Positions 1 through 47,964 of a DNA stretch of 47,964 nt are shown piece after piece. The DNA comes from an uncultured Bacillota bacterium (lineage in GTDB: Bacteria > Bacillota_I > Bacilli_A > RF39 > UBA660): NCBI GenBank assembly GCA_947364595.1, contig CANATJ010000003.1, forward strand, positions 1 through 47,964. The letters run 5' to 3'. The translations under genes were made by a program, and so were the position numbers. Position 1 is the first letter of the stretch, and every line of letters starts with the position of its first letter. Under the pieces are notes generated by a model. It was given only the letters and a program-made list of their open reading frames with translations, searched no databases and was not told the DNA's origin.

Positions 1-636
1 CAAAAAATTGCTATAGTAGGACCAACTGGTGCTGGAAAAACAACAATTGTTAACTTATTAATGAAATTCTATGAATTAAATTCAGGAGATATAAAAATAG
101 ATGGAATATCTACTAAGGAATTAACAAGAGAAAATATTCATTCACTATTTACAATGGTGCTTCAAGATACTTGGCTTTTTGAAGGAACTTTAAAGGAAAA
201 CATCATTTATAATCGCTTAAATATTAAAGATGAGCAAATAAAAAATGTTTGTGATACAGTTGGACTTACACACTTCATTAAAACTCTTCCACATGGATTA
301 GATTCTAAAATTTCTGAGAATGATAGTGTATCAGCAGGGCAAAGACAATTGTTAACAATAGCCCGTGGTATGATTGAAGATGCGCCATTTTTAATCTTAG
401 ATGAGGCAACATCTAATGTAGATACAAGAACAGAAGAATTAGTCCAAAAAGCCATGGATAAACTAACAGAGGGTAGAACATCATTTATTATTGCTCATAG
501 ATTATCTACAATTAAAAACGCTGATTTAATTCTTGTTTTAAATGAAGGTAATATTATCGAACAAGGAACTCATGATGAATTAATGAAAAAAGACGGCTTC
601 TATGCTGAATTATATAATTCACAATTTGAATTATAA
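1..636 (+). CDS. ABC exporter, C-terminal nucleotide-binding domain (5'-truncated)
   Basis: This is the last 211 codons of an ABC transporter ATPase; the reading frame is open from base 1, so the start and membrane domain lie outside the window. Walker A (GPTGAGKTT) is at bases 22-48, the Q-loop reads LQDTWLFEGTLKENI, the signature is the SAGQRQ variant, Walker B is ILDEATSNVD and the switch histidine is in IIAHRLST. This set is typical of MdlB/YheH/YfiC-type exporters with a membrane domain fused before the ATPase, often working as heterodimers. The substrate cannot be deduced. It ends at TAA 22 bases before the next gene, so the two are probably co-transcribed. A full-length exporter with an N-terminal six-helix domain is expected upstream. 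Confidence 0.93.
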   Translation, partial: QKIAIVGPTGAGKTTIVNLLMKFYELNSGDIKIDGISTKELTRENIHSLFTMVLQDTWLFEGTLKENIIYNRLNIKDEQIKNVCDTVGLTHFIKTLPHGLDSKISENDSVSAGQRQLLTIARGMIEDAPFLILDEATSNVDTRTEELVQKAMDKLTEGRTSFIIAHRLSTIKNADLILVLNEGNIIEQGTHDELMKKDGFYAELYNSQFEL

Positions 637-658
637 AAATGAAAAGGAAGGTATAATA

Positions 659-1267
659 ATGAGAATATTTATAAAAGTAATTGTAAATTTAGTAACTTCT
701 TTGAGACTAATATTTTCTGTATTTTTGCTGTTTTTGTTATCAAAAATTTCAAATACTTCCTTTTTAATAATTACAATAATTATGTTCTTGACAGATTGGA
801 TAGATGGATATTTAGCTAGAAAGTTTAAAGTACAAACGCTTTTTGGGAGTGCTTTAGATACTATAGCGGATAAAGTTTTTTGTATAATATTAATTATTCC
901 GCTTTTAAATAAAATAGATTATTTTGTTTTAATCTTAATTGGAGAAATTTTTATTGCGACTATAAATATAATTGCATATTTTGAAGGGAAACAAACAAAA
1001 GCTCATATTATTGGTAAAGCAAAAATGTGGGTTTTATCAATAACTATAATTCTTGGATATACATATTTATTTAATTATATAAGCTTACCACTTATAATAA
1101 TAAGCCTTATAATAACCTTTGTATTGCAATTATTAACTTTTATAACTTATATTGATTATTTAAAAAAACAGGTACCACATAAAGAAAAATATAGTAAAAT
1201 TAAAACATTTGGTGATATATTTTATAGACTATTTAGTACTAGTTATTATTTAAATAAAAAGGCATAG
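659..1267 (+). CDS. CDP-alcohol phosphatidyltransferase family protein
   Basis: A 202-residue membrane protein that probably transfers a phosphatidyl group from CDP-diacylglycerol to an alcohol (PgsA-like, making phosphatidylglycerol phosphate) in the cytoplasmic membrane. The family signature DG-x2-AR-x8-G-x3-D-x3-D is complete: D46, D49, G50, A53, R54, G63, D67 and D71. Several hydrophobic segments follow, as in the family. I start at ATG 659 because GGAAGG stands about 8 bases before it; an in-frame ATG at 602 would overlap the upstream ABC gene and has no ribosome site. The alcohol acceptor (glycerol phosphate, or another) cannot be decided from the sequence, so I give no gene symbol. Confidence 0.88.
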   Translation: MRIFIKVIVNLVTSLRLIFSVFLLFLLSKISNTSFLIITIIMFLTDWIDGYLARKFKVQTLFGSALDTIADKVFCIILIIPLLNKIDYFVLILIGEIFIATINIIAYFEGKQTKAHIIGKAKMWVLSITIILGYTYLFNYISLPLIIISLIITFVLQLLTFITYIDYLKKQVPHKEKYSKIKTFGDIFYRLFSTSYYLNKKA

Positions 1268-1331
1268 ACATAAGTTGACATATTTTTTAGAAAAAGTTAT
1301 AATAATGCATGTGTGTCAGGGAGTGAAAAGT

Positions 1332-1730
1332 ATGAAAAAAACAAGCATCGAATATATGAAAAACGCTGTATTAGCTTTTAAAAAATATACATCAAATTCC
1401 GAAAATATAGATTATAAATTAGTAAATAATATATATAATTATATAGAAAATATTAAAAATCTTAAAAAAAGTGAATATGAAGAACTTGATAACTTTATAA
1501 AATCTATGCTTTATAAAGAAGATAGAATTCATATAGCAAATATTTTGCTAGAAAAAAAAGATAAAAATACACTAAAAAAACAACTTAATTATATGAGACC
1601 ATTTCAAATAGTTAAAAAAAGTCCAAAAATAAGACATATTGTTGCAAAATCAAATGAGTTAACTAAACCTTTAACAATTGAAAAACCAATTAAATTTTCT
1701 AAAAAGGTTTTAGTAAAAAAAGTTGCGTAA
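1332..1730 (+). CDS. Hypothetical basic protein, 132 aa
   Basis: I do not recognise this protein. It is lysine-rich, predicted helical, lacks a signal peptide or clear membrane segment, and ends in a strongly basic tail (KKVLVKKVA). A good ribosome site (GGGAGTG) precedes ATG 1332; an upstream in-frame ATG at 1275 lacks one and I rejected it. It follows the phosphatidyltransferase by 64 bases and is closed by a clear terminator, so it may be the last gene of that operon. The basic, helical composition would suit binding to nucleic acid or to acidic membranes, but that is only a guess. Confidence 0.65.
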   Translation: MKKTSIEYMKNAVLAFKKYTSNSENIDYKLVNNIYNYIENIKNLKKSEYEELDNFIKSMLYKEDRIHIANILLEKKDKNTLKKQLNYMRPFQIVKKSPKIRHIVAKSNELTKPLTIEKPIKFSKKVLVKKVA

Positions 1731-1732
1731 TT

Positions 1733-1760
1733 AAAATCTATCAATTTGATAGATTTTTTC
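1733..1760 (+). terminator. Intrinsic terminator after the 132-aa gene
   Basis: A 10-bp stem (AAAATCTATC with GATAGATTTT) closes a 5-base loop and runs into a T-tract, 2 bases past the stop codon. Confidence 0.85.
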
Positions 1761-1839
1761 TTTATAAGTTAATTGTAAAACGTAATAATAAATGATATAA
1801 TTATTAAGAAAAAAATATAATTATATGGGAGGCAAAAAT

Positions 1840-2640
1840 ATGTTAATAATTTATATAATTTTAGGAATAATTCAAGGATTTACTGAACCAATACCAGTAT
1901 CATCAAGTGGACATTTAGTAATATTTAAAAATTTATTTCAATTAGACGAACTAAATGATTTAAATTTTGAAATTTTTACAAATTTTGGTAGTTTTTTGGC
2001 TATAGCGTTTATCTTTAGAAAAGATTTAGCAAAACTTATAAAAGGATTTTTTGGCTATATAAAAACTAAAAATAAAGAGTATAAAGAGGATTTTAAATAT
2101 TGTTTATTAGTAATAGTTGGTTCAATCCCAGCAGGAATTATTGGGTTACTTACAAAAGATTTAATTGAAAAATATTTGGGAAATGTTAAATATGTTGGGC
2201 TTGCTTTATTAATAACTGCTTTATTTTTATTTATAATTAGAAAAATGAAAGGTAAAAAGGAAGCCAATGATATGACTTACATGGACTCTTTAAAAATTGG
2301 TCTTTTCCAAGTGGTAGCACTATTTCCAGGAATAAGCCGTAGTGGTGCTACATTAGTAGGTGGGATGTTTTCTGGTTTGAAAAGAGAGACTGCTTTTAAA
2401 TTTTCATTTATGCTTTATATGCCAATTAGTTTAGCTACTTTAGCTTTAGGTGTAAAAGATACTGTTGAAACAGGAATAGATTCAACTATGTTGTTTTATT
2501 ATATATTAGGATCTTTAGCCGCAATGATTGTAACATTTTTCTCAACCAAGTGGTTTAAAGATATAATGATGAAAGGTAAATTAATATATTTTGTATACTA
2601 TTGTCTTGTAGTTGGAACTTTAGTATTACTATTCTTATAA
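1840..2640 (+). CDS. uppP: Undecaprenyl-diphosphatase UppP (BacA family)
   Basis: This membrane enzyme removes a phosphate from undecaprenyl pyrophosphate to regenerate the lipid carrier used for peptidoglycan and surface polymers; it also gives bacitracin tolerance. At 266 residues it has the usual family length. The first conserved block reads QGFTEPIPVSSSGH (residues 12-25), with Q in place of the first Glu of the E. coli motif, while the second acid E16 and H25 are kept. The second block is PGISRSGAT. I use ATG 1840, which follows GGGAGG; the ATG at 1825 lies before that ribosome site. Flanking terminators suggest it is transcribed alone. It supplies carrier lipid needed by the glycan locus at 14-37 kb. 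Confidence 0.95.
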   Translation: MLIIYIILGIIQGFTEPIPVSSSGHLVIFKNLFQLDELNDLNFEIFTNFGSFLAIAFIFRKDLAKLIKGFFGYIKTKNKEYKEDFKYCLLVIVGSIPAGIIGLLTKDLIEKYLGNVKYVGLALLITALFLFIIRKMKGKKEANDMTYMDSLKIGLFQVVALFPGISRSGATLVGGMFSGLKRETAFKFSFMLYMPISLATLALGVKDTVETGIDSTMLFYYILGSLAAMIVTFFSTKWFKDIMMKGKLIYFVYYCLVVGTLVLLFL

Positions 2641-2663
2641 AGATTGATTTTCAATCTTTTTTC
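2639..2663 (+). terminator. Intrinsic terminator after uppP
   Basis: A 9-bp stem AAAGATTGA/TCAATCTTT with a 3-base loop overlaps the uppP stop codon and is followed by a T-run. Confidence 0.85.
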
Positions 2664-2689
2664 TTTTATAATAATAGTAGGTGAAGAAA

Positions 2690-3613
2690 ATGGTATATTT
2701 ATTATATGGGACCAAAGAATTTCAAATAAATGAAGAAATAAAAAAGATATCTAAAAATATTCAAGAAATCAACATTAGTAAATATGATTTAGAAAATGAT
2801 TTGCTAAGTACTGTGATTGAGGATTGTGAAACATATTCACTTTTTAATGAAAAAAAGGTAGTAATTGTAAATAATGCTAATATATTTACATCATCTACAA
2901 GTAAAGACAGTGAAATAATAGAAAAATATTTAAACCATATAAATGAAAATACTATTTTAATATTAACGGTAATAAACGATAAAATAGATGAAAGAAAAAA
3001 AATAACAAAACTGGTTAAAAAAAATGGAATAGTAAAGTGTTTTAATGATCAATTAGATATTCATAGTTTAATTAGGAATTTGCTAAAAGATTATAAAATA
3101 GATTATAATTCAATCAATACATTAATAGATAGAGTAGGAAGTAATCCATTAATAATCCAAAATGAAATAAATAAAATAAAAATTTATAAAGGTGAAGATA
3201 AAAATATAACTGAAGAGGATATATTAAATTTAACTACTAAAATAATTGAAATTGATATTTTTAAATTAATAGACTATATTGTCAAAGGAAATAAAGAAAA
3301 AGCATTAGAAATGTATTATGAAATGCTTAAAATGAATGAAGAACCTTTAAAAATAATTATTATGTTGGCGAATCAATTTAGAATAATGTATCAATCAAAA
3401 GAATTATTAAAAAAAGGTTATACTGAAAAGGATATTGCTGGAATTTTGAAAATTCATCCATATAGAGTAAAATTAGCTATTCAAAATAGTAGATTATATA
3501 ATTCTAGTGTTTTGCTAAAAAAATTAGATGAATTAGCTGATATAGATATGGGTATAAAAACGGGCAGTATAAACAAAAATCTTTCTTTAGAACTATTTAT
3601 ACTAAACACATAA
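2690..3613 (+). CDS. holA: DNA polymerase III subunit delta (HolA)
   Basis: This 307-residue protein matches the clamp-loader delta subunit, which opens the beta clamp during DNA replication. The N-terminus has the typical YLLYGTKEFQINEEI start, followed by the degenerate AAA+ core without a true Walker A, the KVVIVNNA segment and the C-terminal helical collar with the FKLIDYIVKGNKEKAL block found in this family. I take ATG 2690 because AGGTGA lies 5 bases before it; a GTG at 2681 is part of that ribosome site. It is divided from convergent rarA by a shared terminator. Confidence 0.9.
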   Translation: MVYLLYGTKEFQINEEIKKISKNIQEINISKYDLENDLLSTVIEDCETYSLFNEKKVVIVNNANIFTSSTSKDSEIIEKYLNHINENTILILTVINDKIDERKKITKLVKKNGIVKCFNDQLDIHSLIRNLLKDYKIDYNSINTLIDRVGSNPLIIQNEINKIKIYKGEDKNITEEDILNLTTKIIEIDIFKLIDYIVKGNKEKALEMYYEMLKMNEEPLKIIIMLANQFRIMYQSKELLKKGYTEKDIAGILKIHPYRVKLAIQNSRLYNSSVLLKKLDELADIDMGIKTGSINKNLSLELFILNT

Positions 3614-3638
3614 AAACAAGCTAAATTTAGCTTGTTTT
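3613..3638. terminator. Bidirectional terminator between holA and rarA
   Basis: A perfect 26-base palindrome with core ACAAGCTAAATTTAGCTTGT has A/T tails on both sides and serves both convergent genes. The last codon and stop of rarA (from 3627) lie inside its right arm. Confidence 0.9.
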
Positions 3639-4832
3639 ATTATTGATTTTATCATATATGTTTTTTAGATTAATTTCATATTTACTTGTAAGTTTAGGAA
3701 AATAATATTTTTTATCTTTAATTTCATCGGGTAAGTATTGTTGCTTAACATAACTACCTTTAAAATTATGCGGATATTTATAATCTTTTGAATTTGTTTT
3801 TAAATGGTTAGGAACTTTTCCAACATTACCCATTTGAATATCGTTGATGGCATTATTAATAGCCATATAGGCACTATTTGATTTCGGAGATAAGGCCATT
3901 TCAACGACGATTTCTCCTAAAGGTATTCGAGCTTCTGGAAGCCCTAATCTTTCACAAGCTCTTATGCAAGCATCTAATCTAGGACCAATTGCTGGGTTAG
4001 CAAGGCCAATATCTTCATAAGCAATTACTGATAAACGTCTAAAAATAATATCCAAATCCTCTGCTACAATTAATCTGGCTAAATAATGCAAAGCAGCGTT
4101 AACATCACTGCCTCTAATTGATTTTTGCAAAGCACTGATAACATCATAATATCCGTCATCATTTTTATCTATATATAAACTAGGTTTGCTATTTATCTTT
4201 TTTAATACATCTATATTTATTTTAAAATCAGATGAAGAGTAATACGCTACTTCTAATAAATTATAAGCGTATCTTAAATCACCATTAGCTAAATAGGCAA
4301 TATAATTCATTGATTCTTGATCAATATTAATGTTTTTTAAAAAACTTTTAGACTTTTCTAAGGCACTTACTATATCTTCATTAGACAAGGGTTTTAATTC
4401 GAAAAGTTGACATCTACTTCTTATTGCTGGATTAATAGAGTGATATGGATTGGCTGTTGTAAGACCAATTAAGGTAATTAAACCATTTTCCAAATAGGGA
4501 AGTAATAAATCTTGTTTATCTTTATTTAAACGATGAATTTCATCCATAATTAAAACAAGCCCATTATTTTCTTTTGCTTTGGCAACTACTTCATCAAAAT
4601 CTTTTTTACAATTAATAACCGCATTTAAAAAACAATGTTCTAAATTAAGTTCATTTATAATGGTATAAGCTAAAGTTGTTTTGCCTGTACCACATGGCCC
4701 ATGTAAAATCATTGAAAACAATTTTTTATTTTTAACTAAGTTACTAAGAACTTGTCCATCACCAATTAAATGTTTTTGACCGACAACGTCTTTAAGTAAA
4801 TTAGGCCTTACCATATCTGCAAGTGGTCTCAT
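3627..4832 (-). CDS. rarA: Replication-associated recombination protein RarA (MgsA/WRNIP1 family AAA+ ATPase)
   Basis: RarA acts at stalled replication forks as a tetrameric AAA+ ATPase. The 401-residue protein has Walker A GPCGTGKTT (residues 45-53), Walker B LVLIMDE (92-98), sensor-1 region TTANPYHSINPAIRSRC, and the C-terminal MgsA domain with LARLIVAEDLDIIFRRLSVI and the AYEDIGLANP block. Length and order of domains are normal. ATG 4832 is preceded by GGTGATG at a good distance. It lies alone on the minus strand between holA and the xer gene. Confidence 0.95.
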   Translation of the reverse strand: MRPLADMVRPNLLKDVVGQKHLIGDGQVLSNLVKNKKLFSMILHGPCGTGKTTLAYTIINELNLEHCFLNAVINCKKDFDEVVAKAKENNGLVLIMDEIHRLNKDKQDLLLPYLENGLITLIGLTTANPYHSINPAIRSRCQLFELKPLSNEDIVSALEKSKSFLKNINIDQESMNYIAYLANGDLRYAYNLLEVAYYSSSDFKINIDVLKKINSKPSLYIDKNDDGYYDVISALQKSIRGSDVNAALHYLARLIVAEDLDIIFRRLSVIAYEDIGLANPAIGPRLDACIRACERLGLPEARIPLGEIVVEMALSPKSNSAYMAINNAINDIQMGNVGKVPNHLKTNSKDYKYPHNFKGSYVKQQYLPDEIKDKKYYFPKLTSKYEINLKNIYDKINNKTS

Positions 4833-4926
4833 TAAGCATCACCATAATAATTATATCATTTTAATAACTATTAATAAAGCTTTATTAAATAAAGGTTTTT
4901 TGATAAAATAAAAATAGGTGAGATTA

Positions 4927-5814
4927 ATGAATGAAGTAAATTACATAGAAGAATTTATCAATTATTTGTTATTTGAAAAAAAGTATAGTTCAAATACGAT
5001 AAATTCATATAAAGAAGATTTATTAAAATTTCAAAACTATTGTGATAATAATAAAATAAAAATATGCAAAGCGGATAAAAATGATATTCAAAATTATATT
5101 CAAACACTTGGGAAAGCAATGAATATGAATAGTGTTTCTAGAAATATTAGTACACTTAAGAGCTTCTATAAATTTTTAATGTTAAATAAAAATGTTACTA
5201 AAAATCCATTAACAAGTATAAAAAATCCTAAAATTAAAAAAGCATTACCTAAAGTTTTAAGCGAAGAAGAAATTAATACACTTTTAGATATAAATTTAAA
5301 TAATGATTTTGATTATCGTAATAAGGCTATGTTAGAGCTTATGTATAGTAGTGGACTGCGTGTTAGTGAACTTATAAATTTAAAAGTAAATGATGTTGAT
5401 TTAGACGATTCTGTAGTTAGAATATTTGGGAAGGGTTCAAAGGAAAGAATAGTCCCTTTAAGCCAATATGCAGTTGAAGCTTTAGATGATTATATAAATT
5501 TTTATAGAGGCAAACTTTTTAAACATGGACAAAATGACTTTTTATTTTTAAATAATCATGGACTTCCTATGACAAGACAAGGATTTTTTAAAATAATAAA
5601 AAAATTAGCTAAAGAAAAAGAAATTAAAACAGACTTTTCACCTCATACTTTAAGACATTCATTTGCTACTCATCTTTTAAAAAATGGAGCAGATTTAAGA
5701 AGCATTCAAGAGTTATTGGGGCATAGTGATGTTTCTTCAACGCAAATATATACTCATATTACAAACGAAAGGCTTCAAAATAATTATATAGAATTTCATC
5801 CTCATGGAAAGTAG
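4927..5814 (+). CDS. Tyrosine recombinase of the XerC/XerD family
   Basis: A 295-residue site-specific recombinase with an N-terminal SAM-like domain (about 1-90) and a C-terminal catalytic domain. All six catalytic positions are visible: R145 (SSGLRVSEL), K169 (GKGSKER), H240 and R243 (HTLRH), H266 (GHSD) and Y275 (QIYTH). Size and motifs match chromosomal XerC/XerD, which resolve chromosome dimers at dif, rather than phage integrases. Sequence alone does not separate XerC from XerD here. ATG 4927 follows AGGTGA; GTG 4918 is part of the ribosome site. It is 8 bases from the AlkD-like gene downstream, so the two are an operon. No dif-like site or element end was noticed beside it. Confidence 0.93.
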   Translation: MNEVNYIEEFINYLLFEKKYSSNTINSYKEDLLKFQNYCDNNKIKICKADKNDIQNYIQTLGKAMNMNSVSRNISTLKSFYKFLMLNKNVTKNPLTSIKNPKIKKALPKVLSEEEINTLLDINLNNDFDYRNKAMLELMYSSGLRVSELINLKVNDVDLDDSVVRIFGKGSKERIVPLSQYAVEALDDYINFYRGKLFKHGQNDFLFLNNHGLPMTRQGFFKIIKKLAKEKEIKTDFSPHTLRHSFATHLLKNGADLRSIQELLGHSDVSSTQIYTHITNERLQNNYIEFHPHGK

Positions 5815-5822
5815 GCGAAAAT

Positions 5823-6527
5823 ATGAATTTTCAGGACATAAAATGGACTAAAAAAAATTATAATGAATTTTTAATTTTTTTAAAACAAAACGCTGATTTG
5901 AAATATAAAAGTTTTCATCAAAAATTGTTAAAAAATGAAAATTGTAAATTAATAGGTATTAGAACTCCACTACTAAAAGATATTTCAAAACAAATAAGTA
6001 GGGGAGATTATCAATCTTTTATAAAATATAATTGTCATAGTTTTTATGAAGAAAAAATTATTCATGGTTTGATTTTAGGATATATTAAAAATGATAATAT
6101 TTTAACACTAATTGATGATTTTATTCCATATATTGATAATTGGGCCATTAATGATATAGTATGTGCTAATCTTAAATTTTTTAAAAAAATAGATATAAAT
6201 TATTTAAAAAAATATATTAGTTCATCAAATCCTTGGGAAATAAGATTTGGCTTAGTTTTATTGTTAAATTATTATATATATGAAGATAACTTACCTTTTA
6301 TTTTTAATATTTGTGACAATATTAAAAATGATTATTATTATGTTCAAATGGCTATTGCATGGTTAATATCAATATGCTATATAAAATATCCTAATATAAC
6401 AATAAAATATATAAAACAAAACAATTTAAATAAATTTACTTTTAATAAAACTATTAGTAAAATTTGTGATTCTTATCGCGTATCTAAGCAAGATAAGCAA
6501 ATGCTTAAAAATTTAAAAGTAAAGTAG
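5823..6527 (+). CDS. DNA alkylation repair protein, AlkD-like (HEAT-repeat glycosylase)
   Basis: At 234 residues this fits the AlkC/AlkD superfamily of HEAT-repeat DNA glycosylases that remove alkylated bases. Recognisable family segments are the start with LKQNADLKYKSFHQKLL, then GIRTPLLKDISKQI, YIDNWAINDIV (matching the NW..D region that holds the catalytic Asp in AlkD) and NPWEIRFGLVLLL (the conserved Arg helix). It starts 8 bases after the xer stop with only a weak AGG ribosome site, suggesting translational coupling. Glycosylase activity is inferred from the family. Confidence 0.83.
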   Translation: MNFQDIKWTKKNYNEFLIFLKQNADLKYKSFHQKLLKNENCKLIGIRTPLLKDISKQISRGDYQSFIKYNCHSFYEEKIIHGLILGYIKNDNILTLIDDFIPYIDNWAINDIVCANLKFFKKIDINYLKKYISSSNPWEIRFGLVLLLNYYIYEDNLPFIFNICDNIKNDYYYVQMAIAWLISICYIKYPNITIKYIKQNNLNKFTFNKTISKICDSYRVSKQDKQMLKNLKVK

Positions 6528-6579
6528 ATATTTTATAAAATAAATGTTATAATTAGAATCATTGGAAAGGAAGAATATT

Positions 6580-7407
6580 ATGTTAGATATATTTTTAGAT
6601 GCAGTTATTGATACATTAAAATTAATTCCATTTTTATTTATAGCATTTTTAATAATAGAATTTACTGAACATAAATTAAATAATAAAAAAATAGTAAGTA
6701 AATCTGGAAGGCTTGGACCAATAATAGGAAGTTTATTAGGCATATTTCCTCAATGTGGGTTTTCTGTTTTAGCGACTAATTTATATATAACTAGAATCAT
6801 TAGTTTAGGTACATTAATTGCGGTATATTTATCAACTAGTGATGAAATGCTTCCGATTATGATTGCTCAAAAGGCAGATATAAAGGATATTTTATGTTTG
6901 TTATTAATTAAATTTATAGTTGGTATAGTATTTGGATTTATAATTGATTTATTGATTACAAAAAGGGATAAAGTTAATTATGAAATTTGTAAACATGATC
7001 ATTGTGATTGTAATCATAGTTTTATTAATTCTGCAATTAAACATACATTTAAAACATCGCTATTTATTTTTGCTTTTACATTGTTTATAAATTTTATTTT
7101 TTCTTATGGCGGTGAAGGATATTTAAAACATATTTTTTCAAAAAATAATTGGTTTACGCCATTTATTAGTGGACTTATTGGTTTAATACCAAATTGTGGC
7201 TCTAGCATTTTAATAACAGAGTTATATTTAAATAATCTTCTTCCTTTAGGCCCTACAATATCTGGTCTATTAACAGGTAGCGGCGTAGCTCTTTTAGTAT
7301 TATTTAAATCAAATCCTAATTTAAAGGAAAATATAAAAATCATTACTATTTTATATGGTATTGGTGTGTTTGTAGGAATATTATTTGAAATTTTTAAAAT
7401 AGTATAA
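6580..7407 (+). CDS. Putative heavy-metal/arsenic exporter, ArsP_2-like, with duplicated halves
   Basis: A polytopic membrane protein of 275 residues with about eight to ten hydrophobic helices. Two halves carry matching motifs, GIFPQCGFSVLATNLY near residue 55 and GLIPNCGSSILITELY near residue 205, which indicates an internal duplication with P-x-C-G at each half centre. A cytoplasmic-looking loop between them has a His/Cys cluster, HDHCDCNH, a plausible metal-binding site. This layout matches the family called putative 10TM heavy-metal exporter or putative manganese transporter. The start ATG 6580 follows GGAAAGGAAG. The metal is not determined. It lies close to a ZIP importer gene at 7936. 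Confidence 0.72.
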   Translation: MLDIFLDAVIDTLKLIPFLFIAFLIIEFTEHKLNNKKIVSKSGRLGPIIGSLLGIFPQCGFSVLATNLYITRIISLGTLIAVYLSTSDEMLPIMIAQKADIKDILCLLLIKFIVGIVFGFIIDLLITKRDKVNYEICKHDHCDCNHSFINSAIKHTFKTSLFIFAFTLFINFIFSYGGEGYLKHIFSKNNWFTPFISGLIGLIPNCGSSILITELYLNNLLPLGPTISGLLTGSGVALLVLFKSNPNLKENIKIITILYGIGVFVGILFEIFKIV

Positions 7408-7431
7408 AGTATAATAGTGCTAGTATATAAT

Positions 7432-7458
7432 AAAAACGTTAATTAAATTATAAATTAA
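7432..7458. terminator. Bidirectional terminator between 7407 and 7482
   Basis: A stem of 13 bp (AAAAACGTTAATT with AATTAACGTTTTT) separates the convergent exporter and hypothetical genes and has T-runs on both strands. Confidence 0.85.
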
Positions 7459-7481
7459 CGTTTTTTAATTTTCCTAAAAAC

Positions 7482-7817
7482 TTATATATGGGATGTTTTT
7501 TTTCTTAGTATTTCATTTTTCCATTCTATTTCTAGGGTGCCAAAATAATAAGATAATCTTTCTGCATAATTTTTATTAACTGATTCACTTTTTAAATAAA
7601 TATCAAAAAAACCAGTAATTTCTAAAGAAATAAACTCTAATTCGCTTGCCAAGATGGTTGTTAGAGTATTTTTCGTTTTATAATCATTAAACCAAGCTTG
7701 TATCTTTTTTTTAATCTCTATCATTGATTTTTTTTGAACATAAAAATCTGTTTCTAAAATCAAATCAATAATATTTATAATATTTTTAAATAAACATTCA
7801 ATTTGGTCGTTTTTCAT
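7482..7817 (-). CDS. Hypothetical protein, 111 aa
   Basis: I do not recognise this protein. It is a small, helical, soluble-looking protein with no signal peptide or membrane span; aromatic residues are spread through the second half (FFDIYL, YYFGTLEIEW). The start ATG 7817 has AAAGGGAT before it. It is monocistronic, convergent with the metal exporter and divergent from the ZIP transporter. The terminator behind it and the clean ribosome site support a real gene. A metal-related role would rest only on neighbours and I do not claim it. Confidence 0.6.
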   Translation of the reverse strand: MKNDQIECLFKNIINIIDLILETDFYVQKKSMIEIKKKIQAWFNDYKTKNTLTTILASELEFISLEITGFFDIYLKSESVNKNYAERLSYYFGTLEIEWKNEILRKKTSHI

Positions 7818-7935
7818 AAAAATCCCTTTCTAGACGTTATTATATAATAAATTTATTTAAAGTACAACATATCTTTTTTGTTTATATTTACATACTTTTT
7901 TTTAATATACATATAAATTTAAATAGGTGAAGAAT

Positions 7936-8676
7936 ATGAAAATAGCTTTCTTATTAACCTTTATAGCAGGCTTATCTACAATGCTTGGAAGTATATTTAT
8001 ATTTTTTAAAGATCGCAAAAATATTATTTTAAAGTATTCACTATCTTTTGCTTCAGGAGTAATGATATGTGTTTCAATAATTGATTTAATACCAGAGTCC
8101 CTTAAATTATTATCTAAAGCAAATAGGGAAGAGGCGTTTATTAAATCATTTATTTTTATTCTAATTGGTATGTTTATTTCATTTTTAATAGATAAATGTA
8201 TTCCAGAATTTGATGATAAAAAAGAAGGAAAATTATTTAAAGTAGGAATTTTTTCAATGATTGCAATAATTCTTCATAATATTCCAGAGGGGATTGCGAC
8301 ATTTTTATCATCGGCTACAAATTTAAAATTAGGAATAGCGATTACAACGGCTATAACACTTCATAATATTCCAGAGGGTATTAGTATATCTGTACCAATT
8401 TATAAAGCCTCTAATAGCCGTAAAAAAGCTTTATTATACACATTTGTTTCGGGTATGTCAGAACCATTTGGAGCTATTATTGCATTTTTATTTTTAGCAC
8501 CATTTATAAATGATGATATTATGGGTATTTTACTATCCTTAATAGCCGGACTTATGATACATATTGGATCAATTAAGTTATTACCAACTGCATTAAAATA
8601 TAAAGAAAAAAAGAAAACATTTATTTTCTTTATTATTGGTATATTATTTATGTATTTAAGTCATGTGTTAATGTAA
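7936..8676 (+). CDS. ZIP family metal transporter (ZupT-like)
   Basis: This 246-residue membrane protein matches ZIP/ZupT divalent metal importers (zinc, with manganese or iron also possible). The two metal-binding helices are clear: HNIPEG at residues 114-119 and again at 143-148, followed by the SGMSEPFGA block near 172-180. About eight hydrophobic helices are present. ATG 7936 follows AGGTGA; the GTG at 7927 belongs to the ribosome site. It is divergent from the 111-aa gene. Confidence 0.92.
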   Translation: MKIAFLLTFIAGLSTMLGSIFIFFKDRKNIILKYSLSFASGVMICVSIIDLIPESLKLLSKANREEAFIKSFIFILIGMFISFLIDKCIPEFDDKKEGKLFKVGIFSMIAIILHNIPEGIATFLSSATNLKLGIAITTAITLHNIPEGISISVPIYKASNSRKKALLYTFVSGMSEPFGAIIAFLFLAPFINDDIMGILLSLIAGLMIHIGSIKLLPTALKYKEKKKTFIFFIIGILFMYLSHVLM

Positions 8677-8744
8677 AAATAGATAAATATATTATTAACT
8701 TAAAAATTTATTTAAATGCCACAAAGCATATATACATATAAAGC

Positions 8745-9140
8745 CTAAACATCCAACCCTATCCAAGATCCTATTTTACTAAAATCAAAATTGTTTAACA
8801 GTGCATAACAAGAAATTAAAATAGAAATTATTGATAGTGTAAAAGGAACTAATTGAAATTTGTACTTTACTTCTTCTTTAAAAACATTTTGTAAAGTTAA
8901 ATAATCTGAATAGGTGAGTGATATAACTTTAGATTTGATTTTTTTGTTTTTAAGGGATGATAATATTCTTTTAATTATAATAATATTTTCATCTATATTA
9001 TTGTTCATTTTTTTAGCAACTTCTTCAATGTTAACTTTTTCATCATTGCTTCGCAGATAAAAATAACATAACCAAGAACATGCCACATTATATTTATTGT
9101 TTTCTTTCCATAAATATTCATTTTCTTTTTTATAATCCAT
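8745..9140 (-). CDS. Hypothetical protein with C-terminal membrane segment, 131 aa
   Basis: I do not recognise this protein. Residues 1-95 are charged and helical with two cysteines near 21-25 (ACSWLC). A hydrophobic span around residues 97-117 (LVPFTLSIISILISCYALL) suggests a tail anchor. No ribosome site is seen before ATG 9140, but a TATAGT hexamer ends only about 9 bases upstream, so a leaderless message is possible. A GC-clamped hairpin lies 38 bases upstream at 9178-9209. The lack of a ribosome site makes this call less certain than its neighbours. Confidence 0.45.
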   Translation of the reverse strand: MDYKKENEYLWKENNKYNVACSWLCYFYLRSNDEKVNIEEVAKKMNNNIDENIIIIKRILSSLKNKKIKSKVISLTYSDYLTLQNVFKEEVKYKFQLVPFTLSIISILISCYALLNNFDFSKIGSWIGLDV

Positions 9141-9177
9141 AATAAATTTACTATAACACGTTTTAGAAAAATAATAA

Positions 9178-9209
9178 CCCCCTATTCATATATAAATTTA
9201 AAATAGGGG
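9178..9209. repeat. Inverted repeat with GC-rich clamp
   Basis: CCCCTATT (9179-9186) and AATAGGGG (9202-9209) form an 8-bp stem around a 15-base AT loop in otherwise almost GC-free DNA. Read on the minus strand it is followed by GGTTATTATTTTT, so it may be a terminator or leader hairpin before the gene that starts at 9140. Confidence 0.6.
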
Positions 9210-9458
9210 AATATAGTGGTTAATTTTAAGCCCAAAAACTTTTATTAGATGAATAGTTATTAATCTAAAATTAAATTAGAGCATCATAGAATATCAAATG
9301 TTTTATAAAATTAGTATTGATTAAATTAAAATTTAATATATATTAAAATAATTTTTAAATTCAATCTAAATAATTATATTATAGAATTATAATTAAACAA
9401 TAAGTATTAATTAAGAGAGTAGTAGTTGCAATATAAAAATAAATATCTTTTGTATAAT

Positions 9459-9489
9459 ATAAAAACTACCTATAAATAATAGATAGTTT
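9459..9489 (-). terminator. Intrinsic terminator of the HTH gene
   Basis: On the minus strand an 11-bp stem with one G-U wobble (AAACTATCTAT with ATAGGTAGTTT) and a 5-base loop is followed by TTATATT. It lies about 70 bases after the stop of the gene at 9559. Confidence 0.7.
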
Positions 9490-9505
9490 AAATTTCTATA
9501 ATAAG

Positions 9506-9553
9506 AAGTTAACATAATATATATTATCGGATTTTTAAGTTAACATAATATAT
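9506..9553. repeat. 17-bp direct repeat, two copies
   Basis: AAGTTAACATAATATAT occurs exactly at 9506-9522 and 9537-9553, 31 bases apart, directly behind the stop codon of the HTH gene and inside its 3' untranslated region. The spacer contains ATTATCGG. Confidence 0.75.
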
Positions 9554-9558
9554 TGTTA

Positions 9559-10341
9559 TTAATTACCAACTTTTCTAGATTGAATTTCTACAATTTTAGA
9601 TAATACTTCTGCAGCATTGTCTTCATTGATTTCAGTATATCCTAATTCTTTCATAGCTTGAATTTTAGCTGTATTAATTTCAAGTGTACGACTCATTTTA
9701 TTTTCAAGCTTTTGCTCAATTTGTGCTACAAAGCGTTTATGTGTAGCAGCAATTTTAGATTTACTAGCATTACCACTACGATATAAAGATAATGCTGAGA
9801 ATAAAACACTTTCGAAAATAAATTGATCTGTTTCATCATATACAAATTCATATGGTTTAGTATACCCTGCCGCTTTAGACATATATGCTAGGATATATTT
9901 AAGTTCTTTTGAACTTTGCATTGTTTGTAAAAAATGATACAAATATAATATAGAATTATATGCATTTTCATCTTTATCGTCGACTAATTGTTCCTTTAGT
10001 TCATCAACAATGTTATGTAATAATTCTTTTTGTTTACCAGCAAGTCCATTAAATATAATGTTAGTTCCATCGACTTCACTTTTATTTGTATTTTCAAACA
10101 AACTATTTATTCTAGCTTCTACATCCATTATATAATCTGTATCGACTTTAATGTCGTCAAGTTCGTCAGGAGATTTAATACCTAAAATATTAAGTAAAAT
10201 TACTTTTTTATCCTTTGGCCATTTATTTAAATCATCTAATTCTAGATAATTATATATCATTTGTCTAGACACTCCTAAACACTTTGCTAATTTAACTTTT
10301 GAAATTCCAAGTTCTCTTAAAATGTCATTTAATCTTTCCAT
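9559..10341 (-). CDS. HTH-domain protein of unknown function, 260 aa
   Basis: The first 55 residues form a Cro/C1-type helix-turn-helix (ISKVKLAKCLGVSRQMIYNY), so it should bind DNA. The rest, about 60-260, is a helical domain I do not recognise; it is charged and lacks membrane segments. It might be an effector, oligomerisation or partner-binding region. The gene is monocistronic, with a near-consensus promoter, an AGGAGGG ribosome site 10 bases before ATG 10341 and its own terminator, so it seems to be steadily expressed. No phage or plasmid genes lie nearby, which argues against a prophage repressor. Confidence 0.8.
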   Translation of the reverse strand: MERLNDILRELGISKVKLAKCLGVSRQMIYNYLELDDLNKWPKDKKVILLNILGIKSPDELDDIKVDTDYIMDVEARINSLFENTNKSEVDGTNIIFNGLAGKQKELLHNIVDELKEQLVDDKDENAYNSILYLYHFLQTMQSSKELKYILAYMSKAAGYTKPYEFVYDETDQFIFESVLFSALSLYRSGNASKSKIAATHKRFVAQIEQKLENKMSRTLEINTAKIQAMKELGYTEINEDNAAEVLSKIVEIQSRKVGN

Positions 10342-10366
10342 AAGTTCGTAACCCTCCTACTATTTC

Positions 10367-10395
10367 ATTTTAACCAAATAACCTTAAAATGTCAA
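10367..10395 (-). promoter_or_regulatory. Sigma-A type promoter of the HTH gene
   Basis: Minus strand: TTGACA (10390-10395), 17-base spacer, TAAAAT (10367-10372), directly before the AGGAGGG ribosome site. The -35 is a full consensus. Confidence 0.88.
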
Positions 10396-10429
10396 GTACG
10401 TTGTAAAGTAAAAAATATATAAGTTTTTA

Positions 10430-11527
10430 CTATTTAATAGGCTTTTCCTTATAAACTTCTTTAATAATTCCACCGCCTAAGCATTCATCACCATTATAAA
10501 ATACACAAGCTTGTCCAGGTGTTACAGCTTTAACACCTTGTGGATATGAAACAATTAAATTGCCATCATCTAATTTAGTAATTGATACATCATTATCTGG
10601 TTGACGATATCGGAATTTGGCTGTACATTTTAAAGGTAATTCATTAAGTAAATTAACATCTTCTACTATAGCAGCCACACTCATTAAATATTCATTACTA
10701 TCACCAATAGCAACATATAAAATGTTATTATCTAAATCCTTTTTAGCTACAAACATTCTTTCTTTAGTACCACCAATATTAAGTCCCCTTCTTTGACCAA
10801 TAGTATAATACATAAGACCAATGTGCTTTCCTAAAACTTTGCCAGTATTAATATCAACAATGTCACCTGGAGTATTAGGTAAATAATTTTCTAAAAATTT
10901 TGTAAAATTACGCTCTCCAATGAAACAAATACCTGTAGAGTCTTTTTTGTCAGCCGTGATTAAATCATATTCATGAGCAATCTTTCTAACTTCACTTTTA
11001 TTTAAATCACCAACAGGGAACAATACATTTTCAAGTTGTTTTTTAGAAACTTGTGATAAAAAGTATGTTTGATCTTTATTGCTATCAATACCACGGTATA
11101 ATTTTCCATCTACCATTCTAGCGTAATGACCAGTGGCAATATAATCGGCGCCAAGTTCTAATGCTTTTTTTGCAAACATATCAAATTTAATATATTTATT
11201 GCACATAATATCAGGGTTAGGAGTACGGCCTTTTTTTAGTTCGTCTAAAAAATACGTAAAAACATAATCCCAATATTCTTTTACAAAATCAACTCTATGA
11301 AGAGGAATATTTAACTTTTGACAAACTTTTAATGCATCATTATAATCTTGCTCTTGTGGACAAATATCATTATTATTTAAATTAGGATTACCTAAAAAAT
11401 CATTATTAATATCACTATCCCAATTACGCATGAAAAGTCCAATAACCTCATAACCTTGTTTTTGAAGTAAAATAGCCGCTACACTACTATCTACTCCCCC
11501 ACTCATACCTACTACAACTTTTGCCAT
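10430..11527 (-). CDS. mnmA: tRNA-specific 2-thiouridylase MnmA
   Basis: MnmA puts sulfur on U34 of Glu, Gln and Lys tRNAs, using ATP and a sulfur carrier. The 365-residue protein has the PP-loop GMSGGVDSS at residues 7-15, the catalytic cysteine C109 in [12 protein letters not shown], and the second cysteine C201 in [12 protein letters not shown]. The C-terminal beta-barrel ends with [16 protein letters not shown], as is usual. It has its own TATAAT (11553-11558) and AGAGGAAA ribosome site. It follows spoIIM on the same strand, but a terminator between them suggests separate transcripts. Confidence 0.96.
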
Positions 11528-11560
11528 ATATATTTCCTCTTTTCTAAGTACTATTATACA

Positions 11561-11588
11561 AAAAAAATAATAGAAAATCTATTATTTT
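11561..11588 (-). terminator. Intrinsic terminator after spoIIM
   Basis: Minus strand: an 11-bp stem (AAAATAATAGA with TCTATTATTTT) and 3-base loop run into a T-tract (A-run 11561-11567 on the plus strand). The stop codon of spoIIM is in the first arm, and the -35 region of mnmA overlaps the hairpin. Confidence 0.8.
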
Positions 11589-12211
11589 ATAATAGTAGTT
11601 AAAATTTTCATAACATTTGGAAGTAAGTAAACTTCGTAAATACTAGTTAAGAACAAAATAATTAGTGAAAATATTAAAATAAAACAGTACCTATTCATAA
11701 TATATTTAAAATTTAAAGTTTTTTTGCCGGTAATAGAACTAATTAACTTAAAAGATACAATTAAGGCATATGCTGAAAGCAAAATATAAACCATTATATT
11801 AATTATATGATGCGGAACTACGTAACCAAATGCAATTAATATACCTTTAAATTTAAAATTTAAAATAATACTGCCAATAGAAAATCCTATAACAAATGCT
11901 TTTATAAATAAAAATAATAAAATTAAAATAAATCCAATAATGGATATTCCAAGAACCCATATAAGAAAGGCAAAACCTAAAGTGAAAATTAAAGTGTTTA
12001 TTAAAGATACATTGTATTCAAGTTTACCATTATATACATTATTTAGAAATCCATTCAAATAATCGGCAACCATTTTTTTATCATCACTTTTTAAGATAGA
12101 CGCGAATAAAGCTCCAGCTGCTATTCCAACCCCTACAATAATTAAAAGAAAAACAAATAAATTTTTATTAATGCGAATTTTACTTTTTAACTTGTCCATA
12201 TATTTTTTCAT
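11582..12211 (-). CDS. spoIIM: Stage II sporulation protein M (SpoIIM)
   Basis: SpoIIM belongs with SpoIID and SpoIIP in the complex that drives engulfment of the forespore by the mother cell. The 209-residue product has a cytoplasmic basic start, a first membrane helix (LFVFLLIIVGVGIAAGALFA), an outer loop, then several helices including FLFIKAFVIGFSIG and the AFGYVVPHHIINI segment that marks the SpoIIM/DUF95 family. I prefer ATG 12211, spaced 6 bases from AGAGGG; the ATG at 12217 abuts that site. It is not with other sporulation genes, but spoIVB is only 1.2 kb away. Confidence 0.85.
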   Translation of the reverse strand: MKKYMDKLKSKIRINKNLFVFLLIIVGVGIAAGALFASILKSDDKKMVADYLNGFLNNVYNGKLEYNVSLINTLIFTLGFAFLIWVLGISIIGFILILLFLFIKAFVIGFSIGSIILNFKFKGILIAFGYVVPHHIINIMVYILLSAYALIVSFKLISSITGKKTLNFKYIMNRYCFILIFSLIILFLTSIYEVYLLPNVMKILTTIIK

Positions 12212-12253
12212 GTTCATCCCTCTATCAAATTATATTAATTTTAAAATAATTTA

Positions 12254-12282
12254 TTCCAAAAAAATCAAAAATATATTATAAT
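12254..12282 (+). promoter_or_regulatory. Candidate promoter of the 28-aa gene
   Basis: TATAAT at 12277-12282 is a full -10, 19 bases before the start codon, with a weak TTCCAA at 12254-12259 spaced 17 bases. The region is shared with the divergent spoIIM gene. Confidence 0.5.
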
Positions 12283-12301
12283 GTTTACTAGAGGTGATAA
12301 A

Positions 12302-12388
12302 ATGAATCCGAAATTTCAAAAAATTACAATATGGATTATGCTTATTGTAATAATCGCATTCTTTATAGTAAGTTTGTTCTGGCATTAA
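12302..12388 (+). CDS. 28-aa membrane miniprotein, DUF4044/Prli42-like
   Basis: This very short gene codes for 28 residues: a polar start (MNPKFQKITI), one hydrophobic helix (WIMLIVIIAFFIVSLF) and a two-residue tail. It has a strong ribosome site (AGAGGTGAT) at good spacing, a TATAAT upstream and a hairpin behind it, so it looks like a real gene and not chance. The pattern of a basic FQK start with a following LMLI-type helix recalls DUF4044, the family of Listeria Prli42, which tethers the stressosome to the membrane. That match is from memory of the family pattern and is tentative. No stressosome genes are visible nearby. Confidence 0.6.
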   Translation: MNPKFQKITIWIMLIVIIAFFIVSLFWH

Positions 12389-12395
12389 AAATAAA

Positions 12396-12425
12396 AAACA
12401 AAAAGCCCTTTTAGGACTTTTTTTA
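12396..12425. terminator. Hairpin between the 28-aa gene and the SGNH gene
   Basis: On the minus strand AAAAGTCC pairs with GGGCTTTT (one G-U wobble) and is followed by a T-run, ending the SGNH gene. Read on the plus strand the stem has one C-A mismatch but also ends in seven T, so it may serve both genes. Confidence 0.7.
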
Positions 12426-13307
12426 AGTATAATTAACGCAATGGTTAGCGATATAATCTATAATTTTTTGATCAGTATCAGTATCATAATGTAATCCATC
12501 TGGCAAATAAAATGAAAGTGAATGATAAGAATCACAAATAGATAAATTATTTAAATCTTTTTTCTCAATTAAACTGTTCATAACTGCATTAAAATTTCTA
12601 ATTTTTCTATTATTTCTTTTGTTGCCATACCACTTACTATCTATAGTTTTTTCGTCAACTGGATTAACAGCTAAGGCATAAAACTTTATATTTGGATATT
12701 TAAGCGCTAAATTTTTATAATAATTGAAATAGTTGCCAGCAATATTTTCAACACTACTAGTACTATTTAAATCATTAACGCCTAAATTAACAACAACATG
12801 ATAATTATAATTTTCATCTATATTATTTAATTTGTTTTCTAACTTACCTAAAGCATAATTTTCAAGCCAATCTATTTTAGCTCCACTTTTTGCTATAAAG
12901 CTTAAATTGTTTGGGATATTTAACTTATCTTTTTTGTTTTCAATAAACTCCATTCTTGAATCACCAACGACAATTATTTTATTGTCAAAAATAGGAACCA
13001 TTTCATGTTCATTTAATGTTGATAAAGGACTTAATGTCAAATTTTGAATGTATCTACTTGAACAAGAATCATATTTACTAGAATTAATAAAACTTATAAA
13101 AATAAAAATCCAAAAACAAATAAACATTATAAAAAAACTATTTAAATAAATTTTATTAAAAAAATTATTACTTTTAAAATGCTTTTCTTTTATAAAAAAT
13201 ATACAAAGAGCTAGAATAAAAAACAACACAAAAGCGCACAAAATATTTAAATACTTCGCGCGAGTGATATAAAACCAAATACTTTCTTCGCATATTTTTA
13301 AAGTCAC
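12423..13307 (-). CDS. Membrane-anchored SGNH/GDSL-type hydrolase
   Basis: Two N-terminal membrane helices (about 20-40 and 55-75) are followed by an extracytoplasmic SGNH esterase-like domain. Visible blocks are VVGDSRMEF with nucleophile S117, SG at 141-142, GVND with N178, and DGLH with the D270/H273 pair. This family often removes or adds acetyl groups on surface glycans, but the substrate here is unknown. The only usable start is GTG 13307, with GGTGAT just before it. The gene is divergent from spoIVB and is close to the glycan locus. Confidence 0.8.
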   Translation of the reverse strand: MTLKICEESIWFYITRAKYLNILCAFVLFFILALCIFFIKEKHFKSNNFFNKIYLNSFFIMFICFWIFIFISFINSSKYDSCSSRYIQNLTLSPLSTLNEHEMVPIFDNKIIVVGDSRMEFIENKKDKLNIPNNLSFIAKSGAKIDWLENYALGKLENKLNNIDENYNYHVVVNLGVNDLNSTSSVENIAGNYFNYYKNLALKYPNIKFYALAVNPVDEKTIDSKWYGNKRNNRKIRNFNAVMNSLIEKKDLNNLSICDSYHSLSFYLPDGLHYDTDTDQKIIDYIANHCVNYT

Positions 13308-13445
13308 AAAATCACCATTAATTATAGTATCATATTTTATATTGTTTTTAAAGTCATTAATAATATTTCCATTAAATTCTATATTTAAAAGTTAATATTA
13401 TATACATAATAATAATGTAGTCTGAATTTTATGGGAGATGATATA

Positions 13446-14438
13446 ATGTTTTTTAAAAATTTTAAAAAAACAATCATCATGCTTCTTTTTACATTTATTA
13501 TTATACCAACAAATGCTTTTGCCTATTCTAATCAATTAATACCTGGTGGGGAAAATATTGGAATATCATTAAATTCAAAAGGTATTTTAATTGTTGGAAC
13601 TTACGAAGTAAATAATGAATCACCCGCAAGTGATGCTGGATTAAAAACTGGTGATACAATAATCAAAGTAAACGACAATAAAGTAAATAACATCGAAGAA
13701 ATGGCCAGCAAAATAAATAATGCAACAGATTCAAGTATAAAAATAACATATATGCGAAACAAAAGTGAAAAAAACACTAATTTAAAATTATATAAAGATG
13801 AAAACAATGTATATAAAACTGGTCTTTATGTAAAAGATAGTGTTACGGGAATTGGTACATTAACATTTATAGATCCTGAGACTAGAAAATTTGGAGCTTT
13901 GGGACATGAAATTCAAGAACAAACTACTGGTAAAGTTTTGGAAATAAAAGACGGAAAAATTTTTGATTCAAATGTAACTGGTGTTATCCCAAGTTCTGAC
14001 GGAAATCCTGGTGAAAAAAAAGCAGAATATAACGCAAATGAAGTAAAAGGTTTAGTAAATGAAAATACTACTCAAGGTATTTTTGGTGATTATACTAGAC
14101 AATTACCTGACAAAAAGACATATAAAGTTGCTACAAATGATGATATTAAATTAGGCGAAGCTAAAATTCAAACTGTTTTAAGCGGTAATGAAATAAAAGA
14201 ATTCAAAATTAAAATAACTAAAATAAATAAAGAAAAGCAAAAAAACAAAAATTTTATTTTTGAAATAACTGACAAAAATTTATTAGATAAAACCAACGGT
14301 ATAATTCAAGGAATGAGCGGATCACCAATCATACAAGGAGATTATATAATTGGTGCCGTGACACATGTTGTAGTAAATAATCCGCATAAAGGATATGGTA
14401 TATTTATAACTAATATGTTAGAAGAAGCCGAAAATTAA
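13446..14438 (+). CDS. spoIVB: SpoIVB serine peptidase (S55), sporulation signalling
   Basis: SpoIVB is secreted from the forespore and cleaves SpoIVFA, which starts pro-sigma-K processing in the mother cell. The 330-residue product has a signal peptide (about 1-26, ending NAFA), a PDZ domain (about 35-115) and an S55 peptidase domain. The catalytic residues are in place: H154 (ALGHEI), D276 (EITDKNLL) and S291 (GMSGSP); the D-to-S spacing of 15 equals that in B. subtilis. ATG 13446 follows GGGAGATGAT. Unlike in Bacillus, recN and spo0A are not beside it. This is the clearest sign that the organism is an endospore former or descends from one. Confidence 0.95.
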   Translation: MFFKNFKKTIIMLLFTFIIIPTNAFAYSNQLIPGGENIGISLNSKGILIVGTYEVNNESPASDAGLKTGDTIIKVNDNKVNNIEEMASKINNATDSSIKITYMRNKSEKNTNLKLYKDENNVYKTGLYVKDSVTGIGTLTFIDPETRKFGALGHEIQEQTTGKVLEIKDGKIFDSNVTGVIPSSDGNPGEKKAEYNANEVKGLVNENTTQGIFGDYTRQLPDKKTYKVATNDDIKLGEAKIQTVLSGNEIKEFKIKITKINKEKQKNKNFIFEITDKNLLDKTNGIIQGMSGSPIIQGDYIIGAVTHVVVNNPHKGYGIFITNMLEEAEN

Positions 14439-14466
14439 AAAGAGGATCAATCCTCTTTTATTTTTT
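14437..14466 (+). terminator. Intrinsic terminator after spoIVB
   Basis: A 10-bp stem (AAAAGAGGAT with ATCCTCTTTT) with a 2-base apparent loop starts at the stop codon and ends in TATTTTTT. Confidence 0.85.
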
Positions 14467-14495
14467 GCTTTTACAAAGCAAATTTCTAATATATT

Positions 14496-14518
14496 AAAAA
14501 AGCGCTAAAAAGCACTTT
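14496..14518 (-). terminator. Intrinsic terminator after the GtrB-like gene
   Basis: Minus strand: AAAGTGCT pairs with AGCGCTTT (one wobble) around TTTT and is followed by TTT. It overlaps the stop codon of the gene at 14517. Confidence 0.8.
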
Positions 14519-15458
14519 ATTTGTTTTTTAAATCTTCCTCTGTTTCGGCCACAATATAAATAGGACGTTTTTTAACTTCTAAATAAGTTTTAGATAAATA
14601 TTGGCCAATAATACCTGTACAAAGAAGTTGAACACCACCTATAAAAAACATAATGCACACCATGCTAGGCCATCCACTAGTAGGATCACCAAATATTAAT
14701 GTTCTAACAACAATTAAGGCAATCAATATAAAGGCAATAAAGCAAAATAAGATTCCCATGATAGATGCGATTGAAAGTGGAAGCGTTGAAAACGCTACAA
14801 TACTTTCTAAAGAATATAAGAACAACTTAAAAAATGACCATTTAGTAGTTCCGGCTGCTCTTTCTATATTCTCATAAGAAAGCCACTTAGTCCTATATCC
14901 AACCCATGAAAATATACCTTTAGAAAAACGATTATATTCAGTTAACTCTAAAACAGAGTTTACCATTTTACGAGTCATAAGTCTAAAATCACGAGCGCCA
15001 TCAGTTATTTCTGTTTTTGATATTTTATTAATAATTTTATAGTACATTTTTGCAAAAAAACTTCTAATAACAGGTTCTCCTTTACGAGATACTCTTCTAG
15101 TGGCTACACTATCATACTCTCCTGTTTGTAAAATCTCATACATTTCTTGTAATAATGCTGGTGGATCTTGTAAATCTGCATCCATAATAGCCACATAGTC
15201 TCCAGTAGATGCTTTTAATCCAGCATACATGGCAGCTTCTTTACCAAAATTTCTAGAAAACGAAATATATCTAACATTTTTGTTTGAAGATAATTTTCTC
15301 ATTAATTCAAGTGTTTTATCACTGCTTCCGTCATTAACGAAAATTATTTCAAATTCAACATTATTCATGTCTTTTTGGACTTTTAATATTTCTTTATGAA
15401 AAATTTCAATTACTTCTTGTTCGTTAAAACAAGGTACTACTAATGAAATTTTTTCCAT
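14517..15458 (-). CDS. GtrB-like polyprenyl-phosphate glycosyltransferase (GT2)
   Basis: The 313-residue enzyme probably moves a sugar from a nucleotide to undecaprenyl phosphate on the inner face of the membrane, giving a donor for later extracytoplasmic glycosylation. The GT2 fold has VNDGSSD (41-47), SRNFGKEAA, the metal-binding D93-A-D95 (MDADLQDP), and the GARDFRLM and GYRTKW blocks typical of DPM1/GtrB proteins. Two membrane helices at the C-terminus (about 225-250 and 265-290) match GtrB. ATG 15458 follows AGAGGTGA. It is the last gene of the glycan locus on this strand and has its own promoter and terminator. No GtrA-type flippase is next to it. Confidence 0.9.
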   Translation of the reverse strand: MEKISLVVPCFNEQEVIEIFHKEILKVQKDMNNVEFEIIFVNDGSSDKTLELMRKLSSNKNVRYISFSRNFGKEAAMYAGLKASTGDYVAIMDADLQDPPALLQEMYEILQTGEYDSVATRRVSRKGEPVIRSFFAKMYYKIINKISKTEITDGARDFRLMTRKMVNSVLELTEYNRFSKGIFSWVGYRTKWLSYENIERAAGTTKWSFFKLFLYSLESIVAFSTLPLSIASIMGILFCFIAFILIALIVVRTLIFGDPTSGWPSMVCIMFFIGGVQLLCTGIIGQYLSKTYLEVKKRPIYIVAETEEDLKNK

Positions 15459-15483
15459 ACTCTTCACCTCTTAACAAAAAATT

Positions 15484-15512
15484 ATTTTAACACAATCTAT
15501 ATTAATTGTCTA
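15484..15512 (-). promoter_or_regulatory. Promoter of the GtrB-like gene
   Basis: Minus strand: TAGACA (15507-15512), 17-base spacer, TAAAAT (15484-15489), with a TGN extension before the -10 (TGTTAAAAT). Confidence 0.82.
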
Positions 15513-15527
15513 ATTAACTTTTTAAAA

Positions 15528-16487
15528 TTACTTATTGTTTTTAATATATAAAATTTTAGCAAAAAACTTATTAAAAAATCTAATATATATACCTTTAATT
15601 GTTTTATTTAAATATTTATTTTTTTTGTAATTTGGAAAATTTGATTTTATATTATTTAAGGCTTCATTAACGGCCATATTATAATCACTTTTACTAAAAT
15701 TTGTAGCTTGCTTTAAAAAAGTGGCCAAAAGATATCTACAATAACAATATTCAATTTCATCTTTATATTCATCATAAAAACCTTTTTCCTTATAAAAATC
15801 AATTATTCCATTCCAGTTATTAATATAATTATAAAGCCTTTTATCAAATGTTTTTGTAATGGCACCTTCCCTTTGAACATAATTAATAAGAGGTTTTTTA
15901 ACCGTGCCAATAGTATTTATATATGGAAATAAACGATACAAAAATTCTACGTCTTCATACCAAACGTTTTTCTTGAACAAAACTCCACTATCAAACAATT
16001 CTCTTTTATAAATTTTGTTCCATGCTGCAGGATAAATATTAATCATTTGTTTTTTTATCTCATTTTTATTCATTAAATCAGTTTCTACTAGTGAAGAGAC
16101 ACATTTAGATTCATTATCACTAATATAGTTTATATCACAAACAACAACATCAAAATTACTTTTTATAGCTTTTTGATATAAATCTTTAAACATATTTAAA
16201 TTGGCATAATCATCACCATCAATGAATCCAATATATTTCCCATGACATTTAGATATCCCAAAATTACGGGCGTCACTAAGACCACCATTTGGTTTAGTAT
16301 AAGAAAACACCTTTTGAGGAAAACTTTGAACATACTTATCAATAATTTTTTGACTATTGTCTTTAGTTCCATCATTAATAACAACAATTTCAATATCATC
16401 AAGAGTTTGATAAACCAAACTGTTTAAGCATTTATCTAAATATTTTTCTACGTTATATACAGGTACAACAACACTTACCTTCGGCAT
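15528..16487 (-). CDS. Glycosyltransferase family 2, 319 aa
   Basis: A cytoplasmic GT2 enzyme that should add one sugar to the lipid-linked repeat unit. It begins with VSVVVPVYNVEKYLDKCLNS, followed by VINDGTKD, GGLSDARN and the metal site FIDGDDY; the middle has an AAWNKIYKR segment and acid-rich WYEDVEF typical of EpsJ/WcaA-type enzymes. The C-terminus has the FPNYKKNKYL motif shared with the two other GT2 genes of this locus and a basic, hydrophobic end that may sit on the membrane. ATG 16487 follows GAGG, which overlaps the end of the gene before it. It is the last gene of its unit. The sugar is unknown. Confidence 0.9.
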   Translation of the reverse strand: MPKVSVVVPVYNVEKYLDKCLNSLVYQTLDDIEIVVINDGTKDNSQKIIDKYVQSFPQKVFSYTKPNGGLSDARNFGISKCHGKYIGFIDGDDYANLNMFKDLYQKAIKSNFDVVVCDINYISDNESKCVSSLVETDLMNKNEIKKQMINIYPAAWNKIYKRELFDSGVLFKKNVWYEDVEFLYRLFPYINTIGTVKKPLINYVQREGAITKTFDKRLYNYINNWNGIIDFYKEKGFYDEYKDEIEYCYCRYLLATFLKQATNFSKSDYNMAVNEALNNIKSNFPNYKKNKYLNKTIKGIYIRFFNKFFAKILYIKNNK

Positions 16488-16495
16488 AATAATCC

Positions 16496-17446
16496 TCATT
16501 TCTTTATTTTATTTAATATTTTTAAAATATTAAACTTTTTATAATAAGCTAAAAGACATACAATTTTAAATTTAAAACTTTTACATTTCAAATATTCATT
16601 TTTTCTCCAATTAGGATATTTTGTTTTCATTATAGCAGAGATTTTTTCGATTTGCTTAATTCCTTCTTTAAAATTAATAAGCTTTAAACTACTACTATAA
16701 AGCAAATGTTCTATATATAAATACTCAAGAATCTCATCATATTCATGATTAGTTCTATTTTTAAACTCATTATCCAAGTGCTCCATGATTGAAAATATAT
16801 CCTCTAGTTTTTTAGAGTACTTTGTTTGCATGGTGGTTGAGTTTTCATGAATAACATAATAATATAAAGCATCATCAATATAACAAACTTTATTACAATA
16901 AATTCCAAGTAATGGAATTGTTCCTAAATCTTCATTAATTAAACCAGAAACAAATTCAATATTGTTATCAGTAAACAAATTTTTTTTATACAACCTACCC
17001 ACAGGCCCTGGATGGGACATCATGAAATTAAAAATATCATTATTAGTAAAATGTTCAAAATTTTTGAATAAAACGTTTTTGTTATTAATAACTTTATATA
17101 AATTACAAATAGAAACATCAGCGTTATTTTCTTTTAAACATTCATATAGATTTTTAACAATATTTTCATCTACATAATCATCTGCATCTACAAACATTAG
17201 ATAGTCGCCAGTACAAACACTAATACCAAAATTTCTAGCTTTACCTTGTCCACCATTTTTTTTAGAAAAGATTTTTAATCTTTCATCATCATAGCTTTTA
17301 ACAACTTCTACTGTATTGTCAGTAGAGCCATCATCAATTACAATAACTTCAATATTTTTATAAGTTTGTTTTAAAACAGAATCTATTACCTTATTAATTC
17401 TTTTTTCTTCATTATATGCTGGAATAATTATACTTACTTTTTCCAT
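16496..17446 (-). CDS. Glycosyltransferase family 2, 316 aa
   Basis: A GT2 enzyme with VSIIIPAYNEEKRINKVIDS, VIDDGSTD, GGQGKARN and the DXD-type site FVDADDY. A HPGPVGRLYKK segment and acidic INEDLGTIP follow, and the C-terminal YPNWRKNEYLK motif is shared with the GT2 products starting at 16487 and 24379. The ribosome site (GTAGGTGAG) overlaps the stop codon of the GT4 gene, so translation is coupled. It presumably transfers one sugar of the repeat unit; specificity cannot be read from the sequence. Confidence 0.9.
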   Translation of the reverse strand: MEKVSIIIPAYNEEKRINKVIDSVLKQTYKNIEVIVIDDGSTDNTVEVVKSYDDERLKIFSKKNGGQGKARNFGISVCTGDYLMFVDADDYVDENIVKNLYECLKENNADVSICNLYKVINNKNVLFKNFEHFTNNDIFNFMMSHPGPVGRLYKKNLFTDNNIEFVSGLINEDLGTIPLLGIYCNKVCYIDDALYYYVIHENSTTMQTKYSKKLEDIFSIMEHLDNEFKNRTNHEYDEILEYLYIEHLLYSSSLKLINFKEGIKQIEKISAIMKTKYPNWRKNEYLKCKSFKFKIVCLLAYYKKFNILKILNKIKK

Positions 17447-17454
17447 TCACTCAC

Positions 17455-18600
17455 CTACTCATCAATTCGTTTAAAAAACTTTTCCCATTCATCAGTAACA
17501 CTAGTAACAGCAAATTTTTTAGAGCATTCTTTAGAATTTTTAGATAATTTAGTAAGCATTTCTTCATTAGACATAAGCTCAATTAATTTTTTCTTATATT
17601 CATCAATATTATCTTGCTCAATCACAAAACCATTATATCCATTTTCAATTTGTTCATTAGCCGCTTCACCATAATTAAAAGATAAAGCAGGAACTCCACA
17701 TGTAAATGATTCAATAATACTTAAAGGGAATCCTTCGATAATTGAAGTATTTAAACTACAGGAACTTTGTAAAAGAACATCTTTAGAATTTTGTACAACG
17801 CCTTTATAAAAAATTTGATCACTTTGCTTAATAATATTTAAAGATTCAGAGGATAAATCCCCCTTACCATATAAAGCAAATTTCCAATCTTTAAATTTTT
17901 TATCTTTAAAAATATCATTAACAATTTTAATCATCAAATCAATTCTTTTTTCATAGGAAAATCTAGATAAAACTATTAGTTGCTTATTATCTACAACATT
18001 TGCAGAATCAGTTGTATTAAACCTAACTGGATTATAAATATAATAATTTTTTTTAAGTCCTTTTTTTCTAGCACTTTCACAAGTTGATTTACAAAGCCAC
18101 ATAAGAGCAAATAATTTATCATTATATTTTTTTAAAGTTTTAAAATTCATTTTATCTTTTAAAACGAAAGAAAAAGTAGAATGTTGAACATGGATGGTTT
18201 TCTTTAAATATTCATCAGGAATACCAGGTAAAGTTTGATAATGCGAAGCAATAATATAATCAGGATTCTCATTCCTTATATAGGTTTTTAATTTTTCATA
18301 ATCTTCATTTAATTTTTTCTTATCAAATAAATAATTGTTAAAGGTTTTAAAAAATTTACCTAATCCTTTTTTTAAGGATAATAGAACATCTTTTCGATGA
18401 GTAATTCCCCACTCGTCTTTGTCGTTTATTGTATGTTGTTTAAATAAAGTTTTTTCATAATCACCAGGATGATTATCTCTAATAGAACATACTTGAACAT
18501 CATAACCACGTTTGTATAGTTCTTCGGATAGCGTCTTATTAACAAGCCAAATACCGCCAAAAGATTTTCCTTTTATTTGTAAAAACATAATTTTTTTCAT
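17455..18600 (-). CDS. Glycosyltransferase family 4 (GT-B fold)
   Basis: A retaining GT4-type enzyme of 381 residues. It has an N-terminal Rossmann half with the nucleating GGIWLVN loop, IHVQHSTFSF in the middle, then the donor-binding half with LIVLSRFSYEKRID, FALYGKGD, and the E-x7-E motif region EGFPLSIIESFTCGVPALSF near residue 290, which binds the nucleotide sugar. ATG 18600 overlaps the licD stop (TAATG). It would add a hexose or amino sugar to the growing glycan. Confidence 0.9.
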   Translation of the reverse strand: MKKIMFLQIKGKSFGGIWLVNKTLSEELYKRGYDVQVCSIRDNHPGDYEKTLFKQHTINDKDEWGITHRKDVLLSLKKGLGKFFKTFNNYLFDKKKLNEDYEKLKTYIRNENPDYIIASHYQTLPGIPDEYLKKTIHVQHSTFSFVLKDKMNFKTLKKYNDKLFALMWLCKSTCESARKKGLKKNYYIYNPVRFNTTDSANVVDNKQLIVLSRFSYEKRIDLMIKIVNDIFKDKKFKDWKFALYGKGDLSSESLNIIKQSDQIFYKGVVQNSKDVLLQSSCSLNTSIIEGFPLSIIESFTCGVPALSFNYGEAANEQIENGYNGFVIEQDNIDEYKKKLIELMSNEEMLTKLSKNSKECSKKFAVTSVTDEWEKFFKRIDE

Positions 18601-19412
18601 TACTTATCTTCCTCAAATCTAACTTCAACTGGACTATGAGTCACCCTTTTGTCAACAGGCGGAAGTTCCATATAATTTCCGTATAGTCCACTCAAATAAT
18701 AATCATTATCTTTAAATCCATTATACATTTTACCTTCAAAACTAATTGGTTTTAATGGATAAAGCTTATCGTATTCAAAAATATCTTTACGATAATCATA
18801 AGCTCCTAACAAGGAACAAATATACTTTCCATCTGAAACATTTTGCCCTCTTAAAATATTCATTTGCCATTTTTCTAAAGATTTTTTGCTTAAAAAATTC
18901 ATAAAAAATGAAATAACAGAATGCCTACAATCACTAATGTGTTTATGCGTTCCTACTTTGTGCAGATGAGTTTCCCAAATATTTTTAATCAAACTTGCTG
19001 CTAAATGTAGTTTTTTACTTTTAGGATTATTAATTCTTTCAAGAGGAAAAATATCAATGTATATTCCTTTATGAGAATTATAATTCTTAACTAGTTCTTC
19101 ATTAAAAACTGTGCCATTTCTTCTGACTTTAGCAAACGGAAAATAACTATGGTCATCAGTACTATAACATTGCAAAAAGTATTTACTATCTAATTTATCA
19201 TTCGCAATTTTAATAAATTTATCATAATCTTTTCTAAGCATTGCAATGTCAATATCATCATCCCAAGGAATGAATCCCTTATGTCTAACTGCACCAAGTA
19301 AAGTTCCTCCAACTAAAACATATTCAATATTATTTTCCTCACAAACTCTAACTACTTCATCAAGAATTTGTATTTGAATATTGTGTATTTTTTTTAAAGT
19401 TTCATTATCCAT
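18600..19412 (-). CDS. LicD family phosphotransferase
   Basis: LicD proteins transfer a phosphorylated group (phosphocholine, or another CDP- or nucleotide-bound unit) to surface glycans. The 270-residue product has the nucleotidyltransferase-fold signature VLVGGTLLGAVRHKGFIPWD followed by DDIDIAM (D51-D55), then FPFAKVRRNGT and YIDIFPLE. ATG 19412 follows GGTGAT; its start overlaps the acyltransferase stop by 8 bases, so it is coupled. An IspD-like cytidylyltransferase at 26901 could supply a CDP-activated donor, but that link is inference. No choline uptake or kinase genes are seen. Confidence 0.88.
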   Translation of the reverse strand: MDNETLKKIHNIQIQILDEVVRVCEENNIEYVLVGGTLLGAVRHKGFIPWDDDIDIAMLRKDYDKFIKIANDKLDSKYFLQCYSTDDHSYFPFAKVRRNGTVFNEELVKNYNSHKGIYIDIFPLERINNPKSKKLHLAASLIKNIWETHLHKVGTHKHISDCRHSVISFFMNFLSKKSLEKWQMNILRGQNVSDGKYICSLLGAYDYRKDIFEYDKLYPLKPISFEGKMYNGFKDNDYYLSGLYGNYMELPPVDKRVTHSPVEVRFEEDK

Positions 19413-20451
19413 TATTATCACCACTATCTATAAAAATTTTATTAAATTTTAAATTCATAATTTTATTAAAAGGTATTGAAAAGCATTTTAATGAAAAAAC
19501 AAAAGTCGTTAAAATTGCTAATGCAAATGCAACCAAGAAACTATAATTACCAAAAACATCATTAATTTTTACTAATAATCCTAAATGGTTCATAATTAAA
19601 AATATTAAATAATGCAAAACATATACTTGCATAGTCCTTGATCCAAATACCGTATAAAACCTTTTTCTAGTTGGTATAAGGGCCATTAAACATAAAGATG
19701 TAATAATAGCAAGTACAAAACTAAATGCTCTCATAACTGCCCCTTTAAATGGAATATCAAAAGGAGTTTCTAAATAAGCATAACAATTTCTTCCGGTAAA
19801 AATAGTTTTTAAAAAGGAAAGGTTATTTGCAAATATATAAAATACAATAATCATAGTAATTAAAACAATAAAACTAATTATTTTCATTTTTCTTGCTTTC
19901 ATAAAATCAATAACTTTTTTCATGTTATCCTTAGATAAGTAATATCCAAGCAAGAAGTATGGATAAAAAACAATAATTCTAGAAGTACATAAAAAGTCTC
20001 CCACTTTAGTATCATACCCTACTAAAAGTGCAAATAAAATACTAAAAATCAATAAATACTTAGGCTTTATATTTTTTAAAATATAAGTAATGATCATCCA
20101 TAAAGCAAATGCAAGTAAATACCATGGGCACTCTTGTTCAACGAAAAAGCTTTGTTCAAAAGGTACTTTAAATATAAGGCAAATAAAACAACATAATAAT
20201 TTAAAAATAAAATATATAATAAGTAGCGAAAAAACTTTATTTATTCTAAACTTACCATTTTCATCTTCGATTTTTTTGCCTAAAAAGCCAGTAATAAAGA
20301 CAAAAAGCGGCATGTGAAATGAATATATAAATAAAAATATAGATAAAGATAACTTAAAATTTAACTGTATTAATAAAAAATGTCCAAGAACAACAAAAAA
20401 TATAAGAATAAATTTTAAATTATCATAATATGATATTCTTTTGTTTGACAT
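19405..20451 (-). CDS. Membrane acyltransferase, acyltransferase-3 family
   Basis: A 348-residue polytopic protein with about ten hydrophobic helices and the family's start RISYYDNLKFILIFFVVLGH, whose His is the likely catalytic residue, followed by FSFHMPLF-like YSFHMPLFVFITG and the conserved VYVLHYLIF near the end. Family members put acetyl or other acyl groups on polysaccharides at the outer face of the membrane. ATG 20451 follows GGAGG. It is the first gene of the unit that continues to 15528. Confidence 0.88.
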   Translation of the reverse strand: MSNKRISYYDNLKFILIFFVVLGHFLLIQLNFKLSLSIFLFIYSFHMPLFVFITGFLGKKIEDENGKFRINKVFSLLIIYFIFKLLCCFICLIFKVPFEQSFFVEQECPWYLLAFALWMIITYILKNIKPKYLLIFSILFALLVGYDTKVGDFLCTSRIIVFYPYFLLGYYLSKDNMKKVIDFMKARKMKIISFIVLITMIIVFYIFANNLSFLKTIFTGRNCYAYLETPFDIPFKGAVMRAFSFVLAIITSLCLMALIPTRKRFYTVFGSRTMQVYVLHYLIFLIMNHLGLLVKINDVFGNYSFLVAFALAILTTFVFSLKCFSIPFNKIMNLKFNKIFIDSGDNNG

Positions 20452-20498
20452 AAAAACCTCCAAAATGCAGTTTTTTAAATGCGTTTGATACTATATAC

Positions 20499-20527
20499 AG
20501 TATACCATATACACAGTTTATTTAAAA
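20499..20527 (-). promoter_or_regulatory. Promoter with extended -10 before the acyltransferase-licD-GT unit
   Basis: Minus strand: TATACT at 20499-20504 with TG extension (TGGTATACT) and a weak TTTTAA at 20522-20527. The -10 overlaps the near-perfect palindrome ATACTATATACAGTAT (20488-20503), which could be an operator. Confidence 0.65.
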
Positions 20528-20553
20528 GAAAAAATGAACATAATAGTTCATTT
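20527..20553 (-). terminator. Terminator of the wzx-to-20552 unit
   Basis: Minus strand: AAATGAAC pairs with GTTCATTT around a 6-base loop and runs into TTTCTTTT; it overlaps the stop codon of the gene at 20552. Confidence 0.82.
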
Positions 20554-21949
20554 AATAAATTAAAACATATAATTTATCTCCAACTACTTTTAGTTCATTT
20601 TTATCAAATTTATCATAATTTTTATTTTTAAAATATTTATTATAATCATTCTTAGACATTTTATTATATTCATATTTTTTTGTTGTATAAACAGGAACAG
20701 CACACTTCATAGCCCAATCGGTAGTGACAAGTCTTATATTACTTCCATTAGGATTACCAAAATAGTAATAATAATTTACTGAAGTGTCTTTCGCAAAATA
20801 CACCTTATTAATCTTCTTTTTTGTTTTCTTTTCATATGATGTAATTCGTTCATCAATATTTTTAATATATTTGATATCCTCTTTATATCTTTTAAAATTA
20901 ATCATTGCATTTTGATGAATATAATAAGCGTTTAAAAATCCTAATAAAACTAAAACTATTGAAATGACATATAAAAATTTATAGTCAAAATTAAATTTTG
21001 ATATTATAAACAAATATAATAAACTTGGAAAAGCGCCAAAAATTAAGGAACTCTTTCCATTTGTTCCAACAAAAATAGTTAAAACAAATACAAGCAAAGT
21101 TAAAAATATAAATGAAAATATATTATAACTTTTATTATCATTTTTAACAATTTGATATATTATACATCCAAGTAAAACGATAACAATTAAATAAAAATAT
21201 TTAATGTTAGTATATCCAAACAAATTAATAATAGAATTAAAATCTCCAATTAGGTAATTAGATTTCGCAAAATCTAATTTCATTAAAATAAATGCTAGCT
21301 TTACTATAATTAGACTTAAAATACATAATAATAAACCAATAATGATTTTTTTCAAAATTTCAAGTACATTATCCTTACTATTAAATTCTTTTAAATTAAT
21401 TAAAAGTAAAAAAACAGGTAAAAAGCAAATAATTTCTTTATAAGATAATATAGCTAAAAGAATAAAAACTAAAGACCAAAGATAATCTTTAAAATTATCA
21501 TTCATAAGTTTAAAAGTGGCCAAAAGGATAAACAAAATTCCCAAAGCAATAGTAAATCCTTGATCAATTAATAATATTTCTGTAATGAACGGATTATAAA
21601 AAATTAAAAATATACTGATTATCAACATTAATTTTTTAAAATTACCTTTTAAAGATAACTTATCTTGCAATTTAAAATATAATTTATATATAACAATTGC
21701 CAAAATCAAGTCAGTCAAAAATGCTGAAACAAAACTAAGCGAATCATATGGTAATTTAAAGAAATTAAACAAATTGAAAAACAGATAATTTAGCACTTCT
21801 CCATTTTGTAAAAATGACAAAGCGGTTTGTTTAAATCCATTATATATTGTACAATAACTTTCTAAAGAATGAGAATTTGCAAAAAAAGGATAACTAAAAA
21901 TAATGCAAGTGCTAAAAATAAGCAAAAACAAAGTTACTTTCTTTTTCAT
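20552..21949 (-). CDS. Polytopic membrane protein, GT-C/GtrII-like glycosyltransferase candidate
   Basis: A 465-residue integral membrane protein with about ten to twelve helices and a soluble C-terminal tail of about 100 residues (from ERITSYEKKTKKKINKVYF) rich in Tyr, Lys and Asn. This shape recalls GtrII-type serotype-conversion glycosyltransferases and related GT-C proteins, which take sugar from a polyprenyl-phosphate donor outside the membrane. I see no decisive motif, so the call rests on topology and context. Its ATG overlaps the stop of the ligase-like gene (ATGA) and the ribosome site GGAAGGAT is within that gene. It ends the unit before a clear terminator. Confidence 0.6.
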   Translation of the reverse strand: MKKKVTLFLLIFSTCIIFSYPFFANSHSLESYCTIYNGFKQTALSFLQNGEVLNYLFFNLFNFFKLPYDSLSFVSAFLTDLILAIVIYKLYFKLQDKLSLKGNFKKLMLIISIFLIFYNPFITEILLIDQGFTIALGILFILLATFKLMNDNFKDYLWSLVFILLAILSYKEIICFLPVFLLLINLKEFNSKDNVLEILKKIIIGLLLCILSLIIVKLAFILMKLDFAKSNYLIGDFNSIINLFGYTNIKYFYLIVIVLLGCIIYQIVKNDNKSYNIFSFIFLTLLVFVLTIFVGTNGKSSLIFGAFPSLLYLFIISKFNFDYKFLYVISIVLVLLGFLNAYYIHQNAMINFKRYKEDIKYIKNIDERITSYEKKTKKKINKVYFAKDTSVNYYYYFGNPNGSNIRLVTTDWAMKCAVPVYTTKKYEYNKMSKNDYNKYFKNKNYDKFDKNELKVVGDKLYVLIY

Positions 21950-23430
21950 TTTAAATCCTTCCTTTCCAGATTATTGTAAATAACAAGCGAAAGCATTCCT
22001 ATAACAAAGGATAAATTCATCATCGGACTTACCCAACCAAATACATGACCAGAATAATAAGCAATTATAAGCCCTAAAGCCACACTAGTGCATGCCATAA
22101 TAGTTCTAAAATAAAAGTTTTTATTGAAATTACGCAATCCTTTATAAGCTAAATAACCAATGAATATAAAATATGGTCCCATTAAAATAATCATACCTAG
22201 AAGACCAAATTCATAATATTGATAATAATAATCACGTTCTAAATCAGGGAAATACAAAGTATAGCCCATTCCAAAGAATTTATCGCTAGGATTATTATTC
22301 CTTTCATAAACTCTTTTAATCATATCGGTTTTCATTCTACGGCTATTATTATTTAATGCTTTATCTCTTTTAATCATTTGAAGCCAGAATTCTGGATCTT
22401 TATTGATAGGATAAATTTTCAAGAAATAATCATTTATTAAATATTCACTTTTATATTTTTCCATCAACTTATCTAAATTTTTAATATCAGTGCTTTCGAT
22501 TTCTTTATAAGCTGTTGCGTCCTTAACCGAAAAATCTGGAGTACCTTCATTTATTCTTCCAAGCATAAAAGGAGAAATAGTTAAAAAGGCAATACATGTC
22601 AAAGATGCAACGAAAAATGTTTCATTAAAAAATTTATTAACTTTTTCTTTCTTAATAATTACTAAGAAAACGTAAACTAATCCTGCAAATACACTAATAA
22701 GTAAAGTACCATAGGCTGCAGTTCTTGTTCCAAGTAATATCATAGCAATAAACTGTAAAACAAAGATTACTAAATTACTTTTTTTCTTTTCATCAAAAAG
22801 CATATATATATTAATTGGGAAAAGCATAAACATTGTTGCAGAAAGTTCGTTTGCAGAGTCAAAAAAACCTCTAGCTGATAATTGTCTAAAATCTCCTTGA
22901 AAAAGGAAATAATCAAATAAATTATACATAACATGCCCTTTGGTGTTATAAGAAATAAATGATAATTTAAATATATCTAATATAATAATTGAAGCTGAAA
23001 TAATAATAATTATGCATTTAGAAATCTTAAAATAAAATTTTTTATCAAAAACATCCTTATTGTTAATTAAAACAAACAATAACATAAGGGGCAAAACATA
23101 TGCCCTTAAAATATAAAATGTTTCAGAAACAAAGTTAAAATTAGCTCTTGAAAAAATATTAGTGTCGAACTTAATTATATTTTGATAATGAAGGAAAATG
23201 TAAACAAACACCACCAATAAATATCCAAACAAACATAATATTTTTTTCTTAGAAATTTTAGTTAAAGTTAAAATTAAAGCTATACCAATTAAAACTATAT
23301 TTACAAGTTCAATTAAGGCAATACCACAAAATTCCACATCCTTAAAAGATGTTGTTCTAAGCATATCTAAAAACGGAAGATTAATTAGTAAAATCGAAAT
23401 TAATATTTTTATTATCTTATTTTTATTCAT
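21946..23430 (-). CDS. O-antigen ligase/polymerase-like membrane protein (Wzy_C)
   Basis: This 494-residue protein has about twelve hydrophobic helices and a large outer loop (about 290-400), the usual shape of Wzy polymerases and WaaL ligases. The segment AMILLGTRTAAYGTLLISVF corresponds to the conserved helix start with an Arg in this family, and the outer loop leads into FFGMGYTLYFPDLERDYYYQ before the last helices. In the Wzx/Wzy scheme it would join flipped repeat units outside the membrane. AGAGGTGATAAT precedes ATG 23430. Since wzx is in the same unit, polymerase is more likely than ligase. Confidence 0.82.
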   Translation of the reverse strand: MNKNKIIKILISILLINLPFLDMLRTTSFKDVEFCGIALIELVNIVLIGIALILTLTKISKKKILCLFGYLLVVFVYIFLHYQNIIKFDTNIFSRANFNFVSETFYILRAYVLPLMLLFVLINNKDVFDKKFYFKISKCIIIIISASIIILDIFKLSFISYNTKGHVMYNLFDYFLFQGDFRQLSARGFFDSANELSATMFMLFPINIYMLFDEKKKSNLVIFVLQFIAMILLGTRTAAYGTLLISVFAGLVYVFLVIIKKEKVNKFFNETFFVASLTCIAFLTISPFMLGRINEGTPDFSVKDATAYKEIESTDIKNLDKLMEKYKSEYLINDYFLKIYPINKDPEFWLQMIKRDKALNNNSRRMKTDMIKRVYERNNNPSDKFFGMGYTLYFPDLERDYYYQYYEFGLLGMIILMGPYFIFIGYLAYKGLRNFNKNFYFRTIMACTSVALGLIIAYYSGHVFGWVSPMMNLSFVIGMLSLVIYNNLERKDLK

Positions 23431-23434
23431 ATTA

Positions 23435-24379
23435 TCACCTCTTTATTTTTTGAAAAAAGCTAATGACTTTATACATCCTTAAATAAAATAATCTCATCAG
23501 TAACTTTTCTTTAAAAGTATGCTTTTTTAAATATTCATTTTTTTTCCAATTAGGAAATTTTTCTTTCATAAATAAAGAAATTTTATCAATTTGTTTTAAC
23601 TTATTATATTTATAAAAATTTAATGATCCTAAATATAATAAGTGATAGATTAATAAATATTCCAATTCTTTATTATAACCAAAGCCATTTAAATTATCAT
23701 ATAAATAGTTACAAGCAACAAATATGTCTTCGTACTTTTTCTTATATTCTTTATTAATCATAGTGGAACCTTCATGATGTACATAATGCATAAAGGCCTC
23801 GCTTAAATAATAGCAATTTGGATTATATTTAGCAAGAGTTGGAATAGACGCAAAATCTTCATAAATAATTTTTTCAGGAAAAATAAAATTATTTTCTTTT
23901 AAAAATGATGACTTAAACATTTTGTTACAAGGACCTACTCCAGAAAATAAATATTCTAAAGCGGTTATTTTTCTAGATGAAAAATCAAATGTTTTTTTAT
24001 AGCTATCTATTCCATCAGTAGTATTGAAATAATCTGCACTAACAATATCATAATCATTGCTGATGGCAACATTGTAAAGTTTTTCACACATATCTTCATT
24101 GACATAATCATCGCTATCAATAAACATAATATACATGCTGCTACTTTTTTTAATGCCTAAGTTTCTGGCAGATGCTTGTCCACCATTTTCCTTATCAATT
24201 AAAATAATTCTTTCATCAGATAAATATTTTTCAATAATGCTTCTACTTTTATCAGTAGAACCATCATTAACAAAAATTATTTCAATATCTTTAAGTGTTT
24301 GATTAATCAAACTATTAATACATTTATCAAGATATTTCTCAGTATTATAAACTGGAACTATTATACTTACTTTATTCAT
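23435..24379 (-). CDS. Glycosyltransferase family 2, 314 aa
   Basis: A GT2 enzyme starting VSIIVPVYNTEKYLDKCINS, with FVNDGSTD, GGQASARN and the metal site FIDSDDY. GVGPCNKMFKS and IYEDFASIP follow, in the same order as in the product starting at 17446. The C-terminal motif FPNWKKNEYLKKH is shared with the two GT2 products of the next unit, suggesting duplication within the locus. The start ATG 24379 overlaps the GT14 stop by 8 bases, with GAGGT as the ribosome site. The sugar is not known. Confidence 0.9.
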   Translation of the reverse strand: MNKVSIIVPVYNTEKYLDKCINSLINQTLKDIEIIFVNDGSTDKSRSIIEKYLSDERIILIDKENGGQASARNLGIKKSSSMYIMFIDSDDYVNEDMCEKLYNVAISNDYDIVSADYFNTTDGIDSYKKTFDFSSRKITALEYLFSGVGPCNKMFKSSFLKENNFIFPEKIIYEDFASIPTLAKYNPNCYYLSEAFMHYVHHEGSTMINKEYKKKYEDIFVACNYLYDNLNGFGYNKELEYLLIYHLLYLGSLNFYKYNKLKQIDKISLFMKEKFPNWKKNEYLKKHTFKEKLLMRLFYLRMYKVISFFQKIKR

Positions 24380-25268
24380 TGTTTACCTCTTTTAAATATT
24401 CAAATATTTTATCAATAATTTTATTTTCCTTAGTAGAAAATTTTCTTGCCCAAAAACACTTGCTGTTTATTACTTCATCAAAATCTTCGTTTTTAAATGA
24501 ATATGGACATCCTCTTTGCCAATCAATATATCTTTTAATACTAGCAGTATCATCATTTTTTAAACTACAGACATTTTTATAAAAATCACTATTATATAAA
24601 AGTGTTTGTATAAATAGCTCATCCGCGCAAAAACTATATTTAAAAATCTTTTTAACTTCATTTTCTTTAGAAATAACATAATTGGCAAACTCATGCGTAA
24701 TGCTTACCCAATTAGCGCCTTTTCTAAAAGTCCAATTACAGTTTTTAAGTCTATTAACTTTAAATAATTTTTGAATTTTTAAAACATAAAAATGAACTTT
24801 CCCAAACATTTTTCTTAAAATTTTATTAGAAGAACGTGCCCAAGAAACAGGGAAATGGTAATATTTTACTCTTGATAAAGCATCTTCACTTATATCTTTA
24901 TGATTATCAAATGCAACAAATTCTACTCCTTTGTTTTTTAAGAAAAATTTTTGTATTTTGTCATTACTAGCAATAGGCATATCTACCCCTGAAATTATGT
25001 GATAATAATCGTATTTTCTTTTAGTAGCTTCTTTTAACAAAATATATTCACACATAATTTGCTTGTAACTACCCCACTTAACATCAATTCTGGAAGTAAA
25101 ATAAACATTACTTTTTTTACAAAGATTTTTAAAATATTCAAAGTCAAAATCCTTAACTTTTTTATCGACATGTATATAAATATCATTGTTTTTATCGTCT
25201 AAAAGCAAAAGACTTTTTTTTAAAATATCAAATTCATTATGAGTCATTATTAAATATGCGTGTTTCAT
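24372..25268 (-). CDS. Core-2/I-branching-type glycosyltransferase (GT14)
   Basis: The 298-residue protein matches the beta-1,6-N-acetylglucosaminyltransferase-like GT14 family. Blocks visible are AYLIMTHNE, DIYIHVDKK, HIISGVDMPI, GANWVSIT and ADELFIQTLL, all in the family order. In bacteria such enzymes occur in capsule and exopolysaccharide clusters, where they probably make a branch or a chain linkage. GGGAGG precedes ATG 25268. It stands between wzx and a GT2 gene. Confidence 0.85.
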   Translation of the reverse strand: MKHAYLIMTHNEFDILKKSLLLLDDKNNDIYIHVDKKVKDFDFEYFKNLCKKSNVYFTSRIDVKWGSYKQIMCEYILLKEATKRKYDYYHIISGVDMPIASNDKIQKFFLKNKGVEFVAFDNHKDISEDALSRVKYYHFPVSWARSSNKILRKMFGKVHFYVLKIQKLFKVNRLKNCNWTFRKGANWVSITHEFANYVISKENEVKKIFKYSFCADELFIQTLLYNSDFYKNVCSLKNDDTASIKRYIDWQRGCPYSFKNEDFDEVINSKCFWARKFSTKENKIIDKIFEYLKEVNNE

Positions 25269-25280
25269 ATTATATCCTCC

Positions 25281-26804
25281 CTATGCATGGCGTCTTTTTA
25301 ATAAATGCTTTACCCTATATATAACATCTTTAAATGCCTCACTATTATGATAAGCTAAAATAATTACAATAGTTGGGACAATTAAACTAATAATTAATCT
25401 AACTGCAATAGTAACAATTAAACTATCAACATTAATAAAATTAATACATAGCATAGATAAAGCAAAACCAATTACAATAGTAAATAATTGTTTTAAAAAT
25501 GAAGCAAAATAATTAATGACATTACGGTCAAAAATATACTTATAAGCAATAATTGGTTTAATAATTAAAGGTAAAAGCGTACTTATAGCTGTTCCAATAA
25601 ACACACCTACTAATCCAATTTTTTGCGCTAAAACAATACTAATAATCAAATTTACAAAAGATTGAATTAATGGGACAAACTTATCTTTATCATATAATCC
25701 GGCAGCTGTTTGAAAAGTAATAGGAACATTATTCATACCAGTCAAATAATGATTTAATACAATAACTGCTGTAACAGACATAGGCAAAAGAAATTTAGCT
25801 CCAAAACAAAATTCAATAAATGGTGTAAATACTGTTAAAAAGCAAACAGAACTAACTCCATATAAGCAATAGCAAATGAAATCCATTTCTTTAAAAATTT
25901 TATATTTCTTTTCTTTTGCTTCCTTAGCAATCAAATTACCAACTGAAGCTGTTACATTACTAATTAAAACGTAAATAAATGAACCAATCATATTTACTAC
26001 AAGAACGTAATTAGAATAAATACCAACTGCAACAATACCAATAATTTTAGAAATAACAATATTATCAGTTGAAGTTAAAACATAAGAACCAACTTTATGT
26101 AATAATAAGGCTTTGATATTAGTCTTAATTGTACCCAGTTCTTTTTTATCAAGTTTAGTATCTTTCATATCATCTTTCAAATAAGGATATGCTTTATTTA
26201 TATAATGATTTACTGTAACATTTTCTAAAATAACACATAAAGTTTGCATTAACAAATAAACTATATAGTTTTTAAAAATCAATAAAACACTAATTTGTAA
26301 TATAGTCATCAAAAAATTATAGAACATAACAATTGGCATAATCTTATATGTTTTTTGATCAGCACCAATTAAAGTCCTTTTATAAGAAAATAAATAACCA
26401 ATAACCATATTAGCTAAAAATATCAAATAAATTAAAGTTAAATTTTCAATGCCAGAAGTATCTTTAATAAACCATGGTAAAAATGGCACTAAAATCAAGC
26501 CCATGGTCAAAACCACTAAAGCAACAACTCTATATGCCTTCTTATAAAAATTCATAAGAGCTTTTATTTTATCAATATTTTTATCAGCAAGTGGTTTATA
26601 TAAACTATATCCAATTGCTGTAGAAATACCAAGCTCGCTCAAGGCTAAAAGCCCTAAAACGTTTGAACAAAGACCGTTAACTCCTAAATAGACATCAGAT
26701 AAAACTTTAATAAAAATTATTCTTGAACAAAATCTTAAAAGATTTAAAAGCAAATTATTAGCAAAATTACCAATAATATTTTTGATTGAATTTATTGTTC
26801 TCAT
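25281..26804 (-). CDS. Wzx-type oligosaccharide flippase
   Basis: A 507-residue protein with about 12 to 14 hydrophobic helices from the MOP superfamily, which flips lipid-linked repeat units across the membrane. The N-terminus, NIIGNFANNLLLNLLRF followed by FIKVLSDVYLGVNGLCSNVL and LSELGISTAIGYSLY, is typical of polysaccharide flippases in Firmicutes. It is the first gene of its unit; GAGGT precedes ATG 26804. It works with the Wzy-like protein two genes downstream. Confidence 0.9.
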   Translation of the reverse strand: MRTINSIKNIIGNFANNLLLNLLRFCSRIIFIKVLSDVYLGVNGLCSNVLGLLALSELGISTAIGYSLYKPLADKNIDKIKALMNFYKKAYRVVALVVLTMGLILVPFLPWFIKDTSGIENLTLIYLIFLANMVIGYLFSYKRTLIGADQKTYKIMPIVMFYNFLMTILQISVLLIFKNYIVYLLMQTLCVILENVTVNHYINKAYPYLKDDMKDTKLDKKELGTIKTNIKALLLHKVGSYVLTSTDNIVISKIIGIVAVGIYSNYVLVVNMIGSFIYVLISNVTASVGNLIAKEAKEKKYKIFKEMDFICYCLYGVSSVCFLTVFTPFIEFCFGAKFLLPMSVTAVIVLNHYLTGMNNVPITFQTAAGLYDKDKFVPLIQSFVNLIISIVLAQKIGLVGVFIGTAISTLLPLIIKPIIAYKYIFDRNVINYFASFLKQLFTIVIGFALSMLCINFINVDSLIVTIAVRLIISLIVPTIVIILAYHNSEAFKDVIYRVKHLLKRRHA

Positions 26805-26832
26805 TTAATTACCTCAATTCTAACTCTATATA

Positions 26833-26841
26833 AGTATAACA
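26833..26841 (-). promoter_or_regulatory. Extended -10 promoter element before wzx
   Basis: Minus strand: TGTTATACT (TG at 26840-26841, TATACT at 26833-26838), 29 bases before the start codon. No good -35 is seen; the upstream DNA is a T-rich run. Confidence 0.6.
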
Positions 26842-26868
26842 AAATTTTAAAAAAAATACTACATAAAC

Positions 26869-26894
26869 AGCCTCATTAAATTAATAATGAGGCT
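26869..26894 (-). terminator. Terminator after the IspD-like gene
   Basis: AGCCTCATTA and TAATGAGGCT form a 10-bp stem with a 6-base loop just after the stop at 26901. The T-run is not immediate (GTTTATGTAGTATTTTTTTT), so termination may be leaky into wzx. Confidence 0.7.
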
Positions 26895-26900
26895 AATATC

Positions 26901-27614
26901 TTATTCACTTTCTTTTTCAATTCTATATAAAGTTTCAAACAAATGAAAATCTTCAATAGTTGTGATTTTTAAATTAGAATTTTTACCCAACACAAAATTT
27001 AATTTATAATTATTTTTAAACATTAAAGAACAAGAATCCCAATTATTAACGTCATCTTCTTTAATAGCTTTTTCATGGGCAGCATATATTTCATTTAATC
27101 TAAAACATTGTGGAGCCTTTGCGTGATAAGCATGGCTTCTATTTAAAATATTATCTATATTTTTATTATCTGAACTCATAAAAATTGTTTCTTGAGCTGG
27201 ACTAACAGTTATAGAATTACCCTTTTCTTTAACTGTTTTAATATTTTCTAAAATCAAATTTTCGTCAATATTAGGTCTTACTGCATCATGAATAAGTAAA
27301 ATAGCATCTTTATCTATTTCCTCATCATCGTATACTGCTTTAATACCATTATATATAGATAATTGGCCTGTTTCACCGCCTTTAGAAATATGTTTAACCT
27401 TTTTAATGTTATATTTTTCTAAAAGTTCTTTAAGATAAGGAATATATTCTTCTAAACAGGCAATAGAAATATAATCAATTGCATCACAATTCTCAAATTT
27501 TTCTAATGTATGAATAATTATAGGTTTATTATCAACTTCTAAAAATTGTTTTGGTTTTACTGTTTTTCCCATACGAGAACCGATACCACCGGCAAAAATT
27601 ACTGCTACATTCAT
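26901..27614 (-). CDS. IspD/TarI-like CTP-dependent cytidylyltransferase
   Basis: The 237-residue protein has the IspD-family nucleotide-binding start FAGGIGSRMGKTVKPKQFLEV, then LLIHDAVRPNI and the late block NLKITTIEDF. Family members join CTP to a sugar or polyol phosphate (methylerythritol, ribitol, arabinitol or others). Because it is directly behind a nucleotide-sugar-type dehydratase/reductase in a glycan locus, and not with MEP pathway genes, I read it as making a CDP-activated unit for the polymer, perhaps used by LicD. Its AGGAGG ribosome site is the end of the preceding gene, so they are coupled. The real substrate is open. Confidence 0.82.
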   Translation of the reverse strand: MNVAVIFAGGIGSRMGKTVKPKQFLEVDNKPIIIHTLEKFENCDAIDYISIACLEEYIPYLKELLEKYNIKKVKHISKGGETGQLSIYNGIKAVYDDEEIDKDAILLIHDAVRPNIDENLILENIKTVKEKGNSITVSPAQETIFMSSDNKNIDNILNRSHAYHAKAPQCFRLNEIYAAHEKAIKEDDVNNWDSCSLMFKNNYKLNFVLGKNSNLKITTIEDFHLFETLYRIEKESE

Positions 27615-27616
27615 TG

Positions 27617-28672
27617 TTAATCCTCCTTAAAACTGTTTACAGTTTTTTCTAATCCTTTTTTTAAGCTAATTTTAGGCTGCCAACCAAGTTTTCTTAATTT
27701 ATCTGTATTCATTCTAGTCCTTTTAAAACTACAATAAGCAGCTTGTTGCTCTTTAGTTGCTTTTTTATAAGTAACTGTTAAATTTTTTGAAGGAAAAATG
27801 GAAACTAACAAATTAGATAAATTAAGAATTGATATTTCCTCTTGTTCATTTGAAAGATTATATAATTCATTATCATTTCCTACAAACGCTCCATAAAGCA
27901 ACCCAGAAATTAAATCAGTTAAATAACAAAAAGCTCTTATTGCGCTACCATCACTTTTTAAAACAATATCTTCATTTCTAACAACATTGCCAATCAAATC
28001 AGACATAATTCTACCATCATTATTAATTGGCATTCCAGGACCATAACTATGAGCAATTCTAAAAATGGTAAAAGGAACATTGTATTGAAGATTATATGAA
28101 TTAATTAGGCATTCAGCCATTTTTTTGCTTTCGGGATAACATGCTCTAGTTCCCATTTGATCAATAATGCCTAAATCATCTTCGTAAATTTCTTCTTTAC
28201 CTTCAACTTTTCCATAAACTTCTCTAGTAGAAGCAAAAATTAATTTAGCATTATTTTTTCTAGAAAATTCTAATGCATTTATAAGACCAATAGTATTAGC
28301 TTTTATTATGTCAACTGGTCTATTTAAAATATTTGTAGGATCAGCACTACTAGCTAAATGGAATAAATAATCTATCTTAAAATCAAAATCAAATTTATCG
28401 TTAACATCGTGGCAAATAAATTCTACATCTTCTCTTTGTAAAATATCTGCATATTTGTTATTAGTTTTTTCTAAATTTCTTGTAAGTGCATATATTTTTA
28501 TATTTTTATTTTTTTTATCGTTTAAATAGCAAAAGAAATATAGTAAATATGTTGCAATCATTCCATTACAACCTGTAATCATTATCTTACTTTCATTTTT
28601 AATGCTATCTATATAACTTTCATTAATTAAATTTTCCATGTCATCTTGGATAATTCTATCTAAAAATCTCAT
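27617..28672 (-). CDS. NAD-dependent epimerase/dehydratase (extended SDR)
   Basis: An extended short-chain dehydrogenase of 351 residues. The cofactor loop is TGCNGMIA (G34, G37), the catalytic residues are S148/T149 in ASTREVYG and Y179-x3-K183 (YPESK), and AHSYGPGMP and AFCYLTDLISGL match enzymes acting on nucleotide sugars, such as UDP-glucuronate decarboxylases. Coupled to the cytidylyltransferase gene, it may change a CDP-sugar, as proposed for CDP-arabinitol or CDP-mannitol pairs in pneumococcal capsules. I take ATG 28672, with GGAAGG before it; an in-frame ATG 54 bases upstream lies within the promoter region. Confidence 0.83.
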   Translation of the reverse strand: MRFLDRIIQDDMENLINESYIDSIKNESKIMITGCNGMIATYLLYFFCYLNDKKNKNIKIYALTRNLEKTNNKYADILQREDVEFICHDVNDKFDFDFKIDYLFHLASSADPTNILNRPVDIIKANTIGLINALEFSRKNNAKLIFASTREVYGKVEGKEEIYEDDLGIIDQMGTRACYPESKKMAECLINSYNLQYNVPFTIFRIAHSYGPGMPINNDGRIMSDLIGNVVRNEDIVLKSDGSAIRAFCYLTDLISGLLYGAFVGNDNELYNLSNEQEEISILNLSNLLVSIFPSKNLTVTYKKATKEQQAAYCSFKRTRMNTDKLRKLGWQPKISLKKGLEKTVNSFKED

Positions 28673-28697
28673 ATTCTCAATCCTTCCGCTATAATTA

Positions 28698-28726
28698 ATT
28701 ATATCATATTTAATTATTAACAACAA
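28698..28726 (-). promoter_or_regulatory. Promoter of the epimerase-cytidylyltransferase unit
   Basis: Minus strand: TTGTTG (28721-28726), 17-base spacer, TATAAT (28698-28703) with TG extension (TGATATAAT). The -35 lies in the tail of the terminator before it. Confidence 0.75.
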
Positions 28727-28749
28727 GAAAAGGACATAATTATGTCCTT
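28722..28749 (-). terminator. Terminator of the pssD-to-28740 unit
   Basis: A perfect 20-base palindrome (AAGGACATAATTATGTCCTT, 28730-28749) overlaps the end of the gene at 28740 and is followed on the minus strand by TTCTTGTTG. Confidence 0.78.
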
Positions 28750-30224
28750 AAACCAGATTCTTTTTTTGTTACCAAAATGAGTTTGCTTTTTTTATCAATT
28801 CCCATAACATATTTAAAAGTGTCAACCAAAAATCCTTCTTCACCCCAAGGTGTTACATTCCATGTATAATATGAGGGTGTAATAATAACTTCAATTTCAT
28901 TTTTTCCATCTTTTATTTGTCTTTTGATATAATTATCTCTATCGCTTACCAAACCATGATAATAAACTGCATAAATAGTAAACAATAATGAAAATAGTGC
29001 TATAAGTATGGTAATAATTACATTAGTTTTTTTACTTTTTATAAATTTATCGTCTAATTTGTTAATAATGGATAACATTAATAAATAAAGCATAACTGTT
29101 GTTAAAAAGGCTGTTCTTTCTCCCCATACAGGCGATATCATCATTGATCCATTACTAATAATAGCTATAAGAAAAAATAGAAATGCTTTGAAATCCTTAG
29201 TATCTTTCAAATATTTAATTATAAAATAAATAACAATTATGGTAAAAATTAACCAGTAAACTATCACATACCATTTTTCTACCATTAAAAGGCGCCACAA
29301 GCCAATGACATGATGTCTAGTAATAAATGTTAAAGTCTGAGTAATTGAAGTCAAAGCAGAAATTAAAACAAAGACAGATAGTGTTAATTTAATTTTTTTT
29401 GAAGATACATACCTATTAATTAAAATTAATAACGCATATATAATTATTATCAATAAAAAGGCATTTTTAATATAAGTATAATTTATTAAAGAAGGAATAT
29501 TATAAATAAACTTTCCTAAAATTGATAAATTTGAAAAATCACCTTCATAATTTAATCTAGCTCTTGTCCCAGGACTAGTAATCATTAAAATAAGTCCTAT
29601 TAAACTTAAAACAAAGCTTAAAAGCATAGGAATATTAATTTTTTTGTTTTTAATAAAAGTGTAAATAGTAAAAACTAAACAGACAATTACTATCGAAACA
29701 GAAACATTTTCGACAAACATTGAAAAAGGAAGTGCTAATAAAATAACGATATATTTAAGAAGTTTATTATCTTTTGCTAAAAAATTAAAATAGAATAATA
29801 AAGTTAAATAAAACATTGGAAATAAATAAGTTATATTACCAGTTTTCCAAACATAAACTTGTGCGAAAGCCGTAGAATTAATCAAAAGTAATGAAAGGAT
29901 AAACAAACTTAATACTGTATTATTTTTAGGATTAATTATTTTAGTAAATGTATAAACAATAAAAGTCATAATACTAGCATTTAACAAACTCCAAACAATT
30001 TGCCTAGGAACCAATAGTCCTAAACAAATTCTACTAAAAAATCTACCTTCCCAAGTCATAAAATCAGAAATAGCAATATTAATTATAGATGATAAATTCC
30101 CCTTTCCATCTAATAAATTATTCCAATCATCACCACCATAAGGCATTAATAAGCTAATGATTAAAAAGAAAGAAAAGATAAAAATATAATAATATGTACT
30201 TTTCTTATTAAAAATTTTTTTCAT
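28740..30224 (-). CDS. Polytopic membrane protein, DUF6056/GT-C-like
   Basis: A 494-residue membrane protein with about twelve helices. The first outer loop has GGDDW, and later loops have VWKTGNITYLFP, ITSPGTRAR and VWGERTAF; the early acidic pair and the SPG-x-x-R motif recall the DUF6056/GtrII-like group often found in surface glycan clusters. I infer an extracytoplasmic glycosyltransferase using a polyprenyl-phosphate sugar. The C-terminal 60 residues form a soluble outer or inner domain ending KKSKLILVTKK. ATG 30224 follows AGAGGTG. It is the last gene of its unit, behind the lectin-lysozyme gene. Confidence 0.6.
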   Translation of the reverse strand: MKKIFNKKSTYYYIFIFSFFLIISLLMPYGGDDWNNLLDGKGNLSSIINIAISDFMTWEGRFFSRICLGLLVPRQIVWSLLNASIMTFIVYTFTKIINPKNNTVLSLFILSLLLINSTAFAQVYVWKTGNITYLFPMFYLTLLFYFNFLAKDNKLLKYIVILLALPFSMFVENVSVSIVIVCLVFTIYTFIKNKKINIPMLLSFVLSLIGLILMITSPGTRARLNYEGDFSNLSILGKFIYNIPSLINYTYIKNAFLLIIIIYALLILINRYVSSKKIKLTLSVFVLISALTSITQTLTFITRHHVIGLWRLLMVEKWYVIVYWLIFTIIVIYFIIKYLKDTKDFKAFLFFLIAIISNGSMMISPVWGERTAFLTTVMLYLLMLSIINKLDDKFIKSKKTNVIITILIALFSLLFTIYAVYYHGLVSDRDNYIKRQIKDGKNEIEVIITPSYYTWNVTPWGEEGFLVDTFKYVMGIDKKSKLILVTKKESGLRT

Positions 30225-30232
30225 AAGCACCT

Positions 30233-32737
30233 CTAATCAAATATGTCATATCCCAAATCTAAATCAACATTACCTTCAACCCCAGCAATTCTACCATCAG
30301 AAGCAAATTGCCAATAATTATAAGGAGTTAAATTATAATTAGGCCTTTTTGTTTTAGCATAACTATAACTAGGACTATATACTGGTAAATAATTAGCAAG
30401 CCATATAGTGTATTTTGAATGTAGATATTGAGCATCTAAATAATTAGTAAACCAATTAATATTTGCGTATACTCCACACTTGTAACCATTATTTTGGATA
30501 ATTGTGCAGAAAGTATCGACAACTTCTGTAAGTTTTTGTTTACCAGCAGAAATAACAGAGGCATCTTCCATATCGATAAATACTTTAGTTCCAAGTTTAA
30601 AATTACTATTAGATTCTTTAATAGAATCAATAAGTCTTAACATATGCTTTGCTTCAGCTTCAGCAGAACCAGCAGTAGTACCAACATCGGAAGCATAAGA
30701 ATATAGATATAATCCATAAGGAATATTATTTTCGTTGCATCCTTTAATGTTTTCTTGGAAAAACTTATCATCTTGATGTGTCCAATCATCACCATATCCA
30801 CCACGAATAATAGCAAAATCAATTGAATCTTCAACTTTATTCCAATTTATTTGTTTTTGATGATGGGAAACATCGATTCCATTATAAGTTTTCTTTTGAG
30901 TGAATTCAGTCAATTTAAATTGTTGGTTTTCTTCCATGTTATATGGTTTAACACTAACATTAACAAAATTGTTAGCTGTTTTATCAATGGTTAAATAATT
31001 ACCGTTTTCTTTAGAAATTATTGAAACTTTTTTATCTCCTAAATCTTTAAGATACCATGTTTGATTATTGCTTCCATTATATCTATATAATTGGGCGTTC
31101 CCAGTACTACTAGATAAATCTAAAGCAACATTAGGATTCATAGCTGTAGTAATTGAATAGTATCCATTATTTAAATATGTTAACTTCCAAGTTTGAGCAT
31201 TATTATAATTTCTTTCATATAATTGAATATTAGTTCCGTTTAACTTTCTTGCCCCTGTAGCATCAAGTAAAAATTTTTCATTTTGAATGCTTGAAATAGT
31301 ATAATATCCATTATCAAATGTTTTTGATTCAGGGTTTAATTCAGTTTTAGATAAAACAAATCTTTGCGCTGAAGAACCATTACCATAATACATTTGAATG
31401 TTAGATCCGTTTTCTATTTTTCCACCTTTGACATCTAAAAATAAATTATTACATTTAGAAACAAAACTATAAGTTCCATCCATATTGTCTTTAATATACC
31501 AAGTTTGAGCTCCGGTTCCATTATAAGCATATAATTGAACATTGCTTCCAGAAGATGTAGATGCTCCATAAACGTCCATAGATTTTAAACCATCTAAAGC
31601 GGTTTTAATAGAATAGTAACCATTTCCAAGATTTTTTATATACCATTTTTGTCTATTAGTATTACGATTTTCTTCTAATAAAACATTAGCTTTATTAATA
31701 GAAATTTCAGTATTTAAACTAAGAAGCATATTGCTGTTAGTTGCACTACCAATTGTATATAGACCATCTTCTAGTGAAGTGTGTGTAACTTTTTCAAACG
31801 AAAACTTTTGGGCATTTGAATTATTATTGCGATAAATCCATATATTGCTATTGTCTTGGGCTTTACCACCAGCTACATCTAAATAAGCATGATCTAGTTT
31901 AGAAATAATATTGAAATATCCATCATTGGTTTTTCTAATTAACCAAGACTGGGCATTAGAATAATTTGAGTTAAACATCCAAACATTTGTCCTGCTCACA
32001 CTACTTGCACCAGCTACATCTAAACTTTGATAATTATTCAAAAATGAAGTGATAGAATAATATCCGTTATTTAAATATTTTAAATTCCAATACTGAGATA
32101 AACTATTATTATCTTTTTTTAGTAAAACATTAGCTCTGTTTTGAGGATTATTATTGTTAATGTCAAAAACATAGTTTTTGTCTATTTTAGAAGAAATTTT
32201 ATAAATTCCATCTTCTATAGAATAACTACCATTAATAATTTCGATTAATTTGAATTTTTGGGCTTTAGTACCATTTCCTTTATACATTTGGATATTTGTA
32301 GAATTACGAGTGCTTCCTCCTTTAACATCCATATATAAATTATTACATTTAGATACTAAATAATAATAACCGTCGCCAGCGTCTTTAATATACCATTTTT
32401 GAGCGTTTGAACCATTGTATTGATACAGTTGGACGTTTGTTCCGTTGCTTCTGCCAGCAGATTTTACATCTAATGAAAAATTCTCATCAATTAAACTAGT
32501 AATAGAATAATAACCATCGCCAGCATTTTTAATATACCATTTTTGAGCATTTGAATCGTTGTATTGATACAATTGAATATTGTTATTATTATATGATTTT
32601 CCTGAATATAAATCTAAAACTTTATTACTATCTAAAGCACTTTGTATTTTATATATTCCCTCTTCTATTGAAGCAGCATTTACATTTAATGTAAATAGAA
32701 AAAATGTTATAAAAATTAAAAATATTTTCTTTTTCAT
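30233..32737 (-). CDS. Secreted GH25 lysozyme with four ricin-type lectin domains
   Basis: An 834-residue exported protein. A signal peptide (about 1-21, ending VNA) is followed by twelve repeats of roughly 45-50 residues, each with a Q-x-W or Q-x-F motif (NAQKWYI, LSQYWNL, GAQTWYI and so on). Every third repeat ends in the F form, so they group into four beta-trefoils at about 22-167, 170-315, 320-463 and 472-611. The C-terminal GH25 muramidase domain (about 617-834) starts with GIDVSHHQ, has the catalytic DMED near residue 720 and the late NVDLDL block. It would cut peptidoglycan between MurNAc and GlcNAc while the lectins bind glycan. ATG 32737 follows AAAGGAC, 14 bases after pssE. Confidence 0.93.
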   Translation of the reverse strand: MKKKIFLIFITFFLFTLNVNAASIEEGIYKIQSALDSNKVLDLYSGKSYNNNNIQLYQYNDSNAQKWYIKNAGDGYYSITSLIDENFSLDVKSAGRSNGTNVQLYQYNGSNAQKWYIKDAGDGYYYLVSKCNNLYMDVKGGSTRNSTNIQMYKGNGTKAQKFKLIEIINGSYSIEDGIYKISSKIDKNYVFDINNNNPQNRANVLLKKDNNSLSQYWNLKYLNNGYYSITSFLNNYQSLDVAGASSVSRTNVWMFNSNYSNAQSWLIRKTNDGYFNIISKLDHAYLDVAGGKAQDNSNIWIYRNNNSNAQKFSFEKVTHTSLEDGLYTIGSATNSNMLLSLNTEISINKANVLLEENRNTNRQKWYIKNLGNGYYSIKTALDGLKSMDVYGASTSSGSNVQLYAYNGTGAQTWYIKDNMDGTYSFVSKCNNLFLDVKGGKIENGSNIQMYYGNGSSAQRFVLSKTELNPESKTFDNGYYTISSIQNEKFLLDATGARKLNGTNIQLYERNYNNAQTWKLTYLNNGYYSITTAMNPNVALDLSSSTGNAQLYRYNGSNNQTWYLKDLGDKKVSIISKENGNYLTIDKTANNFVNVSVKPYNMEENQQFKLTEFTQKKTYNGIDVSHHQKQINWNKVEDSIDFAIIRGGYGDDWTHQDDKFFQENIKGCNENNIPYGLYLYSYASDVGTTAGSAEAEAKHMLRLIDSIKESNSNFKLGTKVFIDMEDASVISAGKQKLTEVVDTFCTIIQNNGYKCGVYANINWFTNYLDAQYLHSKYTIWLANYLPVYSPSYSYAKTKRPNYNLTPYNYWQFASDGRIAGVEGNVDLDLGYDIFD

Positions 32738-32750
32738 AGTTTTGTCCTTT

Positions 32751-33230
32751 CTAAATATTGTCAATATAATTTTTTAAATTATTTCTAAAAGTTTCTGTGT
32801 TGCTTTTAAATTTTTTTGGTTTAAAAACTTTAGCCTTTTTTAAAATATCATCTAATTTATCAAAATCACTTAAAGATAAAATATATCCTTCAGACGTAAA
32901 AGCATCTATTATTTGAATTTGGTGATCGTTAGTATGTTCTTTATATTTTTTAAGTCTAGCAGCCGCAATTACTTTTTTTCCTTTTTTTAGACCACTAATA
33001 ATTGATCCTACCCCACCATGAGTAATAAGTAAATCACATTCATTAATATATTTGTTAAATGATTCACTATCAACTAGGTCAAAAATTTGCATATAATCAC
33101 TTTTAAACTTTGTGTGGCCAGCCTGCACAATGACTTTATCTTTAATGACACCATTTTTTATTTGTTTTTCAATAGCATATAGTAATCTATCAAATTTTTT
33201 ATCTTGTGTTCCTAACGTTACAAAAATCAA
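32751..33230 (-). CDS. pssE: PssE-like glycosyltransferase subunit (Alg13/GT28 C-terminal)
   Basis: The 159-residue protein is the catalytic half of a two-piece GT28-type glycosyltransferase (Cps14G/PssE, like yeast Alg13). It starts IFVTLGTQDKKFDRLL and has the donor-binding block DLLITHGGVGSIISGLKKGK near residues 70-90. I choose TTG 33230 as start: GGGGTGG stands before it, the protein then begins at the usual family position, and TTGA overlaps the pssD stop. An ATG 15 bases upstream would add five residues not typical of the family. With PssD it adds a sugar to the lipid-linked unit, often the second one. Confidence 0.87.
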   Translation of the reverse strand: MIFVTLGTQDKKFDRLLYAIEKQIKNGVIKDKVIVQAGHTKFKSDYMQIFDLVDSESFNKYINECDLLITHGGVGSIISGLKKGKKVIAAARLKKYKEHTNDHQIQIIDAFTSEGYILSLSDFDKLDDILKKAKVFKPKKFKSNTETFRNNLKNYIDNI

Positions 33231-33694
33231 TATATCCACCCCCATAATTCAGCTTTTGGGTATAATTTAAGCATAGATTCCCATTGTACGATAAATTTGT
33301 CAGCAATTGGATAAACAAGTTTCCCAGCTAATGTTTTAGTGTTTCTGTTTGCAAACGTTTCAATAAAAATAATTTTTCTTCTAAATAGTTTTCCAATATA
33401 GCACATAGGAACAGCTGTATGGGTACCTGTTGTTACAATGATATTGGGTCTATATTTAATAAAAAGAAAAATACTTTTAAAACAATTATAAATGAATTTA
33501 AAAATATAAGAGAATAAATGATCTTTAGTCCCAAAAACTAAAAAAGAAACTTTTGGAAATTTATTTTTTAAATTAATATTTGATTTAGTTTTTTCTGTAA
33601 CTATACTATAATCATAATTTTTAAAAATTGGTTTTAATTGCATAAGCTCATCTAAATGACCACCAGTACTAGAAATAAACATTACTTTTTTCAT
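33227..33694 (-). CDS. pssD: PssD-like glycosyltransferase subunit (Alg14)
   Basis: The 155-residue membrane-anchoring partner of PssE. It begins KVMFISSTGGHLDELMQL, has a hydrophobic amphipathic stretch (SYIFKFIYNCFKSIFLFI), and the conserved IIVTTGTHTAVPMCYIGK and IFIETFANRNTKTL blocks of Alg14/Cps14F proteins. It is thought to recruit the catalytic subunit and the acceptor lipid to the membrane. It overlaps pssE by 4 bases (TTGA) and is the first gene of its unit; AGGTGGGAG precedes ATG 33694. Confidence 0.9.
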   Translation of the reverse strand: MKKVMFISSTGGHLDELMQLKPIFKNYDYSIVTEKTKSNINLKNKFPKVSFLVFGTKDHLFSYIFKFIYNCFKSIFLFIKYRPNIIVTTGTHTAVPMCYIGKLFRRKIIFIETFANRNTKTLAGKLVYPIADKFIVQWESMLKLYPKAELWGWIY

Positions 33695-33720
33695 AACTTA
33701 CTCCCACCTATTTCATATTA

Positions 33721-33748
33721 AGTATATCATACATTTAAATTTTTACAA
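33721..33748 (-). promoter_or_regulatory. Promoter of the pssDE unit
   Basis: Minus strand: TTGTAA (33743-33748), 16-base spacer, TATACT (33721-33726) with TG extension (TGATATACT). Confidence 0.7.
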
Positions 33749-33778
33749 AAAAAGAAACGTTAAAAATAATTTTAACGT
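33746..33778 (-). terminator. Terminator after the UbiA/GT-C unit
   Basis: Minus strand: ACGTTAAAA pairs with TTTTAACGT around a 4-base loop and is followed by TTCTTTTTTT. It overlaps the stop codon of the gene at 33772. Confidence 0.85.
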
Positions 33779-35376
33779 CCATAATGTTGAAGTCCAAATT
33801 GAATCAAATTAATATATTCTGGAATATTTATTATACATAGGCAAATACAGATTAAAATTATTAATCCAAATTTAAATTTTTTGTTTTTGATAATTTTATC
33901 AATTAATAAGTATAGTAAGATTATAAATGCCCAAGAAAAATATAAAGAATATAAAATTAAACCATTTTCGGCAGTTCCCCAGCCTACAACACATAACAAA
34001 ACGAAAGAAAATAAAATCCAAACAGATGATATAATAGCCATTTTGTTTTTTCTATTTAAAATAAAACTGATTAAGCATAAAATTAATATACCTATTCCAA
34101 TTAAACTAAAACCATAAATATCTAATACTCTATAGCTTGGTAAATGCGTTACTTTATCTAGCATAAAACCTGATTTTGGAAATATGAAAATAGATCTAAC
34201 AAAGGCCAAATATTGAACTAATTTTTCACTGAAAAGCAATTTTTCTCCAGAAAATCCAAATAAAACTTTAATTCTTTCTACAACATAAAAAATTTGTGGA
34301 AGTTGACCAAATATAATAAAAAGCACAATAAATAAAATAAAACATTTAAAGACGTTTTTAAGCCAATATTTCCAATTTTTAAATTTAGAAATAAAAGGAA
34401 ATAAGATACCAGATGTAAGCAAAGTTGAAACCGCACCTATGTAAGCATAATTAACTTCTTTTTTACTTTCATAAAAAGCATAAATTGTTAATATTAGATA
34501 AAAAAGTCCAATAATATACTGTTCCATAATAAAACTAAATACTACTGTAGAGAAAGTACAAAAATATATTAAAGAAAATAAAAATTGATTTAATCCTTTT
34601 AATTTCAACAATCTACAAAGCATGATAACAGAAACATTAATAAGTAAAATTTGAATTACTGTTAAAAAAACTGCATATCCGTTAGGAACAAAATAAAATA
34701 TTTCACTAAATAATTTGGCAAAAATAGCAAAAGGTAAAGAGAATAATCCAAATAATGGTTGTCTTAAATCATTTTCTCCCATATTAACATTTAAAAATGC
34801 ATTACCTTTAAATAAAGCTGCACTATCAGAAGTATAATAAATATCATATGCGACTGATTTATCAAAATAAAAACCTCTTACAAAATAGTATAAGAATACA
34901 GTTGCTAAAAAAGAAATAATCAAACTAATAGCTAAATATCTTTTTTCGTTTAACGATAAATTTAAATAAAATTTTTTAATAACAGGAAATATTTTTAAAA
35001 TAAATAAATAAACAATACAACTTAAAGCAAAAATTGAAAGCATGCTTATAATAACCCAATGTTGACTAGTAAATTTACCAACATATGATAAATTATTAAA
35101 ATAATCTAAAATATGAAAATTAAAATATGTTTTAGCAATATATGTTCCGAAAAAAAGCGAAACAACTGCATATATAGTATTTATATTGGCAAAAAAACTC
35201 TTAAAAGTTTTCATTGTCAAAACTAAGCCAATAATAAAAGTTAATATTAGTGAAAATACTAAAACATAAAAATCACAATTTCTTAAAAAAAGTAAATTCG
35301 TAAATAAAAGTGAAAATACAAATAATACTTTTAATAAGATTTGCATTTTCAAAGATAACTTAATTTCCTTATTCAT
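33772..35376 (-). CDS. Large polytopic membrane protein, candidate GT-C pentosyl/glycosyltransferase
   Basis: A 534-residue protein with about twelve or more membrane helices and no soluble domain of size. The loop after residue 165 has acidic residues suited to a GT-C active site (VAYDIYYTSDSAALFKGNAF) followed by GENDLRQPLFG. The unit has only this gene and a polyprenyl-phosphate phosphoribosyltransferase, 11 bases apart, so I infer that it moves the lipid-bound pentose onto an acceptor outside the membrane, as arabinofuranosyltransferases do in mycobacteria. There is no clear sequence match to those enzymes; the role rests on topology and pairing. GAGGTGGTGA precedes ATG 35376. Confidence 0.6.
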   Translation of the reverse strand: MNKEIKLSLKMQILLKVLFVFSLLFTNLLFLRNCDFYVLVFSLILTFIIGLVLTMKTFKSFFANINTIYAVVSLFFGTYIAKTYFNFHILDYFNNLSYVGKFTSQHWVIISMLSIFALSCIVYLFILKIFPVIKKFYLNLSLNEKRYLAISLIISFLATVFLYYFVRGFYFDKSVAYDIYYTSDSAALFKGNAFLNVNMGENDLRQPLFGLFSLPFAIFAKLFSEIFYFVPNGYAVFLTVIQILLINVSVIMLCRLLKLKGLNQFLFSLIYFCTFSTVVFSFIMEQYIIGLFYLILTIYAFYESKKEVNYAYIGAVSTLLTSGILFPFISKFKNWKYWLKNVFKCFILFIVLFIIFGQLPQIFYVVERIKVLFGFSGEKLLFSEKLVQYLAFVRSIFIFPKSGFMLDKVTHLPSYRVLDIYGFSLIGIGILILCLISFILNRKNKMAIISSVWILFSFVLLCVVGWGTAENGLILYSLYFSWAFIILLYLLIDKIIKNKKFKFGLIILICICLCIINIPEYINLIQFGLQHYGR

Positions 35377-35387
35377 AGTTCACCACC

Positions 35388-36266
35388 TCACAACCAAATA
35401 AATAAAATAACTAAAATATAAATTAAAGAAGTACATAATAATGGCTTGTTTTGCAATATAACTTCTACAGGATCTCCATCAGAATCATTTTCAACTGATA
35501 AACTATATTGAAATAACATTATCATTAAAATGGGTATAGTCCAAATTAAATAATCATTGCAAATTTTATTAGTAACAATTGGATCAACAGTCCACATAGA
35601 ATAAAAAACAATTGTTAATGTTAAACAAACATACATACTTTTATCTAAAAAGTCTTTATTATAATGTTTTAATACAGAACGTGTATTATATTTACTTCTA
35701 ATAAATTCATTTCTTCTTTTACCGAATCCCATATAAAAAGCTCCAGACATAACAGTAAGATAAAGATAATTAGAAACTTCGGCACCAATTAAAATTCCTC
35801 CAAAAAACAAACGAATTAAAAACCCAGAAACTAAAATAACTACATCAACAAGAGCAATATTTTTAAGCCCTTTACTATATAAAATATTAATAATTACATA
35901 AATTAGTGGTAAAAGTAATGACCCAAAAAATCCACTAACAACATATATACCATATGCACATATACCAATTATAAAAATTAATAAAAAAGTGACAATGTAA
36001 GCTTTTCTAATTGAAATAGCACCAGACGCTAAAGGTCTATTTTTTTTGGTTTCATGCAATTTATCTTTTTCAACATCCGCAATATCGTTAAAAACATAAA
36101 CCAAAGATGAAACAAAACAAAATAATATGAAACCTAATAAACAAAGTAATAACTTATCTAATTGATTATACATACCGCTAAAAAATAAAGGCAAAAATAT
36201 TAAAAAATTCTTAATATAGTGCTTTACTCTAATCAAACGCAAATAATCGGAAAATTTTGCCATCAT
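35388..36266 (-). CDS. Polyprenyl-phosphate phosphoribosyltransferase (UbiA family, DPPR synthase-like)
   Basis: A 292-residue UbiA-superfamily protein with about nine helices. It closely follows the pattern of mycobacterial decaprenyl-phosphate phosphoribosyltransferase (Rv3806c/UbiA): RVKHYIKNFLIFLP at the start, FNDIADVEKD (N60, D61, D64, D68) leading into KKNRPLASG, then YSKGLKNIALVDVVILVSGF with LIRLFFGG, GKRRNE, and GDPVEVIL near the end. Such enzymes join phosphoribosyl pyrophosphate to a polyprenyl phosphate, the first step to lipid-bound ribose or arabinose. Menaquinone or haem prenyltransferases lack the DVEKD-x-LHETKKNRPLASG arrangement. It is first in a two-gene unit with a candidate glycosyltransferase. 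Confidence 0.85.
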   Translation of the reverse strand: MMAKFSDYLRLIRVKHYIKNFLIFLPLFFSGMYNQLDKLLLCLLGFILFCFVSSLVYVFNDIADVEKDKLHETKKNRPLASGAISIRKAYIVTFLLIFIIGICAYGIYVVSGFFGSLLLPLIYVIINILYSKGLKNIALVDVVILVSGFLIRLFFGGILIGAEVSNYLYLTVMSGAFYMGFGKRRNEFIRSKYNTRSVLKHYNKDFLDKSMYVCLTLTIVFYSMWTVDPIVTNKICNDYLIWTIPILMIMLFQYSLSVENDSDGDPVEVILQNKPLLCTSLIYILVILFIWL

Positions 36267-36288
36267 AAACCACCACCATTACAGATTA

Positions 36289-36317
36289 ATTATACATTGA
36301 TTTTGCATATATTTCAA
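36289..36317 (-). promoter_or_regulatory. Promoter of the UbiA/GT-C unit
   Basis: Minus strand: TTGAAA (36312-36317), 17-base spacer, TATAAT (36289-36294), 23 bases before the start codon. Confidence 0.85.
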
Positions 36318-36365
36318 TATTTTAAATTTTATCAAACACATAATTTATTATCCTTTAAAAAAGAC

Positions 36366-36394
36366 TTTAAAAATCAAGGAAAATATATTATAAT
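36366..36394 (+). promoter_or_regulatory. Candidate promoter of the plus-strand acyltransferase
   Basis: TTTAAA (36366-36371), 17-base spacer, TATAAT (36389-36394), about 50 bases before the start codon. Confidence 0.6.
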
Positions 36395-36443
36395 GATATT
36401 AGTTATAAGAATAAGTATCTAATAACTACAGGGGGAAATATAA

Positions 36444-37559
36444 ATGAAGAAAGTAAGACAGTCTAATTTTGAGTTAATGAGAATTATATCCATGATTTTT
36501 ATAATTATATATCATATAATTTTTCATGGAAAGCTTTTGCAAAATACTACAGGAACAATCAAAATAGTATTAACAATAATGCTATTTATAAGCTTAATTC
36601 ATGTAAATTCATTTGTTATATTAAGTGGTTATTTTAAATATGACAAAGATTTTTCAATTAAAAGCTTTTTTAAAACTTTTAATGCTGCGTGGTTTTATAA
36701 AATATTATTTGCTAGTGTATTGCTTTTTACGGGCATATATGAATTAAGTAAAGTTCAATATCTAAAATCTTTAAATCCGTTTGATTTAGCTGGATACTGG
36801 TTTATAGCTTGCTATTTAATAATGGATATTTTAAGTCCGTTTATTAATATATTAATAAAAAATATGAATCAAAAAACTCATCGCAAGTTAATAATTACAT
36901 CGATATTCTGTTTTTCAATATTCTCTTTTCTATCATCAAATACTTTTGGAAGTAATGATGGCTTTACTGTAATTCAATTTATTATTTTATATTTTATAGG
37001 TGCTTATCTTGCGAAATATCCAATTGAAAATAATATTCATTTTAAAAATTATTCCAAAAACAAATTACAGCTTTTATTACTTGTAGGATTTATATTTTTT
37101 ACATTTATAAATTATTTATTCTATAATTTTGGAATAACTTTAGAAAATCAAACAAATCAAATTATTCAATTTGTTGGTAATCAAATAACAAATTATACAA
37201 TGCACTATAATTGTATATTTGTATTAATACAAACGATATGTTATTTTCTACTTTTTAAAACATTTACTATTAATAGCAAAATAATTAACTTTATTGGTAA
37301 ATTAACACTAGGAGTATATTTAGTGCATGATAATCCTTATATTCAAGTTCTAATATATAAATACTTGCGTTTTGATACTGGTGACGTATTAATAACAAGT
37401 CCTAAAATAATCATAAAAGTATTAGTTTTTGCTTTAGGGATATTTATTGTATCTGCATTCATTGAATATATAAGACAATTAATTTTTAAATTTGTGAAAA
37501 AATTAAAAATATCAAAAAACTTAACAAATAAATTTTATGATTATATAGATAATTTTTAA
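36444..37559 (+). CDS. Membrane acyltransferase, acyltransferase-3 family
   Basis: A 371-residue polytopic protein with about ten helices. The family start QSNFELMRIISMIFIIIYHI includes the likely catalytic His near residue 23; HVNSFVILSGYF and the late LGVYLVHDNPYI are further family marks. It resembles the WcfI/OafA-type acyltransferases that acetylate surface glycans. It is the only plus-strand gene beside the glycan locus and is divergent from the UbiA gene; GGGGGAAA precedes ATG 36444. A second acyltransferase of the same family is at 19405. Confidence 0.88.
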   Translation: MKKVRQSNFELMRIISMIFIIIYHIIFHGKLLQNTTGTIKIVLTIMLFISLIHVNSFVILSGYFKYDKDFSIKSFFKTFNAAWFYKILFASVLLFTGIYELSKVQYLKSLNPFDLAGYWFIACYLIMDILSPFINILIKNMNQKTHRKLIITSIFCFSIFSFLSSNTFGSNDGFTVIQFIILYFIGAYLAKYPIENNIHFKNYSKNKLQLLLLVGFIFFTFINYLFYNFGITLENQTNQIIQFVGNQITNYTMHYNCIFVLIQTICYFLLFKTFTINSKIINFIGKLTLGVYLVHDNPYIQVLIYKYLRFDTGDVLITSPKIIIKVLVFALGIFIVSAFIEYIRQLIFKFVKKLKISKNLTNKFYDYIDNF

Positions 37560-37569
37560 AAACATTATA

Positions 37570-37598
37570 AAAAATGAACTAATTAAAGTTCATTTTTT
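37570..37598. terminator. Bidirectional terminator between the acyltransferase and bceB
   Basis: AAAATGAACT (37571-37580) and AGTTCATTTT (37587-37596) form a 10-bp stem with a 6-base loop, with A/T runs on both sides. Confidence 0.87.
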
Positions 37599-39591
37599 AG
37601 TGTTCTTTGATTATAGATTTGCTGCAGCAATAAGTAAGTAAGAAATAACCACCGTATATAACAACAATTAATATAGCTGTCATAATAATTGAAGAAAGCA
37701 TTCCGGTTTTACCAAAAGCTGATAACATAAGTTGGGCACATTTTATACCAAATATAGAGTGAATAATTGCTAAAACAAGTGGTACTAAGAAAAATATTCC
37801 GATTTGTTTAAATAATGATTTATTAATCATCTTTTCATCTACACCTATTTTTCTAAGCATATCATATCTTTCTTTATTATCAGAACTGTCAGATAACTCT
37901 TTTAAAGCTAAAATAGCTGCTGAAGAAATCAAGAAAATAATTCCTAAATAAAGTCCAATAAATGTTACAATAGCACCAAGTCCAACAGCTGAATCATAAA
38001 TAGCAGTTTTAGTAAATAATTGAATATTATTTTGAATTGTTAATTTAGATAAATAATCATCTATTTTTTGGTGTTTTTCTTCGTTATTAGCATTATAATT
38101 TGCTAGTAAAATACGATGTGATACTTGAGTGTTTTCTAAAGCTTTATCAGGGACTATAAATATTCCTGTATTAGAATGATTAGATCCCATTTCAATAAAT
38201 CCATCTTTGACTTTACTATATTTAGGGCTATATGATTTACCATTTATATTAATAGTTACTCTATCTTTTAAAGCTTCATTACGGTATTTTAGCATACTTT
38301 CGTAATCGGCAACCACTAAATATTCATCATCTTTTAAAGTAAATGTTTCATTTCCATATGCCTGCGCTACTTTATTATAATCAGAAATACTCATTACTGG
38401 TTCTGGCATATCTAAATGATATTTAAATTCCTGCATATTTTTATTTACTAATTTTTCTCCTAATACATCTTTTGTAAGTACTGTACTAATCATATATTCG
38501 TTTACTTCTACTTTATCTTTTAAATCATTTAAATTAACTTTATTATCTATTAATATTGTATCTAATGATTTAGTTTCGTTTTCAGAAGTATATTCTTTAA
38601 TTTGTAAATCCATTGGTGTTAGTTGTTTCAAATCTTTTTTAGCTGCTTGATTCAAACTAAGCGCTGATGAAAAAATTGTAATAGTGAAAAAAAGTAAAAC
38701 ACAAATAATGCTCATAGAAAATACGGTTGTATTAATTTTACTATTTATTTGTCTTAAAACAAAAGAGTTCAAATCTTTAAAATAAAGTTTTTTGTTTGCT
38801 TGAACTAATCTTAAAATAAAACCAGATATACCATAGAAAAATAAGATAGTTCCAACAATACCAAGACCAATACATCCAATAAATTCATTAAATCCAATAT
38901 TCATTATATTTTCTGTTACTTGATAATAAGCAAATGATAAAATTAAAATAGAGATTAAAAATATCAAAATAGATAGTACTGGGTTTTTAATTTTAATTTT
39001 TTCGTTTTTCTTACTAGCAGTAATTAAATCAATTAGTTTATATCTTGAAATTGAAAATACATTTAAAATCATTACTACAAAATACATAATACCAAAGTAA
39101 ATGATTGTTTTTATCATGGCTGCTTTTGAAAAGGTAAAAGTAAATGAAGTCATATCAACTTCAAACATTTTAGCAACACCAATTGACATTAATTGAGATA
39201 AAAATAGTCCAAATAATAATCCAAACATTAGAGAAATTAAACCAATTAATAATGTTTCTAAAAATAAAATTCTTGAAATATGACCCTTACCCATACCTAA
39301 AGTCATATAAACTCCAAATTCTTTTTTACGTTTTTTTATTAAAAATTTATTGGCATAAATAACCAAAAATGCTAAAACAATAGACACCACAACCGAAACT
39401 CCTCCAAGCAGATTGCCCATAAGATCTAAAATTTCTTTTTTGGTTTGGCTCATAGCCATCATGGCGTCTTGTCCATCCATTGCATTAAATACATAAAATA
39501 TAGCAACACCCAATATTAAAGTCAAAAAATATATAGCATAATCTTTAAAACTTTTTTTAATATTTTTTAATGATAGTTTAAAGAGCATCAT
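37597..39591 (-). CDS. bceB: BceB-like ABC permease (peptide antibiotic sensing and resistance)
   Basis: A 664-residue permease of the FtsX/BceB type with about ten helices. A large outer domain (about 310-530) between helices 7 and 8 is the mark of BceB proteins, which bind lipid II-cycle intermediates occupied by peptide antibiotics. Segments FLIKKRKKEFGVYMTLGMGK and ELSDSSDNKERYDMLRKIG match the family. Its start overlaps the end of bceA by 14 bases, with AGGAGG as ribosome site. It works with BceA and also signals to the kinase BceS. The peptide recognised is unknown. Confidence 0.92.
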   Translation of the reverse strand: MMLFKLSLKNIKKSFKDYAIYFLTLILGVAIFYVFNAMDGQDAMMAMSQTKKEILDLMGNLLGGVSVVVSIVLAFLVIYANKFLIKKRKKEFGVYMTLGMGKGHISRILFLETLLIGLISLMFGLLFGLFLSQLMSIGVAKMFEVDMTSFTFTFSKAAMIKTIIYFGIMYFVVMILNVFSISRYKLIDLITASKKNEKIKIKNPVLSILIFLISILILSFAYYQVTENIMNIGFNEFIGCIGLGIVGTILFFYGISGFILRLVQANKKLYFKDLNSFVLRQINSKINTTVFSMSIICVLLFFTITIFSSALSLNQAAKKDLKQLTPMDLQIKEYTSENETKSLDTILIDNKVNLNDLKDKVEVNEYMISTVLTKDVLGEKLVNKNMQEFKYHLDMPEPVMSISDYNKVAQAYGNETFTLKDDEYLVVADYESMLKYRNEALKDRVTININGKSYSPKYSKVKDGFIEMGSNHSNTGIFIVPDKALENTQVSHRILLANYNANNEEKHQKIDDYLSKLTIQNNIQLFTKTAIYDSAVGLGAIVTFIGLYLGIIFLISSAAILALKELSDSSDNKERYDMLRKIGVDEKMINKSLFKQIGIFFLVPLVLAIIHSIFGIKCAQLMLSAFGKTGMLSSIIMTAILIVVIYGGYFLLTYCCSKSIIKEH

Positions 39592-40345
39592 TTAAATCTC
39601 CTCCTAAAAGCGTTACAACGTCAATGATCTTGTCAAAAAATTCTTTACGAGAATCATTCCCTCTTACAAGTTCGTTAAAGATTTTTCCATCTTTGATAAA
39701 TAAGATTCTATGACAGTAACTAGCAGTAAAAGCATCATGGGTAACCATTAAAATAGTTGCTCTTAATTCATTATTCAAGTTTTCAAAGTTTTCAAGTAAT
39801 TGTCTAGCTGATTTACTATCTAAAGCACCAGTTGGTTCATCAGCTAAAATTAATTTTGGATTTGTAATAATGGCTCTAGCCGATGCAACTCTTTGTTTTT
39901 CTCCCCCACTCATTTGATATGGGTATTTATTTAAAATACGAGTAATATTCAAAGACTTAGCAACTTCTTTGACAAGTTTTTGAATTTTATCAGGCCTTAC
40001 TTTTTGAATAGTTAAAGCTAAGGCAATATTTTCGTATGCTGTCAAGGTATCCAATAAATTAAAATCTTGAAAAATAAATCCTAAATCTTCACGACGAAAT
40101 TTATTTAAGGAATTGCCTTTTAATGTTGTAATATCAGTATTACCAACAATTATATGACCAGCGGTTACTTTATCAATAGTTGCTATACAGTTAAGTAAAG
40201 TTGTTTTACCACTACCACTGGCTCCCATAATTCCAACGAATTCACCTTCTTTAACATCAAAGCTGATATTGTCAACAGCTTTAGTTAAATTTCCTTTATT
40301 TCCGTAGTATTTCTCTACGTTACTAATTTTTAAAACATTTTCCAT
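39578..40345 (-). CDS. bceA: BceA-like ABC transporter ATPase
   Basis: The 255-residue ATPase partner of BceB. Walker A GASGSGKTT is at residues 41-49, the signature is MSGGEKQR, Walker B is LILADEPTGALD and the switch His is in MVTHD. These match the MacB/LolD-type ATPases of BceAB systems. GGAGGG precedes ATG 40345. Behind bceS, it has its own promoter (40364-40392) and a match to the BceR binding site (40409-40430), so it should be induced by the two-component system. Confidence 0.95.
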   Translation of the reverse strand: MENVLKISNVEKYYGNKGNLTKAVDNISFDVKEGEFVGIMGASGSGKTTLLNCIATIDKVTAGHIIVGNTDITTLKGNSLNKFRREDLGFIFQDFNLLDTLTAYENIALALTIQKVRPDKIQKLVKEVAKSLNITRILNKYPYQMSGGEKQRVASARAIITNPKLILADEPTGALDSKSARQLLENFENLNNELRATILMVTHDAFTASYCHRILFIKDGKIFNELVRGNDSRKEFFDKIIDVVTLLGGDLNDAL

Positions 40346-40363
40346 TTTCTTCCCTCCGCTTTA

Positions 40364-40392
40364 ATTATAGTAAACCTTAAATATTTTAACAA
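40364..40392 (-). promoter_or_regulatory. Promoter of bceAB
   Basis: Minus strand: TTGTTA (40387-40392), 17-base spacer, TATAAT (40364-40369), 18 bases before the start codon of bceA. It lies directly downstream of the BceR operator match. Confidence 0.82.
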
Positions 40393-40408
40393 TTTATTTT
40401 CATTACAA

Positions 40409-40430
40409 AACCTTACATTATTGTAAGGTT
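40409..40430. promoter_or_regulatory. Likely BceR operator
   Basis: A perfect inverted repeat with 9-base arms holds TTACA-TTAT-TGTAA, exactly the TNACA-N4-TGTAA consensus known for BceR-like regulators. It ends 16 bases before the -35 of bceAB, and the last codons and stop of bceS lie inside it. Confidence 0.82.
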
Positions 40431-41434
40431 GTTATTTCGTCTGTATATGACCCAATTGGAAAAGTAAGTTTAACTATGGTTCCTTTATTACTTTCTATTT
40501 CTACACCATGTTTTAATTTATCACACAGTTTTTTAACTAAATATAGTCCTATGCCTGTAGAATTATATTTTGTTCTTCCGTTTTTTCCAGTAAAGCCTTT
40601 ATCAAACACTCTTGGTAAATCACTAGGGTTTATTCCAATTCCATTATCCTCGATAAATAAGCATACTTTTTCTTTATCTTTTGTTGTATATATTTTAATT
40701 TTAGCATTCTTATCAGTATACTTAATACTATTATTTATAATTTGATCAATAATAAACTCAAGCCATTTTATATCAGTATTTACATAAATTTCTAAATTAT
40801 TTAGTTCAAGACTAATTTTTTTTAAAAGAAAATCTTGTTTATGTTTTAAAATGACCTTATTGACTGCTGAAGACAAATTATATTTTTTAACTATATAATC
40901 TTTACTAACAGCTTCACTTCTTGAATAAAATAAAACTTGTTCAACATAATCTTCTATTTTATCAAGTGAAACTTTTAAATCATCGCTTAACTTACCTGGA
41001 TTATTATAAATGGTTAAAAATGCTGAAGATAAAGGGGTTTTAATTTCATGAACCCACATTTCTATAAATTCTTTTAAAGCCTGACTTTTTGTTTTATATT
41101 TATTAATTTCTTCTATTTTATACTTATCTGTTTCATATAAAATTTCTTTTAATATTTTACTATCAATAAAAGTAGCTGATGGCAACATTTCTTGAACTAA
41201 ATTTTTATTATCAAGTTTATCTAATAAATTTAAAGTATGGTTATAAAACTTTCTTCTTTTAAAATAATCCCATAAAAAGCAAGCAAAAAGTATCAAATAA
41301 ATTAGAAACTCAAGATATAAAATTACATATATTGTACAATTTAAGGAATATAAAATTACAAATACTAATATTCCTAAAATTCCTATCATCGCCAAAGAAA
41401 ATATTTTATCTTTTAAATAATCTAAAAATTTCAT
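40418..41434 (-). CDS. bceS: BceS-like intramembrane-sensing histidine kinase
   Basis: A 338-residue kinase with two N-terminal helices (about 10-30 and 34-55) and almost no outer loop, as is typical for BceS kinases that sense through their ABC transporter. The phospho-acceptor is H129 in WVHEIKTPLSS; the ATPase domain has INNSIKYTDKN (N box), EDNGIGI (G1) and TGIGLYLVKKL (G2). Its start overlaps the bceR stop (ATGA), so the two are one operon. Its stop codon is inside the likely BceR operator. Confidence 0.94.
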   Translation of the reverse strand: MKFLDYLKDKIFSLAMIGILGILVFVILYSLNCTIYVILYLEFLIYLILFACFLWDYFKRRKFYNHTLNLLDKLDNKNLVQEMLPSATFIDSKILKEILYETDKYKIEEINKYKTKSQALKEFIEMWVHEIKTPLSSAFLTIYNNPGKLSDDLKVSLDKIEDYVEQVLFYSRSEAVSKDYIVKKYNLSSAVNKVILKHKQDFLLKKISLELNNLEIYVNTDIKWLEFIIDQIINNSIKYTDKNAKIKIYTTKDKEKVCLFIEDNGIGINPSDLPRVFDKGFTGKNGRTKYNSTGIGLYLVKKLCDKLKHGVEIESNKGTIVKLTFPIGSYTDEITTLQ

Positions 41435-42096
41435 AATATTATATAACCTTGTCCTCTTCTAGTTTCAATGACATTATAAAGACCTGCATCTTCTAATTTT
41501 TTTCGTAATCTAGTAATATTTACGGTTAAAGTATTATCATCAACAAACACTTCACTATTCCATAAATGATTCATAAGTTCATCTCTTGATACAATTGTTT
41601 CCTTTTTACTAAGTAAATAAGTAAGTATTTTTAATTCGTTTTTAGAAAGTTCAATTTCCTTATTTTCTGTTTTAATAATACTTTTAGTAGGAATTATTTT
41701 TATATTTTTATAAGAAATATTGCTTTCTAAATCAGGCATATATCTTTTTAAAACGGCTTCTATATGCGCGAGTAAAATTTGTGGATTGTATGGCTTGGTA
41801 ATATAATCATCAGCTCCATAATTCATACATAAAAGTTCATCCATTTCATTATTTTTACTAGTTACAATGATAATAGGTGTTTTAATTTTTTTTCTTAATT
41901 CTTTACATAAATACATTCCGTTTTGATTAGGAAGATTTATATCAAGCAAAATCAAATCAACTTTAACTTTAATTATTTCATTTAAAGTATCTTCAAAACT
42001 GTCAACAGAAAAAACTTCATATCCATTGTTACTTAAAAAATTTTTTAATTCTTCTTTTATTTTTATGTCATCTTCTACTATCAATAATTTGTTCAT
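41431..42096 (-). CDS. bceR: BceR-like response regulator (OmpR family)
   Basis: A 221-residue regulator with a receiver domain (phospho-acceptor D52 in LILLDINLP, acid pair ED at 8-9, conserved TS near 79 and K near 101) and an OmpR-type winged-helix domain (about 130-221, ending RRGQGYIIL). AAGGTGAT precedes ATG 42096. It should turn on bceAB in response to a cell-wall-active peptide. It has its own promoter overlapping the end of the rubrerythrin terminator. Confidence 0.94.
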   Translation of the reverse strand: MNKLLIVEDDIKIKEELKNFLSNNGYEVFSVDSFEDTLNEIIKVKVDLILLDINLPNQNGMYLCKELRKKIKTPIIIVTSKNNEMDELLCMNYGADDYITKPYNPQILLAHIEAVLKRYMPDLESNISYKNIKIIPTKSIIKTENKEIELSKNELKILTYLLSKKETIVSRDELMNHLWNSEVFVDDNTLTVNITRLRKKLEDAGLYNVIETRRGQGYIIL

Positions 42097-42113
42097 TATA
42101 TCACCTTGGTTTT

Positions 42114-42142
42114 ATTATACAATTAGAAAAAAGAAAAATCAA
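42114..42142 (-). promoter_or_regulatory. Promoter of bceRS
   Basis: Minus strand: TTGATT (42137-42142), 17-base spacer, TATAAT (42114-42119), 18 bases before the start codon of bceR. The -35 abuts the T-tract of the rubrerythrin terminator. Confidence 0.82.
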
Positions 42143-42143
42143 A

Positions 42144-42169
42144 TAAAAAAAATTAGTCATAAGACTAAT
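42144..42169 (-). terminator. Terminator after rubrerythrin
   Basis: Minus strand: ATTAGTC pairs with GACTAAT around a 4-base loop, followed by a run of T. It overlaps the stop codon. Confidence 0.85.
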
Positions 42170-42719
42170 AATTTTCAGCACGTAATTCAAAATATGCACG
42201 TGGATGAGCACAAACTGGACAAACAGCTGGAGCTTCTTCTCCATAATGAACGTGTCCACAATTTCTACATACCCACATCTTAGGTGCTTCTTTTTTAAAT
42301 ACGTTTTCGTCTTTAACAGAAGCAAGTAATTTTAAATATCTTTCTTCGTGTTCTTTTTCGATTTTTCCAACTTCTTCAAAAAGGAATGCAATATGGTCAA
42401 ATCCTTCTTCTTTGGCTGTTTTAGCAAAACCATCATACATATCTGTCCATTCATAGTTTTCGCCTTCAGCAGCTAATTTTAAAGCTTCCATAGTATTAAC
42501 TTTTAAACCATCTTTAACGTCGCCACCAAATAATAGTTTAAACCACATTTTAGCGTGTTCTTTTTCGTTATTTGCTGTTTCTTCAAATATAGCAGCAATT
42601 TGCTCGTATCCTTCTTTTTTTGCACTAGATGCAAAATATGTATATTTATTTCTAGCTTGGCTTTCACCAGCAAAAGCTGTTAATAAATTTGTTTCAGTTT
42701 TTGAACCTTTAAGTTCCAT
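42165..42719 (-). CDS. rbr: Rubrerythrin
   Basis: A 184-residue non-haem iron peroxidase that removes hydrogen peroxide in anaerobes. The N-terminal ferritin-like four-helix domain has [25 protein letters not shown] and [15 protein letters not shown], which hold the Glu and His ligands of the di-iron site. The C-terminal rubredoxin domain has two cysteine pairs, CRNCG and CPVCAHP, for one iron. AGAAGG precedes ATG 42719. It has a good promoter and terminator and is transcribed alone. This supports an anaerobic life style. Confidence 0.97.
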
Positions 42720-42756
42720 ATAATTACCTTCTTTCTATAAATATCTTTCAATGTTA

Positions 42757-42785
42757 ATTTTAACGCAACTACAAAATAAAGTCAA
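42757..42785 (-). promoter_or_regulatory. Promoter of rubrerythrin
   Basis: Minus strand: TTGACT (42780-42785), 17-base spacer, TAAAAT (42757-42762). Confidence 0.85.
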
Positions 42786-42830
42786 TTATTTTTATATTAT
42801 TGGTTAAAATTTTAGTTAATAAATTATATT

Positions 42831-43646
42831 CTAAAGTTTAAGTGGATTATTAGGATCTATTATTCCATCTTGTTTTGCTTTTTCAATTATTTTTTCTACT
42901 CTACTAATACTCTTTTTTTGAAATTCTTCTGTATATACGTTTGCATTTGGATAATAATCTCCTTTTAAACTTGAATAATATTGCATTATTGAATTTTTAC
43001 TTTCATTTCTGTCTTTTTCGGTATATTTTATATCAAATGTCATATATTCATCTTTGTTTTGGTAATCATCTAATCTACTATCCAATATTTCCATGGCTTT
43101 GATTTTTGATTTATATTCAATTGTTTTTGACTGCTCTGTTAAATTGCCATCAAATCCTGTTTCAACTTTATAATATATTTGTTTTAATAGTTTTTCTTGT
43201 GTCTGCATTAATTCTAGTAAATACCATGAATAGTAATAACTTTTAAATTTTACGGTTGTTACTATTACGTTATCTACTGAGGTAATTGTTTTTTCTATTT
43301 TATATTCAAAATTTTCTTTTATTTTGTTTTCGACATTTGTAGCATATTTATCTTGAGCTTTTATATATTTTTTTATTTTTTCTTCATTAATTGGTGGCTT
43401 TTCTCTTAAAAATGTTTCTTTTCCTAACATGATGTCTTCTTTAAATATTTTTGCGCCTGTTATTTTTGTAAACTCTTCTTTGGTAATTTTGTCAGAAGTT
43501 ACTGCTTTAGTAAATTCCTCTACTTTTTCACTCATTTCCTCTTCTTTTGTTTTTTTTAACTGCTTTTTGTCACTTTTTAAGTTTATGAATATTATTGCTC
43601 CTATTAATGTTAATATTATTAGAAGTATTATTATCTTTTTTTTCAT
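42831..43646 (-). CDS. Membrane-anchored extracytoplasmic protein, 271 aa, unknown
   Basis: I do not recognise this protein. One N-terminal helix (IIILLIILTLIGAIIFINL, about residues 4-22) anchors a charged, lysine- and glutamate-rich domain that should face outside. The early part (about 25-60) is likely coiled coil. Aromatic stretches such as KSYYYSWYLLELMQ and MQYYSSLKGDYYP are in the second half. It follows the InlB-repeat gene by 16 bases with GGAGG before ATG 43646, so it is the second gene of that unit and may be a partner or anchor for the surface protein. No lipobox cysteine is seen. Confidence 0.78.
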   Translation of the reverse strand: MKKKIIILLIILTLIGAIIFINLKSDKKQLKKTKEEEMSEKVEEFTKAVTSDKITKEEFTKITGAKIFKEDIMLGKETFLREKPPINEEKIKKYIKAQDKYATNVENKIKENFEYKIEKTITSVDNVIVTTVKFKSYYYSWYLLELMQTQEKLLKQIYYKVETGFDGNLTEQSKTIEYKSKIKAMEILDSRLDDYQNKDEYMTFDIKYTEKDRNESKNSIMQYYSSLKGDYYPNANVYTEEFQKKSISRVEKIIEKAKQDGIIDPNNPLKL

Positions 43647-43662
43647 AATTTTCCTCCGTTTG

Positions 43663-46302
43663 TTATCCAGTTAATGAACTTGTTAATGAGGCTGAAGAAG
43701 TAGCGAAATATCTTGTTCCAGAACCACCAGTATAATACGCATCACAATTGGTAGTTCGTGTTCCATATGATTGGCAGTATGTGGCGAAATTTTGCCAACC
43801 ACTTTGTGCGTAATATCCAACTCCATACATGCCAAACGTCTTGCCCCAGTTGGTTGATACTGTTGTTCCACCAAAGTCACCATTATTAACATATGCCTCA
43901 CAATACCATTGATGGCAAACTTGACTTGCGGTTTTGCTTGTTTCTCTAATAGTTGTCCCTGTTTGGAATTTATATCCTGGTCCAACAAGACTTCCCCAAA
44001 CTTCAGTGCCTGTTTTTAATGCACTAAATATTCTAACATATCCTGCACTGATCCAGTTTGAATAATTACCAAGATTATCACCTGCTCTAACAAATATTTG
44101 ATTATTACGAGGCGCTGACCAATTACCTAAATAACTGGTCGTTGATTTACTAGTCCAATCATTATATGTAGTAGATTTATCATATGAATATTGAATTTTA
44201 TTGGCATCTACCCCTGAATGAGCATCTTTTACTGTTCCAGTTATTTGTACAGTATTAAAAGTCCAATTACTTGAGCTATTATTGCTTGCAGTTATTGTTG
44301 GAGGGGTATTATCAAATTTAAAGGCCGCACTTGTTTTTACTAAGGATGTATTGCCTATCACATCGGCTACAGTTCCTACTTTTATCCATAAATAATATGT
44401 TCCTGTTAATGATGAATTAGAAGTAGCTGGCACTGTTACTGATGCTGTTTTAGCGCCTGCTGAATTTGTGGTTGTTACATATGATGAGTATGATGGAGCT
44501 GTTGTGTTTGAGGTGCTCCATGCATAATATATTTTTTGACTGGCTTTTAATCCGCTTCCGGCATCTGCTAAGGAGACTGTAACAGCTTTACTTTTTACAT
44601 AAGTTGTTTGGGTATTTGGATTTAAGGATACTGTGGGTTTTATATTATCAACCCATTTGGCATACAAGGTTATATTTGAAGTTGGTGTGTATTTTGCTCC
44701 TGCCGCTCCTACACTTTGTGTTAATCCTGAATCACTATACCAGCCAGCAAATGTATATCCTGTTTTTGTTGGCGTTGGTAAAGTGACTTGCGCACTTGTC
44801 CATTTGGCATATATTGTTGAATTGCTATTAATATTGTAAATTGTACTTGATGTTACTTGATTTGTAAATGCACTTTCCTTATACCATCCATTAAAAGTAT
44901 AAGTTGCTGTGGCGCTTGATGCAGTAGAACCACCATTTGAATTATATGAGACTGTATAGGCTCTTGTTGGTGTTGGTAAAGTTCCATATGCTTGATTATA
45001 GGTTACTGTTTTATTGGCTTGGGTATTTCCTCCTGTTGCATTATTATAATTATAAGTTAATGTATATTCATTATGTACCGCTTTTGAACTTAAGGTAATG
45101 TCAGTTGATACATTATATTTTTGATCGGCATTTCCGACTTTTTCTTCTTCGTTATACCAACCTAAAGCTATATAACCATCGCTAGGAACTATTTGTGGTA
45201 AAGTGACTTCACATTGAGTTGCGCTATTATATATATGGCATGTATCACTTGTTTTGCTTATGCTTTCTATATTGTTTCCTTTTTCGTAAGTTATTTCTAC
45301 TGTTTTACTAGTTATTGCATAATATGTTGTATTTTCACTTAATGATATGTTTGTTCCTACTTCTGATGCGCTTGTTGCATCTTTATCAGTATTCCAACCA
45401 TGGACTATAAATCCATTTCTTGTTATATTGGGAGGCACTATTGTACAACCTGATTCTTGCACTTCATTATTGTATACTTCTTTTATTTCACAAGTAAGGG
45501 TACTTTCGAATGGAACTCCATTTCCATTGAATTTTGCGGTTAATGTTTTGCCCTCTTTACGATATATTGCATAAAGTGTTATGTCATGATTTGGCATATC
45601 TAATGTACTAATGGATGTATGGGCCTCTTTATCAGTATTCCATCCGATAAACTCATATCCTTCTTTTTTTGGTGAATAACTTAAATTTATTTGACTTCCT
45701 TCTTTTAAATATTCATCATAAACTGCTGTATCTGTTCCGCCATTTGTTTTATAATCATATGTAAGTAAATAAGTATCTGTTGATGGAGTTATTGTTCCGC
45801 CTTCAGCTTGTACATAATCAAATGATATTTCTACTTCGCCACTACCTTCGGCTTTGCCAGTAAATTCTGGATTATATTCTATTTTTACTTTTAATTTTTT
45901 CTCGGTATTTTTAAATAATTTTTCGCCTTTTATATATCCAGAAAATGATATTTTAATAGCTTCATTATTGCTTTTTACATTACTTATTATATCTTCCAGT
46001 TTAGCATCTAACGTTCCTTTATTTTCTATTGTTACTTCATATTCTACTGAATCGCCTTTTTTGTATAAATCAGCTTCCATATTGGCTGTTAGGTTATCCC
46101 ATGTTGGAGGATTGGTACTTTCACCGCTTCCTAGTTTATTTGTTTCTGTTACATTTGTTATTCTTATATCCCAATTACTTGTTACTTTCCCTTTTCCTTT
46201 TATACTGAATTGCGTTTCGAAAGCAGCATATCCAACTGTCATTAATAATAATAAAGTGCATAAAACAATTATTATTTTTTCCCTCTGCCTTTTTTGTCTC
46301 AT
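43663..46302 (-). CDS. Secreted surface protein with InlB-type repeats
   Basis: An 879-residue exported protein. The first 27 residues form a signal of the SipW-dependent type (ending MTVGYAAFETQFSI), followed by a TasA/camelysin-like region (about 30-165). Five InlB B-repeat (Flg_new)-like units follow, each with the GW motif, at about 218-222, 302, 381, 472 and 520. Two Ig-like domains (about 552-655 and 655-755) come next, then a C-terminal region with two cysteine pairs (CHQWYC and YCQSYGTRTTNC). There is no LPXTG anchor. The gene is noticeably richer in G+C and in Ser/Thr/Asn than its neighbours. AGAAGG precedes ATG 46302, and a full-consensus promoter drives it. Adhesion is a reasonable guess only. 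Confidence 0.87.
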   Translation of the reverse strand: MRQKRQREKIIIVLCTLLLLMTVGYAAFETQFSIKGKGKVTSNWDIRITNVTETNKLGSGESTNPPTWDNLTANMEADLYKKGDSVEYEVTIENKGTLDAKLEDIISNVKSNNEAIKISFSGYIKGEKLFKNTEKKLKVKIEYNPEFTGKAEGSGEVEISFDYVQAEGGTITPSTDTYLLTYDYKTNGGTDTAVYDEYLKEGSQINLSYSPKKEGYEFIGWNTDKEAHTSISTLDMPNHDITLYAIYRKEGKTLTAKFNGNGVPFESTLTCEIKEVYNNEVQESGCTIVPPNITRNGFIVHGWNTDKDATSASEVGTNISLSENTTYYAITSKTVEITYEKGNNIESISKTSDTCHIYNSATQCEVTLPQIVPSDGYIALGWYNEEEKVGNADQKYNVSTDITLSSKAVHNEYTLTYNYNNATGGNTQANKTVTYNQAYGTLPTPTRAYTVSYNSNGGSTASSATATYTFNGWYKESAFTNQVTSSTIYNINSNSTIYAKWTSAQVTLPTPTKTGYTFAGWYSDSGLTQSVGAAGAKYTPTSNITLYAKWVDNIKPTVSLNPNTQTTYVKSKAVTVSLADAGSGLKASQKIYYAWSTSNTTAPSYSSYVTTTNSAGAKTASVTVPATSNSSLTGTYYLWIKVGTVADVIGNTSLVKTSAAFKFDNTPPTITASNNSSSNWTFNTVQITGTVKDAHSGVDANKIQYSYDKSTTYNDWTSKSTTSYLGNWSAPRNNQIFVRAGDNLGNYSNWISAGYVRIFSALKTGTEVWGSLVGPGYKFQTGTTIRETSKTASQVCHQWYCEAYVNNGDFGGTTVSTNWGKTFGMYGVGYYAQSGWQNFATYCQSYGTRTTNCDAYYTGGSGTRYFATSSASLTSSLTG

Positions 46303-46346
46303 ACAATTACCTTCTTAGTTTTTATTTATTATATTTTACTATTTTC

Positions 46347-46374
46347 ATTATACCTCGCATGCTTAAATTGTCAA
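46347..46374 (-). promoter_or_regulatory. Full-consensus promoter of the surface protein unit
   Basis: Minus strand: TTGACA (46369-46374), 16-base spacer, TATAAT (46347-46352). Both hexamers are perfect and the spacer contains the palindrome GCATGC. Confidence 0.9.
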
Positions 46375-46489
46375 GAAAATTTTTATTAGCTAGGTGCTTA
46401 TTTTCCCTTGAAAATACTTATCTTTTTATGATATAAGGAATTACTATAGCAATAAAATTATGGCTAATACTTTTTAACTGCTTATAACT

Positions 46490-46520
46490 AAAAATTTGAA
46501 GTATTAAACTTCAAATTTTT
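46490..46520 (-). terminator. Terminator after pflA
   Basis: AAATTTGAAGT and ACTTCAAATTT form an 11-bp stem with a 5-base loop overlapping the pflA stop. The tail on the minus strand is only TTAG, so the run of T is short. Confidence 0.7.
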
Positions 46521-47232
46521 TTATAAATAAATTATATAGTGTTTCACATTTATTTTTGTCCATACTTGGCTTATCTTTATATGGATTTTCGATGTTTAAA
46601 TTTTCGTATTTTTCACTACCTAGTTTATGATAAGGTAAAAATTCTATTTTTTCTATCATATCAACATCGATATGTTTTTTTATATAATCAGCTAAGGCAT
46701 CAATATATTTTTCGTTATCGTGTAAACTAGGAACAATTACTTGTCTTACCCAAAATTTTTTCTTCATTTTTTTAGCAATTTCTAAAAATTTCCAGGTTTC
46801 TTCAATTGAACCGCCTGTTAAATCTTTAAATCTTTTTTCTGTAATATCTTTTACATCAAAGATAATTAAATCAATGTTTTCTAATATTTTCTCATATTCT
46901 CCTATACCATAACCAGCTGTATCTAAAGCAATATGAATATTTTCTTTTTTTAGACTTTTGCATAGATTAATCAAAAAGTCTTTATGTAGTAAAGGTTCGC
47001 CCCCAGAAAGGGTAACTCCGCCATTTTTGCCATAATAAGGTTTAAAACGTTTAATTTTTTTTATTAAATCACTTTCACAATAATTTTTATCTTTTATATT
47101 AAACATTTCAGGATTATGACAATATTTACATCTGAGTTTGCATCCATTAAAGAAAATTACTGTTCTAATGCCAGGCCCATCAACTGCGCCCAAGGATTCA
47201 ATTGTATTTATACTAGCTTTAGAATTGTTCAT
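46504..47232 (-). CDS. pflA: Pyruvate formate-lyase activating enzyme (radical SAM)
   Basis: A 242-residue radical SAM enzyme that abstracts hydrogen from a glycine of PflB to make the active glycyl radical. The family start [20 protein letters not shown] leads into the 4Fe-4S motif C31-x3-C35-x2-C38 (CKLRCKYC). [13 protein letters not shown] binds SAM, and ALDTAGYG and WVRQVIVP follow as usual. Its start overlaps the end of pflB by 14 bases, with AAGGAC as ribosome site, so the two are translationally coupled. It is one of the best-supported calls. Confidence 0.97.
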
Positions 47233-47964
47233 GAAATGTCCTTGAAATAACTTCTAATTGTTGTTTTTTAGTTAAGCGATTAAAACGCACTGCATAACCA
47301 CTAACACGGATTGTTAGTAACGGATATTTATTGGGGTTTTCCATTGCTTCAATTAGCATTTCACGATTTAAGACATTAACATTTAAGTGATGAGCTTTTT
47401 GATGAAAATATCCATCAATAAGTGAAACTAGATTTTGGGCTTGCTCAGCTAAAGTTTTACCTAAAGCGTTTGGAATAATTGAAAAAGTATTAGAAATTCC
47501 ATCTTTACAGCAATTTTCATATTTAAGTTTAGCTACACTGTTTAAGGAAGCAATAGCTCCATGTTCGTCTCTTCCGTGCATTGGATTAGCTCCAGGGGCG
47601 AAAGGCTCAAAGGCTTTTCTTCCATCAGGTGTCGCTCCTGTTTTTTCTCCATAAACAACATTTGAGGTAATGGTTAAAACTGACATTGTTGGTTCAGCTT
47701 TACGATAACATTCATATTTTTTTAATTCATTAAAGAAGTATTCTGTTAAATTAACAGCAATACTATCAACTCTATCGTCATCATTACCATATTTAGGAAA
47801 GTCACCTTCTATATTAAAATCGTAAGCAATACCATCACTATTTCTAATGGGCTTTACTTTAGCGTATTTAATTGCAGATAAAGAATCGGCAGCTACAGAT
47901 AATCCGGCTACTCCATAAGCCATATATCTATGAACTGATGTATCGTGCAAGGCCATTTGACTAG
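47219..47964 (-). CDS. pflB: Formate C-acetyltransferase (pyruvate formate-lyase), C-terminal part
   Basis: This is the last 248 codons of PflB; the frame stays open to the window end, so the start lies outside. PFL converts pyruvate and CoA to acetyl-CoA and formate in anaerobic fermentation. The fragment aligns by eye with the E. coli C-terminus: [64 protein letters not shown] and the glycyl radical site RVSGYAVRF. The loop before HLNVNV is about five residues shorter than in E. coli. The catalytic cysteine pair is in the missing part. It is followed by pflA with a 14-base overlap. Confidence 0.97.

Follow-up and report, generated by a model that had tools for sequence, protein, structure and literature searches.

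Do two adjacent membrane-protein genes of an uncultured Bacillota bacterium make a lipid-linked pentose and hand it on to a surface glycan? The pair lies in the window analyzed here, a stretch of 47,964 nucleotides corresponding to contig C3 of a 1.04-Mb draft genome (89% complete). A sequence-only reading had proposed a DPPR synthase of the UbiA family paired with a large polytopic membrane protein, together forming a self-contained glycan-modifying cassette of a spore-former. Both open reading frames were found where this reading had placed them, on the minus strand, encoding 292 and 534 amino acids with a spacing of 11 bases (Table 1). The spore-former attribution is plausible, with Spo0A elsewhere in the genome and with SpoIIM (11582-12217) and a SpoIVB-type S55 peptidase (13431-14438) in the window, sporulation genes in a genome of ~1 Mb.

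The same reading had credited the unit with its own promoter and terminator. Candidates for both signals do flank the pair, a promoter-like site ~23 bases upstream of the UbiA start and a terminator-like hairpin overlapping the end of the partner gene, but they stand at the level of consensus only: promoter-like sites across the region were no richer than in shuffles (29 versus 25.1 +/- 5.6), and a stricter consensus terminator scan did not call the hairpin.

Table 1. Position and basis of the features discussed, with the related Lactococcus cremoris operon.
Feature	Position or accession	Strand	Basis or content
UbiA-family protein, PPPRS/DPPR-synthase-like, 292 aa	35388..36266	-	PF01040, NCBIfam NF008977, PDB 8j8j, invariant catalytic residues
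GT-C-type glycosyltransferase, 534 aa, predicted pentofuranosyltransferase	33772..35376	-	structure model, PDB matches, linkage to PPPRS
Promoter-like TTGAAA-17-TATAAT	36289..36317	-	11/12 consensus match, consensus only
Terminator-like hairpin and T run	33746..33780	-	11 pairs, A+T-rich, -9.1 kcal/mol, z = -1.8
Surface polysaccharide cluster	14517..33694	-	GT2s, GT1, LicD, Wzy-like, Wzx-like, IspD/TarI-like, SDR, DUF6056, GH25, PssE, PssD
Acyl_transf_3 membrane acyltransferase (AT3)	36444..37559	+	PF01757, 1.5e-22; divergent from the pair, upstream
L. cremoris operon GT-C / PPPRS / HAD / GtrA	NZ_CP068515.2		WP_262636771.1-WP_306726729.1-WP_262636770.1-WP_262636769.1

Enzyme class and fold of the two proteins

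The UbiA-family protein, the only member of its family above threshold in the source draft, matched PF01040 (8.2e-22), and its NCBIfam ranking placed decaprenyl-phosphate phosphoribosyltransferase models first (NF008977, 9.7e-58) and second (2.1e-51), followed by the HAD-UbiA family PRK08238 (4.8e-42), the best model of another function reaching 2.9e-14. Ubiquinone-type (6.5e-9), haem O synthase (5e-6), and chlorophyll synthase (4e-5) models were more than 40 orders of magnitude behind the decaprenyl-phosphate phosphoribosyltransferase model, and the best match was not to a menaquinone, haem, or chlorophyll prenyltransferase. Moreover, the solved mycobacterial structure 8j8j matched residues 9 to 285 (1e-27). 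Since its score of 195.9 bits falls below the NCBIfam equivalog cutoff of 234, we assign the protein as PPPRS-like, an assignment that does not extend to strict equivalog membership.

Both motifs on which the DPPR-synthase identity had been proposed, FNDIADVEKD...KKNRPLASG and GDPVEVIL, are found in the protein. Invariant among 23 relatives are N60, D61, D64, D68, H71, K74, R77, and P78, as well as K183, R184, E187, D265, and P266; N60, D61, D64, and D68 represent the metal/PRPP residues, and R184 and E187 the RxxE pair. Residues corresponding to NDxxDxxxD and RxxE have been probed by mutation in the Citrobacter enzyme (Kelly et al. 2024, PMC11127046). Altogether, the profile, structure, and residue comparisons favor the proposed identity and support membership in the polyprenyl-phosphate 5-phosphoribosyltransferase class, with a predicted activity on PRPP.

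Searches of Pfam and NCBIfam with the 534-aa partner returned no matching model, and 14 of the 34 members of its family alignment touched DUF6080 (best 2.2e-7), for which no literature was found. The structure model built from this 34-sequence alignment (pLDDT 92.2, pTM 0.92) superseded an earlier, weaker one from a shallow alignment (pLDDT 77). In Foldseek comparison with the PDB, the nine best matches were all GT-C proteins, with probability up to 1.00: ALG12, Pmt4 twice, AftD, ALG9 twice, Pmt1-Pmt2, and ArnT with and without undecaprenyl phosphate. AftD is an arabinofuranosyltransferase. EmbC and ALG3 appeared further down, and transporters appeared at probability of at most 0.08. The individual scores were weak (E of 0.06 to 1, TM about 0.2 to 0.45), and hence the fold assignment is based on the consistency of the matches and not on a single strong hit; a BFVD structure search gave nothing useful. 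The model thus supports a GT-C-type glycosyltransferase, as the sequence-only reading had anticipated, and not the fold of a transporter devoid of a GT-C active site.

The partner is composed of an N-terminal four-helix module (residues 1 to 140; helices 9-30, 36-57, 67-90, and 104-138 in the model) and a GT-C core (142 to 534), amounting to ~13 helices in the whole protein. Across the 34 family sequences, D178 and D184 are invariant; they sit in the loop following the first helix of the core (YTSDS...RQPLFG), which we take to resemble the D...PPL loop of GT-C proteins, and from which we infer a catalytic role for the two aspartates; E285 and Y287 are further invariant residues of the core. 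The description of an acid-rich outer loop has to be corrected: residues ~167 to 209 hold five acidic and four basic residues, and hence conserved aspartates are present without an excess of acid. As regards the module, a fused GtrA or SMR flippase was considered and rejected (hhalign probability 15.9% for GtrA and 0.1% for SMR; positive control 97.5%). The full module is missing from the core proteins of L. cremoris and locus L143, and a region matching it is present twice in loci L112 and L152.

Conserved linkage and pathway partners

Of 99 related genomes, 25 carried the UbiA gene and 13 the partner; among 44 genomes of the genus, 11 of the 12 partner-positive ones carried both (Fisher p 7.7e-4, relatedness not corrected). 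A scan of a genome collection yielded 80 named UbiA-gene relatives from Bacilli, Clostridia, Spirochaetia, and one Planctomycetaceae MAG. In 26 of these 80 loci the partner family adjoins the UbiA gene on the same strand, the spacing usually falling between -26 and +24 bases. Divergence in one family tracks divergence in the other, with a correlation of r = 0.67 between their pairwise distances, a value reached by none of 2,000 permutations. Pairing of the two genes is far above chance.

A HAD phosphatase of one family lies within two genes of the UbiA gene in 38 of the 80 loci. It is fused to GtrA in Clostridium puniceum (L121; PF12710 1.5e-18, PF04138 8.7e-12) and in L053, and to another GT-C-like protein in L058, L059, and L064. 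On plasmid pF27D of L. cremoris, genes for GT-C, PPPRS, HAD phosphatase, and GtrA are consecutive within an exopolysaccharide cluster; no literature connecting Lactococcus exopolysaccharide with a PPPRS-type enzyme was found. A 6.6-kb record deposited as phage carries consecutive genes for PPPRS and, identified by sequence only, a HAD-like protein, an SMR-like protein, an SDR, and one large membrane protein. As a side observation, a sulfatase/LTA-synthase-like domain with a degenerate HAD-like N terminus stands beside a PPPRS-GT-C pair in another locus (L113:10661-12997).

Searches with PF12710 and the family profile found no HAD phosphatase in the source genome, and the family was not found in the nine other genus genomes having both genes of the pair; independent assembly misses would produce ten such genomes with a probability of 1.3e-8. 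One PAP2 phosphatase is encoded in the source genome, unlinked to the pair (contig C36), and PAP2 is also present in all DPPR-positive genomes checked. The mycobacterial 5-phosphatase is likewise not of HAD type (PMC11127046). No dedicated flippase is linked to the pair; unlinked candidates are a GtrA on contig C13, near a prepilin-like gene, and MATE proteins on contigs C20 and C50, and the Wzx-like protein of the cluster lies 7 kb away. The notion of a self-contained cassette is therefore not supported, since the unit contains neither phosphatase nor flippase and the HAD enzyme common among relatives is missing from this genome.

The sequence-only reading had seen no epimerase pair (DprE1/DprE2) in the window. 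FAD_binding_4, the DprE1-type domain, was not found in the source genome, and the copies listed for the genus are frames of 278 to 296 aa, the size of MurB; a home-made FAD profile, without a positive control in that set, found none in the neighborhoods. The lack of a DprE1-type flavoprotein in the genus makes ribofuranose more likely than arabinofuranose, in line with the ribofuranosyl outcome suggested earlier. As a separate observation, FAD_binding_4 was not found in 14 of 36 genus genomes checked, including the source, though Mur ligases are present, and these 14 thus have no detectable MurB; the UbiA gene occurs in 12 of them (p 8e-4, relatedness not corrected). The draft (89% complete) yielded no N-terminal domain of PRPP synthase (PF13793), which all control genomes have; because the enzyme is needed for nucleotide synthesis, this is probably an assembly gap rather than unusual biology.

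Proposed route and competing readings

We propose a model, with a probability of roughly 75%, in which the pair makes polyprenyl-phosphate-ribofuranose and the GT-C protein moves the ribose to a surface glycan, phosphatase and flippase being unlinked. The UbiA protein would act on the cytoplasmic side, transferring 5-phosphoribosyl from PRPP to a polyprenyl phosphate that is probably undecaprenyl phosphate. An unlinked phosphatase would remove the 5-phosphate, and an unlinked flippase would expose the polyprenyl-phosphate-ribofuranose outside. The 534-aa protein would then transfer ribofuranose to the glycan, most likely the polysaccharide of the adjacent cluster. Of this model, the data show the class of the UbiA enzyme, the GT-C-like fold of its partner, their conserved linkage, and the linkage of relatives to HAD phosphatase and GtrA; that the sugar finally transferred is ribose, what accepts it, and which phosphatase and flippase serve the route are inferred. 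Counting against the model are the missing HAD phosphatase, the lack of a linked flippase, the UbiA score below the equivalog cutoff, the weak Foldseek E-values, the PRPP synthase gap, and an SDR in the cluster that might epimerize the ribose.

The lipid-linked ribose could be epimerized before its transfer, to xylofuranose via an SDR or to arabinofuranose via a DprE1/DprE2-like pair. An SDR (27617-28726; PF01370, 3.1e-34) is encoded in the same cluster, and in Citrobacter youngae O2 an SDR turns the donor into xylofuranose (PMC11127046). Nevertheless, we consider such a step unlikely, since the genus has no FAD_binding_4 protein of DprE1 size and the SDR adjoins the IspD/TarI-like gene, recurring with it and with LicD in L045 and L070, which makes it more likely part of a CDP-activated component. 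A pathway of two proteins only, in which either the PRP phosphatase has been lost and the GT-C protein transfers 5-phosphoribose or the four-helix module flips or dephosphorylates the lipid donor, has in our estimation a slim chance.

Retention of the 5-phosphate in this clade, with the 5-phosphoribosyl group going to the glycan, would account for the missing HAD in the ten genomes and for the lack of a dedicated linked replacement; it appears highly improbable, as PAP2 is present here and in every DPPR-positive genome checked, dephosphorylation could fall to a housekeeping enzyme, mycobacteria likewise use a non-HAD phosphatase (PMC11127046), and the same GT-C family lies next to HAD in other lineages. 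Could the partner instead be a flippase or transporter of the lipid-linked sugar, transfer being left to another GT-C protein of the cluster? Its ~13 helices, the otherwise missing linked flippase, and the transporters and receptors lower in the Foldseek list would be compatible with this. Yet GT-C proteins occupy all the best ranks, far above any transporter, the aspartates are conserved at the GT-C loop position, the core is related to DUF6080, and L. cremoris has a separate GtrA alongside the core, leaving this role improbable.

Related systems and the surrounding cluster

In the Citrobacter pathway described by Kelly et al. 2024 (PMC11127046), a PPPRS works together with a phosphatase of the HAD type, a putative flippase of the MATE type, and the GT-C protein that founded GT136; in C. 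youngae O1/O2 these are PPPRS-PRP ORF15, MATE flippase ORF14, and GT-C ORF12. The pentofuranose produced is ribose, xylose, or arabinose depending on auxiliary epimerases, and Gram-positive candidates and one phage candidate were mentioned (PMC11127046). Like that system, the window pair lies in a surface-polysaccharide cluster and combines a PPPRS of the PRPP-dependent UbiA type with a polytopic transferase resembling GT-C; unlike it, the pair has neither phosphatase domain or gene nor linked MATE flippase, and the partner belongs to a family without a Pfam or NCBIfam model and bears an extra four-helix N-terminal module. With the mycobacterial Rv3806c/DPA pathway it shares the UbiA fold, the NDxxDxxxD and RxxE residues, and a donor feeding GT-C enzymes, but the genome lacks DprE1, the phosphatase is not linked, and no Emb/Aft homologue was found by sequence. 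In L. cremoris pF27D, the GT-C core belongs to the partner's family (profile E 1.6e-96) and directly precedes a PPPRS 46.5% identical to that of the window; a HAD phosphatase and a short GtrA are added there, and the GT-C protein lacks the four-helix module. GtrA/GtrB/Gtr undecaprenyl-phosphate-hexose systems likewise use a lipid-phosphate sugar donor and an outer GT-C protein, but their donor is made from a nucleotide sugar via the GT2 GtrB, in place of UbiA and PRPP.

The window pair thus very probably belongs to the pentofuranose pathway of Kelly et al. 2024 (PMC11127046), in a Gram-positive form stripped to synthase and transferase, and does not represent a new principle. To that work (its supplement aside) the present analysis adds three things: a GT-C family that has no name is systematically linked to PPPRS across Bacillota, HAD occurs fused to GtrA and to GT-C, and the genus has a phosphatase gap. 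If the model is true, lipid-linked pentofuranose glycosylation reaches reduced-genome gut-type Bacillota, and the unnamed GT-C family found beside PPPRS in many Bacillota gains a likely function. Through its relative in L. cremoris, a cultured dairy organism, the pathway becomes testable, and the missing phosphatase sharpens the question of 5-phosphate removal in the source genus.

Downstream of the pair lie PssD and PssE and many glycosyltransferase genes of the surface-polysaccharide cluster, which is the probable source of the acceptor glycan. As the pair stands at one edge of this large region (about 14.5 to 36 kb), a more fitting description is that of a modifying unit belonging to the cluster. 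The divergent acyltransferase possibly acylates the same glycan; an AT3 gene lies within three genes of PPPRS in 14 of 25 loci of the genus set. Elsewhere, an SGNH/GDSL-type membrane-anchored protein is encoded directly upstream of the UbiA gene in L044, L045, L066, L093, L094, and L097, often with AT3 nearby, and acylation of the pentose is a possible role for the two. LicD (18600-19424), the IspD/TarI-like cytidylyltransferase (26901-27614), and the SDR form the trio recurring in L045 and L070, which could provide a CDP-activated decoration of the same polysaccharide. Within the cluster, 30233-32764 encodes a protein of 843 aa that has a GH25 lysozyme domain at its C terminus and ten matches to ricin-type lectin repeats.
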